From Erodium maritimum (taxonomy: Eukaryota > Streptophyta > Magnoliopsida > Geraniales > Geraniaceae), in NCBI GenBank assembly GCA_963921825.1, contig OY997590.1, positions 37,279,039 to 37,343,038 of the forward strand: a stretch of DNA of 64,000 nucleotides. The letters are read 5' to 3'. This document shows, piece after piece, positions 1 through 64,000 of this stretch. The position numbers and the translations under genes were made by a program. The notes beneath the pieces are model-generated. The model searched no databases, was not told the origin of the DNA, and saw only the letters and a list, made by a program, of their open reading frames with translations. Numbering within the stretch: position 1 is the stretch's first letter; every line of letters begins with the position of its first letter.

Positions 1-559
1 GTTTTTCAACCACATAGCACATACCTCTATAGAATTATTACTTGACAAGGAGAGATCTGCATTTATGATGTAGGAGTATATCAGATGCAACCCAAGAGAT
101 GAGAATAAAAATCAGATGTAGACCATTAACTAGACTCCCTAAATATAGCATAAAAAGAAACAACGGAGAAGCAAGACATACATCTTTGCATCCTATGAAT
201 AGCTTAATAACAGATAAGCATAACACTTTAAAGGCAAAATAATAACACTTCTAAGTTTTGGGATCAATGTGCTACTAAACTAAAGCAGTAATCTGGAAGT
301 ACAGGTCCACAAAGTAGTTTTTGAGAGATTAAATAGCTTTCTGAATGTGGTGTTTTGAGCTTCCAATACGAAAGTACAAGTACAGTACTTGAAATTAACC
401 AATGTGATCTTTTTTTTAAAAAATTATCAGCTTTCTAGAACCAACTAGCATAAATTACATAGCCTAATAGGTGGATGGCACAAGGGTTTCCACGAATGTA
501 TTTCTTCCAAACATTAAATTTCAGGTTACTACTGAAAAGGATTATGAAACAAAGTCTAC
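1..559 (-). other. Presumed intron of the MGSACC gene; no exon recognised
   Basis: AT-rich sequence downstream (minus strand) of a good splice donor at 559/558. I see no convincing coding exon, although one may be hidden. The gene probably continues past the left edge of the window. Confidence 0.4.
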
Positions 560-878
560 CTGAAGGGCGTGTAATAGGATTTGATCCAACTGCTTCATGA
601 AGAGAGGACTTCTCAGAGGTTGGTGTTCCAATATTCTCAAGTAGGCTTACCCCATCTGAAAAATTACTTCTCCCAGATCCAAATGTCAGTTTCAATTCCC
701 TGCTTACATTCCTACAAGAAAACTGAATTGAACTACCAATTTCACCCGCCACTCGCCCTCGATTATCCCATCGGAAGTTCCATGATGGTGAATCTGCATC
801 ATTCCTTTGCGAACTTTCCCCTCCAATTCTGTTTGGAAGGGTTGCATCCCTTGCAGCAACACAACAAGCTGAACCCAT
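560..878 (-). CDS. First coding exon of a plant protein beginning MGSACCVAARD (probable RING-type family), partial gene
   Basis: An ATG at 878 opens a frame beginning MGSACCVAARD; an in-frame TGA at 917-915 lies upstream, so this is a true start and the bases above it are 5' UTR. The exon runs about 106 codons and ends at a consensus donor (CTTCAG then GTAGAC) at 560/559; the open frame beyond that is probably intron. Gly2 followed by Cys5-Cys6 fits N-myristoylation plus palmitoylation, suggesting membrane attachment (inference). The N-terminus and the segment WNFRWDNRGRVAGE resemble, from memory, an uncharacterised land-plant family whose long form ends in a RING finger. That part is outside the window, so the E3-ligase reading is only a family inference. 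The gene appears intact as far as seen. Confidence 0.65.
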
Positions 879-963
879 GATCAACTGATGTATACAGAGT
901 TGACTGATATGGGTTCAACACAAGAAGAGGAGCCACCAAGTATAGATACTATACTCTCTCTAC
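879..963 (-). other. 5' UTR segment joined to the MGSACC coding exon
   Basis: On the minus strand a pyrimidine-rich tract ending TTCTTGAACAG forms a good splice acceptor at 965/964, so this exon probably begins at 963 and runs into the start codon at 878. The in-frame stop at 917-915 makes it untranslated in the main frame. Confidence 0.5.
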
Positions 964-1071
964 CTGTTCAAGAAATAAAAAAAGGGGAAGGAAATCAAGT
1001 ACAGCCTTCAGTAACCAATTTATCAGGGCCAATTATGATAAAGATTAACTAAAAAAGTAAGACAAACCTAC

Positions 1072-1110
1072 CTCAAACCATACCCGAGGAGATGGTTTCC
1101 ATTCAGAGTC
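1072..1110 (-). other. Candidate 39-nt upstream mini-exon
   Basis: On the minus strand this stretch is bounded by CATTTTACAG and GAG/GTAGGT, both consensus splice sites. It is exactly 13 codons and reads DSEWKPSPRVWFE, which looks protein-like, but splicing to the next exon reaches a stop after four codons and the main start lies further downstream. It may be a 5' UTR exon of the MGSACC transcript, an alternative exon, or chance. Confidence 0.3.
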
Positions 1111-2208
1111 CTGTAAAATGTAACAAAAATGAAATTTCAACAGTAGCCTTCACCCATAGGAACTAAATGTATTTCATAGAATGGAGTACCAAAATGGGTA
1201 TCAATATACATGAAATTATAAACCACCAAAAAATAAGTTGCAGTGCACTTGATCATTTCAGTCTGATGCTTAAAATATACGATGAGAAGAGCAAATCAAC
1301 AAACTAAATTCCCAGACTACATTATATCTAGCAAAGGATGAATATATTTGTGTGCATGTGTCATCATTCCCTCACTTGGATTTCATCATTAAAGTATAAA
1401 TCCATATCTCCCGTGTCATGCAAACTCGGTATCATATTAATTAGGGAGAATACATAAAAACCACCATTAAATTCATACAAACTAAAACAGCTTGTACATT
1501 CTCAAGTGGAGCGAAAAAAGAGAGAGATTGCCAAGATTCACAAAGTTTCAAATTGTCTCTTCTATAAATACAAGGCAATATGAAGTCAGTGACAAGCAAA
1601 AACACATCCAATCACACTTGTTGGCAGCTGAAACTATGTCCTGAGGCATATAATCAAAATCAAAGGTCATTACAATCAATATATCAGAATGCAATAAACA
1701 AGAAAATAATTCCTGCAACCCTGAGAATATAGTTAACGGATCTACACACACTGATAATTACAAGGATCAAGACAGTACACACATTGAAGCCCTTTCAGAA
1801 AAGGAAATTAAAAACACGAAGCACAGTAAGATTTAACCACATTTACACCGTTTCCTTAAATCAACCTACAAAACACAACAAACAGCAGATGACCCACCTA
1901 AACTAATCAAAGCTAGTTTCAGGAGAACATTGAGATGCTAAACCATCTGCAGTAATGAATGAGTGAGATACGGAGATGGGCATGGAAAGTAGGGTTGTGA
2001 GAAGGGGACACAAATCTTTACTGTGAATAGAAAAAAGTGGGCTTAGAGAGAAATAGAATATTACATACAATTTCAGAGACTAGAGGTCCGGTGGAGGACG
2101 ACGGAGCAGGCTATGAAGATTTGGCGGCAGAGAAAGGAAGAGGATTGTCAGAGAAGCCGCGTGAGAGAGAAAATAGACTATGCGAAATTGTGCCACGTAC
2201 TGAGGTAA
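1111..2208 (-). promoter_or_regulatory. Presumed leader, introns and promoter-proximal region of the MGSACC gene
   Basis: No ORF is convincing here. On the minus strand about 2200 to 2050 is rich in CTCTCT and TTCCTCTT tracts typical of plant 5' leaders, so transcription of the leftward gene probably starts near here. The Harbinger MITE at 2212 lies directly beside this putative start region. Confidence 0.35.
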
Positions 2209-2211
2209 TAA

Positions 2212-3000
2212 GAGCATGTACAACGGGCCGGCCCTCGCCCCTGAAAAATACGGCGCTGGCTTCGGGCCTCGCCCCTCGACCACGCTGGCCCTCTCTCGGG
2301 CCGAGACTTGGCATCCCACATCGATTTTTTTTAAAACAAATTATTTTGTCAATTATGGGATTTAAACCCTCAACCTCAAGGGGTTTAAAGCCTTGTGGTT
2401 CTACCATTGAGCTAGATGACCTTTTGTTATTATGTTTTATTATGATTAATATGATATACTTTTAATTTTAGAGTGAAATGCATGTTAAAATTTAAAATCA
2501 AATTTTCTTTTTAATAGATTATATATTATATAATTTAGTATTGGATGATATTTCAAATAAAATGACATATTTATATAATATATATTTGACCATATTATCA
2601 TTTTTGTGTGTATTTATATCCGGTCCGATTCAAAGATTTTTCGTTATAGCAACTACTATGAATATTACATAGTTGACCATATTATTCCATACACATATTT
2701 TATTGATTTATTTTCCATTATTAAAAAGTTCATTTTATTCGTGTTAAATTTATTTATTATTTATTTATTGTCATTAATTATTTTTTTCACATTTGTTTAT
2801 ATAATTTAAACGGTTTCTGATAAAGAATTAAATAAAACAGCAAAATATCAATTAATAATCCAGTCAGCACAAGGCCTCAGAGGGGCCTCTCCATTGCAAA
2901 ACACCCACTATTCTGCAGCCCTAGGGACTCACTTTTGTCCAGTCAGCACAAGGGCCCCAGAACCAGGGCCTCACGCAGGGCCTTTCTGTAGTACATGCTC
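2212..3000. mobile_element. PIF/Harbinger-type MITE with TAA target duplication
   Basis: Ends are GAGCATGTACAAC on the left and the reverse complement of GAGCATGTACTAC on the right, flanked by TAA at 2209-2211 and 3001-3003, the TWA target typical of PIF/Harbinger. The right 150 bp match, in inverted orientation, the left end of the larger ORF1-bearing element at 22593-24927, so this is a 789-bp deletion derivative of the same family. The interior is AT-rich and carries a tRNA-like relic. Confidence 0.85.
2348..2421 (-). pseudogene. tRNA-Lys-like relic
   Basis: The minus strand contains a tRNA-like A box (TAGCTCAATGGT) and B box (GGTTTAAATCC), with an anticodon stem CAAGG/CCTTG around a loop containing CTTTAAA. 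The order and sequence most resemble plant tRNA-Lys. Defects include a two-base-longer anticodon loop, a mismatch in the D stem, a weakened T stem and only about four acceptor pairs, so a functional tRNA is unlikely. It could be a captured tRNA gene or the head of a tRNA-derived SINE. Confidence 0.6.
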
Positions 3001-3153
3001 TAATGTATTCTTACTTCTCTATTTTTCTTCCAGGTTTTCCTTTTTAATTTCCAGTGTTTGCTCAATGAAACCGTAAAATGACTCTTCAGCTCTATTGGGC
3101 CACCAGATTTAGTCCACTGGGCCTTCTGACTTAGACCGATGAGTCTTCTGAAG

Positions 3154-3689
3154 CAATGTTGTAAAAAAAAACCGCCTAGAGGCGTCTAGGCTCCGCCTGG
3201 AGGCGTCTAGGCTCCGCCTGGAGGCGTCTAGGCTCCGCCTAGGCGCTGAAATGGGCTCTGCCGACCGGATTTATCCTCTTAGGGCGTTCCAGACCGTTTG
3301 GACGGAATATTACAGATTAATCCCCGATTCGAACGATTAATCACCGTCTGGGCGATTAATTGAGCGGGTCAGTCAGGCGTCAGATCGGATTTGTAGTTAA
3401 AAAAACAGTTTCTAACCTTCTACAAACCAAGTGAAACCATAAAATTATGCTAATTGATAGTCATAATTATTGATATTCTTTTAAGAATTGTATGATACTT
3501 TTAGTTTAATAGAATATTTATGTTTTTATTATATTTAATGTTCGATGTTATTAATATTTTTTGTATAATATAATATAAATTTTGATAATATATAATAAAA
3601 AAACAATAAAATAACAATCTGATTAATCTCCACCTAGCACCTAGGACCCCTTCCCGCCCGACTAGCGCCTAATGTTTTTTACAACCTTG
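3154..3689. mobile_element. hAT-type MITE with 8-bp target duplication
   Basis: A perfect 8-bp duplication TTCTGAAG flanks the element (3146-3153 and 3690-3697). The terminal inverted repeats are CAATGTTGTAAAAAA and CAAGGTTGTAAAAAA, matching the CANNG ends and 8-bp target sites of hAT elements. No coding capacity. Near the left end three 21-bp units containing GGCGTCTAGGCTCCGCC repeat; the interior has several GATTAATC motifs. Confidence 0.9.
3173..3245. repeat. 21-bp tandem repeat, three units
   Basis: Units starting GGCGTCTAGGCTCCGCC lie at 3181, 3202 and 3223. Each is itself partly palindromic (CGCCTAGAGGCG type), so the tract can fold. It is internal to the hAT MITE. Confidence 0.85.
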
Positions 3690-3769
3690 TTCTGAAGTGA
3701 CGGTGGCTCAGCCGTCAACATATTGTTCTGATAAAGACTACACTCCGAATGGATAGTTCACACAAAGAT

Positions 3770-3868
3770 AGAACCCCAACTTAGGTGTAATTTACATCTT
3801 AACTCCTCAACTCCCCCTCAAGCTGAGGCATAGATATTAATCATGCCCAGCTTGTTACAAAGTCACAT
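3770..3868 (-). pseudogene. Inverted 3'-terminal scrap of a related copia element
   Basis: Read on the minus strand, this matches the last coding bases and polypurine tract of the copia element whose end lies at 11680-11733 (a CTTGTAACAAGCTG...GAGGGGGAG arrangement), followed by unrelated sequence. It abuts the left LTR in opposite orientation. Confidence 0.65.
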
Positions 3869-3870
3869 CG

Positions 3871-4017
3871 TGTAATTAGTATTGAGGAGTTGAGAAGTCA
3901 CCATTAATGATCTCTTCATTAATGGAGTAGTTGAAGGGTCTCAATCCTTGTGTATATATAGTTGTGCCTTGTGTATAATCAAAACAAGTTGAATGAGAAC
4001 ATATTTTCTCATTTCCA
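3871..4017 (+). repeat. Left LTR of copia element (147 bp)
   Basis: Starts TGTAATTAG, ends TTTCCA and matches the right LTR at 11734-11880 with four base differences that I could see. A tRNA-Met-type primer site TGGTATCAGAGC follows at 4020. Flanking 5-mers (CATCG left, CAGGG right) do not match, so the original target duplication is lost or the element is rearranged. Confidence 0.9.
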
Positions 4018-4019
4018 CG

Positions 4020-4031
4020 TGGTATCAGAGC
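4020..4031 (+). other. Copia primer-binding site
   Basis: TGGTATCAGAGC, the usual plant copia primer site complementary to the initiator tRNA-Met 3' end, two bases after the left LTR. Confidence 0.9.
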
Positions 4032-4518
4032 ATGTGGTAGCTCTGAGGGATTAGGGAAATTAGGAGAAAGCCTCCATTTTTGTCCGGTGTGAACTACCAC
4101 TGCCCACGAGTGCAGATTCGTGTTGTTATCGACAACGTCTTTTCTCACCTCCTATCCCATAAGATAGAGGATCTTCTGGGCTGCTCGTATCTGAAACGTC
4201 GGACCTATCCCACCACCACTGGAGTCACACTTTCCAGGCGAAGTCACGAAGGTGTTGAACCTGTTCCGGTCATTTCACGAAGCTCCCGACTTCATTTTTC
4301 CTCACCGCCGGCGAGTGAAGCTATATCGGAGGAAAACCGACCGTGCTGGAAGTTTTGGGATTTTTTGCCGCAGCACAGGCAGCGCGTGATGTCATGTGCC
4401 ACCGTACTCCTTCGCCGCACATCCGCTGAAAGTCAATATCTCTATTTTCCTGCTTCTGCCAAGCTGGTCCGAGTATTTTTCATTTGTTATTATTCAATTC
4501 TACGCTTTACTTCTTTGA

Positions 4519-4795
4519 ATGGCTGAAGAGACCAAAAATACAATTGTGATGGAAAGCATCCCCATAATGTCATGAATAACATATCACAAATTGACTGCAC
4601 CCAATTATACGGGTTGGTCAAAGAGTGTTCGTATCTATTTACGAAGTATTTCAAAGGATGATCACCTTTTTGATGATCCCCCCTATCGATGATGATGCTA
4701 AGAAAGAATGGGTGCGTGATGATGCACTCTTGTTCCTTCAGATCAGGAACTTTATTGATCCGGAAGTGGTTACTTTGGTTAACCATTGTGAATAT
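4519..4795 (+). pseudogene. Copia gag, N-terminal piece (broken)
   Basis: ATG at 4519 starts MAEETKN; an in-frame TGA follows at 4573, and a run of six C at 4678-4683 shifts the frame. The later frame contains the copia gag-like stretch around IDDDAKKEWVRDDALLF and ends in VNHCEYV, where the solo LTR begins. Reading resumes at 7829 on the far side of that insertion. Confidence 0.75.
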
Positions 4796-6759
4796 GTTAA
4801 TGTAAGAACCGCTCCCAGTCGATTCCGGTCAAACCGATGACTTTTAAGACAAGGTTGACTTTCTGCCGGAAAAGTCAACTGATGACTCGGGAAGTCACTC
4901 GGGGCTTTTCCGGGGCCCAAAAAGCTTAGCCGTCATCACGGTTGGCTTAATTGGCCCGTTTCCATTCTTTTGAGTATAATATCGAAGGAAGTCAATTTTG
5001 GTCAAAATCGAGCTTTTTATCGAATCGATACATTTAAATTTGGACTGCTGGATTTTAAATGGAAGAGAGTGGTCCCCACTTTTCCAAGTGTCACTAATGG
5101 CTTGGAGGGAAGGAAAGAGGCTCAAATGTCATCTCTACCCTCACTAGTTGTCCACAAAAGGGATAAGAACTAAAGGGTTTTTGGTCTTTTACACCTCTAG
5201 GTCTTTTTAAAGTATTAGATGACACAAAATCAGCTCACACTATAGTGTTGCAGCCAAAAATCACAAAGGGAGAGAGCAAGAGAGAAGCTCATTTCTTGAG
5301 GAAGAAAATAGTGGAGAAAGTTTGGATTTTGGAGCTAGTTCTTCATCCTTTTGACACCATTTTGCTTCCCTCTTCTTCATCTCATCATCCTAAAGGTATG
5401 GATGCTCTCAACTCTTCATTTCATCTACTCTCAACTCTTGGGTTTTGTGGGTTTTGGCTTGAAAATTGTTGAACTAGCCTTAGGTTGGTCTATTGGAGAA
5501 GGAGTAGTGAAGTAGGATGTTGAGATGATGCTTTTGTTGAAGTTTGATGAACATTTTGGAACTTTTGATTTGATTGTGATTTGGAAAATCATTGGAAACT
5601 TGTTTGTTTGTTGATTCCTACCATGGGTAAAGGAGTTTTGGAGGTATTTGATGGTTTTGGGAGCTGGAAATGGTTAAAAGTGGAGTTTGGTGGTGATTTT
5701 TCGGAGAAAAGAAGCTGGAGGTTGAAGAAGGGCGGAACTGCCCTGGAGGGTCCCGTGACGGGTGACGTCACGGCTCCGTGAGGGAGACCGTGACAGCACA
5801 CGTCACGGCTCCGTGACGTCTTCCGTGAGGGTCGGTGTCACGGCTCCGTGACCGTGTCCGTGACCGACCAGTTCAGAAGGGTTTTTGAGGGTTTTTCCCC
5901 CGTTTTGATCGTGGTTAGGAGCTGAACTTTGGAGGGGTGTTGGGAACCTTTTTTTACTGTCAAGTGGAGTCTAATTAGAGTTTTGTTTTTTGATCAAAGA
6001 CCACAAGACCTTGAAGAACGAAGACCTTGAAGAAAGAAGACCTTGCCGGTACCCGTGTGAAGGACGGTGTGGTGACCATCGCTTGTGACAACAGAGTGTT
6101 GAGAGGAAGACCCCGAGGTAGGGAAAATCTTAACTTCTCATTTAAATAACGCTTAGTATGCATGTTAGGTTAATAAAAAATGGAAAGGTCCTAGAATTGC
6201 CTATAGGATGCGAATAACTAGAATAATCGCTTTTCAATTACTAATAAATGGATGAGTCTAGTGTGCATGTTTAGGATGATGACTATTAGTGAAGCTTGCT
6301 TTCAATACTTGGGAATTGATTTACTGGTAGAGAGGCTGTGAAGAGCTATCGGATTAGTTGTGTGCTAGGTTCACATGCTTGGTTGCTAGTTATTAGGTTA
6401 ATTTAAGAGTCTAATGAAACTAGTTTAGCTTGCATGTTTGAATGTTTAATTGATCTTTCACATTATGATTGATTGGTTGAATGCGTACTTGGTTGATTGG
6501 GTGTTTACATTGATATAACTGTTGATTAAACGGATGATCGAGTATGACTGGTTGTGCCACGGGGTACAATCAGGTGATCGATGTACCGCTGGTTCATGAC
6601 AGGTAAGTATACGGTAAGCGTGGAATGGTATTGGATGTCTTTGTTGTGATGAACGTATGCCTTGACGAGTGTTGAATGATGATTGAATGATAACGCTAGT
6701 TCCTTTATCTTTATTCTTAAGATGTATGTTTGAATGATTGTTTGGTTCGGTACTACACC

Positions 6760-6775
6760 GGGGGGGGGGGGGGGG
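6760..6775 (+). repeat. Poly-G tract, 16 G
   Basis: Uninterrupted run of G inside the solo LTR just upstream of the 45-bp tandem repeats. Confidence 0.95.
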
Positions 6776-6817
6776 TAATCCGGTGCCGTTTTGGTGGTTG
6801 GAGTTGGACGGATGTAC

Positions 6818-7043
6818 GGGATATTGAGTGATGTGAGGAGCTTATTGCTCGGCAGATCCTACGGGATATTGAGTGATGTGAGGAGCTTATTGCTCGGCAG
6901 GTCCTACGGGATATTGAGTGATGTGAGGAGCGTATTGCTCGGCAGATCCTACAGGATATTGAGTGATGTGAGGAGCTTATTGCTCGGCAGATCCTACGGG
7001 ATATTCATTGATTATTGGGGCCAGAGGGCTCGGCAGATCCTAC
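6818..7043 (+). repeat. 45-bp tandem repeat in the solo LTR
   Basis: Four near-identical 45-bp units, each starting GGGATATTGAGTGATGTGAG, begin at 6818, 6863, 6908 and 6953. A diverged 46-bp fifth copy follows. The units stay open in one frame as a 15-residue repeat, but nothing suggests translation. Confidence 0.95.
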
Positions 7044-7828
7044 GGGATATTGATTTTGGTGACTGAGGTTTCACCTAAGTGGGTGTGTCCCACGGGAGCA
7101 CTACTTGCTTCCCTATGATTTATGGTCCTTTGGAGGCATATCCGAATGGTTTTCGGTGCCCCGAAGCATGTACCTCCTCTGGACCGAGGGAAAATCGGAT
7201 ATGACATGGATACTCTGGTGGATTGGGACATGAACCCGAGGTGATCCCAGAATCTATCCATCGATCGGAGGCTTGAGAAAGCAAGTGGTTGACAGGATAT
7301 TGATTACTTCTAGTTTACTCTTATTGATTCGTTAAAGTAATTCTTTTGAAATTCCTTATGATACTATTACCTTGAGAATATTGTCTTATTGTAGTTATTC
7401 CTGTTTCTTTATTATTTCCTTATTAATTGTATTAAACTATTGATTCGAGTTACCTTTGTAAGCAGTTTACTATTTGACCTAAGGGTTGAGTTATTAAGGT
7501 TTTCCCTACTGAGCGTAAGCTCACTCCCTTTGGTTTCTGATTGTGTTACAGGCGTGCCGGATGTCTAGTGAGTTCGAGGCTCGGGAGCTTTTGGACTTCT
7601 TGGGGCTTTTAGTAGAGTTATGTTGGTCTTGTGTATTGAACATCCTTTATCTTACTATTTACGTTGAGTTGTGACTCACGAGGATTTGAACTACTTGTTT
7701 ATATATATCTTTTGATGGAGCTTTTATGAGAATTTTAAGGTTTTATTAATTGGTTATGATTTCTATTCATTTCAACTCAGGTCACGTCTCGAGTCCGGTC
7801 AAATCCGAATTTGGGGCGTGACAGTTAA

Positions 7829-9020
7829 AGAGTTGATGGATTCTTTAGATTTTATTTATTCTGGGGAAGGGAATGTTGCACGTATTTATGATGTTTGTCG
7901 GGGCTTTTATCGTGCTGAGCAAGGAGAGCAATCCCTACAAACCTATTTCATGAATTTTAAGAAGACTTATGGGGAATTAAATGCAGTAATGCCTTTCAGC
8001 ACAGATGTTAAAGTTCAACAGACACAACGGGAACAAATGACGATCATGAGCTTTCTTGCAGGACTTGGCTCTCAGTTCGAGTCAGCCAAATCTCATATTT
8101 TATCTATCACAGAGCTAACCTCGTTGGTTGAGGTATTTAGCAGAGTTCTCCGGACAAACGACCAGAAAGGGGAGACGTCATCCACACCTCATGTTCACAA
8201 TGCTCTTATTGGTCACTCAAGGGGTGGTTCTCCCAATTCTCGCCCCTATGGGAGAGGGGGCCAGAGGGGAGGTGGACGAGGAAGCAATTCTGGTCGTTGG
8301 AGTAATCCTGGTCGTTGGAATAATCGGAATCAGGAGATTGGTTGGGGCAGTCAACATCATGAGACAGGGGGAGTTATCTGCTTCTATTGTAATGAACCGG
8401 GACATACCAAGAGATTGTGTCCAAAGTGGCTCCCACGATCATCTGCTAATGTTTATGCTACTTCTGATCGGACCATCTCTATATCTGCAGCCGAGTATGA
8501 CCGTCTCCGCCAGTACCAGGACACATCCGCGCACTCATCTCACTCTGTCACTTATGCCGCTGAGTCAGGTAATCTACCTAAGTGCCTCATTTCTTCCCAA
8601 TCCCAATCTCAATGGGTCCTTGATTCTGGTGCCACAGATCACATGACAGGTAACCCTAAAATACTTGACACTTTTGAGCCTCGTACTTCATGTTCTTCTG
8701 TTACCTTAGCTGATGGTTCTCAATGTTCTGTTCTTGGGTCTGGAACGGTCAACCTCACACCATCCATTTTCTTACCTTATGTCTTAAGTTTACATGGATT
8801 CTCTTTTAATTTGATTTCCATCAGTAAAGTTACTCGTGCCCTCAATTGTTGTGTCTCATTTTATCCTGATCATTGTCTGTTTCAGGATCTTTTGACGAAG
8901 AGGATTATTGGTAAAGGACATGTATCGGGGGGGCTTTACATCATGAATACCGAGAAACCTACACCACCAGTTGCTTGTTCAGCCTCCTTAACCTTACTTG
9001 AAGCCCATTGTCGTTCTGGC
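7829..9020 (+). pseudogene. Copia gag C-terminal part, zinc knuckle and protease
   Basis: Continues gag after the solo LTR. A CCHC zinc knuckle (CFYCNEPGHTKRLC) lies at about 8380-8421, and the copia protease active site with DSGATDHMTG starts at 8622. The frame is open through the pre-integrase region until about 9020, where a frameshift moves the continuation to another frame. In the family, gag packages RNA and the aspartic protease cuts the polyprotein. Confidence 0.85.
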
Positions 9021-10286
9021 CACAGTTTGAGAAGGTACAATCTTTTGATTGTGAAGCATGTCGGTTTGATAAACATCATCGTCTCCCTTCTACTCCTCGA
9101 GTCAAGAAAAGAGTCAGCTCTCCTTTTGAATTGGTTCATTCTGATGTTTGGGGTCCGTCCCCTGTAGTGTCTAAAACTGGGGTTCAGTACTTTGTTTCTT
9201 TTAGGGAGGATTTTTCTCGAACTACATGGCTTTATTTCATGAAAAATCGTTCTGAGTTATTTTTCTCATTTTACTGCTTTTTGTGCTGAAATACAAACGC
9301 AGTTTGGTAATAATGTGCGTATTTTGAGAAGTGACAATGCCAAAGAATATTTTTCCGAGCCATTCACTACCTATATGGCTCATAATGGTATTCTTCATGA
9401 ATCATCTTGTGTTGATACCCCGTCTCAAAATGGGGTTGCTGGAAGGAAAAATAGACATCTTCTTGAAACTGCAAGGGCCCTTTTATTTCAAACACATGTA
9501 CCAAAATATTTTTGGGCTGATGCTGTCTCCACTGCATGTTTTCTCATTAATCGTATGCCTTCGTTTGTCCTTCAAGGTGACATCCCGTATCAGGTCTTAT
9601 TACCCACTAAACCTCTTTTTCCTATTGCTCCTTGTATCTTTGGGAGTACATGTTTTGTTCGCGATGTTCGCCCTAGTCGGACAAAACTGGATCCAAAATC
9701 GGTCAAGTGTGTTTTCTTGGGATATTCTCGGTTGCAGAAAGGATATCGTTGTTATTGTCCAGATCTCCATCGATATCTTGTCTCCATTGATGTTACTTTT
9801 ATGGAGCATTGTCCGTTCTTTTATTCGGCTGTTCCTCACACTCCAAGACAGGGGGAGAACGATGACTTGTTAGTCTACCACATCTCTCATCGAGAATCGA
9901 TTGTACCTACACCTACCACCACACCATCTATGCATAATGTTCCGGATCCACCACCACCACCACTACCAATCCGATACATTTATTCTCGTCAACATGCCCC
10001 TCTCACTACACAGCCCCCTCCCGCTACATGTCCAGAGCCAAGTTCCTCTTCGCCACCAGATCCTACCGACCTCCCTATCGCCCTTCGTAAAGGTAGACGA
10101 CAATGTACGTATCTTATCTCTTCTTTTGTGTCATATGATCAGTTGTCTCCTTCATCTTGTTCCTTCATAGCCTCTCTTGATTCAGTCTCAATTCCTAAAA
10201 CTATTCAAGAGGCATTGTCTCATCCTGGTTGGCGTTCAGCGATGATAGAAGAAATGAGTGCATTGGATGCGAATGGTACTTGGTAG
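9021..10286 (+). pseudogene. Copia integrase, frameshifted, catalytic Glu lost
   Basis: The pre-integrase zinc-binding remnant (CEACRFDKHHR) and DVWGP region occupy one frame to 9289, and the core continues in another frame from about 9290. The second catalytic Asp is in RSDNAKEYF. In the NGVAGRKNRHL motif, the Glu expected before RKNRHL is Gly (GGA at 9441-9443), so the DDE triad is broken. The C-terminal part runs through a proline-rich linker to the start of RT and hits an in-frame TAG after DANGTW at 10284. Confidence 0.85.
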
Positions 10287-11392
10287 TTGATATCGTTGCC
10301 TCCTGGAAAAAAAGGCTATTGGCTGTAAGTGGGTGTTTGCCACTAAATTCAACTCTGATGGTTCTGTAGCCCGTCTTAAGGCTCGCCTCGTGGCTAAAGG
10401 CTTCGATCAAACTTATGGGGTGGATTATTCTGATACTTTCTCTCCTGTTGCTAAACTGACTTTTGTGCGATTGTTTATCTTTTTGGCAGCCACTTATGCT
10501 TGGCCATTATACCAACTAGATATCAAAAATGCTTTTTTGCATGGGGACTTGCATGAGGAAGTCTATATGGAGCAACCTCCAGGTTTTGTTGCTCAGGGGG
10601 AGTCTGGACTGGTATGTCATCTTCAGAAATCATTATATGGGCTCAAACAGAGTCCTCGAGCGTGGTTTGGAAAGTTTAGCCAAGCAGTGGAAAAGTTTGG
10701 AATGAACAAGAGCAAATGCGATCACTATGTTTTACAGGAGCTCTCCAGCATGTGTTATTCTTCTAGTGGTATATGTGGATGATATTGTTATCACCGGCAG
10801 CAATAAGGTGGGCATCTCTTCGTTGAAGTCGTTTCTCCACGGTCAATTCAGTACCAAAGATTTGGGAGTCTTGAAGTACTTTCTGGGAGTAGAAGTATCA
10901 AGAAGCAAGAAGGGAATTTTCTTATCTCAGAGAAAATATGTGTTGGACTTGTTAACGGAAACTAGGAAGCTAGGAGTCAAACAATGTTCTGCCCCAATGC
11001 CTCAGAATACACAACTCATGAAAGATGGAGAATTGTTTGAAAATCCAGAAAGGTATAGAAGAATTGTGGGGAAACTAAACTACCTTACGGTAACCCAGCC
11101 TGATATTGCATACTCAGTGAGCATTGTAAGTCAGTTTATGTCTTCCCCTACAGTTGAGCATCGGGCTGCGCTTGAACATATCCTGGGTTATCTAAAAGGA
11201 GCACCTGGACGAGGTATACTCTATCAGAATCATGGTCATACTCATATAGAGTGTTTTACAGATGCAGATTGGGCAGGATGCAAGATTGATCGTCGATCCA
11301 CTTCAGGGTACTGTATATTCGTAGGAGGCAATTTGGTCTCATGGAAAAGAAAGAAACAAAATGTCGTTTCTCGATCCAGTGCTGAATCATAA
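10287..11392 (+). pseudogene. Copia reverse transcriptase and start of RNase H
   Basis: RT blocks are clear: KARLVAKGFDQTYGVDY, LDIKNAFLHGDL, SLYGLKQSPRAW and the catalytic YVDD in VVYVDDIVITG near 10770. The frame changes near 10740 and the sequence continues through DIAYSVSIVSQFM and the RNase H start FTDADWAGCKIDRRST to a stop at 11390-11392. In the family this enzyme copies element RNA to DNA. Confidence 0.88.
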
Positions 11393-11726
11393 TACAGAGC
11401 CATGACCCAGTCTGTAAGTGAAATAATGTGGATCTACCAACTCCTTTTAGAACTTGATCTCAAAGTTTCCATGCCCCTAAAAATTATGTTGTGATAATCA
11501 AGCTGCTATTCATATTGCTTCGAATCCCGTGTTTCATGAACGAACCAAGCATATCGAGATTGATTGTCATTTCGCCCGTGTAAAACTTCAGCAAAATTTG
11601 ATTACCACCGCATATGTGAAAACTGGAGATCAATTAGGGGACTTGTTCACTAAAGCACTTCCGGGTACTCGGGTTGATTATCTTTGTAACAAGCTGAGCA
11701 TGATTAATATATATGCCTCAGTTTGA
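11393..11726 (+). pseudogene. Copia RNase H C-terminus
   Basis: After the stop and a further frameshift, the final segment reads [16 protein letters not shown] and DLFTKALPG, the usual end of copia pol, stopping at 11724-11726 beside the polypurine tract. Confidence 0.82.
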
Positions 11727-11733
11727 GGGGGAG

Positions 11734-11880
11734 TGTAATTAGTATTGAGGAATTGAGAAGTCACCATTAATGATCTCTTCATTAATGGAGTAGTTGAAGG
11801 GTCTCAATACTTATGTATATATAGTTGTGCCTTGTGTATAATCAAAACAAGTCGAATGAGAACATATTTTCTCATTTCCA
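11734..11880 (+). repeat. Right LTR of copia element (147 bp)
   Basis: TGTAATTAG to TTTCCA, preceded directly by GAGGGGGAG. About 97% identical to the left LTR (four differences), so the insertion is not recent. Confidence 0.9.
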
Positions 11881-12060
11881 CAGGGAGCATAAACCCACCG
11901 TAATAATCCACCTTTAACTTTTAAAAATGGTAAGAATTCATTTAAGTCATCAATTCTTAAATAGATGAATGAAATACAATTGAATTGTAGACTGTAAAAA
12001 CGTATGGCTTTTTGATAAGTGGTTTTGATTTTTTAATAAAACTATTATTTTATATTTTTG

Positions 12061-12282
12061 AGGATAATTCCATCTCAATACTTTAAATCTTTTAGATTCA
12101 ATTTACAGTATCCTAGATCTTTTTCGTATCACCTTGTACCCTAAACTTTCATTTGAGTCAGTTTAATACCCGACGTTAACTTTCCATTTAGAATACCTTA
12201 ATCTTTTTAAGTGATACGAAAAAGATTTAGGATACTCTGAACGTAATCTAAAATATTTAAGGTACTAAGATGGAATTATCCT
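12061..12282. mobile_element. 222-bp foldback MITE
   Basis: Terminal inverted repeats AGGATAATTCCATCT and AGATGGAATTATCCT. Complementarity continues inward (AGATCTTTTTCGTATCAC pairs with GTGATACGAAAAAGAT), so nearly the whole element folds into one hairpin. It sits in a T-rich target within copy A's left arm. Confidence 0.8.
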
Positions 12283-12453
12283 TTTTTTACCCGTTCACTA
12301 ATTTAATCATTTCCATTTCGTTTGAACTTCGATTGGCTTCAAACTTGCGCCAATATGTTTATTTTTTCAAGGGATTTCTATCAAGACCAGCTTATTCGAA
12401 AAACCCTACACAAAACCTTCTCTCTCTCTCAAGGAAGTACAAATTTGCAACTC

Positions 12454-14110
12454 ATGGAGGCGGCGGCAAGGAACAGTTCCTTGGATTCAAGCAGCACACA
12501 TGCTCCGAGCGGTGATGGTGGAACCTAGGCGGTGAGTCTCTATCGCCCGTAGTCTCCACCCTCGTCATCTTGTGAAAGTTCGAGGTACTCTACTTCTCTA
12601 TCACGGTGCACGATGATGAAGATCTCTAGGGAGGGCCGACGATGGTGTTCTTTGCAAGTAAAGGGGTGGAGAAAGGAGCTTTGAAGGGAGGAAGGATGTC
12701 AGGCGGTCGGAGATCGTAGGGGATCCTCCTCGAGAAACAATACAGCGTCTTGAGGAGAGCCACGGCGATGGGACCACGGTCACGCTTGAGAAAAGGGGCA
12801 TTGGTATCAGAGGGGATTGGTTGAGGAGAAAACACTCCATCTTCTCTAATCATTCTACAAGGGTTGGCGTCCTTTAAGATGGATAAAGATCTGGTGCAAG
12901 TGAGGCCGAAGGAGGAAACGGAACCGGAGGATGAGGGGGGACACGGACCTGGTAATGGGGGTTGGAGGTCATCTGCTGGAATAAATGGATGCTTAGGAAT
13001 TGGTTTTGGCTGGAGGACCACACGATGGAACATAGAGGCAGCGTAAGGGCAAGGAACCCATGAGGGTTCCGGGAGATGAAGACAAAGAGGAGGTGGCCTG
13101 GGCGGCACTTATGTGGCTTGAACGCTTGCATCTTAGGCCGAGAAGGGGGGCTAGGCTGCGGGTAGAGTACCTAGGCCTAGGCCAGAGGAGAAAGGGGGCG
13201 GGCCAACATCTGGACTGTTTGGACATGGCCGGATCCAGAGTTTCTTAGGCTGATTTCTTGAGCCAGGACTGGCTGAATATTGGGCCTCAGTATCGGACGG
13301 AAGAAGGCCGACATTGGGGCGGTCTTCATAAGCCTACTACAGGGTTGGACCGGGGGGTTCTCGAACCAACGATCCATGAACCCAGGGGCAGACAAAGATC
13401 GAACCAGAGGGGGTAACTTCTCGAACCCGCTTGTCAACTCGGGAGATCAAGCAGGAATAGGAGCCTTAGGATCCAAGATGGGATCTCTATGTACTAAGGA
13501 GGTAGTAGGACCTCCATCGGAAGTGCATGTGAGAGGGTCGAACTTTTCATTTGCCTTCGTAGCGAAAGTTCTATCCAACCGAGCTTTTTTCTATAAGACA
13601 CTAGTGGACTAGCTAAAAGATAAGTGGGAAATCCGAAATGTGGAGGCCATACCATTGGAGGAGGGAGTGGAAGCCTTCTTCTTTAGGAATGCTAGAGAAC
13701 GAGGCGGGTCCTAGCGGGGGAGCCTTGAGAATTCTGAAATTCTCTGGTCTTGTTTGCAGATCTTAGGCCACATATGCATCCAGGAGACATGTTGTTTACT
13801 CATTTCTCGGTCTGGGCGAGAATATCGAACCTACCTGTTGGAGCTTGGAATAGAGGAGTTGGCTTTAGACTGGGAAGTGCGTTGGGCATTTGTCAAGTTG
13901 TAGATGATGACGCAGATGGGATGTGCTGGGGGTCTTCATGAGGATCCGGGTCAGACTCGACATTCGGGTTCTCTTATAGAGCCAATTATGGTTCAGAATC
14001 TCGGAGTCTCAGGTACGTACGATGCTTAATATTTTGTACGAGAGACTGCCCAACCACTACTTTGGTTGTAGTTGCGCCGGCCATTTGTTTATAGCATGCC
14101 CAATGGACGG
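12454..14110 (+). pseudogene. LINE ORF1 remnant with DUF4283-like and CCHC regions
   Basis: A possible start is ATG at 12454 (MEAAARNSS). Around 13541-13710 the frame reads VAKVLSNRAFFYKTL and later FFFRNARERG, like the DUF4283 module of plant L1 ORF1. In another frame at 13750-13938 comes VWARISNLPVGAWNRGVGF, the next part of that module. At 14037-14102 the sequence YERLPNHYFGCSCAGHLF resembles the terminal zinc knuckle with its first Cys replaced by Tyr. Several frameshifts and stops make it non-functional. Confidence 0.6.
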
Positions 14111-14124
14111 GGGGGGGGGGGGGG
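14109..14124 (+). repeat. Poly-G tract, 16 G
   Basis: Run of G directly after the ORF1 zinc-knuckle remnant. Confidence 0.95.
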
Positions 14125-15002
14125 TTGAGGCCCTTTGCTGAGATCATCGGCGGATCCTCGATCGGCCTTGATACGATCGAAACATGGGAAGCTTGTCCCG
14201 GGTCCAAACTGAGGCTATCTAGGGGGCCTTCGAGACATAAAACCTGAAGGTTCGCCCGGAGGCACCAAATCAGGCGAGAGGACATGGTAGAAGTAACGAC
14301 CAGGAGCCAGGTAGAAGTACAACAAGACGCCAATCTAAGGAGGATATGAATCAAAGGGGACCAAGGCCGATCATCCCGGAGGTCCCGCCAGCATTCAGAG
14401 TTAATACCTTAGTTTATGCAAGAAGGAAGACGCCGATGAAGGAAGATGGGGAGGCAAATTCTAAAGGATCCACCAAGACAGAGGAGGCGAAAAGTGCAGC
14501 GGCGGGGGGCTATAAGCACCCTCGCCTCACATAATGAGTCTGAGATGGTCCAGTGGTGGGTTTGTCAGTATCACCGCCCCACTGGACGTTTGTTGGAGGA
14601 GGTTCCATCAAGATCCTACAAGATACCTCTCTACCTTCTCGAGGGTCAGCAATTCCGCTGTTAAGAGCCCTACTTTTATCACTTCAAGAAGGACGACACA
14701 CGCTGCCATCTTGGAGGAGTATCTAGTCTACCGTGGTACCAATCCGGAAATGGGTCCGCTCTACCCTAGATTCTAGGTCAGATTAGTTGTATCGGTATCT
14801 CAGGACGCTACCGTAGTACCCCCTTTTGAACGTATCAGCGAAACGGTTCGTTCAATGAGTTTGATTTACTTTTATCGCACTTTACTATTTGTCACCTTTT
14901 ATTTTCCAATACTTTTATTTTGGAGGTGTTAGGTGTATTTACCTTTGATCGTTTGAAATATATAATACCACTCGTTTATCTGTCAAAAATAAAGACCATG
15001 GA

Positions 15003-15440
15003 TGAGTATATTCTGAAGCACGAAAAAAAATATTTCAGGCTGATTTTGAAAAAAATAGTGATTTTTATCAACACTGAACACTAGTTTTATCAACATGAAA
15101 CACTAATTTATTACCTTATTTTACAAAAATCGAACATGATTTTTATCACCTCGGTACATGTGTTCTATCACCTCATCACATGTCTTTTATCAACACTGAA
15201 CACTAGTTTTATCAACACTAAACACTAGGTTTATCATCACATTACATGTGTTTTATCACCTCATCACTTGTTTTTTATCACCTCAGCACACGTGTTTTAT
15301 CAACACTAAACACTATTTTTATCAACACCGAACACTAGTTTTATCACTCATGTATGAAACATTCATTAATGAAGATTTATCAATACTTAACACTAGTTTT
15401 ATCACCCCGAATATAATTTTTTTTCCTTACTTCAAATATA
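15003..15440. repeat. TTTATCA-type repeat array, copy A
   Basis: About 20 units of roughly 20-22 nt, typically TTTATCAACACTAAACACTAG or TTTATCACCTCATCACATG, bounded by inverted motifs TTCTGAAGCACGAAAAA (left) and a degraded counterpart TTTTTTTTCCTTACTTCAAA (right). Confidence 0.85.
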
Positions 15441-15739
15441 CTCAATATACTACTTGATAGATAGCCATTGGAAAAATAAAAGTATTGGCGCAAGTTTGAA
15501 GTTAATCGGAGTTCAAACAAAACGAGAATGATTAAATTAGTGAATTGATCAAGAAAAAAATGAACACATGTCCACATGTTATTACAATTATGTCCTTACT
15601 TGTGTGAGAGATATAAGAATTGTGCGTGTATTTTGGTGAATTGTGGGTGATGATATGACATCATGGTAAATGTTGGTTCTTAGGTGTGTGTGGGTAGGAT
15701 GATTTCTCATAGTTTTTAGGATACGATGGGTTTTTATTC

Positions 15740-15775
15740 GATTTATCCTCTAGTCATAGAGGATAAATCAACTAG
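15740..15775. repeat. 13-bp perfect inverted repeat between copies A and B
   Basis: GATTTATCCTCTA, a four-base loop GTCA, then TAGAGGATAAATC. It lies in the short spacer between the two adjacent elements; a GATTTATCC also occurs just past copy B. Confidence 0.8.
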
Positions 15776-15791
15776 AAACTCATCATTAACT

Positions 15792-16805
15792 TAGAAACTC
15801 TGAAAACTCATTCAAGTCATCCATTTTATGAATTGATGAATGAGATGCAATTGAGTTGTTAACTTTTCGACCGTAAAAATACAGTACTTTTTGGTAAGTG
15901 GTATGAGCATTTTAGTAAAACTATCATATTTGTTTTTTTAACTCATTCACTAATTTAATCATGATCGCTTTGTTTGAATTCTGATTGGTTTCAAACTTGC
16001 GTCAATATTTTTATTTTATTTTCAGGGGCTTTCTATCAAGACCAGTGATGAATATATTTTGAAACACAATAATATCTGGGCGATTTTTATTAACACTGAA
16101 CACTAGTTTTATCAATATTGAACACTAATTTTATTATCACGGAACACTAATTTTATCAACTCATTTTCCAAAACTAAACATGATTTTTATCAACTCATAA
16201 CATGTTTTTTTTTATGAATACTGAATACTAGACAATAAGTTTATCACCAAATTACAAGTGTTTTATCATCTCATCACTTGTTTTTTCTTACCTCAGCACA
16301 CAACATTTATCACCCCATCACATGTTTTTCATCAACACTACACTATAGTTTATCACCTCATTATCAAAATTGAACATGATTTTTTATCACCTTAGTACGT
16401 GCTTTTTATCAACACTAAACACTAGTTTTATCACCCTGATATGAAACATTTATCATTGAAGAGTTATCAACACTTAACACTAGTTTTATCACCCCGATAT
16501 AACTCTTTTTCGTGCTTCAAAATATATTCAATATGCTACTTGATATATAGACCTTGGAAAAAAAATGTTGGTACACGTTTGAAACTAATCGGAGTTGAAA
16601 CGAAACATAAATGATTAAGTTAGCGAATTGGTCAAGAAAAATATGGACAATTGTTCTTATGGCATCATGTTATTACAATTATGCCCTTTTCTTTTGTGGG
16701 AGATGGAAGAATTGTGCGTGACCTTTGGATTTTTGGGGTTGATGAGGTGACATCATGGTGAATGTTGGATCTTATATGTGTGTAACTAGGATGGGTTCTG
16801 AAACT
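15792..16805. mobile_element. TTTATCA-array long-arm element, copy B
   Basis: About 1.0 kb, uninterrupted. The left arm (to about 16040) and right arm (from about 16510) are inverted copies of each other, with inner boundaries GAATATATTTTGAAGCAC and GTGCTTCAAAATATATTC. Between them lies the TTTATCA repeat array. No coding capacity. End points are set by comparison with copy C. Confidence 0.75.
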
Positions 16806-18324
16806 AGGATAAGAAAGATTTTCTAGCTGATTTATCCTTAAGGAGCATAATATAAAATTAATCAAAAAGAAATATTACATCAACTTAAGTTAAAAATATA
16901 TGGAAGGAGGTGAAATCAATTAAGAATCACTCAGAAATTGAATTTGTGCCTTGAGGGTTCTCATTTCTCTCTTTGCATCGCCCCTCTTGCTCTCATCCTC
17001 CCATGGTGGTCATGGCTCTCATCCTTTCTGATCTCTTGTTGTTGTTGTCAACTACCAATCCTATGGTGGCTCATGTCCCCGTTCCAACGTTGGTACGGCC
17101 TCCCTAACCTACCACAAAATTCATCAAACCTGAGCGGTGGAGAAAACCTCGCGTGGTCTCTAAGGTTCTCTCCTCATCTCTGGCTCCGCCACCGCTTCTA
17201 CTATCGTCTGCACCCCCTTCTCTAAACTCATCCTTATATTTTTAGTTTCATCCTTTCAACCTCAGTTAGGCTGAAGGACTGTGGATGCTCTAACAACTAA
17301 TATATTGGCAACAAGATAATATGAGCAAAACGGAGGCCCAAAACACAATCAAGGTCTAAAAACCACAACATATGAGGTCCTCAGGAACCGTAAGATGCCC
17401 ATGTCGAACGCCATACTCAGGACGCACGAATCAAAACACCTGATGACTCAAGTCGTCCAATTACCATCAGAGAGGGCCCAACTGACAGAGAACCCACTCA
17501 AAGAAACACTAATAGCCCCTAGGGCTCGAGGCCAATATCACCGAAAAAACGTAAAAAAGGGAAGAATGCCGAGACAAAAGACCAACCCAACGCACACCAC
17601 CAAAAAACCAACGGATCTTGTACATTTCTCTCAACTTATGCAAACAAAAAAATCCCGATAAGGGCCAATACCCTCAAAACAACTGGAAAAAGGGGAGAGT
17701 TGTCCTTGACTTATGAAAGCGTTACCGGGGAAAGGCGGAAAAAGGAAAAAGCCAGTAACTGTTCACAAGAGAGAACGACACTATGAGAATGATCGACAGA
17801 GCATGAGACCCACACTAAGGCACCCAAACCAGATCACCAACATGTTAAACATAATATACATGATCCAAAATCTTGGGCATCATAATCAATCACAAGATGG
17901 AAATATAGATGGAGAGGGTTCTCAGAAATACGTGGTTGTAGATGTACTTGTAGAAAATACGTCATTCTCCTATGATCTTAGTTGGGCATAGCGGACTTGT
18001 ATCCGGAACGTACTCGGATTGCCTACATACTCCCCAATATAAGTGAGAGATCAAAGTCCACGTAGTTCGTCTTGGGAACTTCGGTTTCTCTCCCCTTCCT
18101 ATACACTCCTTTAGGTGTTTGTGAATTGTGTATGTATTTATAGGTGGAGAGAGGACCAAGATTCTTTATTAGGGTTCAATCTCTACCATCCATCAAAGTA
18201 GAGATTGAATTAGGAAATACTTCTTTACCAATCAATTGGTAATTACCATTTCATTAGAATAACACGTTTCGTATAAGTGATGAATTCCTAATTGACCACA
18301 TAATAAAGAAAATAATATTTATAT
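16806..18324. other. Unassigned stretch with coding-like but unrecognised islands
   Basis: About 16938-17225 is GC-richer and may be a gene or element scrap, but frames are broken and I recognise no domain. From 17280 to 18320 the sequence has an LTR-like composition. Nothing further is supported. Confidence 0.3.
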
Positions 18325-20180
18325 GGGTAAATTACAAATGCATACCCTTAAGTATGCCCGTTTAACCGATGCATACCCTTAAGTTTAAACTTAACCGATG
18401 CATACCCTAAAGTTTCGTTTATTAACAGATAACCCCTTCCGCCAGTCAGATCCGTTAGTTTACTGTTCATTTTTTCAAAAATACCCAAAATGCCCTCAAC
18501 ACTGTTCATTTTTTATATTTTTAAATAACAATTAAATTAATAAAAAAACAAATAAATACTAATTGATTATAATATAAATCTATTTTCTAATTCATCTCTT
18601 ATTTATTTACAAATTTCAGATTAATTTTTTTGTTTTCAGATTTTAATATAAATCTATTTTTTAATTCATCTTTTATTTATTTACAAATTTCAGGTTAATT
18701 TTTTTTAATTTCAGATTTTAATATAAATCTATTTTTTAGTTAATTTCTTATTTATTTACAAATTTCAGATTATTTTTTTTAATTTCATATTTTAATATAA
18801 ATATATTTTTAATTCTTCTTTTATTTTTGAATTCTTCTCTTATTTCTATTTTTTTAAAACATTTTTTATTATTTCAAAAATCATGTTTTTATTTAAAAAA
18901 TCTATTTTTCTTTTTATTTATTAATTTTCATTTATTTTAAAAAATCAATAATTTGTTTTTCGTTTCACCCTTTACTTTCTTTACTCGAACTCTCAAAACC
19001 CAGCAATAAACCAATTTGTATGGACGTTAGATAACTATTTGTATGGATGTTGAGCAAATCAAGGGAAAAGGAAACGCAGATTAGCAGAACCCAAAACTAG
19101 AAGAAGAAAGAACATGGACACGGCTCTAAATCGATTCAGATAACCCCCCACAAATTCAAAAGCCAAAGCTAAAAAAATAGATTCCAAATCTGTAGAAATA
19201 TGGAGAATCACGAAAAACCCAGATCCCCGATCTCCACGCAGTGCTGTAGCATGAGAAGATCGAGAAGGAGCTCGACCCAGATCGTCTGCCTTCTAGGGTC
19301 TGGAACGGGCGGCAACTCTTTGGCTTCTTCCTCGTAACGCCCTCGTTGCGCGCCATAGTCATGTGTCGCAGATCTGGTCAGGAAGAAGAGATGGGCGAGG
19401 CGGTGCTCACCGAAGCACCATCAACGATGCTCTTCGAATCTGGGCTCAGCCTCCTCCATTATTCTTTGAACCTGGGCTCAGATTGTCATCACCATTGGAG
19501 GAAAACACCACCTCCAATGTTTTGGGTATTTTCTAAGTGCTGGATTTAAAAAATGAGGAAGATAGAGCTAGGGCGAAGGCTCGAGAGTGGTTGATGAAGC
19601 TTTTGCTATGGAAGTGTTTATCTTTTGAAGATTTAAGGTGCAGAGAACTCATATGGGTTAGATTGTAAGGATTAGGATGTATATGGGACCAGATAAGGAT
19701 AAGCAAGCGTGTGGATACAAAATATTTAGATTTAAAATTTTTACAATGAAGGGTCTTAGATGTATCATGTTGAAGAAGATGGCTGGTATACGTATGAGGA
19801 AGAACTGAAGAAAATGAATGGTACATGTATGAATGGGTTTTAGATCTGAGGAAGAAGTAGATATGAGGCATAAAAACCCGAGGAAGAAGTAGATCTGAGG
19901 CATATATTGTTTTTTTATTTTTATTTCTTTTTTTAATTAATGAAATTTAACAACCAAGAATTAATATTAAGAATAATTTAATTTTTATCTTAATTGTAAT
20001 TTTGATTTTTAATTCTAAGGGTATTTTAAAAAAAAATTAACGGAATATGGATGAAAAAGTGGATGGAAGGGTTTTTTAGTTAATACTTGATACTTCAGGG
20101 TATGCATCAGTTAACTTTAAACTTCAGGGTAATCATCGGTTAAACGTGCAAACTTCAAGGTATGCATTTGTAATTTACCC
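18325..20180. mobile_element. Mutator-like element with 9-bp target duplication
   Basis: Terminal inverted repeats of about 85 bp begin GGGTAAATTACAAATGCATA; the right end is the reverse complement of a close copy. A perfect 9-bp duplication TATTTATAT flanks it (18316-18324, 20181-20189), as expected for Mutator. No transposase is present. The interior 19000-19900 is GC-richer than the AT-rich arms and could be captured genic sequence (inference). Confidence 0.9.
19110..19560. other. GC-richer interior of the Mutator element, possible captured gene fragment
   Basis: Compared with the AT-rich flanks, this stretch has a gene-like base composition and medium open frames on both strands, none recognisable. 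A Pack-MULE capture is the natural suggestion but no donor gene can be named. Confidence 0.3.
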
Positions 20181-20189
20181 TATTTATAT

Positions 20190-21442
20190 TACCTAATAAA
20201 TATAATCTTACAGGACCACCATTCTCAGCTTTAAAAAAAAAACTAGCCAGAGGCTAGCATCCACCTACGACCAGACAAGAGAAGGGAGACATGAAAATCT
20301 TTGAAACAAGAACCAGAGAAACCCTACTCTATTCCTCTTACCTTTCTCTATAGAGCAGACTTCAAGTCTGATCTGTTCGACACACGTTATCAACATCATG
20401 TCGGGGATGATCCATATACTTCTAAAACAATTAGTTATAATGTCCAAAATTTGTACTTAAATATCCTCAACCCTTTCTAGAGTATAAGATTCAACCACAC
20501 CCACCATAAGATTGTGAGTGATACAACAATCCAATCCTTCTATAATTGCCACCCTGAGGCAAATATATGGTAGGAGCTCCTTCACCGATTGAATCCCTGT
20601 ACATAATTTTGGAATATGAGAGACAAATATATATTTTTTTGTTTGAGTTATTTTTCAGTTAATTCAAATTGAACTACAAATAATGTAAAATTATACTACT
20701 TCACTTATTTTTCTTTCGACAGGTTTACGAATCAAAAGCTTGCTTAAAAATTCGTCAAAAAGAAACTTGCTAAAAAATTCATATATTTTGTCATTTGAGT
20801 TTAGCATGCGGTAATGAATGACGTATGTCTCTTCTCAAACAATGGGTCAATGACTTAATTCTAATACGTTCAAAAAGATTTAATTAATTCAATTTTTTTA
20901 ATCAAAGTGTTTTAAAGGGACAAGATTCACTGAAATGAAATCAATTCAATTACATGCACTGATCCAAGACGTTTGATAGGGAATATAATTAGCAGACTTT
21001 CATCGCACATGAGCCAATATTTTTTTAGTGTTGGGTGGATTTGCCTTTTTATTTGTTCCACCGAATCCGAAGGGTATCAATTGTAAATAAACATCTTACC
21101 AGTGTGTATACCTGTTTAGATTAATCATTTCAATCAAATCAGAGGTAAAAAAAAGAAAAACTCAAACACTTGTACAGCTCAACAAAACCCAGATACATCC
21201 AAAACCCTACATCATATTTAATAATAGAGAACCAATTACAATATGCCAAGAGCCAAAAGTTCCTCTCCAACTTGCGGTCATCAAGTTTGCTTTTTGGCCT
21301 TGTTGGTTGGTACTACAAATTTCATTTCACATAATAACAATAATAATCTTATATAACAAGCCATGAATTTTCCTCGATGACCAGCAATAAAAGAACAAGA
21401 CAAGTATTTGGGCAGTTTTGCAGAATGAAAAATCAATCATGA
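20190..21442. other. Intergenic sequence including the likely bZIP 3' UTR
   Basis: AT-rich and without a credible ORF. The last 200-300 bases before 21442 are probably the 3' UTR of the minus-strand bZIP gene. The remainder shows no feature I can name. Confidence 0.4.
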
Positions 21443-21907
21443 TTAATAGTGCAACATGTCTGCAGATGCCATGATGGGTTGGCTCAGATTGAAATGGTTC
21501 ACGAAGCTGTCGGCTACAGCACTGCTCTGCAGACAATCTGTGATGAGATCAAATGCCCCAAAGCTGTTTGTGTTGTCGATGAAATTAAGGATGTCATTGA
21601 GAGAGTGTAGCCTCTGGTTCAGCTCAACCATCTGGGCCCTCAAGATTTGGTTCTCGGCCTCGACGGCCATCAAGTGCTGGGTGGTGACGCCGATGCTGGT
21701 GACGATTTGGGCGCTGTCCTTCCTCAGCTGAGCCATCTGAGCCGTCAGGTCGTCCAGGTGCTTCTGTTTTCGCATCCTGGACCGCCTCGCTGACTCGCGG
21801 TTCGATTGCATTCTCTTCCTCTTCCTCAAGTCGCCTTCAGAACCGGAGTTCTGGAGCTGGGTCGACTGAGAGGTTATGGTGCCAGAGGCAGAGGAGGAGG
21901 AAGCCAT
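21443..21907 (-). CDS. S1-group bZIP transcription factor (bZIP2/11/44-like)
   Basis: Complete 154-residue, single-exon protein. Residues 1-25 are Ser/Gln-rich. The basic region (about 28-50) contains RKRKRMQSNRESARRSR with the invariant Asn and Arg spacing for DNA contact at ACGT-type boxes. The Leu zipper follows (about 51-103, including L54, L61, L79, L89, L96). The short acidic/aromatic C-terminus ends MASADMLHY. Size, single exon and leader uORFs place it in the S1 group, which forms heterodimers with group C bZIPs and controls amino acid and sugar-starvation metabolism in the nucleus (family knowledge). The start at 21907 has a strong context, ACCATGG. I see no break. Which S1 paralogue it is cannot be settled by eye. 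Regulation by sucrose through the leader is strongly implied. Confidence 0.95.
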   Translation of the reverse strand: MASSSSASGTITSQSTQLQNSGSEGDLRKRKRMQSNRESARRSRMRKQKHLDDLTAQMAQLRKDSAQIVTSIGVTTQHLMAVEAENQILRAQMVELNQRLHSLNDILNFIDNTNSFGAFDLITDCLQSSAVADSFVNHFNLSQPIMASADMLHY

Positions 21908-21975
21908 GGTCGTGTGTCTACAGTAATCTCGGAAAGACTAAAACTTTGAGATTGAAATGGCCTTAAAAGAGAAAA

Positions 21976-22140
21976 AGACGCAGGACCCAGAAACTAATCA
22001 ATCTTCAGCTACCTAGATCTGATCAATATATGATAGATTATAACTAATTAGTAATTACCCAGAGAGCTTATTCATGAGAACACATAGAACCAGTAGAGGA
22101 AGACGACGGAGAGAGATTGAACTAAATGGGTCCTGCGTCT
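21976..22140 (-). promoter_or_regulatory. Perfect 14-nt inverted repeat in the bZIP leader
   Basis: On the sense (minus) strand AGACGCAGGACCCA lies inside the SC-uORF (22140-22127, covering its RRRTH codons), and its exact complement TGGGTCCTGCGTCT lies at 21989-21976, about 70 nt before the main start. The arms are separated by 137 nt that include the SC-uORF stop and the six-codon uORF. In the mRNA this could form a long-range stem. Function is inferred. Confidence 0.7.
22055..22075 (-). CDS. Six-codon uORF overlapping the SC-uORF stop
   Basis: Reads MNKLSG then TAA. Its ATG overlaps the SC-uORF stop codon in the arrangement TCATGA, which would allow termination-coupled reinitiation. Its role is inferred only. 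Confidence 0.6.
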   Translation of the reverse strand: MNKLSG

Positions 22141-22197
22141 GAGGGAGGAATTTATCATAAACCCGGAGCGGAGGATTTCACTGAGAACTGGAGACAT
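22072..22197 (-). CDS. Sucrose-control uORF (SC-uORF) in the bZIP leader
   Basis: A 41-codon ORF starts at 22197 with MSPVLSEILRSGF and ends SLSVVFLYWFYVFS followed by TGA at 22074-22072, about 165 nt upstream of the main ATG. Length and C-terminus match the conserved peptide upstream of S1 bZIP genes, whose nascent chain stalls ribosomes at high sucrose and represses main-ORF translation (established for Arabidopsis bZIP11). The RRRTHLVQ core is also present. No intron interrupts it. It is the best evidence for how this gene is regulated. Confidence 0.95.
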   Translation of the reverse strand: MSPVLSEILRSGFMINSSLRRRTHLVQSLSVVFLYWFYVFS

Positions 22198-22231
22198 GAA
22201 TTTCAAACATTAAGATCAACAGCTTAAGCAT
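22178..22231 (-). CDS. 17-codon uORF overlapping the SC-uORF start
   Basis: Starts ATGCTTAAG at 22231 and stops at 22180-22178, in a different frame from the SC-uORF, whose ATG at 22197 it overlaps. Ribosomes translating it would bypass the SC-uORF start. No conservation is claimed. Confidence 0.55.
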   Translation of the reverse strand: MLKLLILMFEIHVSSSQ

Positions 22232-22242
22232 CAAGATTTCAT
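22231..22242 (-). CDS. Three-codon uORF at the front of the bZIP leader
   Basis: ATGAAATCTTGA; its stop overlaps the next uORF start as TGATG. It is counted as a uORF only if the transcript begins upstream of 22242. Confidence 0.45.
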   Translation of the reverse strand: MKS

Positions 22243-22589
22243 TAACAGACAGAGCTTCAGATCTGAAAAATATAAAACCTATAGAGGAGGGAGAGAAGGA
22301 AAGAGGAAGAGGTTTAGGATGGTGTGGAGGAGCCAATTTAAAGAAGGAGAAAGCGAGAGAAAAATAATAAGAAAACTAAAGTAAAAAGAGCAGTGGAAAG
22401 AATCTCCTATTAGAAGAGAGTTGGTGGCAAGATTGGACGTATGGGGTGGAGAGAAATTTCCAGGACCGTCCAATTACAGCTGGTGAGCAAGACACTATTA
22501 ATTTTTCTATTTGAACGCTACTTCCAAATAAGCTTTTTCGCCATTATTTATCTACTTTCACCTCTCTTTCACCGCCAGTAGCGGTTTTA
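22243..22589 (-). promoter_or_regulatory. Short promoter and start-site region of the bZIP gene
   Basis: On the minus strand this holds pyrimidine-rich leader-like sequence (CTCTTCCTCTTTCC) and a weak TATA-like TTTAAATT near 22340. Only about 350 bp separate the first uORF from the Harbinger element at 22593. Confidence 0.4.
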
Positions 22590-22592
22590 TTA

Positions 22593-24927
22593 GAGCATGT
22601 ACAACAGAAAGGATTTTAGTCAGGAAATGAGAGTGCAGAATTTGTGCTGACTGTACAAAAGTGAGGGATTGGGAGTGCAGAAAAGTGGGAGTTTTGCAAC
22701 AGAAAGGACCTCTGAGGTCCTAGGAGTGCAGAACAATGCTGACTGGATTATTAATTGATATTTTGCTATTTTATTTAATTCGTTATCAGAAACCGTTTAA
22801 ATTATTTATAATTTAAACAATTTTGGAAATAAAATAAGTAATGACAATAAATAATTCATAAATAAATTTTATTCAACCCCTTTTAATACAACCCAAAACA
22901 AAATACAAGTTCAAAAATCATCCTCTGTTGGGTCGACATCCGGTGGTGGGGGTTGTCGTCAAAGATCATCAATTTGGGCTTTAAGGGTGGCTATGAGTTG
23001 TCGCAGTTCGGACTTGAAAAACCTATGGTCTGCCATACCCTCTTCGTCGTAGGAAGATATATCCGCCCCCAACAGGGACTTGTAGGTGGCGAGGTTTGCT
23101 TCCCACTGTTGGGTTAATGTCTGTATCAGGCGATGCCTTTCTACATGTTGTTCGCCACGTGAACGTTCAGCATCCACCCGTGAACGTTCCAGCTCGGTGA
23201 AGGCAGACATTTGGGCCGTGAGGACGGTCCCCTTCTTTGCGGCCTTCGCTTCCTTCTTCCCTTGCGGTCGGCGAGGGGGACTTGGGGCGGTCTCAGGGGA
23301 TGGGGGTGTGTCGCTGAGAGGGACCTGAGTCCCTTCGTAGTTGTCGCTTCCTCCCCATTCTGGTGGTTGGGACTCACCACTGAGATGTGTGCCCTCCTCC
23401 CCTGTGCTTGTGGGTGGGATTGAGCTGTAAGCCCCAACCTCATCCAATCGATGTCGTTGTTGCCGTACCTGACTGCGGACGGTTCCCATTGTGCCCTCCT
23501 GGGCAGTGAACTTCGTGACGCCCTCGATCCTCGTCACCTAATGATCCAGGTCAAACTTTAGTGGGTGGTCTTTCACCACTTTCCCTGCGTCCTCCCTCAT
23601 TTTCTTCGCACGTCTCAAGTGCTCTTCCGGGTTTGCGCCGCTCGGATTCTCGGCCTTGGACCTCTTCAAATAGCTGAGCATCCTCCTTGTCTGCCCAAAA
23701 TCTCTGAGCCAACGTTTCTTGATAGCTTCCCAGCGGCGATGTGGGAAACCTCCCCTCGAGTTGTATTTCCTCGTAACTTCGCACCAGAATGTGCTGCCGG
23801 TTTGAGAGTTTCCCTTGACGGCGTCTTTTGTAGTGCTCAACCAGCAAGTTATGAGGTGGTGGTCCTCCTCCTTGCTGAATGTCCGGCCCTCCGGATCTGG
23901 TTCTTCGGGTTGGGCTCGGGGTTGGGCTCGGGCTCGGGCAGAGGCTCGGACTCGTCGTTTGGAAGGTCCGGCAGAGGATGGTTGGGGGGTTTGTACGTCG
24001 GGTAGTGGGTGGCCCTCGTAGTTGTAGAATTGGGGTGGTAGCGAGAACCCTTGCGGGGTCATCCCAAATTGTGCTGGCACCTGGAACGGTGGCGTTTGGA
24101 AACCTTGTGGGGGCATGCCCTATTGTGATGGCACTTGGAACCCTGGCGCCATTTGGAATTGTTGGGGACGGTATTGCCCTAATAAAAAAATTTTAATACA
24201 ATAAATTAAGTGCAAAAAATTAAAATAATAAAATAAGTGCAAAAAATTAATACAATAAATTAAGTGAAAATTGTAACACAATGTATTAATATAATAAAAT
24301 AATTAAAAAAATGAATACAATGCATTAATACAATAAATTAAGTAAAAAAATTACGTTACATAAATAATAAGTTTGCACTTACCTGAACTCGACCCCGGTT
24401 GCGAGTATTGGGAGAAAGAGGAGTTCTCCCGGTTGTCCCCTAGCAGGTCTTGCAAATTATGTGCCAGTTCGTCGGGGCTGAATCCGACTTCGTCACCAGC
24501 TGACTGTGCACGAGACCCAACGTCGCCCGACATTTTTTCACGAGAATAATTGAAACGAGAGAGGAGAATTTGGGAAGGAGAGAGTGAAGTTGGATAGTGG
24601 TAGTAGAAAGTGGTGTGAAAAAAATGAGAGGAGAAGGGTATTTATAGGGGTCTTTTAGTTGATTTTTGAATTAAAAAAAACTAGCCGTTAGTGCCAACGG
24701 TCGGGACACGTGGTGGCACCACACGCTGCCAGCGCAGGAGATGGCGTGACGGCGCGTCCAGCGCGCTCGGCCAGCGAGAGAGGGGAGCGGGGAGCGGTGC
24801 AAGGGGAGCGGGAGCGCGAGAATGGGGAGCGGAACCGTGTTTTTCCGCCTCCACAGCGGAACGACCAGCGCGCCCGGCCAGCGAACGCGACGGCGCGGGG
24901 AGCGGGGCCGTTCTGTTGTGCTTGCTC
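22593..24927 (-). mobile_element. PIF/Harbinger element carrying ORF1 only
   Basis: Left end GAGCATGTACAACAGAA, right end the reverse complement of GAGCAAGCACAACAGAA. Target copies are TTA (22590-22592) and TTG (24928-24930), one mismatch. At 2,335 bp it encodes the Myb/SANT-like ORF1 on the minus strand but shows no DDE transposase ORF. It belongs to the same family as the MITE at 2212-3000. Confidence 0.8.
22959..24533 (-). pseudogene. Harbinger ORF1 (Myb/SANT-like protein), two exons, two nonsense codons
   Basis: Exon 1 is 24533-24383, starting MSGDVGSRAQ and ending at a strong donor TTCAG/GTAAGT. Exon 2 starts at 24178 after TTATTAG. Joining keeps the frame. A TAG at 24122-24120 and another at 23540-23538 interrupt it. 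Between them lies the trihelix-like region (FSKEEDHHLITCW, WCEVTRKYN, RRWEAIKKRW). After the second stop the frame stays open to 22959, with a Gln/Arg-rich C-terminus. In this superfamily ORF1 partners with the ORF2 transposase for DNA binding and nuclear import. The two stops make it probably inactive unless read through or edited. Confidence 0.8.
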
Positions 24928-24930
24928 TTG

Positions 24931-25986
24931 AACCATTGAAAGCGTGCGGTAACTGAAGAAAAATAGCTTGAAATCTGAGGACGTTGTGTGTAAACTTGTT
25001 GAAGTGAAATTCCATCCCTACCCTCCGAGATGATGGCCATACACAGGCACAACCTTAAAGCATTGGTATCATTGCGATTTACGGTTCACTAGACTGAGAG
25101 TTGCAACTTATAAATCGTTGACCAGTCAATAAAAATGGACGTCCCAATAGATGTAAGGGATTTAAGCAGGAAGATGGACCTAACTCGGGCAGCCGAATAA
25201 CGAGGAGCGGTGGAGGTCGAGGTTGGCACTCTAACGCTTGGGTTTGGCTCATGCAGCACATTTGGTCCATGCAGCGGGGGCATGGGAGAGCATGACTCTA
25301 ATTCCGTACGGGAGCTTGACCACAGAATAGGGACGAGCCTCGAGGGGAAGGAAAACCTTGAGAACGGATTGGGACAATCGTCCATGGGCGGTGAGTCCGC
25401 CACACTAGGATGAAAGGAGGGATATAGAGTTGACCCGAGAACCTAGAGGTCTGGCCGGCTCACGAGGCACAAGGGGCTAGGGGTAGATAATTGGGAGCCG
25501 TACGCCACCATTGTTTCTCGCTGGTGAATGGTCGTGGTGGTGTAGACCATCGTACATAGAGGGCGAAGACCGGTATGTGGTGGATAAAGGGCATTCGTAG
25601 GTGGCCTAGAGAACCAGATCGTCTATTGCCGAACGCGTACGATCAGAGAGGAGCATGCAGAGGAGGATGACGACGTAAAGAGGATAACGGTCGAAGCTCT
25701 CTTAAAGATCCTTCTCCTATATATTAGGATCACAAAAACCATAGGCGGTGGTGGTAGGGGAGTCATCCTTGAATGACAAGGCGTCATCGTGGCGTTAAAG
25801 GTGCAAGTGACGTGTCAGGACACGGGGGTGATGGAGCAACCATTAGAACGCAGGGTAAAGTGACTAGGTTTAGGATTTCCACTATCGGCTCTTACGATAT
25901 TTTTTTGAATCGCTTTGTTATAAGTTTTAAAGTGTTTATACGGTTAAAAGTGCATTTAGTATATTAAAGCAATTACATTTTTGGAA

Positions 25987-25988
<2 letters not shown>
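24931..25988. other. Unassigned degraded sequence
   Basis: A coding-like plus-strand stretch at about 25130-25410 (reading MDVPIDVRDLSRKMDL) is broken by stops and not recognised. The rest is GC-moderate with no motif I can name; transposon debris is most likely. Confidence 0.3.

Positions 25989-25989
<1 letters not shown>

Positions 25990-26048
<59 letters not shown>
25990..26048. repeat. (AT)n microsatellite
   Basis: About 29 uninterrupted AT dinucleotides. Confidence 0.98.
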
Positions 26049-26050
<2 letters not shown>

Positions 26051-26079
26051 CATTCATTTTCGAAACGAAAACAAAGAAC

Positions 26080-27200
26080 AAGAGGTGAACCCTCAAATAT
26101 ACCAAAGAGCATGCCGTCTAGACACCTCAAAACTAGCACAACCAACCTGAAGTTCTAATAACCAGATATTCCTAACTTCAAGCAAGCATACACAAGTAAT
26201 CCTACACAAAAAACTCAACAACAAGGGACTAATTCCAGTACAAGAACATGTAAACTAAACAACTAAATAGGTACGAACCCAGATTTTACAATCTTTAAGC
26301 CCGAAAAATAGTGCACGAAACAAACAAAAAAGGTCTCGCATACCTAGATTTAACAACCTTAAGCCCGGAAGAACAGAGAAGGAAAAAACACAGAGCCAAT
26401 CCCTTCATAACTCAAATTACAGCTAACAATCCAACCAGTTACCAAATCCAGATTACCTCACCGAAGGCCCAAGGGCTGCGGCTACTGGTGGCCAACACCA
26501 TGACGACAGAGAACCCTCATACCTTTCAAGGTTGAAGCTGCAACAAAGCCATCTAAGACACAACACTCGGGTCCGTCCAGCACCAGAACACTAAGTCTCC
26601 GCCACCAACGAGCACGGAACAAGGGACAGATCGACTGAGAAGCGGATGAAAGAAAGGAAACAAAAGAGTTGACTATACCGAGAATATCCAACAAGAACCA
26701 GTAGATCTCGAGTGAAGAGGAAAACCTCTGACCTGGAAGTGAAGAAGCTCCATCAGGTGCAAAGTGTCGGAGACCAGAGAGGAAAGCATCCACCTCTTCA
26801 ACAAATTTGATTGCATAAATGATTCCCACCGATAAAGCAATACCAGACGCCTAACAGGACCCGAATCGTTGACCTCCTCTGGCTGGAGGAAACAGAGCGC
26901 CACCACACCCCCAGACTTGGAAACGTCCAGATCCACACTGAATCCTTGACGAGAAAACGATTCTCATCATGGATCTGTAGAGAAAAACCGTAGAAGCCCC
27001 GAAACAGAGACCAGTGATAGAGAAAAGGCCAGATCGAGGTCCAAAAGGATGAAGGCAGACTTGAAAGGGGGAGAAGAAGAAACAGTGAAAGGGAAGGTGA
27101 GAAGGTAGAAGGAGAAGAGAGGTTGTACCACCGACGACAGCCATAGTCATATGACCATAGCCATCACCGATGACGGAGAAGAAAGTACAGAAACGACGGG
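26080..27200 (-). repeat. Degraded dispersed repeat, probable minus-strand retroposon
   Basis: Shares motifs and layout (for example GGCCAACACC and GC-rich blocks ending in an A/G-rich flank) with 42170-43220 and 46670-47725. It has no intact ORF. LINE-related origin is a guess from composition and orientation. Confidence 0.35.
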
Positions 27201-30053
27201 GTTAGGTATTGTTTCACAAGAGGTTGATAGAGAATAGAGGATATTATCTCTAATAGTACTATGGAGGACATTAAAGCAAGTAGTTGATGATTTTTTTTGT
27301 TCACACATCACAAGTAACAAAAAAATAATTTCATTGTAAATTTTATTTGTTCGTCTTACATGTATAAGTGGTTTATAAGAATAGTATATGTTCATTAAAT
27401 ATTTTCAAGACATTAATTGGAACACTTTTAATAATGAGGAAATTACATATACCATCTTGTAACGTTCAAGTCTTTTATACATTTGTATTTAAGAACAATA
27501 AATTATCAAGTAATCAAACCAGTTGCTTGCAATTTCCCTTGATACATTTAGGGTGCTAGATTGCTTGTTCCAAGCTGGTTTTGGTGAATCATATGAACTC
27601 TGATTCTTGGATTTTAGCTTCATATGGCTAGTTTCCTTCGGTTTAAAGGACCCAAATAGGATCTACGACTGGGGTCGTAATAGGAACTGGGATATTTAAT
27701 ATTGCTTATCACCATATATTTATCTTCAATGATTGATTTGAAAATTCAATTTGGATCGGTGTTTGGGCTTTCTTCTTCGCTCGTGGTGATTTGAGATTGG
27801 CCGCCATGTGCTCCTTTCATAAAAGAAAGAAATGCAAGATCTGATATCTTTCAAATATTGATGGAAATTTAGTGAGAAAAAATTGTGCCATTAAGCTGGC
27901 AACTAGGGCTCACACATTTTTTCTGTGGGGTGAAGTATTTGATGATGATGCTTAATTGGAGAAGCCATTCTATGCACATGCTAGCATGTACGATGGCAGT
28001 ACCTATTGCCACGAATGAGAGGGGGTCCTAGGGACGACAATGGGACGCGTACAAGATGGTGTTCATGATCCGGACATTGCCTTGTTTCAATACTCCCGTT
28101 ATACTGTTGCTATGTTCCCGTTCATGTCTGTTCTTTCACTGTATCGTTTGCATCGGGGCATTTCTAATCCGCCCCGTTTTCAGATGTCATTGTTGAGAAT
28201 TGATCTCGAAATCAACACCATCAATAATCATTCCATTAAAACCCTTCATCCCTGAATCAATGACCATCCATTATAAACCCTTATTCCCCAAATCGATAAT
28301 CACCCATTACAAACTCTTAATCCTAGAAGCATCAATTAATTTGTAGACGAAACTTTGAAGGGCAATACCCAATTCTGGCTCTACCACCTGAACTATTAGA
28401 AACACCGCCTTTCTTCTGGTTAAGATCTCAATGAGAAGTGGGAACAACAGTGATGGCGCCATTTGCTAAGGTGGACTGGGGTTTCTATCTCGTAGATGAA
28501 TCAAATGAGATATAGAAGAAGTTATCGGTTTGGTGGTTGTTGGATCGAAGGAGATCTCGCCAGAGTTGATGTCAATGCTTTCATGCTTGCCGACCAAATC
28601 GAAAGAGAGAGAAGACATCACCAGACGTGGAAGTCGACGGATCAAAGGAGACGGTGATGGTGTTCAGCGAAAATTAGAGTAGGATGTGTGTTGTGTGTGT
28701 CTATCTGTAGAAAGAAGGGAGAAGTACAAAATGTCTCATCAACACATTAAAAAAAATTCCAAGTGACTTAGGACCCGATATCAACAATGATAAGATATTA
28801 AACTCTTTCTGCATGCACATGTCGAGGTAAAATTGTAAGGAATCACAATAACGGGCCACATGCTATAAGGCACAACACTTGTACTAAATGGAAAAAACAC
28901 GTATATGGCTAATGCAAGACGCATGTTGCGTTTCCCCTTTTGAAATTCTGAATGCAATAGCAAGATGTCACTTAAGATGTTAGAGCTTGTTTAATAACAT
29001 CTCGTTCCATCAACCATAGGTGGTTGATTAATTGAACCTCCATCTCTTGAACTTTCCATTTTGCACGTTCATAATTATTTCCCTTCAAAATCACACCTCT
29101 TGGATCGGGTGACCTGCTCTACTACCAATTGAAATTCTGAATGCAATAGCAAGATGTCACTTAAGATGTTAGAGCATGTTTAATGACATCTTGATATATT
29201 AACTGAAAGTTAAAGAGAAATTCAATAAGTAAGCAAACACAAGAACACAAGGTTTATTACCCAGTTCGGTACATCATACCTACGTCCAGGGGCACTTTTC
29301 CAATGGAAAGGTTTTCACTATCAAGTAAACAATCAACATACAAGTTATCATATCCACCGGTCACCCTATGCTATAGTTACAAAGTGACAAACCTAATACA
29401 TGGTCTCCCCTTGAACCCCAGATCCCGTCTTATTTCCACTCTTCGAGCTCCTACAACCTCCGATTGTTCATTTTCTTCAATGAAGGGTTGTGATGCTACA
29501 ATCACAAGAACATAGCTCCAGTTTTTGATCAGTTAAGAAGCATAGCATGAGCATGACAACATTCACTTTGATTCACTTCATTCAGATTCCCAACACGCTA
29601 ATCCAACACGTTTGAGAACTCTGAAATCATGAACTTTAGTTCAATGCATAGAATAGTCCTAAAAGACTATTAGACAAACGAAACTTGCTTACAATATAAT
29701 CTCAAGTGTAATTGTAGATTCGAACAGAGCTTTAATGAATGTACTTGTATAGCTCTAGTTTCCCTTGTATCGTGGCTCCTAGGGTTTTTCACCTCTAGAG
29801 TCACGATCAAGGCAAATTCACTAGTTTCCTTGTCTTTGAGACTTTCTATAATAGAGGAGATATCTATTAAGGTAGTATCTTCATACAAAGAAAACAAATC
29901 CTCTAACCGGATGGACATGGATACGTTCTGGATACACTTGATAAATTTCATGCGCATGTGTTATCGTTCACTGTCATGTCAATGACATTATGTGCTGACA
30001 TTTTCATTCAGCTTCACAACGGTTTACACAAATGATGTCTACTGACATCCTCA
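27201..30053. other. Unassigned AT-rich stretch with a 63-bp direct repeat
   Basis: No credible ORF. From about 29220 the motif CCCAGTTCGGTACATCATACC resembles noncoding LTR sequence common in plants, so part may be an old LTR element. A 63-bp direct repeat is listed separately. Confidence 0.3.
28941..29192 (+). repeat. 63-bp direct repeat, 189 bp apart
   Basis: Copies at 28941-29003 and 29130-29192, both beginning TGAAATTCTGAATGCAATAG and nearly identical until the last bases. Origin unknown. Confidence 0.85.
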
Positions 30054-30340
30054 TTAACATCTTACTTGACACACAAATGGCCAATACAGATGTAAGAACA
30101 CCTTTGAAAAGGCATGATATAACCTGTAGAACACAATATAGGCTTCACCATCAAATAGATGCCTCAAAATGTGAATATCGACTACCCTTTTCACGTGCCA
30201 CTTCATTTCCTCTGCAATGTCAGGTAAACTGTACAACTTCTACAACTGTTGTGTGATGGCGAATTGTCTAACAATTTTCTTCACATTCCCTTTCCCATCA
30301 TAGCGAGGTTTTCCACTAAAATGACATTCTTTCAACTTTT
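30054..30340 (-). pseudogene. CACTA (En/Spm) TNP2 transposase fragment
   Basis: Minus-strand reading gives CHFSGKPRYDGKGN, then AEEMKWHVKRVVDIHILRH and LFDGEA, matching the TNP2 layout (Cys-rich CxxCG-RY segment, a W-x(5)-R-x-V segment and LRHPADGEAW). One in-frame stop and drift indicate a relic. No flanking CACTA ends were located. Confidence 0.6.
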
Positions 30341-31415
30341 TTACTTCAACATAGTATGAACAACAACTAAATTCACAAGTATCTTACGTTTCATAACGCA
30401 TACCATATTCACTATGATTGAGAACACAAGTTTAGAGAAGTTGAGACAAAAAAATTCAATGGGATCTCTCCAACATAAGCCATTAATTATAATTGAAAAC
30501 ATAATATCAAAACAAAATTTTCAAATCTAACATAGCATATTCACTATAATTAACACAATATCTAAACTTTTTTTTTTGTTTCTCCACATTCCTACTTTTT
30601 ATGAATATTCTAATTACCCAATAAGAGTAAAGATTCAGAGGAAGAAAAATAATCGTAACCTAAAAAATATTATATATTTCTAAAACTTCACGAGTTTAGA
30701 TAAAGGCGTAGTAAACTATGCAATGAATGGGTTGGTTGTTAGTGCTTCATCTCTCTAACAAGGCATATACGTCTTCACCTTCAACTTTGGAGCTGAAACA
30801 AAACCATTACACACACAAAGGGTCGTCGTCAGGAGGTGGAGAGCATAGTGAGAGAACATCGCAAATCTAGTAGCCGTCGCTTCAGGAGACCCAACTGTCT
30901 TGATGATTAACACTAGTGCCGATCATCTTCTCGCCGAGAGCGGAGCGTTAGACCCTTCAAATTATCTAGCGTCGTCTTCACGGTGCTCTCTCAAATCAAC
31001 AACGACCACGGTGGTGGAGATTGTGTGAACTCACAAACTACCCACGACGAGGCATTCCATAGCCAACCCACAAGCAAACACGACAGAGCAACATGGTGAA
31101 GCCGCGTTGACAACGATAATGACGGACCGACGTGGGGTGTGTTTCTTATGCAAGGGAGAGGTTGTGCTTTGTATAGGAGAAATAAAACAGAAGTGTAATA
31201 TAGTGGGTAAATCAGTAGATGGAAAAGGACGAAAACAATCTTTATTTAGAGTGAAAAGTGAAAATTAAAAACAAAAGTAATGAAAATTACGATGCATGCC
31301 ATTATTGATACATTTATTCTCATCCATTAAAATCTAACCATCAAGTGGTTACGATTAGTCCCTAATTTGTATTTAAAGATATGGTTTTTAGTGGATTGTA
31401 TACCTAAAATATCAT
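30341..31415. other. Unassigned AT-rich sequence
   Basis: Low-complexity AT stretch to about 30700, then a GC-richer block at 30780-31130 without an open frame. No feature recognised. Confidence 0.3.
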
Positions 31416-31762
31416 ATGGAGCAAGGAAAGATGAGAGGGGAGGGTTCGTCGGCGTCGGTGGGACATCCTAAAAATTCATTTGGCGGGTTTGTTGGTGGGT
31501 CGAAAAGCTTTATTGAGACGTTGATTAAAGATCATTCAGGGAGATGCAGCACAACCCGAGCTCATTATAATAACTCCAACCGGTTAACCAAGGTTTTCAT
31601 TTGTAAACTTCCCTTTAATACTACTCAGGAGTGGTTTGATTCCTATTTTGAGAGTGTTGTTAAGAATGTCAATTCCATCGTGATTCAAAGACCGAACCGG
31701 CGAGGAATTGTTTTTGGATTCATTCACCTTCAGAAGAGAAATCTGGTGAGAACCATGTTTTA
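31416..31762 (+). pseudogene. LINE ORF1-like RRM protein, 5' part
   Basis: An ATG at 31416 opens 115 codons. From about residue 52, TKVFICKLPFNTTQEW, then VNSIVIQRPNRRGIVFGFI, is a recognisable RRM (RNP2 and RNP1). RRM-type ORF1 proteins are common in plant L1 elements, where they bind element RNA. The frame stops at the insertion of the long-arm element at 31766, and similar coding text resumes beyond 33330. Confidence 0.6.
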
Positions 31763-31765
31763 ACG

Positions 31766-33321
31766 TAGGAACCGCGAGAACCAATCTAAGTCGTCCATTT
31801 TAAAAATGGATGGATGAGATGTAATTGAGTAGTTGACTTGTTGACTGCAAAAAAACAACACTTATTAGTAAGTGGTAAGGGCTTTTTAGTAAAACTATCA
31901 TATTACTTTTTTTTAACCAATTCACTAATTTAATTTTTCCCGCTTCGTTTGAACTCCGATTGGCTTCAAACTTGCGCCATTAGTTTTTTTTTAAGGACTT
32001 TCTATCAAGATCAGTCATGAATATATTTTGAAGCACGGAAAAAAAGAATATTTCGGGGTTGATTTTTTTTTTAAATCTGGGTAATTTTTATCAACACTTT
32101 GCTCTGGATTCATCAACACTTTCACACTGGTTTTATCAACACTTTACACTGATTTTATCACCCTCATTTTCCAAAACTGATCATGATTTTATCACCTCAT
32201 CGCGTGCTTTTTACGAACACTAGTTTTATCAACACTAAACACTAGGTTTATCATTCAATTTACGTGTGTTTTATCACCCCCATCACATGTTTTTTTTGAA
32301 GCACGAAAAAAATATATTTCGGGGCTGGTTTTTAAAGAAATTATATCGGGTAATTTTTATCAACACTTTGCTCTGGGTTTATCAACACTTTACACTGGTT
32401 TTATCAACATTTTACACTGGTTTTATAACCTAATTTTCCAAAACTGATCATGATTTTATCACCTCATCGCATGCTTTTTATGAACACTAGTTTTATCAAC
32501 ACTAAACAATAGGTTTATCATTCAAAATACCCCCCATCACATGTTTTTTTTGAAGCACGAAAAAAAATTATTTCAGGGCTGGTTTTTAAAGAAATTATAT
32601 ATGGGTAATTTTTATCAACACTTTTCTCTGGGTTTATCAACATTTTACACTGGTTTTATCAACACTTTACACTGGTTTTATCACCCCATTCTCCAAAACT
32701 GATCATGATTTTTATCATCTCATCACATGCTTTTTATGAACACCAGTTTTAGCAACACTAAACACTTGATTTATCATTGAATTACGTATGTTTTATCACC
32801 TCATCACAAGTTGTTTTTATCAACGTTAAACTCTAGTGTATCACACTTATTATCAAAATTGAACATGGTTTTTATCACCTCATTATTTGTTTCTTATCAC
32901 CTCATTACATGTTTTTTTATCAAAATTTAGCACTAGTTCGGTACTCCGATATAAAACATTTATTAGTGAAGATTTATCAATGCTCAACATTATTTTTATC
33001 ACCTTGATATAAATTTTTATTTTCGTGCTTCAAAATATATTCATGACTGATCTTGATTTAAAGCACTTGAAAAAAGAAAAATATTGACGCAAGTTTAAAG
33101 TTAATCGGAGTTCAAACGAATCGGGAAATATTAAATTAGTGAATTGGTTAAAAAAATTGACACTTGTCCACATAGCACCATGCTATTACAATTATGTCAT
33201 TGCTTGTTCGAGAATGGATGAAAGTGACGTGAATTTGGGTAGAATTGGGGTGATGATGTGACATCATGGTGAATGTTGGATCTTAGGTGTGTGTGGTTAG
33301 AATTGGTTCTCACGGTTCCTA
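31766..33321. mobile_element. TTTATCA-array long-arm element, copy C
   Basis: The best-defined copy, 1,556 bp. Ends TAGGAACCGCGAGAACCAAT and the reverse complement of TAGGAACCGTGAGAACCAAT. Inverted arms of about 270 bp meet inner motifs ATATTTTGAAGCACG and CGTGCTTCAAAATAT. The central part holds the repeat array, including internal near-duplications that restart with GAAGCACGAAAAAA at about 32300 and 32555. Flanks TGTTTTAACG and TGTTAAGAG may be a degraded target duplication. No ORF. Confidence 0.82.
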
Positions 33322-33840
33322 TGTTAAGAGTGGTTCACAATAGATTATCCCAATTCACCTTCAATATAGACAGGAGGATGAAAAGCTAATTGATAGCCAA
33401 CACGGTGTTAAAGTTTAAAGATTTTATATTTTTTCCTGGCTTTGGATTGGAGGGAAAATCTAGGCGTGGATGGACCGAGAAAGAGATCGATTTGGCATCC
33501 GAAGGTTACGAATGGCAGCTCGGGACAAATAGGCCGGGACTTAGTGGGTTTGAAAGAGGGCGTTGTTCATAAAATTAAGAATGGTGTGATTGTGTCTTTG
33601 AGGTCTAGAGTGTCACTAGAGAAAGCCTTGTAGGCGATGAATTTTGTTGGCGTTAAAGGAGTGGAAATTAGAAGGCTAAATGGTAATTTTTTTCTCCTAC
33701 TTTGCTTTGACTTATTATTTTCTAGTATTTTACTTGAGACGGATTGGAAATAGTTCATGTCTTGGTTTAAAATTTATGTTTGGATGGTTCATTGGCCTTA
33801 TTTGGTGATCATTGGGGTGGTATGAGGTTTATGGGTTCCC
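33322..33840 (+). pseudogene. LINE ORF1-like protein, continuation after copy C
   Basis: Broken frames continue the RRM-type ORF1, including VKGVEIRRLNGNFFLL followed by WFKIYVW and a GLWVP block, the order seen in the linker of plant L1 ORF1 proteins. Stops and shifts throughout. The right end is cut at 33841 by T-rich retroposon-like sequence. Confidence 0.45.
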
Positions 33841-34308
33841 ATATTTTTTTGACGAAAAGGTTGCAATGCAAAAGGTTTTATTAATGAATATTCAAATCAC
33901 ATACGAAATAAAATAACAAACAAAATATGTAAAAATATAAGGTCGATACATAATTGAAACAGTAACCTCAATCGATACTCGAAGAGGGAACTGGTATGTC
34001 GAGGCCTGCGAACCAATTTCCTTAAGACTTTTTATTGCCCCGTCTAAGCAAGTTTCCCAAGATACAATGACAACGTAAACAAACTCGAAACCGTGTATGA
34101 GAAGTAGCACCGAGTAGAAAGAAATCAGTTGCTCTGTTCTTGGAGAATGAGAGAAATTGTGTAGGTAAATTTCGTATCTAATTCGTCTCTACTACGTGTC
34201 TAATTTTTCACTACGAATAATGAAATAGAACAGAGCTTATATAAGAAAAGGGGAGAGAGTTTTTGGAAACGAGTTTTATGGAAACACAATTTTCGGAAAT
34301 ATCAATTT
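33841..34308 (-). repeat. Probable retroposon with poly(A) on the minus strand
   Basis: Begins with a T run followed by GACGAAAAGGTTGCAATGC, which on the minus strand is a 3' end with poly(A) tail. A TATATAAG lies near 34235. No ORF; family not named. Confidence 0.4.
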
Positions 34309-34791
34309 TTGGGAAATAGACAATTTCAGGGGACGTGGGTAGTAAATACAGATGGCGCACTCTTCGCGGCAGTGAACTTGATGGGGACAAGTTGGATAGG
34401 TAGGGATGACCGGTGGGGTGTTATAGCGGCCCGGTCGACATCCTTCCATGGTCCCCAGAACCCGAGTCTGGTGGAGGCATATGCTATCAGAGATGCGTTG
34501 ACTTGGGTTAGGCAACATCCACACCAGAGGGCGACAGTGAGGAGCGACAGTAAGGTCATAATGGATATGATCAAGAAAGGAGGAAGACTTCTATCTCCTT
34601 TAGGGACAATTATCACAGATTGTATTTCCCTTTTAGCTAATCTCGAGTACATGCAACTCGTTTTTGTAAAGCGGACAGCGAACAAAGTAGCTCACTGGCT
34701 TGCCAGGGCGGCTTGTTCCTCCCCTGTCTGGAATTGGTCCGGGGGTCATATCCCTGAACCTCTTCAAAATATCCTTCTTGCCGATATTTAA
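34309..34791 (+). pseudogene. RNase H domain from the 3' end of a LINE ORF2
   Basis: An open 160-codon frame carries a type-1 RNase H of the plant LINE kind (RVT_3): VVNTDGALFAA (first Asp), SLVEAYAIRDAL (Glu), TVRSDSKVIMDM (Asp) and RTANKVAHWLARAA. It ends QNILLADI and TAA, then a short 3' UTR and an A run at 34816-34825. Everything 5' of the RNase H is missing, so this is a 5'-truncated LINE copy; the domain itself looks intact. Confidence 0.8.
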
Positions 34792-34997
34792 ATAAACATC
34801 ACATTACCTCTCAAAAAAAAAATATTAAATTCGAATTTAATAAATTCTGGAAATTAAAAATAATTTCAGAATTATTATAAGATTCGAAACAATATAAAAT
34901 TTGGAAATTTCTTTAATTGCATATCAATTTCCAAAACTGAAAAAGATATCAATTTCATATTTCCTTATTTTGCATATTCTGAAAATTGGAAATTAAT

Positions 34998-35209
34998 TGT
35001 TGAGATTTTAATACGGGCCGAAGCAAAAACGAGACTGGCGCCACATGCCCAAATTCGTTGCAGCATTCGCCTCCCGCACAGAGCCTTTCACCTGAGCAAT
35101 TCAAACATGCTAAGAAGCACATGCTATATAAACCCAAGGAAAGTTTGGCAATCTTTCCATGTGGGACTACACAGGAATTATGTATTTTCCATTTGCAATT
35201 TTCTCAACA
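34998..35209. repeat. Small solo LTR candidate
   Basis: 212 bp with 8-bp inverted ends TGTTGAGA and TCTCAACA and a TATA motif (TATATAAACC) near 35125, as in short copia or TRIM LTRs. No primer site follows, and the flanking 5-mers differ. Confidence 0.55.
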
Positions 35210-36074
35210 ACTAAGTTCAACGGATGATCTTTGAGCTTTAATTTCTCATTCACCTCTTGTCCGTTTAGACCTCATAATATCTCGTTGGAAAGGCCTCACT
35301 TCCTAGAACACGAAACTAATCTGTTCATAGTTCTAGGGTGAGGCGATCCTATATATAATTGAGCGTCAAGTTGACCATTTCCATTTGTCTAAACTCACTT
35401 TTGTCCAACACTAGGTTCTATCGTACTAGTTCAATCTTGTTTTACTTCTTCTGAATTTTATGGCACTATTAATGTGTTACTTTGTAAGTCTGGTTTTGTT
35501 GTCATCCCTCGGTCGGTAGCATTTAAGTTTGATAATGGCACATTCAACTTAGTGATTAAAAAACTCGGAATTGCTCTGAATGTTTGTTCTTCAATTCATG
35601 AGATGGACTCATAGACTCTCTGACGAGAAATTTAGAACTGTTTACTCCTGTCATTCAGGGTCAGGAAGGTGTTTCAAATTCAAACACACCTGATCCTAAA
35701 GGAGAAGGGAAGGAGGTGGATTTTTTTTCCGGATTCTCGAGGAGTTAAAAGTGTGGAGAACTTTGAAGCGATCATACTTGTTCAGGATTTTCTCAACGCT
35801 CCTGATTGTTTATTGGACGTTGTCTAATTTCCCCCTCTACTAGTCAATTGTGATTCCACACCGAAACATAAGAACATTACGTACATAGCAGGGAAAAGAT
35901 CAATTGTTCCACAAAACCTTCAGTGCTCTGGTGTTTCTTCTGTTAGTCTTAGTTTCCGTAGTTCAAACCTAAATGTCCAAATGCATATATCATCGTTAGA
36001 AATAAAATTAAAGCGGCTTTATATTACTTATGTGTTGGAGTAATATATCGATGTGTGCTCTGATCTATGCCCAC
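35210..36074 (+). other. Degraded coding-like region, family uncertain
   Basis: From about 35430 the plus strand reads GTINVLLCKSGFVVIPRSV and FKFDNGTFNLVIKKL with nearby stops. This could be the tail of the RRM-type LINE ORF1 displaced by insertions, but I cannot confirm it. Confidence 0.25.
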
Positions 36075-36277
36075 AATGCGAATAGAACCATAGATCGAGA
36101 TAGATCACACTCGATGGGTCCCTGGTCAACAAAGCTTCACTAGAAGCGACTAGTATGAAAGATGACTCTTTATGGCTTACGTTCTGTTAGTCATTGGAAT
36201 GAGATTCTGGAGTCTGATCATAGATATCATGTGGGACATGTTATTGGACGACCCGCCCTAAATATGGGCCATAGATT
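36075..36277 (+). repeat. 203-bp direct repeat, left copy
   Basis: Matches 38300-38502 (offset 2,225 bp) with few differences, starting at the shared GAATAGAACCATAGATCGAG. It lies directly before a copia pol fragment. Confidence 0.85.
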
Positions 36278-38299
36278 GGGCCGCATAAACATTTGGGCCG
36301 CCAACTTGGGCCGCATAAACATGAAGCGCCTATCAACACTTCAGAAGTGCGGACTTTCAGGTCCATTCGAATTCCATTCGATCGATAGGTGCAAGGCTTG
36401 TTTAATGGGAAAAATGACTAAAGCGCCCTTTTATCGGTCGCAGCGAAAGGGCGGGTGAATTATTGGGGTTGATACACTCGGAAGTGTGTGGACCAATAGG
36501 TTCGTTTTCCAAGAGGGGTTTTAGCTACTTCATCACATTTACTAACGATTATAGTAGATATGCTTATGTCTGTTCAATTAGACATAAGTCTGAAGCTTTC
36601 GATAAATTCAAAGAGTTCAAGACTGAAGTAGAAAACCGGCTCGGGAAAAGTATTAAGACACTTCGATTGGATCGAGATGGAAAATACTTAACCACAGAGT
36701 TTTTAGATCATCTGGTGGAGAGCGGGATCTTTTCAGAATGGACTCATCCCAGAACACCGCAGTTGAATGTTTTGTCCGAGTGGAGAAATCGGACTTTATT
36801 GGATATGGTCCGATCCATGATCAGTTGGACTGACTCCCAATCTCTTTATGAGGTTATGCTCTAGAGACGACCGTATTCATAGTGAATCGGGTTTCAACGA
36901 AGGTTGTGGAAGGGACACCATTTTAGAAATGGAATGGGGAGATGCCCGCTTTGTCCTTCCTAAAGATTTGTGGTTGCAAGGCTAATGTTTCGACTAAGCT
37001 CGAACGAAGATCTGAGATTCGTGGGGTATCCCTAGCAACAAGGGGATACCACTTCTATAAACCCAATGAGAACATGGTGTTCTTCACTTAGGGTGATGTC
37101 TTTATGGAAAAGAAATTTTGTTTCCAAAGACTTCAGGAGGAATGTGCATCGCGAAGAAATTCAGGATGATACAAATCCGTCTAAACACATTAGAAAGGGA
37201 GCCAGAGATGGTCGTAGAGTAAGAACCAATTCCTATTACAATTCCGGAAGGTCCAAGGCAATCTGAAAGGATCAGTCGTCCACCTCCAAGATATGGTATC
37301 CGGAGAAGACAATGAAGTCATGGGGGATCACGATGATCCAGCCACCTTTTAGAAAGTCGTAGATGGGCCCGACTCCGAGTTATGGTTGGGAGCCATGAGG
37401 GAGGAAATGCAATCAATGTCGGACAACCAAGTTTGGGAACTGGTTGACCCCATCAATGGTGTGAGGACCATCAGAAGTAAATGGATCTTCAAGGTGAAGA
37501 TGGACATGGACGACAACCCTCTGACCTACAAAGCTCGACTGGTGGCGAAAGGTTGTAGGCAGATCCAATGGATTGACTATGAGGAAACCTTCTGCCTAGT
37601 GGCTATGGTCAAAATCGATCCAAATTCTTCTTGACATAAATGTGTATCATAATTACGAGATATGACAAGTGGATGTCAAAACCGCTTTCCTAAATGGAAA
37701 TTTGACTAGTACATTTGTATGTCTCGGCCCAAAGGTTTTGACGATCCGAAGAATAAGGGAAAGATTTATTAGTTGTTGAAATCCATTTATGGATTGAAAC
37801 GAACTTCTCGAAGTTGGAACCTTCGTTTTGATGAAGCTGTAATTGGATTAGGCTTAATTAAGAACGATGATGAATCTTGCGTTTATAGAAGGCTAGTGGG
37901 AGCAAGATTACCTCTCTGGTTCTCATTGAAAACGACATCCGAACCTTGCACGAGACTAAAACTTGGTTGAGGAAGTGTTTCTCAATAAAGGACTTAGGCG
38001 ATGCTGCTTATATATTAGGGATTAAGATATGTAGAGATCGCACCAAGAGGGTCTTGGTTTTAAGTCAGGGAACCTATGTGAACAAGGCATTGAGTAGGTT
38101 CTCAATGCTAGATTCAAAGAAAGGACTCTTACCCACTAGTCATGGCATTCATCTCAGCAAGACTCGGTGTCTTAAGACACCTGATGAGCTAAAAAGGATG
38201 ATGTGAATCCCATGCGCCTGAAGGCAGGATCGATCATATATGCCATGACATGTACGAGACCGAACGTCTCGTAAGCCTTAAGTTGTAGCAGTAGACATC
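36278..38299 (+). pseudogene. Copia pol fragment: pre-integrase, integrase, RT, part of RNase H
   Basis: Starts in the pre-integrase domain (LGRINMKRLSTLQKCG, CKACLMGKM). The integrase core (YFITFTNDYSRYAY, LRLDRDGKYL) carries HSEVCGP, where HTDVCGP is usual, so the first catalytic Asp looks replaced. RT pieces follow in several frames: KARLVAKGCRQ, VDVKTAFLNGN, SIYGLKRTSRSW, FSIKDLGDAAYILGI. It ends within the region before RNase H at the right 203-bp repeat. Family is Tork/Tnt1-like by motif style. Non-functional. Confidence 0.78.
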
Positions 38300-38502
38300 A
38301 ATGGGAATAGAACCATAGATCGAGATAGATCACACTCGATGGGTCCCTAGTCAACAAAGCTTCACTAGAAGCAACTAGTATGAAAGGTGGCTCTTTATGG
38401 CTTACGTTCTGTTAGTCATTGGAATGGGATTCCGGAGTCTGATCATAGGTATCATGTGGGACATGATATTGGACGACCAGCCCTGAATATGTGCCATAGA
38501 TT
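38300..38502 (+). repeat. 203-bp direct repeat, right copy
   Basis: Second copy of the 36075-36277 repeat. Here it continues without break into 3' noncoding retroelement sequence, suggesting this is the original location. Confidence 0.85.
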
Positions 38503-39380
38503 AAGTCATGAACATATTCAGTGTCGTAGCTTGTCATGTATCCTTAGACCAAGGAGTCTTTGTGACCGCTATGTAGTCAACAACTGAGTTCGACCTGAGC
38601 CTAACGTTGTCCGTAACAGCGCTTCCATAACGGCCAGGATTGCCTTAGGGACGGGCTACATGAGTGACACGAAAGACGACTAAGGGATTTATCCCTCATA
38701 CTGAGGTATGGGAAAGATATCGGTTCTCAGCCGCTTGATCGAGAATGACTGAAAGAACAGCATGGCCATGCACATGATATTGGGTGTCAAATATTCACTC
38801 ATCTCACATATCGAGGAACAACGATTGAGAAAAATAAGGATGGCGGCTCTATGCCTTATCTCAATCAGGATATCAGAGATAAAAGGATAGTGACATAGAA
38901 GACAGAAAGGTTAGAATCGACAGGGTCGATTCGTTATGCAGTGTTAGGCAATACTAAAGTCTCGTTAGTTTCCACTTAAATAGGATCAAGTAAAATGAGA
39001 TTTTACGTTGATCTATTGACATGCATAAACCTAAGGGTCACACCGGAGGGTGAAACTCATTGACACATTTATGGAGAATGGCCAAAAGGGAGTTGCCCGG
39101 GACATGACCAAAATTGGGTTTTGGGTCATGTGCCCGTAAGTGAATAGGACTTTACAGATCGAGACAAGGCTTGGAGTCTTAGGATTAATCGCGTCGGATA
39201 ATGTTGGACATTTGCGGTATGGAAGGCTTGGAGGCGATGAGCGAATCACGGGACCTCGTTGGAAATGGCCACGGGCCATGTTCCAAGAGGCCCATGAAAG
39301 CCTCATGCAACCAAGGCCCATGGAACTAATTAATCAAGTCTTGATTAATTAGTACTAAGTAAGCATGACAAGGATTAATG
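38503..39380 (+). other. Noncoding 3' region of copia-type element
   Basis: No ORF. Includes a near-perfect palindrome AATTAATCAAG-T-CTTGATTAATT around 39330-39352. Position after a truncated pol and before an LTR-like block suggests retroelement 3' noncoding sequence. Confidence 0.4.
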
Positions 39381-39844
39381 TGTTGGTGATTCACCACCTA
39401 ATCCCATCTTATCTAGCCATACTTTGTCCTATTTACACCTTACTTGTCATCATGCTTGTCTCATGCCTTTAGTTGGACAAGTATGGGGTTTATTATGTTT
39501 AAGTCATCTTTTTTCAGCATAACAAACACAAGACAAGAATAGGAAACACAACTTCTCTCCCTACAATTTTGGGTTTGGCAAGATCCCACCTCCATTTTTG
39601 TGTTCCTAAGTCCTCAAAGAGAAGAACTATGTGCCTTTTATTCCCATGTGGATACCTAGGCATCTTGGAGACTCAAGCCAATCATTCATTAACTGGTGTT
39701 CTTGTTTTGGTAAGAAATAGTGTTGAGTTTTTCTCTTGTGAATCCATTCTTTGTTAGTTGTTTCATGGTTTTAATCGTCTCTTGGTTTTCATTGATTTTC
39801 CGCTGCGAGTTGGTTCATCTCCAACCCTACCTTGAGACCCAACA
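39381..39844 (+). repeat. LTR-like block
   Basis: Starts TGTTGGTG and ends GACCCAACA, a 6-bp inverted pair TGTTGG/CCAACA, 464 bp long. No primer site, polypurine tract or target duplication was found, so the boundaries are tentative. Confidence 0.35.
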
Positions 39845-39865
39845 TCTTCGACTTACACCATTCAA

Positions 39866-40138
39866 ATGTGTTCCATAACTAGGTCTTTGGATTGTGAGAG
39901 GACAAAAGGGGTAAGTAACTCATACTTTCATGCTATAGATCCTACTGCTAAACTTGATGCTTGGAATTACATTAGACTTTTAAAAGCCAAATCTATACAA
40001 AAAGACAGTATTGATGCAGAACAGTTAGACACTTCAGTTTGTGAAATTCCTTTTAGGAAATTGTTTGATGATCAAGAATGGGTCGAAGATGCTAGTGTTC
40101 AGGGTGTTTACTCCGACGCCTTGAAGCATCAATCTTGA
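39866..40138 (+). CDS. Unrecognised 90-codon ORF between copia pieces
   Basis: Open frame containing SNSYFHAIDPTAKLDAWNY and a charged C-terminal half (LFDDQEWVEDASVQG). It is not a retroelement motif I know, and lies in what should be leader or LTR-adjacent sequence. It could be a captured host exon or chance. No domain, signal peptide or membrane segment is evident. Confidence 0.3.
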   Translation: MCSITRSLDCERTKGVSNSYFHAIDPTAKLDAWNYIRLLKAKSIQKDSIDAEQLDTSVCEIPFRKLFDDQEWVEDASVQGVYSDALKHQS

Positions 40139-40255
40139 AAGTTGCATGAGGTCATTTGTGATTATCCGTGTTTGTGTTAGGATTATGTTTTGGGTTTTTC
40201 TGCTGAAGAATGGAGAGTACTAATCCAGTTGGTTTGAGGCAGCAGAAATGGAATA

Positions 40256-40569
40256 GGGAGGTTTGTGGTTTTTTCTAGGTGAAGGTTAAATAGTTAATGG
40301 TTGTTTTTGAGGTATTGGACAAGGTCTTAGAGGTTCGGTTGTTTTCAGACCTGAGAGGTTTCATCGAACCTGGTTTTGGGCCGTTCTTTGGTGCATCAGT
40401 CATTGGTTAGGCGTCTTAAAGCTCGAACAAGTAAAAATAGGTCATGTCCAATACCTCTCAATTATCAACACCTAACTACTTGCCCGTCCTATGGGTGTCG
40501 TGCGCCTTAGTGGAGCATCCATGGGAAAGCGGAGTAGTAGGTTTGGACGACATATGTGGGTGTCGTGCG
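40256..40569 (+). repeat. 314-bp direct repeat, left copy
   Basis: Matches 41852-42164 with scattered differences, including TAGGTGAAGGTTAAATAG near the start and two GTGTCGTGCGCCTTAG motifs. In this copy it leads into the copia leader. Confidence 0.85.
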
Positions 40570-40896
40570 CCTTAGCGGAGTACCTATATAGTGGCGGGTC
40601 ATAGTTGAAAATTGGTGGACCCGACTACAATTCTCAGCTAGGGTTGAGCTAGGGTATCAGATAGGGTAAGCCGTGTACTTAAGTACATACCCTAGCCAAG
40701 AGTCACATTGGATGTGATTGGACGGGGTCCTACCTACATAACTCGATTGAGTGGTGAGTCTTTGTTCAACTTGATCGAGTGAATCAAGGATCTTGGTTTT
40801 AGATTCTAAAGGTATAGAATCGATTGTTGGTGTTTAAGCTTGATCTTCATAAAATTTATTCAGTTTACTGATTGAATTTTATCTGTTGTAGATTAA

Positions 40897-41851
40897 ATGG
40901 AAAATTCAGCGAACATTAATAGTTTGTCATTAAAAAGCATTCTTAACAGGGTCAAACTAAATGGGACAAACTATTTGGACTGGTACATAATTTTGAGGAT
41001 CATCCTCAAGTCTGAACGTAAAGAATATGTCCTTGACAAGGCTGTATCTAAGACCATATCAGAGTTACATGAAGTGTCATTAACTGTTGAGAAGGATATC
41101 AGGGATCTGGGATCCAAGGATAGTCTAATGGTCAACAAGGGAATTGGAAGTGGATAGGGCGGGGCCTATGCGCACTTGGAGGGAAAGATGAGACACCTGA
41201 GAAAGTCTGCTTCTACTGCCAACAGGCTGGTTAATGGGACCGAGATTATAGGAAGTTCACGGCTTATCTGAAGAAGTGTAGTGGGACTGCGCCTTCATTA
41301 GATAGCTTGGATGATATGAACAAGGGCAGTAGGACTACGCCTTCATCAGGAAACCTGGATGATCTAAGGAAGGGCAGTGGGATTGTGCCTTCATCCGGTA
41401 TTAACTCTATAGATCTACATCTCTCTACTTCCAAAGATTCATGGGTATTAGATACCAGGACTAAATCTCACACATGCACTAACGTATAGTGGCTTAAAGT
41501 ATGAGAGGTTTGGAAAGCACGAAGTGGACCTCAGAGTTGTTGCAACTGCTGTAGGATCCATGAGTATTGCTTTTCCAAGTGGCCTTGTCTTAGTATTGTA
41601 TAATGTATATTGCATACCTACTGTTAGTAGAAATATTATATCTGTATCCGTGTTTGACAAGGAAGGATATAATGTTAATATTGGAAATGGATTTTTCAAT
41701 GTTCTATGCAATGATATGTTTTATGCTAGTACTAACTTGGTTGGAGAATTGTACATATTAGATATTGGTAACAATGCCTCAAGTTCTATATATTAAGTTA
41801 ATACCAAGAGGTCTAAATCCAACGATTTAAACCTAACACTATTATGGCACT
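40897..41851 (+). pseudogene. Copia gag and protease fragment
   Basis: ATG at 40897 begins MENSANINSLS; the gag motif VKLNGTNYLDWYIILRI and LKSERKEYVLD follow. A CCHC remnant (VCFYCQQAG-like) near 41200 and a mutated protease site WVLDTRTKSH (usual DTGxxSH) at about 41440 are in different frames. SRNIISVSVFDKEGYNV and LYILDIG precede a cut-off LLWHW, the start of the pre-integrase motif. The break is where the 36-38 kb fragment begins. Confidence 0.75.
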
Positions 41852-42164
41852 GGGAGGCTCGTGGTTGTGTCTAGGTGAAGGTTAAATAGTTAATGGTTGT
41901 TTTTGAGGTATTGGACAAGGTCTTAGAGGTTCGGTTGTTTTCAGACGTGAGAGGTTTCATCGAGCCTAGTTTTGGGCCGTTCTTTGGTGCATCAGTCAAT
42001 TGTTGGGCGTCTTAAAGCTCGGACAAGTAAAAATGGGTCGTGTTCGATACCTCCCAACTATCAACACCTAACTACCTCCCCGTCCTATGGGTGTCGTGCG
42101 CCTTAGTGGAGCATCCATGGGAAAGCGGGGTAGTAGGTTTGGACGACATATGTGGGTGTCGTGC
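41852..42164 (+). repeat. 314-bp direct repeat, right copy
   Basis: Second copy of 40256-40569; it starts directly after the interrupted LLWHW codons of pol. Confidence 0.85.
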
Positions 42165-43230
42165 ATGAGATTGAAGAGGGAGATTGAAGAGGGAGATTGA
42201 AGCCCTAACAGATACCGGCGGCCAACATCGCTACGATGGAGACTGAACCGGTGGTTACCCACTGGAATCCACAACCCAATTTACTCTATCGGCCGGCTTC
42301 AAAACAGGAAAATAAAGCCTAAACCTTCATTGACGGCCAACATCAAAATTGGCGAGCCCGAGCCAATAATGTGGACGGGAAAAACAAAAGACCAAATCCA
42401 TAAAGCTAGAAAGGAAAAAGGGGGGAGATGCTGAACCACCTAGAGGTAGAAAAGAGAAACCCCGCCTCAAACTATAGCAGCCCCACCAGAATGCGTAGTC
42501 AGTCCTCTGGAACGCTCAAAAGAGCCCATCTTTGACCAACAACGAGAGAAAACCTAAGGGCAAAGAATGGAACCAAAAAATCCCAACACAAGCTACAAAC
42601 CTGGTGAATGCAGCGGTAGAGAGATGGAACGGGTGGAGAAGGACCCAAGAGCAGAGAAACTTCAGGATCCGTGTATTTTACCTCGGTAGACCAAATATAT
42701 AAGAGGAGCCACCAAACGCGGGAAACCGACCTCCACAGCGACGAGAACATGCCAAAACCACAACGTCAAAATCGACGAGAAAGCACATCTCATGACCGAT
42801 TTTGGAGAGAAACACCAAAGGTAGAGGCTACCGGTCATTGAGGCGACACCGAGAAGGCGGAGAAGCTGACATGAAGAGCCATCCACCACAACCGCGCCGT
42901 CGAACCCCGATCTGCAACGATCCCCACTTGGGGAGGAGGGGAAGCGTTTCCCATGGCCAAATATGGGACGGGACACCGAGGAAAAAGAAAAGGCAAGACT
43001 CGCAACAACGCCATAAGAGATAGAGGGACGCGTAGGAAGGATAGAGGAAGGAGGGAAGAGGACAGGAAAGCGAGGATCGGTAGTGACCTCGGTGGTCGTA
43101 GCCCCGAGGTCGCCGCCGAAAGCGACGGAGGCTTTAGGGTTATGTTAGAGAGAAGGAAGATCTCTTTTAGAGAGAGGAGAGAGGTGACCTATTTCAACTT
43201 GAAAAAACCTCCTATGTAATGCACGTTTGG
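42165..43230 (-). repeat. Dispersed GC-rich repeat, probable minus-strand retroposon 5' region
   Basis: Shares blocks with 46900-47725 (the CGACGGCCAACA and GGCGAGCCC motifs, CGATCTGC followed by CATCC/ATCCC) and more loosely with 26080-27200. No intact ORF. Ends in A/G-rich sequence. Confidence 0.4.
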
Positions 43231-43249
43231 GTGCATGATTTCTAAATTT

Positions 43250-43412
43250 TTTTCATTATAGGACTTACCTTGGGCGACAGAAGTAAACAAACCATTGATA
43301 ATGAAGGTTAATCTTTTTATTATCGTCGACCTTAAAACCGTCAGTAATGAAGGTTGAGTTATTCATTACCGACGTTTTCCAAAGCGTCGATAATGATCTA
43401 AGTTACCAACGT
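43250..43412. mobile_element. CACTA element remnant, left part
   Basis: Contains subterminal repeats of the CACTA kind: TCATTACCGACGTTTTCC, GCGTCGATAATGA and relatives in both orientations. Interrupted at 43412 by the gypsy LTR, with the target 5-mer AACGT at 43408-43412. Terminal CACTA motif not found. Confidence 0.55.
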
Positions 43413-45208
43413 TGTAATAACCACTTCTGGTCAACGTCAGTCAAACCTGCGAAAAACAGGAAAATTTAAAAATTTTAAGACAGACACTTAACTTAACTTA
43501 AATTGACCCCGAGGGTCATGCCGGACTTAAGTTGACCCCGTTATCGACTAAAATGAGTTACGGGGGACTCAGGGCAACTTCCTGGTCATTTTGGGAAAGA
43601 TTGATTTTTCGCTGGAAAAGTCACCCGAGCGACGTTTTGGTCCATTCGAGGACCGTTTTGGACCCGAAAAGCTTAGCCGTCGTCGTAGCGGTCTTAGTTG
43701 GGCCGTTTCCTTGAAGCCCGTCCAGTTTAAAATATTTTTGGGAAAAGTGCCCGTTCGGGGCCCGAAACGTCCGTTTTTCGCGAATCTGATTGGAAAATAT
43801 CAACTAGATATTTTCCAAAAGGTATGGGACCCACCTTGACACTTGTCAAGTATATGGTGGTGTAATTTTTGGAGGGAAAATGGGTGGATGTGGTGAGTTG
43901 GCCGAGTATAGGGTAAAAGGGAAAGGAGTTGGAGTTAGTTGTTATTTGTTTTAAAAATTAGAAAGAGGAAGAGAGGTTTTAGAGAGAGAAGGAGAAGGAG
44001 AAGAAGAGAGAAGAAGGAAGGTTGAGCTAGGGTTGGTGATCGAGCCCTTGGATCGAGTCAAAGCAAAGAGCAATCCCGTTCCCCTCATTCTCCTCTACGG
44101 TAATACCCGAACCGATTCTCGTTTCGATTATTTTCAAGAGCTAGGGTTTGGTTATAAAATTTGGTTTAGGGTTGTGTAGAGATTAGAGAGGTGTTGGAGA
44201 CGTTTTAGAGGTGTTTGGGAGAGAAATTTCACGTTTTCCGGTGACCGGAGGCTCGGGAGGAGCTCCGGCCACCGTGGGTGGTGGCCGGCCGGCCATGTGG
44301 TGGCTGGCCGGAGGTGGCAGCAGCCACCACTTGGTGGCCGAGCCCCTCCCTCAAACCCTAGGGTCTCGGCCAAGCCTCTTGGGTGGGGCCCACGTGCTCG
44401 GTTGCTCGGGTTTTAATGTTCGGGTGGTTTAAAACGTCCCCCGGACCACTTTTTCCTAATCGAATCGAAATTTGGAATTAATTTGGAGAAGTTGTAATTA
44501 ACGGGTTTTGGGAAACTTTAAACGTTAATTAATTGACTTAGAAGTCGGAATTCAATTCCGTCAAGTGCGTTGGGTTCCTTGAAATATTCTAAGACCGTAG
44601 AAACGAAAACAGGGACTTTTGGAGCCCCGGAAGGCAATTAACCAAAACCGGGCAGATTCGCCATGTCGGGCGAATCTGGCCCTTACGGGTCCTTTTTCGG
44701 CAATATCGAATAATTGGGAAGTTTGGGAGTGATCGGCTTTGTCGGGGTTACGTTTGGGCGTTAAGTTTATTAATTTTCGGTTTATTCGTACTAGTTTAAA
44801 AGTACTTTGAATTTGTGTTCTTTTAGATCGTGCTACGGACCGAGGCAAGGGAAAGCTCGGCGAGTGACTAGGTCCACTTCGGGTTTTGTTGGAGCGCTTT
44901 TGGATCTATATACGAGGTAGGGAAAAGTAGCCGGATCTCGGCCCTGATTAGGGAAAGTTAATAGTAGAATTGCATGTGACACCGGGGTGTCGTGGGTTGA
45001 GTAGATTTATTTAATTATTAGAAAAGCATGATACGGGATTGTAGCGTTTAAGAGAAAGGCATGTGACACTTAGTAGTGTCGTAGGAACAGAGAACTTAGC
45101 GATAATTGAATTACTGGAGGCATATGACCATGCCCGGAGGTTGTTTGTGAAACTAGCGATTTTAGGACTGTTGGAGGCATCGAGTATGCCGGAGGTTGTC
45201 GTGCGCTT

Positions 45209-45319
45209 TATTTAATTGTTGAGTTTGGGTGGCCTTGAGAGCCCGTATTTAATTGTTGAGTTTGGGTGGCCTTGAGAGCCCGTATTTAATTGTTGAGTCG
45301 GGGTGGCCATGAGAGCCGT
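45209..45319 (+). repeat. 37-bp tandem repeat in LTR copy 1, three units
   Basis: Units starting TATTTAATTGTTGAG; the third is diverged. Repeated at 54945-55055 in LTR copy 2. Confidence 0.85.
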
Positions 45320-45463
45320 GTATTTAATTTGGTGTCTTGAGTGGCAGCGAGTGCCCGTGGGGTTGTTGAACCCGAGTCTTGACTGTTGAGGTGTCTTGAG
45401 TGGCCTTGAGTGCATGTGTGATTGAACTTGCCTGTGATTGTGATTGTGGTTACCTGGGGTGGT

Positions 45464-45703
45464 GAGTTCTAAAGGTCGACAGCCTGATCCGACTTAGTGT
45501 CGATGAATTGCGAGTTCTAAAGGTCGACAGCCTGATCCGACTTAGTGTCGATGAATTGCGAGTTTTAAAGGTCGACAGCCTGATCCGACTTAGTGTCGAG
45601 GAATTGCGAGTTTTAAAGGTCGACAGCCTGATCCGACTTAGTGTCGAGGAATTGCGAGTTTGAAAGGTCGACAGCCTGATCCGACTTCGTGTCGAGGAAT
45701 TGC
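45464..45703 (+). repeat. 48-bp tandem repeat in LTR copy 1, five units
   Basis: Units of the form GAGTTCTAAAGGTCGACAGC...GAATTGC with small changes. The same array occurs at 55200-55439 in LTR copy 2. The other gypsy LTR (4801-7823) has an unrelated 45-bp array in a similar relative position. Confidence 0.93.
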
Positions 45704-46282
45704 GATAGGTCGAACCCTGACCTGATTGAGATTGGTTACTGAGCAGCTGGTGTGCGATCCTTTGTGATCTTGTTTGGTGTTGCGTCGTTTCGTTCGAGTC
45801 CTTGAGGAGGTCGTCGATAGTTGTGTCGGGTCTACACTGTTTTTATCGAGTGTCGAGCCTGTTGAGGAAGGTGACGGGTTGTGGGTCAGTTGGGTATCTG
45901 AGTTGGGGACTGTAGTCCCGGTGTCGGGTTTGGTTTTAGTGTTACTGGCTTCTTCTGCTAATTATGCCATAGTCAGTCTGTTATCCGTGGAGGTGAGCGA
46001 ACGCTCACCCCTAGCTGCTTTTCCTACAGGTACTGATCACCGGACGGACTAGGTGAGCTCTTGAAGTTCATGGAGCTTGGAGCGGAGTCTGGTCTTTACT
46101 TTGTTGAGTCTAGTGACGGATGTTGTACCTTGTCCACTTGTTGGGACGTTTTTGTATTGTAAATGCTATTATTTTGAGAAGTAAATGGAAATGTCAAAAC
46201 TTTTATTGAAAACCGGTTTCAAGTGTTCATGTTTTAAATGTTCGCGTCCCGAGTTCGGTTCGCTGAAATTTGGGGCGTGACA

Positions 46283-46560
46283 AACGTTTTCCAAAACGCC
46301 AAAGTTGAAATGGCCGGTATTCATTACCGACTATTTTTTAACGTCGAGAAAGTTATTCAACATCAATTTTTTTAACGATAATAAATAACTTCACTGACAT
46401 TCTTGAGGTGGTCTAATATTTTGTCAGTTTGAAATTTTACGACGCTTTAAGAGCGAGAAACTTCACTGATGAGCTGTATGTCAGTAAAGTTCATTACCAG
46501 CGTTTTTAGTAACATTACTAACGGATTAGTTTCGTTGGTAATGAAACATTTTGTAACATA
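46283..46560. mobile_element. CACTA element remnant, right part
   Basis: Continues the CACTA subterminal repeats past the LTR (ACGTTTTCCAAAACGCC, ATTCATTACCGAC, GGTAATGAAACATTTTGTA). Duplicated almost exactly at 56019-56296. Confidence 0.55.
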
Positions 46561-47725
46561 GAGGAAACACCAGTATTGGGCACTTGCAAAGGTCGATGCC
46601 ATGTCAATGCTGTTGTCCTCATTAGCCAATGTCGGCCAGCACCCCCCCCCCCCTTGCCAACATGTATTAGTTTTTTTATCAGCAAGACATATTATAAAAT
46701 CTCTTCTTTGAAGAGAAGAACAAGGGTGGAATTACAACCTAATAAGCATTCCACAAGGGGAAACTTAACCAACAACCTCAACATACTAAGGAAAACCAGA
46801 TCAACACAACACCCTCACACAACCAGAGATAAACAACACCAGAAGAAGAGAAAAAACTAGAACCGGAGACAACAAAAATAGATCTATAATCTGGATTTGC
46901 CCACCATGAAGCTCAGTAAGAAAAAAATGTCTATATTACCCAAATTTACCTACCATTAAGCCCAAGAAGAACCGGTAGCCACTAACTACCCAAAGCACCT
47001 CAACCCTAACCTAATTTAGCCTAACCTCCTCTCCCAGCTCAAAGAACAACATATACTAGAAAAGGGAACTACAGACTTTATAATGTTGCACCGCGAACGA
47101 CAGAGACATTCCGACGGAAATCTACCAGAACCCACTGAGCCTAATTACTTTGAACGAAAGGCTTAAAAGCCCAAACACTCATCGACGGCCAACACCGATA
47201 ACCGGCGAGCCCAAGCCACACAATGTAGAAGAGAACTCGAAAAGACCATACAAATAATAGAGGGACAGGGGAGGGAGAAGAGAACCAAACTCAGTCAGGA
47301 CAGAGGTGAAAATCATACATCTGGCCTTCAATGAGGAAGGCCCAAAAGAAGACGACTTCAGAAGTCGCAGATCTGAGTGAAAGGTTAAAGCTACGAACAG
47401 CGCCACTGAGAGTAAAGCCCAACTCACCAGCAACGAAAACCAACTAGTACCGCGACGATCCTTGAGAAAGAAGCATGTCCCACATCCCGAGTCAGAAGAT
47501 GTCGCCGGGATCAGGAAAGAGAGCTCCTCCGCCGCGACACTGAAGGGACTACCACCATGGCAGCAACGGTGGGCCGGATCTGCGACCATCCTCACCGTGG
47601 GAGTTGAGGAATGTCGTCCCACAGTCAGATATGACCCGTCCCGCCACCGACCCACACAGGAGCGCCTAGGAAAAGAAACGAGAACAGGTGAGAAAGAGGG
47701 AGCGAGAAAAGAGAGGCAAGACTTC
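46561..47725 (-). repeat. Right-flank sequence with minus-strand retroposon, first copy
   Basis: A C12 tract at 46642-46653 and a T run near 46672 followed by sequence that on the minus strand is a LINE-like 3' end; the GC-rich body extends to 47725. Identical by eye to 56297-57461. At 47726 the sequence switches abruptly to the gypsy interior. Confidence 0.6.
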
Positions 47726-48297
47726 ACCGTCATGTCTTGAGTCTTCTTTTTGTTTGTGCGTATGTTACAGTATTTTGTTGCTGGCATACTGATTGTGTGT
47801 GATTGCGTGAACTGTTTTTTAACTGTCGCGGGTCGACTCAGGAGCGCTCCTGTAGTCGAACGTGACGGTGTTGATGTCAAGTCGGTACAACGTGGTTCGG
47901 GGACGCCTGAACCGGGTTGTAACTACGTGATGTCAAGGAACGAAGTTTTAAAATGAAAGGGTGAAGGTTTTAAAATTATTGGCCCTGTTGGCATGTCTTG
48001 AACTTGATTGGCCCTATGGGCATATGTTTGATTTTTGATTGGCCCGGTGAACGGGGGTCGTCGTGTTGTGTGGGTTGGTTTGCCGTCGCTTGTTTGGTGC
48101 ACGTCGGTGCGGTCTCGTTGTGGTCTCGTTTACTAATGCTAGTATATAAAGTACGTTTAGCTTGAGCGGTGTAGCGCTTTAGTGATAAGCACGTTAGTGT
48201 AAGCTTAAGAGGGTGGACGTTAGTGCGTTTGTACTGTCGTTTTTATTTAAGTTCGCAAACTGAACGTTTGCGTGTATCCGTGCAGAGGATACTGTTT
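47726..48297 (+). other. Gypsy internal leader, truncated at its 5' side
   Basis: Noncoding T/G-rich leader before the polyprotein. No primer-binding site and no LTR end precede it; instead it is fused to flank sequence at 47725/47726, with short similarity (CC-TCATG) to the undisturbed flank at 57463-57470. Confidence 0.65.
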
Positions 48298-51200
48298 ATG
48301 GCTCGCGGTAAGCGGGGACGACCATCAGGAACGCGGGGCCAGGCACCCACGCGAGGCCGGCGGGGACGGTCAGCAGGGGCACCAGGGAGGGTGCCGACCG
48401 TCGAGCCCGCCGACTATGCGGAGGCACAGGGTACTCCTGTCGGAGAAGACAGGAGGAGTGATGCGGGGCCGTCTGCAGGCACCCCCAGTGTTCCGCCAGT
48501 CGCGGACCCTCCAGTGATGACTGCCCTGGATGAGCTTACCAGGACCGTTCAGAGTTTGGTGGCGATCATCGCCAGCCGAGAGTCGGCTTCGCCAGCACCA
48601 GAGGCAGCCGCAGTCCCGGTGAGGGCTGCTCAGACAGAGGATCTTACCTCCCGAGCGCTACTAGATTTCCTGAAGCTCGGGATACCTGTTTTTGTCGGGG
48701 AGCCGAATCCCGACCTGGCTGAGCGATGGATAGAGCAGGTCACACGAGACTTGGACACATCGGGTGTCGAGGATGGCCGTCGGAGAGTGTCCTTCGCGGC
48801 CCATCAGCTGAGAGACAGCGCCTACCACTGGTGGGGGCGGGTGAAGGACACGGTCGGATACGACTACAGCGTATTCCAGGAGGTATTCACGGCACAGTAC
48901 TTCCCCGAGTCGGCTCGGCTGGAGCGACATCGGCAGTTCTTAGACCTGGAGCAAGGGGGGATGACGGTAGGAGAGTACGAAGCCAGGTTCACAGCCTTGG
49001 CCAGATTCGCGCCTGAGATGGTGACGAGCGAGGCGAACCGTTGCCTGCGGTTCCAGGACGGACTGAGGCTGGGCATCCGGAACCAGGTTCTCGCCTTGAG
49101 GATACGGAAGTATACCGACCTCGTGGACACCGCAGCTACAGTAGAGCAGGGCGCCAGGGATGCAGTCAGGAGCCGTGAGGTCCGACCTCGGCCGATCAGT
49201 TGGGCAGGGCCGTCAGACTCACGAGACTCGCGGAGGCAGAGGACCGCGGGATCCTTCCGACCACCGCCTCATCAGAGTGGATCGAGACAGCAGGGGTCAG
49301 TGGCATCAGTGGGGCCAGTCGCCTCAGAGAGGAGGCCGTCATGCTATCACTGCGGGCAACCAGACCACTTACAGCGAGACTGTCCGACGAGGGGAGGAAC
49401 CGCGGCAGTACCAGCTACTAGCCGGACAGGCCAGGGCTCGGGGTCGAGGGCTGACGAGATCAGCTGTTACCGATGCGGCCGGGCCGGTCACACTATGGCA
49501 TGGTGCCGAGAGCAGTTGGGGGAGACATCAGTGCAGCGACCGCAGCAGTCGCGGACAGTACAGTCGCCCAGAGGTCGCCTTCGACAGGGTCAGCAGCCGA
49601 GATCATCACGGCCGTCTACGAGCGCACCAATTCCGAGACAGCAGCAGAGTCACGGGTATCCAGCAGCCAGTGCGCAGGGTCAGAGGCAGCAGGCCTCGCA
49701 GGGGAGAGTATATGCAGTCACCGACTCCAGAGCCCCAGGACCTAGCACGTACCGTGAGACCATCCAGGGTACGTGTTTGTTGTATCATTTATGGGCTTTG
49801 TTCTTGTTTGATACCGGGGCATCGCACTCTTTTATTTCGTCGGGTTGTGCTGAGAGGTTGGGGTTGAGCTTAGAGCCGTTGAGTCCACCCCTATGCCTGG
49901 ACACCCCAGTTGGGGGTGGTGTATCGTTGACTAGAGTATGTCGTGCCTGCGAGATTAGAGTCGCAGACTGTCCTTGCCCTGGTGACCTTCTCGTGTTGGG
50001 GATGACTACCTTTGATGTGATTTTGGGTATGGATTGGTTGTCGAGGTACCGAGCCAACATCGATTGCTACAGACGACGAGTGACAGTGACAGTGGGCGGT
50101 ACGAAGGTGACGTGCGTGCTGGGGAGTAAGAGTGGGGTCCTCCTGTCGGCGTTGTCTGCAGAGGAGGAAGTACCGGCTGTGCAGAGCCGAGAGTTACCGA
50201 GAGTGGTATGCGAGTTCCCCGAGGTCTTTCCTGAGGAGTTGAGCGGGCTGCCACCGATTCGTGAGGTGGAGTTCGGGATTGACCTAGTGCCGGGAACGGC
50301 GGCGATATCGATGGCGCCTTACAGGTTTGCGCCGGCAGAGTTGACTGAGCTGAAGCGTCAACTGGAGGAGCTTCAGCAGAAGGGGTTTATCCGTCCGAGT
50401 GCATCGCCGTGGGGAGCACCAGCACTCTTCGTGAAGAAGAAGAGTGGAGAGCTACGGATGTGTATAGATTACCGGAAGCTGAACCGGGTTACGGTGAAGA
50501 ACCGGTACCCGATGCCGAGGATCGATGACTTGTTTGACCAGTTGAGAGGGGCGACTCACTTCTCGAAGATCGATCTGCGATCCGGTTATTATCAGTTGCG
50601 AGTCCGTGAGGGGGACGTCGCAAAGACTGCATTCCGGACACGCTATGGGCATTACGAGTTCCTGGTGATGCCATTCGGACTGACGAACGCGCCAGCAGCG
50701 TTCATGGACCTGATGAACAGCATCTTCCGGCCGTACCTGGATCAGTTTGTGGTGGTGTTCGTGGACGATATCCTAATATATTCGCAGAACGAGGCGGCGC
50801 ATGAGGCACATCTGAGGGTTGTTCTGACCCTACTGCGCGAGCACCAGCTATATGCCAACCGGGAGAAGTGCGAGTTCTGGCTCTCTGAGGTGAGATTCCT
50901 CGGCCACATCGTATCCCGTGACGGTATCCTGGTCGATCCGTCGAAGATCGACGCGGTCTCGAAGTGGGCACGGCCCATGAGTGTTTTCGAGATCCGCAGC
51001 TTTCTGGGATTGGCAGGCTACTATAGGCTATTTGTCCAGGATTTTGCACGACTAGCCGCACCGATGACTCTGTTAACGCGCAAGGGTGTTGGGTTCGTGT
51101 GGACAGATGACTGTGAGCGTGCGTTCGCGGAATTGAAGACTCGACTGACTACAGCTCCAGTGTTAGTGGTGCCCGAGCGAGGGATTGGCTATGATGTTTA

Positions 51201-53205
51201 CTGCGATGCATCCGGAGAGGGACTGGGTTGCGTGCTGATGCAGTCGGGCAGAGTTGTGGCTTATGGCTCCAGGCAGTTGAAGATACACGAGCGCAACTAT
51301 CCTACCCACGACTTGGAGCTAGCAGCAGTCGTGTTTGCGCTAAAGAGCTGGCGATATTACCTGTACGGCGAGGGGTTTCAGGTGTTCTCGGATCACAAGA
51401 GCCTCAAGTACATATTTTCCCAGCGAGACCTGAACATGCGTCAGCGACGGTGGATGGAACTACTCGAGGAGTACGACTTCGAGCTACACTACCACCCAGG
51501 CAAGGCGAACGTTGTCGCCGACGCCTTGAGTAGGAAGTCGGCTCCGAGCCTCGCCAGCATATCTGTCCGAGAGTGGGACATGATGGGGGAGCTGAGCACA
51601 TTCGGGCTTGAGCTAGAGGAGGTTACTGGCGGTGTTGCCATGTGCTCCCTAGTGGCTCAGCCCTCACTGCTTGCCCAAGTGTTGGAGGCGCAGAGGGAGG
51701 ACGTCGAAGCATCAGAGATCCGCGAGAGAGTCGTCAGGGGTGACGAGGTGGTGGGCTGGCAGGACAGTACTGATTGGGGACTACGGTACCGCGGGGGGCT
51801 GTTCGTACCAGTTAACTATAGAGATGCCGTGTTACGAGAGGCACACCATTCGCGTCTCGCAGTGCATCCGGGGGGCACCAAGATGTACCGTGACCTCAGG
51901 AGGCACTACTGGTGGCGCGGCATGAGGAGAGCAGTCGCAGAGTTTGTGTCGAGATGCCTTGTCTGTCAGCAGGTGAAGGCAGAGCATCAGCGTCCCGCGG
52001 GATTGTTACAGCCACTACCGATTGCTCAGTGGAAGTGGGAGCACATTACGATGGATTTCGTGTGTGGACTACCGAGATCGCCCAAGGGAAACGACGCCGT
52101 GTGGGTGGTAGTCGACCGGTTGACCAAGTCGGCCCATTTTCTGGCTATGAGGATGACAGACCCGGTCGACAAGTTGAGCAGTCTGTATATCCAGGAGATA
52201 GTGCGCCTCCACGGGGTCCCGGTGTCGATAGTGTCTGACATGGATCCCCGCTTCACGTCCAGGTTCTGGCCGAGTCTGCAGAAGGCACTGGGGACAGAGG
52301 TCCTACTCAGCACAGCACATCATCCTCAGACAGACGGTCAGTCTGAGCGTACCATTCAGATCTTGGAGGACATGCTGCGAGCATGTGTGCTGGATTTCAG
52401 GGGATCTTGGGAGACCCACCTGCCATTGGCCGAGTTCGCCTACAACAACAGCTTCCAGGCCAGTATCGGGATGGCACCGTTCGAAGCGTTGTATGGTAGG
52501 CCGTGTCGGTCACCAGTATGCTGGGCAGAGGTGGGGGACAAGAGTCTGCTGGGGCCAGATCTTGTCAGAGAGACGACGGAGAAGGTCACATTGATCCGCG
52601 ATCGGTTGAGGACCGCGCAGAGCCGGCAGAAGAGTTATGCAGACAGGCGACGTCGACCTCTTGAGTTTGCAGTCGGGGATCACGTGTTCCTGAAGGTGAG
52701 CCCGAGGAAGGGGCTGGTGCGGTTCAGGCGCAGCGGGGGAAAGTTGGCTCCGAGGTACATAGGCCCGTTCCAGATCTTAGACAGAGTGGGAGTCGTGGCT
52801 TATCGTCTGGCGTTGCCACCGCAGCTTGGGAGAGTACATAACGTCTTCCACGTATCCCAGTTGCGGCAGTACAACGCAGACCCCTCCCACGTCATCGAGT
52901 GGACTGATATCGAGGTGGCTGATGATGTCTCCTATGAGGAGCAGCCGGTTCGGATCATGGACACACGGCAGCAGATTCTGCGGGGAGGCAAGATTATCCG
53001 CTTGGTCCGAGTGCAGTGGAAACATCCCGGAGCTGAGTCGACGTGGGAACGCGAGGACGAGGTTCGCGCGAAGTATCCCGGCCTGTTCGACTCCCGAGGT
53101 ACGTCTGTTTTAAATTTCGCGGACGAAATTTCTTTAAGGGGGGTAGACTGTAATAACCACTTCTGGTCAACGTCAGTCAAACCTGCGAAAAACAGGAAAA
53201 TTTAA
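48298..53205 (+). CDS. Tekay/Del-like chromovirus gag-pol polyprotein, intact ORF
   Basis: Uninterrupted frame; an upstream in-frame ATG at 48223 exists, but [11 protein letters not shown] at 48298 (1,635 residues) is the likelier start. Order: gag core, two CCHC knuckles at about 349 ([14 protein letters not shown]) and 390 ([14 protein letters not shown]), protease FDTGASHSF (Asp at 505), RT with FVDD at 821, RNase H (YCDAS, Asp 970; later LSRK), integrase zinc finger from 1183, and a complete catalytic triad D1253, D1314, E1350 with 35-residue spacing. The C-terminus carries a chromodomain-like segment ([15 protein letters not shown]) that in this clade guides insertion to heterochromatin. 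RT before integrase and the chromodomain define a Ty3/gypsy chromovirus. The frame runs past YPGLFD through the polypurine tract to a stop inside the LTR. It is the only intact long transposon ORF here. Confidence 0.95.
53136..53148 (+). other. Gypsy polypurine tract
   Basis: AAGGGGGGTAGAC directly before the TG of LTR copy 2, the expected plus-strand primer. Confidence 0.85.
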
Positions 53206-56018
53206 AAATTTTAAGACAGACACTTAACTTAACTTAAATTGACGCCGAGGGTCATGCCGGACTTAAGTTGACCCCGTTATCGACTAAAATGAGTTACGGG
53301 GGACTCAGGGCAACTTCCTGGTCATTTTGGGAAAGATTGATTTTTCGCTGGAAAAGTCACCCGAGCGACGTTTTGGTCCATTCGAGGACCGTTTTGGACC
53401 CGAAAAGCTTAGCCGTCGTCGTAGCGGTCTTAGTTGGGCCGTTTCCTTGAAGCCCGTCCAGTTTAAAATATTTTTGGGAAAAGTGCCCGTTCGGGGCCCG
53501 AAACGTCCGTTTTTCGCGAATCTGATTGGAAAATATCAACTAGATATTTTCCAAAAGGTATGGGACCCACCTTGACACTTGTCAAGTATATGGTGGTGTA
53601 ATTTTTGGAGGGAAAATGGGTGGATGTGGTGAGTTGGCCGAGTATAGGGTAAAAGGGAAAGGAGTTGGAGTTAGTTGTTATTTGTTTTAAAAATTAGAAA
53701 GAGGAAGAGAGGTTTTAGAGAGAGAAGGAGAAGGAGAAGAAGAGAGAAGAAGGAAGGTTGAGCTAGGGTTGGTGATCGAGCCCTTGGATCGAGTCAAAGC
53801 AAAGAGCAATCCCGTTCCCCTCATTCTCCTCTACGGTAATACCCGAACCGATTCTCGTTTCGATTATTTTCAAGAGCTAGGGTTTGGTTATAAAATTTGG
53901 TTTAGGGTTGTGTAGAGATTAGAGAGGTGTTGGAGACGTTTTAGAGGTGTTTGGGAGAGAAATTTCACGTTTTCCGGTGACCGGAGGCTCGGGAGGAGCT
54001 CCGGCCACCGTGGGTGGTGGCCGGCCGGCCATGTGGTGGCTGGCCGGAGGTGGCAGCAGCCACCACTTGGTGGCCGAGCCCCTCCCTCAAACCCTAGGGT
54101 CTCGGCCAAGCCTCTTGGGTGGGGCCCACGTGCTCGGTTGCTCGGGTTTTAATGTTCGGGTGGTTTAAAACGTCCCCCGGACCACTTTTTCCTAATCGAA
54201 TCGAAATTTGGAATTAATTTGGAGAAGTTGTAATTAACGGGTTTTGGGAAACTTTAAACGTTAATTAATTGACTTAGAAGTCGGAATTCAATTCCGTCAA
54301 GTGCGTTGGGTTCCTTGAAATATTCTAAGACCGTAGAAACGAAAACAGGGACTTTTGGAGCCCCGGAAGGCAATTAACCAAAACCGGGCAGATTCGCCAT
54401 GTCGGGCGAATCTGGCCCTTACGGGTCCTTTTTCGGCAATATCGAATAATTGGGAAGTTTGGGAGTGATCGGCTTTGTCGGGGTTACGTTTGGGCGTTAA
54501 GTTTATTAATTTTCGGTTTATTCGTACTAGTTTAAAAGTACTTTGAATTTGTGTTCTTTTAGATCGTGCTACGGACCGAGGCAAGGGAAAGCTCGGCGAG
54601 TGACTAGGTCCACTTCGGGTTTTGTTGGAGCGCTTTTGGATCTATATACGAGGTAGGGAAAAGTAGCCGGATCTCGGCCCTGATTAGGGAAAGTTAATAG
54701 TAGAATTGCATGTGACACCGGGGTGTCGTGGGTTGAGTAGATTTATTTAATTATTAGAAAAGCATGATACGGGATTGTAGCGTTTAAGAGAAAGGCATGT
54801 GACACTTAGTAGTGTCGTAGGAACAGAGAACTTAGCGATAATTGAATTACTGGAGGCATATGACCATGCCCGGAGGTTGTTTGTGAAACTAGCGATTTTA
54901 GGACTGTTGGAGGCATCGAGTATGCCGGAGGTTGTCGTGCGCTTTATTTAATTGTTGAGTTTGGGTGGCCTTGAGAGCCCGTATTTAATTGTTGAGTTTG
55001 GGTGGCCTTGAGAGCCCGTATTTAATTGTTGAGTCGGGGTGGCCATGAGAGCCGTGTATTTAATTTGGTGTCTTGAGTGGCAGCGAGTGCCCGTGGGGTT
55101 GTTGAACCCGAGTCTTGACTGTTGAGGTGTCTTGAGTGGCCTTGAGTGCATGTGTGATTGAACTTGCCTGTGATTGTGATTGTGGTTACCTGGGGTGGTG
55201 AGTTCTAAAGGTCGACAGCCTGATCCGACTTAGTGTCGATGAATTGCGAGTTCTAAAGGTCGACAGCCTGATCCGACTTAGTGTCGATGAATTGCGAGTT
55301 TTAAAGGTCGACAGCCTGATCCGACTTAGTGTCGAGGAATTGCGAGTTTTAAAGGTCGACAGCCTGATCCGACTTAGTGTCGAGGAATTGCGAGTTTGAA
55401 AGGTCGACAGCCTGATCCGACTTCGTGTCGAGGAATTGCGATAGGTCGAACCCTGACCTGATTGAGATTGGTTACTGAGCAGCTGGTGTGCGATCCTTTG
55501 TGATCTTGTTTGGTGTTGCGTCGTTTCGTTCGAGTCCTTGAGGAGGTCGTCGATAGTTGTGTCGGGTCTACACTGTTTTTATCGAGTGTCGAGCCTGTTG
55601 AGGAAGGTGACGGGTTGTGGGTCAGTTGGGTATCTGAGTTGGGGACTGTAGTCCCGGTGTCGGGTTTGGTTTTAGTGTTACTGGCTTCTTCTGCTAATTA
55701 TGCCATAGTCAGTCTGTTATCCGTGGAGGTGAGCGAACGCTCACCCCTAGCTGCTTTTCCTACAGGTACTGATCACCGGACGGACTAGGTGAGCTCTTGA
55801 AGTTCATGGAGCTTGGAGCGGAGTCTGGTCTTTACTTTGTTGAGTCTAGTGACGGATGTTGTACCTTGTCCACTTGTTGGGACGTTTTTGTATTGTAAAT
55901 GCTATTATTTTGAGAAGTAAATGGAAATGTCAAAACTTTTATTGAAAACCGGTTTCAAGTGTTCATGTTTTAAATGTTCGCGTCCCGAGTTCGGTTCGCT
56001 GAAATTTGGGGCGTGACA
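53149..56018 (+). repeat. Chromovirus LTR, copy 2 (3' LTR)
   Basis: Same ends as copy 1 and followed by AACGT at 56019-56023. The pair 43408-43412 and 56019-56023 would be a perfect target duplication for the whole 12.6-kb interval. Confidence 0.95.
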
Positions 56019-56296
56019 AACGTTTTCCAAAACGCCAAAGTTGAAATGGCCGGTATTCATTACCGACTATTTTTTAACGTCGAGAAAGTTATTCAACATC
56101 AATTTTTTTAACGATAATAAATAACTTCACTGACATTCTTGAGGTGGTCTAATATTTTGTCAGTTTGAAATTTTACGACGCTTTAAGAGCGAGAAACTTC
56201 ACTGATGAGCTGTATGTCAGTAAAGTTCATTACCAGCGTTTTTAGTAACATTACTAACGGATTAGTTTCGTTGGTAATGAAACATTTTGTAACATA
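56019..56296. mobile_element. CACTA remnant, second copy of right part
   Basis: Near-exact copy of 46283-46560 at offset 9,736 bp. Confidence 0.6.
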
Positions 56297-57815
56297 GAGG
56301 AAACACCAGTATTGGGCACTTGCAAAGGTCGATGCCATGTCAATGCTGTTGTCCTCATTAGCCAATGTCGGCCAGCACCCCCCCCCCCCTTGCCAACATG
56401 TATTAGTTTTTTTATCAGCAAGACATATTATAAAATCTCTTCTTTGAAGAGAAGAACAAGGGTGGAATTACAACCTAATAAGCATTCCACAAGGGGAAAC
56501 TTAACCAACAACCTCAACATACTAAGGAAAACCAGATCAACACAACACCCTCACACAACCAGAGATAAACAACACCAGAAGAAGAGAAAAAACTAGAACC
56601 GGAGACAACAAAAATAGATCTATAATCTGGATTTGCCCACCATGAAGCTCAGTAAGAAAAAAATGTCTATATTACCCAAATTTACCTACCATTAAGCCCA
56701 AGAAGAACCGGTAGCCACTAACTACCCAAAGCACCTCAACCCTAACCTAATTTAGCCTAACCTCCTCTCCCAGCTCAAAGAACAACATATACTAGAAAAG
56801 GGAACTACAGACTTTATAATGTTGCACCGCGAACGACAGAGACATTCCGACGGAAATCTACCAGAACCCACTGAGCCTAATTACTTTGAACGAAAGGCTT
56901 AAAAGCCCAAACACTCATCGACGGCCAACACCGATAACCGGCGAGCCCAAGCCACACAATGTAGAAGAGAACTCGAAAAGACCATACAAATAATAGAGGG
57001 ACAGGGGAGGGAGAAGAGAACCAAACTCAGTCAGGACAGAGGTGAAAATCATACATCTGGCCTTCAATGAGGAAGGCCCAAAAGAAGACGACTTCAGAAG
57101 TCGCAGATCTGAGTGAAAGGTTAAAGCTACGAACAGCGCCACTGAGAGTAAAGCCCAACTCACCAGCAACGAAAACCAACTAGTACCGCGACGATCCTTG
57201 AGAAAGAAGCATGTCCCACATCCCGAGTCAGAAGATGTCGCCGGGATCAGGAAAGAGAGCTCCTCCGCCGCGACACTGAAGGGACTACCACCATGGCAGC
57301 AACGGTGGGCCGGATCTGCGACCATCCTCACCGTGGGAGTTGAGGAATGTCGTCCCACAGTCAGATATGACCCGTCCCGCCACCGACCCACACAGGAGCG
57401 CCTAGGAAAAGAAACGAGAACAGGTGAGAAAGAGGGAGCGAGAAAAGAGAGGCAAGACTTCTCCATCATGATTGAGAGGAGCCCTGCTCAGAACCTCATC
57501 GATCCACGTCAAAAAAAGGCAGAGAAAGGCATCGTACTACCAATTCTAAAGAAAATCCTTCTGTCGTAGAAGGAAAAAAAATCAACTTGAGCTTCGCCGA
57601 AGAAAGACAACAGGAAGAAGAAAGGAAAACGAGAAAAAAAAAGATAGAGGAGAAGGAGAAAGAAGGGTTGGTCTGGTGGCTCACCTTGTCAGAACCAAGT
57701 AAACCATCGATAGCGTCGACAAGAAAGTGAAAGGGTTGTTTCCCTCAAGGATAAGTCTCCTAATATGTACAACCGCAAATGTGCTTTTACGAGACACATC
57801 CACAAAGTCGTCTAA
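56297..57815 (-). repeat. Right-flank sequence with minus-strand retroposon, second copy, extended
   Basis: Matches 46561-47725 up to 57461, then continues in what appears to be the undisturbed form (A/G-rich, then ordinary sequence) to the Harbinger-like element at 57816. Confidence 0.55.
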
Positions 57816-58178
57816 GGGTATCCACAATCGTGGGCGGGGAGGCGCTGGCGAGGAGCAATCGCCGACGAGGAGGAGGCGTGGAGCTGGCAGGTCGCTGGCG
57901 GGTAGGTCGCTGGCAGGGAGATCGCTGGCGGGGAATGTAGCCATTGAGGTCCTCGTCAGCACTCCTCGCTGGCGGGGTGAGCTGGGCCTCCTTGGTCGTC
58001 GTGCCGGCCGTTGGCTAATGACGCGCTGGCGACACGTGTCCCCTCGCTGGCAGCCCACTTTAGTTTTCTTTTTTGCTTTTTACCCCTATAAATATCAACC
58101 CTCTTATTTCAATTTTCATCCACAAATTCTACCTCCTCTCTATTTTCACTCAACTACTTATATTTTTTCCGTCTTGCA

Positions 58179-59161
58179 ATGTCGTTCGATCTCAACGAGT
58201 GGGGCTCTATGTTTACCTCGTTGAACGACGACTCGTTGAACGACGACTCGTTCGACCCGATGACGCAACAGTTGTTCCCTCCTAGCCTTTCATCTGTTCC
58301 GACAACCGATGCAGCTCCAAGGTTACCGAGGCCACCTCCGTGGTTCCACCAAAACTTAAAGGGAGGCGAAATTTGTGGAGCGTCGATGAGGATGAGCGTT
58401 TAGTTCGAGCTTGGATGCACCATTCCTACGATTCAATTCACGGGAATCCGAAACATAATCTGAAGTATTGAGGGGTCATCTCCGATGAAGTTGCTGCTAT
58501 GCATGGATCGGATGATCCGGTAAGGTCACTGAAGCAGTGCAAAGACCACTGGGCCAAGTCATGGGATTTACACACAGATGATGAGGTACCACAGGAGCGG
58601 GCGTTCCGATGATGAAGTCACGACATTGGCCGAGTAACAGTACGAGAAGAAGGAAGGACATCCATTCACTTGGAAACGTTGGTGGAAGCTAGTCCGAGAC
58701 AAGCCGAAGTGGACTTCAAAATATTTTGAAGTCGAGCAGCTCGAGGAAGGAAACGATGGCACACCGATGAGTCACTTCGATGTCGATGTGTCTACCGACT
58801 CGGGCAAGCGCACTTGTGAAGACACGCCGTAGGAGGAGAGTGAGCGAACCGCGGGTGCTACAGATGAATGTCGATCGTCGTACCAGCGGCCTATGAGTCA
58901 GAAGGCTGCCAAAGATGCGAAGCTAAGAGGTAAAAACCCTGTAGCATCCAAGAAGGAGCTTGTCGAGAGTGTTAACCAGGCCCATTTAGCGGCGACAGAA
59001 GCAAACGCGGCGTTGGAAAAAGCCACGACATCCCAACTGAAGCTCAAGGCATTCGATCGATGGTTAGTAGAGGAATCGAATGACACATCGGCCATGACTC
59101 CCCCTAGCTTGAGGCACCGATCTGATGAAGTAGTGTCGCATCCCGTGCTTTTTTTATTTTA
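58179..59161 (+). pseudogene. Harbinger ORF1 (Myb/SANT-like), broken
   Basis: ATG at 58179 reads MSFDLNEWGSMFTSL after a TATA-like CCTATAAATATC at 58084. A frameshift near 58365 leads to a frame with WSVDEDERLVRAWMHHS, SLKQCKDHWAKSW, and later HPFTWKRWWKLVRDKPKW, the order of Myb-like Harbinger ORF1 proteins. Several stops (about 58469 and 58611 onward) interrupt it. The last open piece (MSQKAAKDAKLRGKNP to 59161) is Ala/Lys-rich and helical, like the family C-terminus. Confidence 0.65.
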
Positions 59162-59439
59162 ATTAGTTGGTTTTTTTTAATTAGTAGTTTTTTTTAATTT
59201 AATGAATTGTACTTTTTTTAATTTAATAAATTCTAGTTTTCTCATTTGTAGTTTTTTTAATTTAATGCTTTGTAGTTTCTTGGGTTGCGTAACATAATTG
59301 CCATGACAATGCTAAAGGACCAAAATATCCCTAAGTGACATTATTGTCATGAACATGTTAAATGACCAAAATACCCCTAAGTGGCTGGCGGTTTGGGGCT
59401 ATAAAAGCCACATCTTACTTTCATTTTTTTCACACCTCT

Positions 59440-59706
59440 TCAATGTGAGTATCGACTGATGCCCCGCCGCGCACACAAAAGCAGTGCAAGGACCATTGGC
59501 AACATATATCCCGGAAAATGCACCGTTTTGAAGTTTGTTACCGTGAAGTAGTTCTGGCAGCCAAACCAGGACATAACGAAAATTTCTTCCGATCTGAAGC
59601 GGCGGACCGGTACGTTGCCTGGCATGACCACCACTTCACGAAGTTCTCGCTTTGGGAGATCGTTAAAGACCAGCCGAAATTCCTCCAGTACAATCACGAA
59701 CTGTAA
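59440..59706 (+). pseudogene. Second ORF1 fragment within the same element
   Basis: QCKDHWQHISRKMHRFEV and FSLWEIVKDQPKFLQ repeat the ORF1 motif order in short form, after its own TATA-like GGCTATAAAAGCC near 59396. It may be an internal duplication or a nested related element. Confidence 0.5.
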
Positions 59707-59970
59707 ACCGTGATCATGTGATCTCGTTTCTGTTATTCTCGATCTTGTGTGTGGTAATAAAAATTTCCGTCTTAATTTCCAATAAAATTTATATATTAAA
59801 ATATTAAATTTTTCTTATCGGCGATAGCTCCCTGCCGGTACAAAAATCGCCACTGTAGGTTGCTGGTGGTTTACGCAGGCGGTGAGTTGGCGAGAAGAGC
59901 AAAAAGTATTATTTAATTGCTCCCCGTCGGCGCCTCCCCGCCATCAATCGACGGTATGACTGTGAATGCC

Positions 59971-60719
59971 TCAAAACGTTAGGTGATTTCTACCGCGTCG
60001 CTATAAATATGTCTTCCTAGTCCAGTCTACAAAACTTTAGACTACGAGACAAAAGGGCATGTGTAATGCATGGCCTCTTAATCTAGAAACTGTTTTTCTC
60101 CGAGGAACTTATCCATTGACTGACATGATTAGAAAATTCTTGAGCATTCTCATTTCCTGGTCAAGATTCCTTTCATCTTACTAATGGCCTCTTAAACTCC
60201 CGAAAGGTCCAAGCGTTATCTCTAAAATACAATACCGAAATAAAGTTACTTATGGCTTGAAAAACCACGTGCTGTTTTAGTGTTTATTGAAAAGCCCCCA
60301 TAAAAAAATAGGGAACCCCACAACTTTATGTGTACATATAAAATGTTGCCTCAATTCCTAGTTACGGAGCCCACCTTTTTCCTCATCATAAACTGACCAT
60401 GGCTTCCATCGGTACAAACAAGGTGGTTAGATAACCTCATGTCCTATCATGATTCATGAGTAGAATAAATCTAAATTTATTAAATAAAAAACAAAATACT
60501 TTTTAGGGAAAAATGAGAGTTTTAGTTTTTAACAAAGGCCTTTTTTTTTACTAAAAAATGTGAGATTTTATAAAATTTCAATAATAAGAATATGATTCAG
60601 TACATCAGAAAGATTTTTTGATCACCGAAGAACTAGTATAAAATAGGTCTCTCTAAGTAGCTAGTGAGTTGTTTTATTTACAGTCATTTTTATAAATAGG
60701 AGAGAAATTCTCCCGTTTT
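59971..60719. other. Unassigned AT-rich sequence
   Basis: No ORF or terminal-repeat pair recognised. A motif GGCCTCTTAA recurs near 60080 and 60187. Confidence 0.3.
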
Positions 60720-62102
60720 GAACCAGCATGAGATAAATGTCCCTAATAACAGTATCTATCGGGGACGATGGAGGGTCTCTTGTTTGGATAATTTTAAACA
60801 GAACCTCAGCATCAGAACGTATGATAATAGGGGTCGTTCTAAAGGAGGTCGTGTTACGAAGTGTCGTAGCAATGACATAAGCTTCGATAATAATTGGCGA
60901 TCCACAACCCGGAATGACCCCATTGGCCGTGAGACCGACACGGCCGTCCCCCGCCCTATTAGTCTAAGTCTTGAAAAATTGCGCCATTTACATTGATAAC
61001 CCAAGTTCCTATCGGGGGAATGAATCGAGATGGCCATCGTCGGCGAGCCTGTGTCGGGGTCACAACCGTCAAGTTTGCTTCCTTCCAGGTGATGAGGTAG
61101 GCACGAGCATCTGCTAACACTCCTATTGCTGTCGAGCTGGTTCCATTTCAGGTCTAGAGGTTCCTACCTTTCCACATTTCCCAGAGGATAATAAGGATAT
61201 CTACCACTCTGTTATTGGTTGGCCCCGTGGTGATACCTACCCACCACTCTTCAAATGTCTGAGTAGTAAGGGTAGGGGGAATACCCTCAATTGCTCCCAA
61301 CAAGTTTTTGCAAAACCACAGAAAATGAACAAATGAGCAACCGATTCAAGGTGTCGACCACATGTGGATGAAATCGGAACGTACGGCCGAGTCAGTTTAC
61401 CCGCAACTTGAAGGGTGACTATGAGGCATCTCCATAAGAAAACCTAGAGTCTAGGTGGTATAGTGATATCCCAAATAGATGCCCAAGTTACTGCCACTAT
61501 ATTGGGACACAATTGATGACGATCATGGGCAAGGATAGAATATCCTTCATTGGTGGTATATCGTCCTTCTCTATCAGAAGCCCAATACAATTCATCCTTG
61601 GTCCTGATCTCTAATAACGGAACTTGGAGAATATTGGCCCTGTCAGTCTCATCGAATAATTGGTGGAGCAGATTGACGTCCCAACGTCGGGTGTCAGGGA
61701 CCATAAGATCTTCAACTAGGCCCCAATTATTGTAACATTCGTTGAAGCAATGGTCCCCGTCGGCCCTACTAGTCAAGGAGTGTCTATAATCAGCGTATCC
61801 CGGTCATCCCCAATGATGATACGAAGTCCATTACGTAGAAGCTCTTGAGTGGATAGGAAACTGGCCCATATGAAACTTGATTGACTACTTATTTGTGCTT
61901 GTAAGAAGTCTGTGGTTGGAAATATCAATTTTTAAGAACTCGAGCAACCAAGGATTGTGGTATATGAAGTAGAGCCCAGGCCTGCTTTCCCAGAAGAGCT
62001 GTATGGACGTCTTTTAAATATCTAAAGCCCATACCACCACTATCCTTAGGCATACATAATTTATCCCAATCTTGCCAATCAATAGAGTGAGCCGACTTAC
62101 CT

Positions 62103-62115
62103 CCCCCCCCCCCCC
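62103..62115 (-). repeat. Poly-C tract, 13 C (G on the LINE sense strand)
   Basis: Within the LINE ORF2 remnant, upstream of the GGMGF block. Confidence 0.95.
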
Positions 62116-62733
62116 AACCTACCAATACCGTGCCAATGCTACGTGAATACGGTTAACTATCCTCTGTGTTACTCTAAAGACAGACATAATATAGACCGAT
62201 AAAGAGGTAAGAACTGACCGAATCATAACTTCTCGTCTCGCTGGAGATAATAGTGTCCCTTCACACGAACTAATTCAAGATATTACACGATCACCCAAGT
62301 ATGTCATTGACGCTTTCAATTTCTACCAATCATATTGGGGATCCCTAGATACATCTAAGCGGTTGAGGTCTCGGTTATAGAAAGAATACTACAACATCCT
62401 TGTCGTATTTCTAATGTTGTATTCATGCTAAACATAGTAGATGAGTTATTCAGATTGAGGACTTGTCTCGAGATATTGCCGAAAACGTTGAGAATGTTTT
62501 GGATACGTTGTGCCTCAGTAGTGGTGGGCATGCAGAATATACAACAGTCATCTACAAAACAAAATATGGGATGCCTCTAGGGCTCCTCTTGCGACCTTGA
62601 TACCATGGAGAAGGCTTATGCCCTGCGCTTTTTGTAGTAAGTGAGAATGCATTTTCATGCAGAGGAGGAACAAATAGGGATAAAGGGGGTCACCTTCGCG
62701 GATTCCTCGCGATGATGTGTGCTTTTAGGCGTT

Positions 62734-62754
62734 CCCCCCCTCCCCCCCCCCCCC
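62734..62754 (-). repeat. C7-T-C13 tract (G on the LINE sense strand)
   Basis: Located just after the RT YSIT segment, where a Gly-rich part of RT is expected; it shifts the frame. Confidence 0.95.
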
Positions 62755-64000
62755 GAGGTTATAGAATATGTGACTGTCTGCATACAGTAGGACATTAAAT
62801 CTACCCAGTCCGAGGAGAAACCCAACCTGATCATAATCGGCTGCAGATAGCTCCATTCAACCCTATCATATGTCTTACTCATGTCTAGCTTGAGAGCCAT
62901 AAAACCAATCACCACATACCACTTATTTTTCATACGGTGTATGACCTCGAAAGAAATAACGACATTATCTTGTATGCATCGCTTGGGATGAATGGGCCTT
63001 GTGTTTCTTATATGACATGTTGTAAGAGGGGTCGGAACCTGTTTTCCAATACCTTGGATAATATTCGGAAAATCACATTACACAGGGAAATAGGCCATAG
63101 ATCGTAGCCACGTCAGGATTCGGTTTCTTAGGGATCGTAAATAGTTGGGTGAAATAATCTTAAATGCTCATTCATTCTCGAATCCCATGTTACCATGGTA
63201 CCAAAGGCGTTTTTGGGCCACAACAGCATTCACTCGTCTTTGATACGATGACGAAGTGTGCAAGAATTTGGTGTTCTTATCCCTTTCTACTAGCCAATGT
63301 TGTTTCCCTCAGAAAGCTTCTTGAACACACAAGGCATTCTCGTATTGAATCTTGATTGCCTCCCTTCTGTGGATCCCTGCCCGATTAGTACGTCCATTAA
63401 GTTCTGTAATCCTCTACTGACACCATTTGATATTGTTTACATTTTTCTTAAAATGGCGGCGACCCCAATTATCCAGAGAAGTCCTAACTTCCTTAATGAC
63501 CTCCTTAATAGCAACCCCCGGAGATTTTTTTCCAGGTCCGTTGTATCACATCACTACATTCTGGGTCTATGATCCATTGTGATTGGAAGCGGAATTTCAG
63601 TTGGCCCCGATCAAGAACTTTTCAGGCTAAAGAGAGAAAAATAGGCAGATGATCTGAAGTGGTGACCAAGTATTACGGAATTCTAGGTCAGATAATAAAG
63701 AGAAGAACGAGTCAGTGATTAGGGCTCTATCCTACCGTGACTGAATTCTCCGATAAGGCGTTTGTCCTTGAAACCATGTTAAATGATGCCCCATCATTGG
63801 GACATCAATGAGGTCTAAATCCTCAACTAGAAAAAAATCATCAACCATAGTCGCTGGGTAGGACCTCCTCCTATAGTTTCATCCGTATTTAGAATACCGT
63901 TGAAATACCCAATAATAATCCAATTTGGTCAGGAGGAGGTGTGAAGGCGCCTTAGTGGATCCTAAGTCTGATTTCGATTACCCCGACAAGCTTCGTCTTA

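What the first reader, a model, noticed from the sequence alone, without database searches (positions are those of the whole stretch)
43413..57461. Near-perfect 4.3-kb duplication of LTR plus right flank, 9,736 bp apart
43413-47725 (LTR, TSD, CACTA remnant, retroposon) recurs at 53149-57461 with one mismatch seen and no indel. LTR pairs can be identical, but identical flanking DNA cannot come from simple retrotransposition. One route is a tandem duplication with breakpoints in the right flank and element interior, followed by LTR-LTR recombination that made copy 1 solo. Another is an assembly join of a solo-LTR allele to a full-length allele.
Basis: partly seen in the sequence, partly recalled or inferred. 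Interest (0 to 1): 0.75.

Follow-up and report, generated by a model that had tools for sequence, protein, structure and literature searches.

The report
Retrotransposon LTR-and-flank duplication, break-repair scar
A young plant jumping gene carries, just behind its left end, a copy of the DNA that lies to its right, most simply explained by one mis-templated repair of a chromosome break, although an assembly error cannot yet be ruled out.

Summary
43413-47725 and 53149-57461 are 4313 bp each, with one mismatch (C43508/G53244) and no indel. The unit is a 2870-bp LTR, then AACGT, then the rest of a 1443-bp right flank. AACGT occurs left of LTR1, right of LTR1 and right of LTR2; a polypurine tract precedes LTR2. 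This is therefore best read as one Ty3/gypsy insertion. Its gag-pol frame is open. Where the primer-binding site and start of the interior belong stands a copy of its own right flank. The anatomy reduces to one non-homologous join, 47725/47726.

A break just inside the 5' LTR lets the LTR end prime on the 3' LTR, copy through it into the flank, and then be end-joined to the interior. Seven of nine bases past the join resemble the flank's continuation; this is weak and also fits a misjoin. Misassembly stays possible (about 0.3): there were no reads, and the whole-genome tool did not complete. The ingredients are known, the combination is unusual, and interest is modest.

The parts
43408..43412 (.). 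Left target-site duplication AACGT
43413..46282 (+). LTR1, 2870 bp, TGTAATAACC...GGGCGTGACA; flanked on both sides by AACGT
46283..47725 (+). Copy 1 of the right flank (1443 bp, starts AACGT), sitting where the primer-binding site and start of the interior should be
   Evidence: no TGGTATCAGAGC-like site between LTR1 and gag
47725..47726 (.). Novel join, flank to element interior; next 9 bp 7/9 similar to the flank's continuation at 57462
47726..48297 (+). Taken as the remaining part of the element's untranslated leader, 5' part missing
   Evidence: inferred from position upstream of gag; missing length unknown
48298..53205 (+). Single open gag-pol frame, ATG at 48298, 1635 aa, ending 57 bp inside LTR2; gag, zinc knuckle, protease, RT, RNase H, integrase
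53136..53148 (+). Polypurine tract AAGGGGGGTAGAC directly before LTR2
53149..56018 (+). LTR2, 2870 bp, one mismatch to LTR1 (53244)
56019..57461 (+). Copy 2 of the right flank (starts AACGT), identical over 1443 bp to copy 1, continuing into 57462 and beyond; taken as the original right flank
   Evidence: that 57462+ is the original continuation is inferred

Best explanation
One young Ty3/gypsy element inserted at AACGT. Later a double-strand break fell just inside its 5' LTR, in or near the primer-binding site or leader. The LTR1 end invaded the 3' LTR of the same element (on the same molecule, the sister or the homologue), because the two LTRs are nearly identical. It was extended through LTR2 and on into 1443 bp of right flank, was released, and was joined by microhomology-type end joining to the other break end at what is now 47726. 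The primer-binding site and part of the leader were lost. Shown: identity, boundaries, TSDs, open gag-pol, the single non-homologous join. Inferred: the break, strand invasion, copying, and that 57462 onward is the original continuation of the flank.
For: The copied tract runs without a break through LTR, AACGT and flank, and its left limit is the LTR start, as copying from the 3' LTR would give. AACGT stands left of LTR1, right of LTR1 and right of LTR2, with a polypurine tract left of LTR2: this fits one insertion. Only one illegitimate join is needed. The only mismatch is at base 96 of the LTR, left of a 4217-bp identical tract, as conversion from the right predicts; but it is one mismatch, and the two-step routes predict the same. 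The 9 bp past the join match the flank's continuation at 7/9; 0.19% of 200000 random window pairs reach this, but the stretch was chosen after the fact. Repair of a break in one LTR with the other LTR as template is already proposed for tandem LTR elements (PMC11899658, passages). Conversion between the two LTRs of one element is predicted in 25% of plant LTR pairs and is reported as more frequent than between elements (PMC7251063, passages). SDSA-type duplications with microhomology of 2-9 nt or filler are described in primates (PMC2671141, passages).
Against: The copied flank (1443 bp plus part of the LTR) is longer than the several hundred nucleotides a review gives for most SDSA (PMC7407515, passages), than the 619-bp maximum of the proximal repair duplications of PMC2671141, and than the 1-123 bp fillers at rice transposon excisions (PMC4423477, passages). 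The flank donor would also lie about 8.3 kb away, outside the 5-kb class that PMC2671141 trusts. So a long-tract or BIR-like event is needed. The two-step routes predict the same sequence. The interior left of 47726 before the event is unknown, so true microhomology cannot be measured, and short similarity at the join fits a misjoin as well. The test of whether 57462+ is the original continuation was inconclusive. No reads, no second haplotype and no other copy of the element were available.
Confidence: 0.4

Rival explanations
1. Assembly error. Nearly identical 2.87-kb LTRs, or a solo-LTR and a full-length allele, led the assembler to leave LTR1 into the right flank; the contig ended at 47725 and was closed onto the element interior.
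For: The pattern is what LTR confusion would produce; the flank copies are identical, 0 differences in 1443. The join falls at no element boundary that I could identify. A short, imperfect similarity at the join (7/9) could also guide a false gap closure. The artefactual nature of some tandem TE structures is said to be hard to discard (PMC11899658, passages).
Against: The two ends share no overlap beyond that imperfect 9 bp, and flank copy 1 and the leader have no real homology, so an ordinary overlap-based switch at this point is unlikely. The window holds no N. If haplotypes were merged, almost no heterozygosity shows over 4.3 kb (1 mismatch).
Confidence: 0.3
2. Two events: a 9736-bp tandem duplication (47726-57461) with breakpoints in the leader and the right flank, then homologous recombination between LTR1 and the first duplicated LTR; or an illegitimate exchange between a solo-LTR allele and a full-length allele.
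For: Gives the identical sequence, including the mismatch near the LTR's outer end. LTR-LTR recombination is common in plants: 883 solo LTRs to 474 full elements in Arabidopsis in one survey (PMC5379124, passages). Tandem duplications of 3 kb-1 Mb, often with microhomology at the ends, are known in cancers (PMC7407515, passages).
Against: Needs two events within the short time allowed by 1 mismatch in 4313 bp. No third LTR copy shows in the window (matches of 60 bp or more), though recombination would have removed it.
Confidence: 0.25
3. The whole 4313-bp unit is one very long LTR of an element with a 5.4-kb interior.
For: The two copies bracket an open gag-pol.
Against: TG...CA ends and AACGT TSDs fall at 43413/46282, not at 47725; the bases after 57461 are not AACGT; no TGGTATCAGAGC-like primer-binding site follows 47725.
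Confidence: 0.02

Closest known systems
Tandem LTR-retrotransposon structures of plants (PMC11899658; LTR-IN-LTR-IN-LTR of LTRtype, PMC5379124; passages of both)
   Same: A TSD-flanked insertion made complex, with LTR-templated recombination as one proposed cause; gypsy for 82% of the 28 rice tandems selected there.
   Different: Here there are two LTRs, one truncated interior, and host flank between LTR and interior. The selected rice arrays alternate LTRs and interiors; that paper set more complex structures aside, so forms like this one may be among them.
Repair-mediated (SDSA) duplications of nearby DNA (PMC2671141, passages); one-sided invasion repair in plants (Puchta 1998, seen only as a reference entry)
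   Same: Copying from a nearby template, then end joining with short similarity.
   Different: The template would have been entered through LTR homology; the tract is longer (1443 bp beyond the LTR) and the donor farther (about 8.3 kb).
Solo LTR with TSD
   Same: LTR1 is flanked by AACGT on both sides and followed by flank.
   Different: The element's interior and second LTR follow, the interior 1.4 kb downstream, and LTR2 ends on the same AACGT.

Membership tests
Ty3/gypsy LTR retrotransposon | gag, protease, RT, RNase H, integrase in this order | tested here: met
   Pfam gives gag, zinc knuckle, protease, RT, RNase H, integrase zinc-binding domain, Tf2-1-like SH3; integrase core PF00665 not listed, but residues 1170-1408 match PFV integrase, and the best PDB hit is Ty3 Gag-Pol
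Ty3/gypsy LTR retrotransposon | TG...CA LTRs, 5-bp TSD, polypurine tract | tested here: met
Ty3/gypsy LTR retrotransposon | primer-binding site right after the 5' LTR | tested here: not met
   no TGGTATCAGAGC-like site (motif recalled, one edit allowed) after LTR1 or in 47726-48297; the same scan finds it at 4019 beside another repeat pair. Other tRNA primers not excluded
Tandem LTR-retrotransposon structure | LTR-IN-LTR-IN-LTR sharing a middle LTR | tested here: not met
   two LTRs, one interior
Solo LTR | single LTR between two TSD copies, no interior at the site | tested here: inconclusive
   LTR1 has both TSDs, but interior and LTR2 follow at the same site
SDSA / repair-mediated duplication | microhomology, filler or deletion at the breakpoint | tested here: inconclusive
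   7/9 imperfect similarity past the join; pre-event interior sequence unknown; no word of 11 or more bases with at least 3 on each side of the join occurs elsewhere in the window
SDSA / repair-mediated duplication | tract length and donor distance in the described range | tested here: not met
   1443 bp beyond the LTR and about 8.3 kb, against 619 bp maximum within 5 kb in PMC2671141 (passages); so filed only as 'works like', not as a member
SDSA / repair-mediated duplication | real molecule rather than assembly | not testable with these tools
   no reads; the genome search did not complete

The most novel reading that the evidence does not exclude
DNA repair rather than RNA read-through can place host flanking DNA between the two LTRs of a retrotransposon. 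The 5' LTR uses the 3' LTR as a template and drags a kilobase or more of neighbouring DNA inside the element, in one step removing the primer-binding site and so disabling the copy while leaving gag-pol open.
Probability: 0.35. Interest if true: 0.5.

Novelty: new variant of a known kind. Interest (0 to 1): 0.3.

Why it matters
If the join is real, the locus is a clean and young record of LTR-templated break repair that ran on into flanking DNA. It would be a route for host-sequence capture inside retroelements that needs no retrotransposition, and a way to disable an element without deleting it. It would also be a trap for annotation and for LTR dating, because the near-identity of the LTRs would then date the repair and not the insertion. 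If it is an assembly error, it is a marker for a class of LTR-induced misjoins that leave no gap.

Tried and rejected
Whole unit as one long LTR: rejected by the TSD and TG/CA positions. Simple retrotransposition: cannot copy flank.

Test of whether the left-flank stretch 42615-43412, next to the retroposon paralogue, runs on into 57462+ or into 47726+: inconclusive. The raw alignment scored higher with 57462+ (140.5 against 116.5), but extension gains were no better than with shuffled tails (57462+ tail: 123 of 200 shuffles as good; 47726+ tail: 198 of 200).

Hairpin at the join: not more stable than shuffles (z +1.17; 181 of 200 shuffles fold as well). Filler templated from elsewhere in the window: no word of 11 or more bases with at least 3 on each side of the join was found.

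Search for other copies of the element to recover its missing leader: no pattern match in viral contigs. In genome contigs, 7 stretches matched a pattern and 1 encodes a relative: a 57%-identical pol on a 3.8-kb contig, too distant to help. The protein search scored 7989 candidates and gave 17 proteins, the best by E-value 39% identical over 67% of the query, the highest identity 49% over 28%; it gives no genomic context. The own-genome search was asked seven times in the same form and never answered. Two neighbouring open frames (62655-63074 minus, 57703-58221 plus) matched no Pfam family at E 0.1. ARAGORN found no tRNA gene in the window.

No paper describing LTR-flank-truncated interior-LTR was noticed in the listings of seven searches. 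Passages of seven papers were seen (PMC4423477, PMC7251063, PMC2671141, PMC7407515, PMC6923311, PMC11899658, PMC5379124), none read whole, so this is no claim that none exists.

Full report
Observation. Laid in register at 9736 bp, 43413-47725 and 53149-57461 differ at one of 4313 positions (C43508, G53244), with no indel. Outside the pair the 50-bp bins fall at once to background, 32-47 mismatches each. A BLAST of the window against itself gives this pair as its top non-self hit. The finding is confirmed.

Anatomy. The repeat unit is an LTR of 2870 bp (43413-46282, TGTAATAACC...GGGCGTGACA) followed by 1443 bp of right flank that begins with AACGT. AACGT stands left of LTR1 (43408-43412), right of LTR1 (46283-46287) and right of LTR2 (56019-56023), while LTR2 is preceded by the polypurine tract AAGGGGGGTAGAC. 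So LTR2 is the 3' LTR, both LTRs are best read as one insertion at AACGT, and the right flank occurs twice: once outside LTR2, where it belongs, and once directly behind LTR1, where the primer-binding site and the start of the interior should be. No TGGTATCAGAGC-like site (motif recalled, one edit allowed) lies behind LTR1 or in 47726-48297. The same scan finds one at 4019, right beside the first of a 149-bp repeat pair that looks like the LTRs of another element (3870-4018 and 11733-11881, 97.3%), so the scan itself works. Other primer tRNAs were not tested.

The interior. From ATG 48298 one frame is open for 1635 codons, to 53205, ending 57 bp inside LTR2. Pfam gives Retrotrans_gag, zinc knuckle, RVP_2, RVT_1, RNase H, integrase zinc-binding and Tf2-1-like SH3 domains; the integrase core model was not listed. 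The best solved relative is Ty3 Gag-Pol, and residues 1170-1408 match PFV integrase. The host is taken to be a plant from the look of its repeats and from plant proteins among the hits (Solanum, Brassica, Actinidia), but the 17 hits also include fish, fungal and other proteins, so the host is inferred, not shown. A Tekay-type chromovirus placing is recalled and untested.

The join. Because 47726 onward leads collinearly into gag and should once have been preceded by LTR and primer-binding site, 47725/47726 is taken as the new join. The 9 bases past it resemble the flank's own continuation at 57462 (7 of 9). Of 200000 random window pairs 0.19% reach that, but the stretch was picked after seeing it. 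Flank copy 1 and the leader share no real homology (best BLAST E 0.35). That 57462 onward is the original continuation of the flank is inferred; a test with the left-flank paralogue's neighbourhood was inconclusive.

Age. One difference in 4313 bp gives about 9 thousand years at a recalled plant rate of 1.3e-8, with a 95% upper bound near 50 thousand years; 0 in 1443 bp of flank alone bounds it at about 80 thousand. This dates the duplication, not the insertion.

Mechanism. Three histories give the same letters. (A) One event: a break just inside the 5' LTR; the LTR end primes on the 3' LTR, is copied through it into 1443 bp of flank, and is end-joined to the interior. (B) Two events: tandem duplication of 47726-57461, then LTR-LTR recombination; or a solo allele joined to a full-length allele. 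(C) An assembly misjoin. A is the most economical and agrees with the LTR-bounded left edge, the single join and the lone mismatch lying at the outer end of the LTR, though B predicts these too.

Against A, its tract is longer than the several hundred nucleotides that one review gives for most SDSA (PMC7407515), than the 619-bp maximum of proximal repair duplications in primates (PMC2671141), whose 5-kb donor limit it also exceeds (about 8.3 kb), and than the 1-123 bp fillers of rice excisions (PMC4423477). So I say that it works like such a repair, not that it is a member of that described class. A break in one LTR repaired with the other LTR is already proposed for tandem LTR elements, and four rice long reads confirmed one such tandem (PMC11899658); intra-element LTR conversion is reported as frequent (PMC7251063).

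C is weakened by the lack of overlap at the join, the lack of N in the window and the near-zero divergence, but only reads can settle it. My weights are A 0.40, C 0.30, B 0.25.

Function. With no primer-binding site the copy should not be able to start its own reverse transcription (established knowledge of LTR elements; inferred for this copy). LTR1 could still drive a transcript that carries 1.4 kb of flank before gag-pol. That is untested.

Verdict. The arrangement is present in the sequence and well defined. The ingredients are known; the combination (host flank locked between the LTRs of one insertion by a repair-like event) is a variant I did not notice in the listings and passages looked at (searches; passages). 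Interest 0.3 pending reads.

Noticed in passing
L001 (Streptomyces clavifer JCM 5059, BMWJ01000031.1), 54-3335: A 3.8-kb contig filed under a bacterial genome encodes a pol protein 57% identical to this plant-type Ty3/gypsy element (best segment; query residues 532-1611); probably eukaryotic contamination of that assembly.
   Followed up: no
window 3870-4018 and 11733-11881: A 149-bp repeat pair, 97.3% identical; the first copy is followed at once by TGGTATCAGAGC, and GAGGGGGAG precedes the second: looks like an LTR element with very short LTRs.
   Followed up: partly
window 45209-45329 and 45464-45705 (and the copies at 54945-55065, 55200-55441): The LTR holds two tandem arrays, 37-bp and 48-bp units (3.2 and 5.0 copies), with the same copy number in both LTRs.
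   Followed up: partly
window 14989-16838 and 31760-33335: Diverged family (pieces about 68-88% identical) of TTTTATCAACAC-rich 22-bp arrays in two places, in both orientations, with short related pieces at 12061-12390.
   Followed up: no
window 42226-42614 and 56825-57210: The left flank carries a diverged copy of the retroposon-like sequence of the right flank (77% over its best 83 bp), same orientation.
   Followed up: partly
window 40248-40568 and 41844-42164: A 321-bp direct repeat, 93% identical, 1596 bp apart, of unknown class.
   Followed up: no
window 53149-53205: The gag-pol frame has no stop before the polypurine tract and ends 57 bp inside the 3' LTR.
   Followed up: partly
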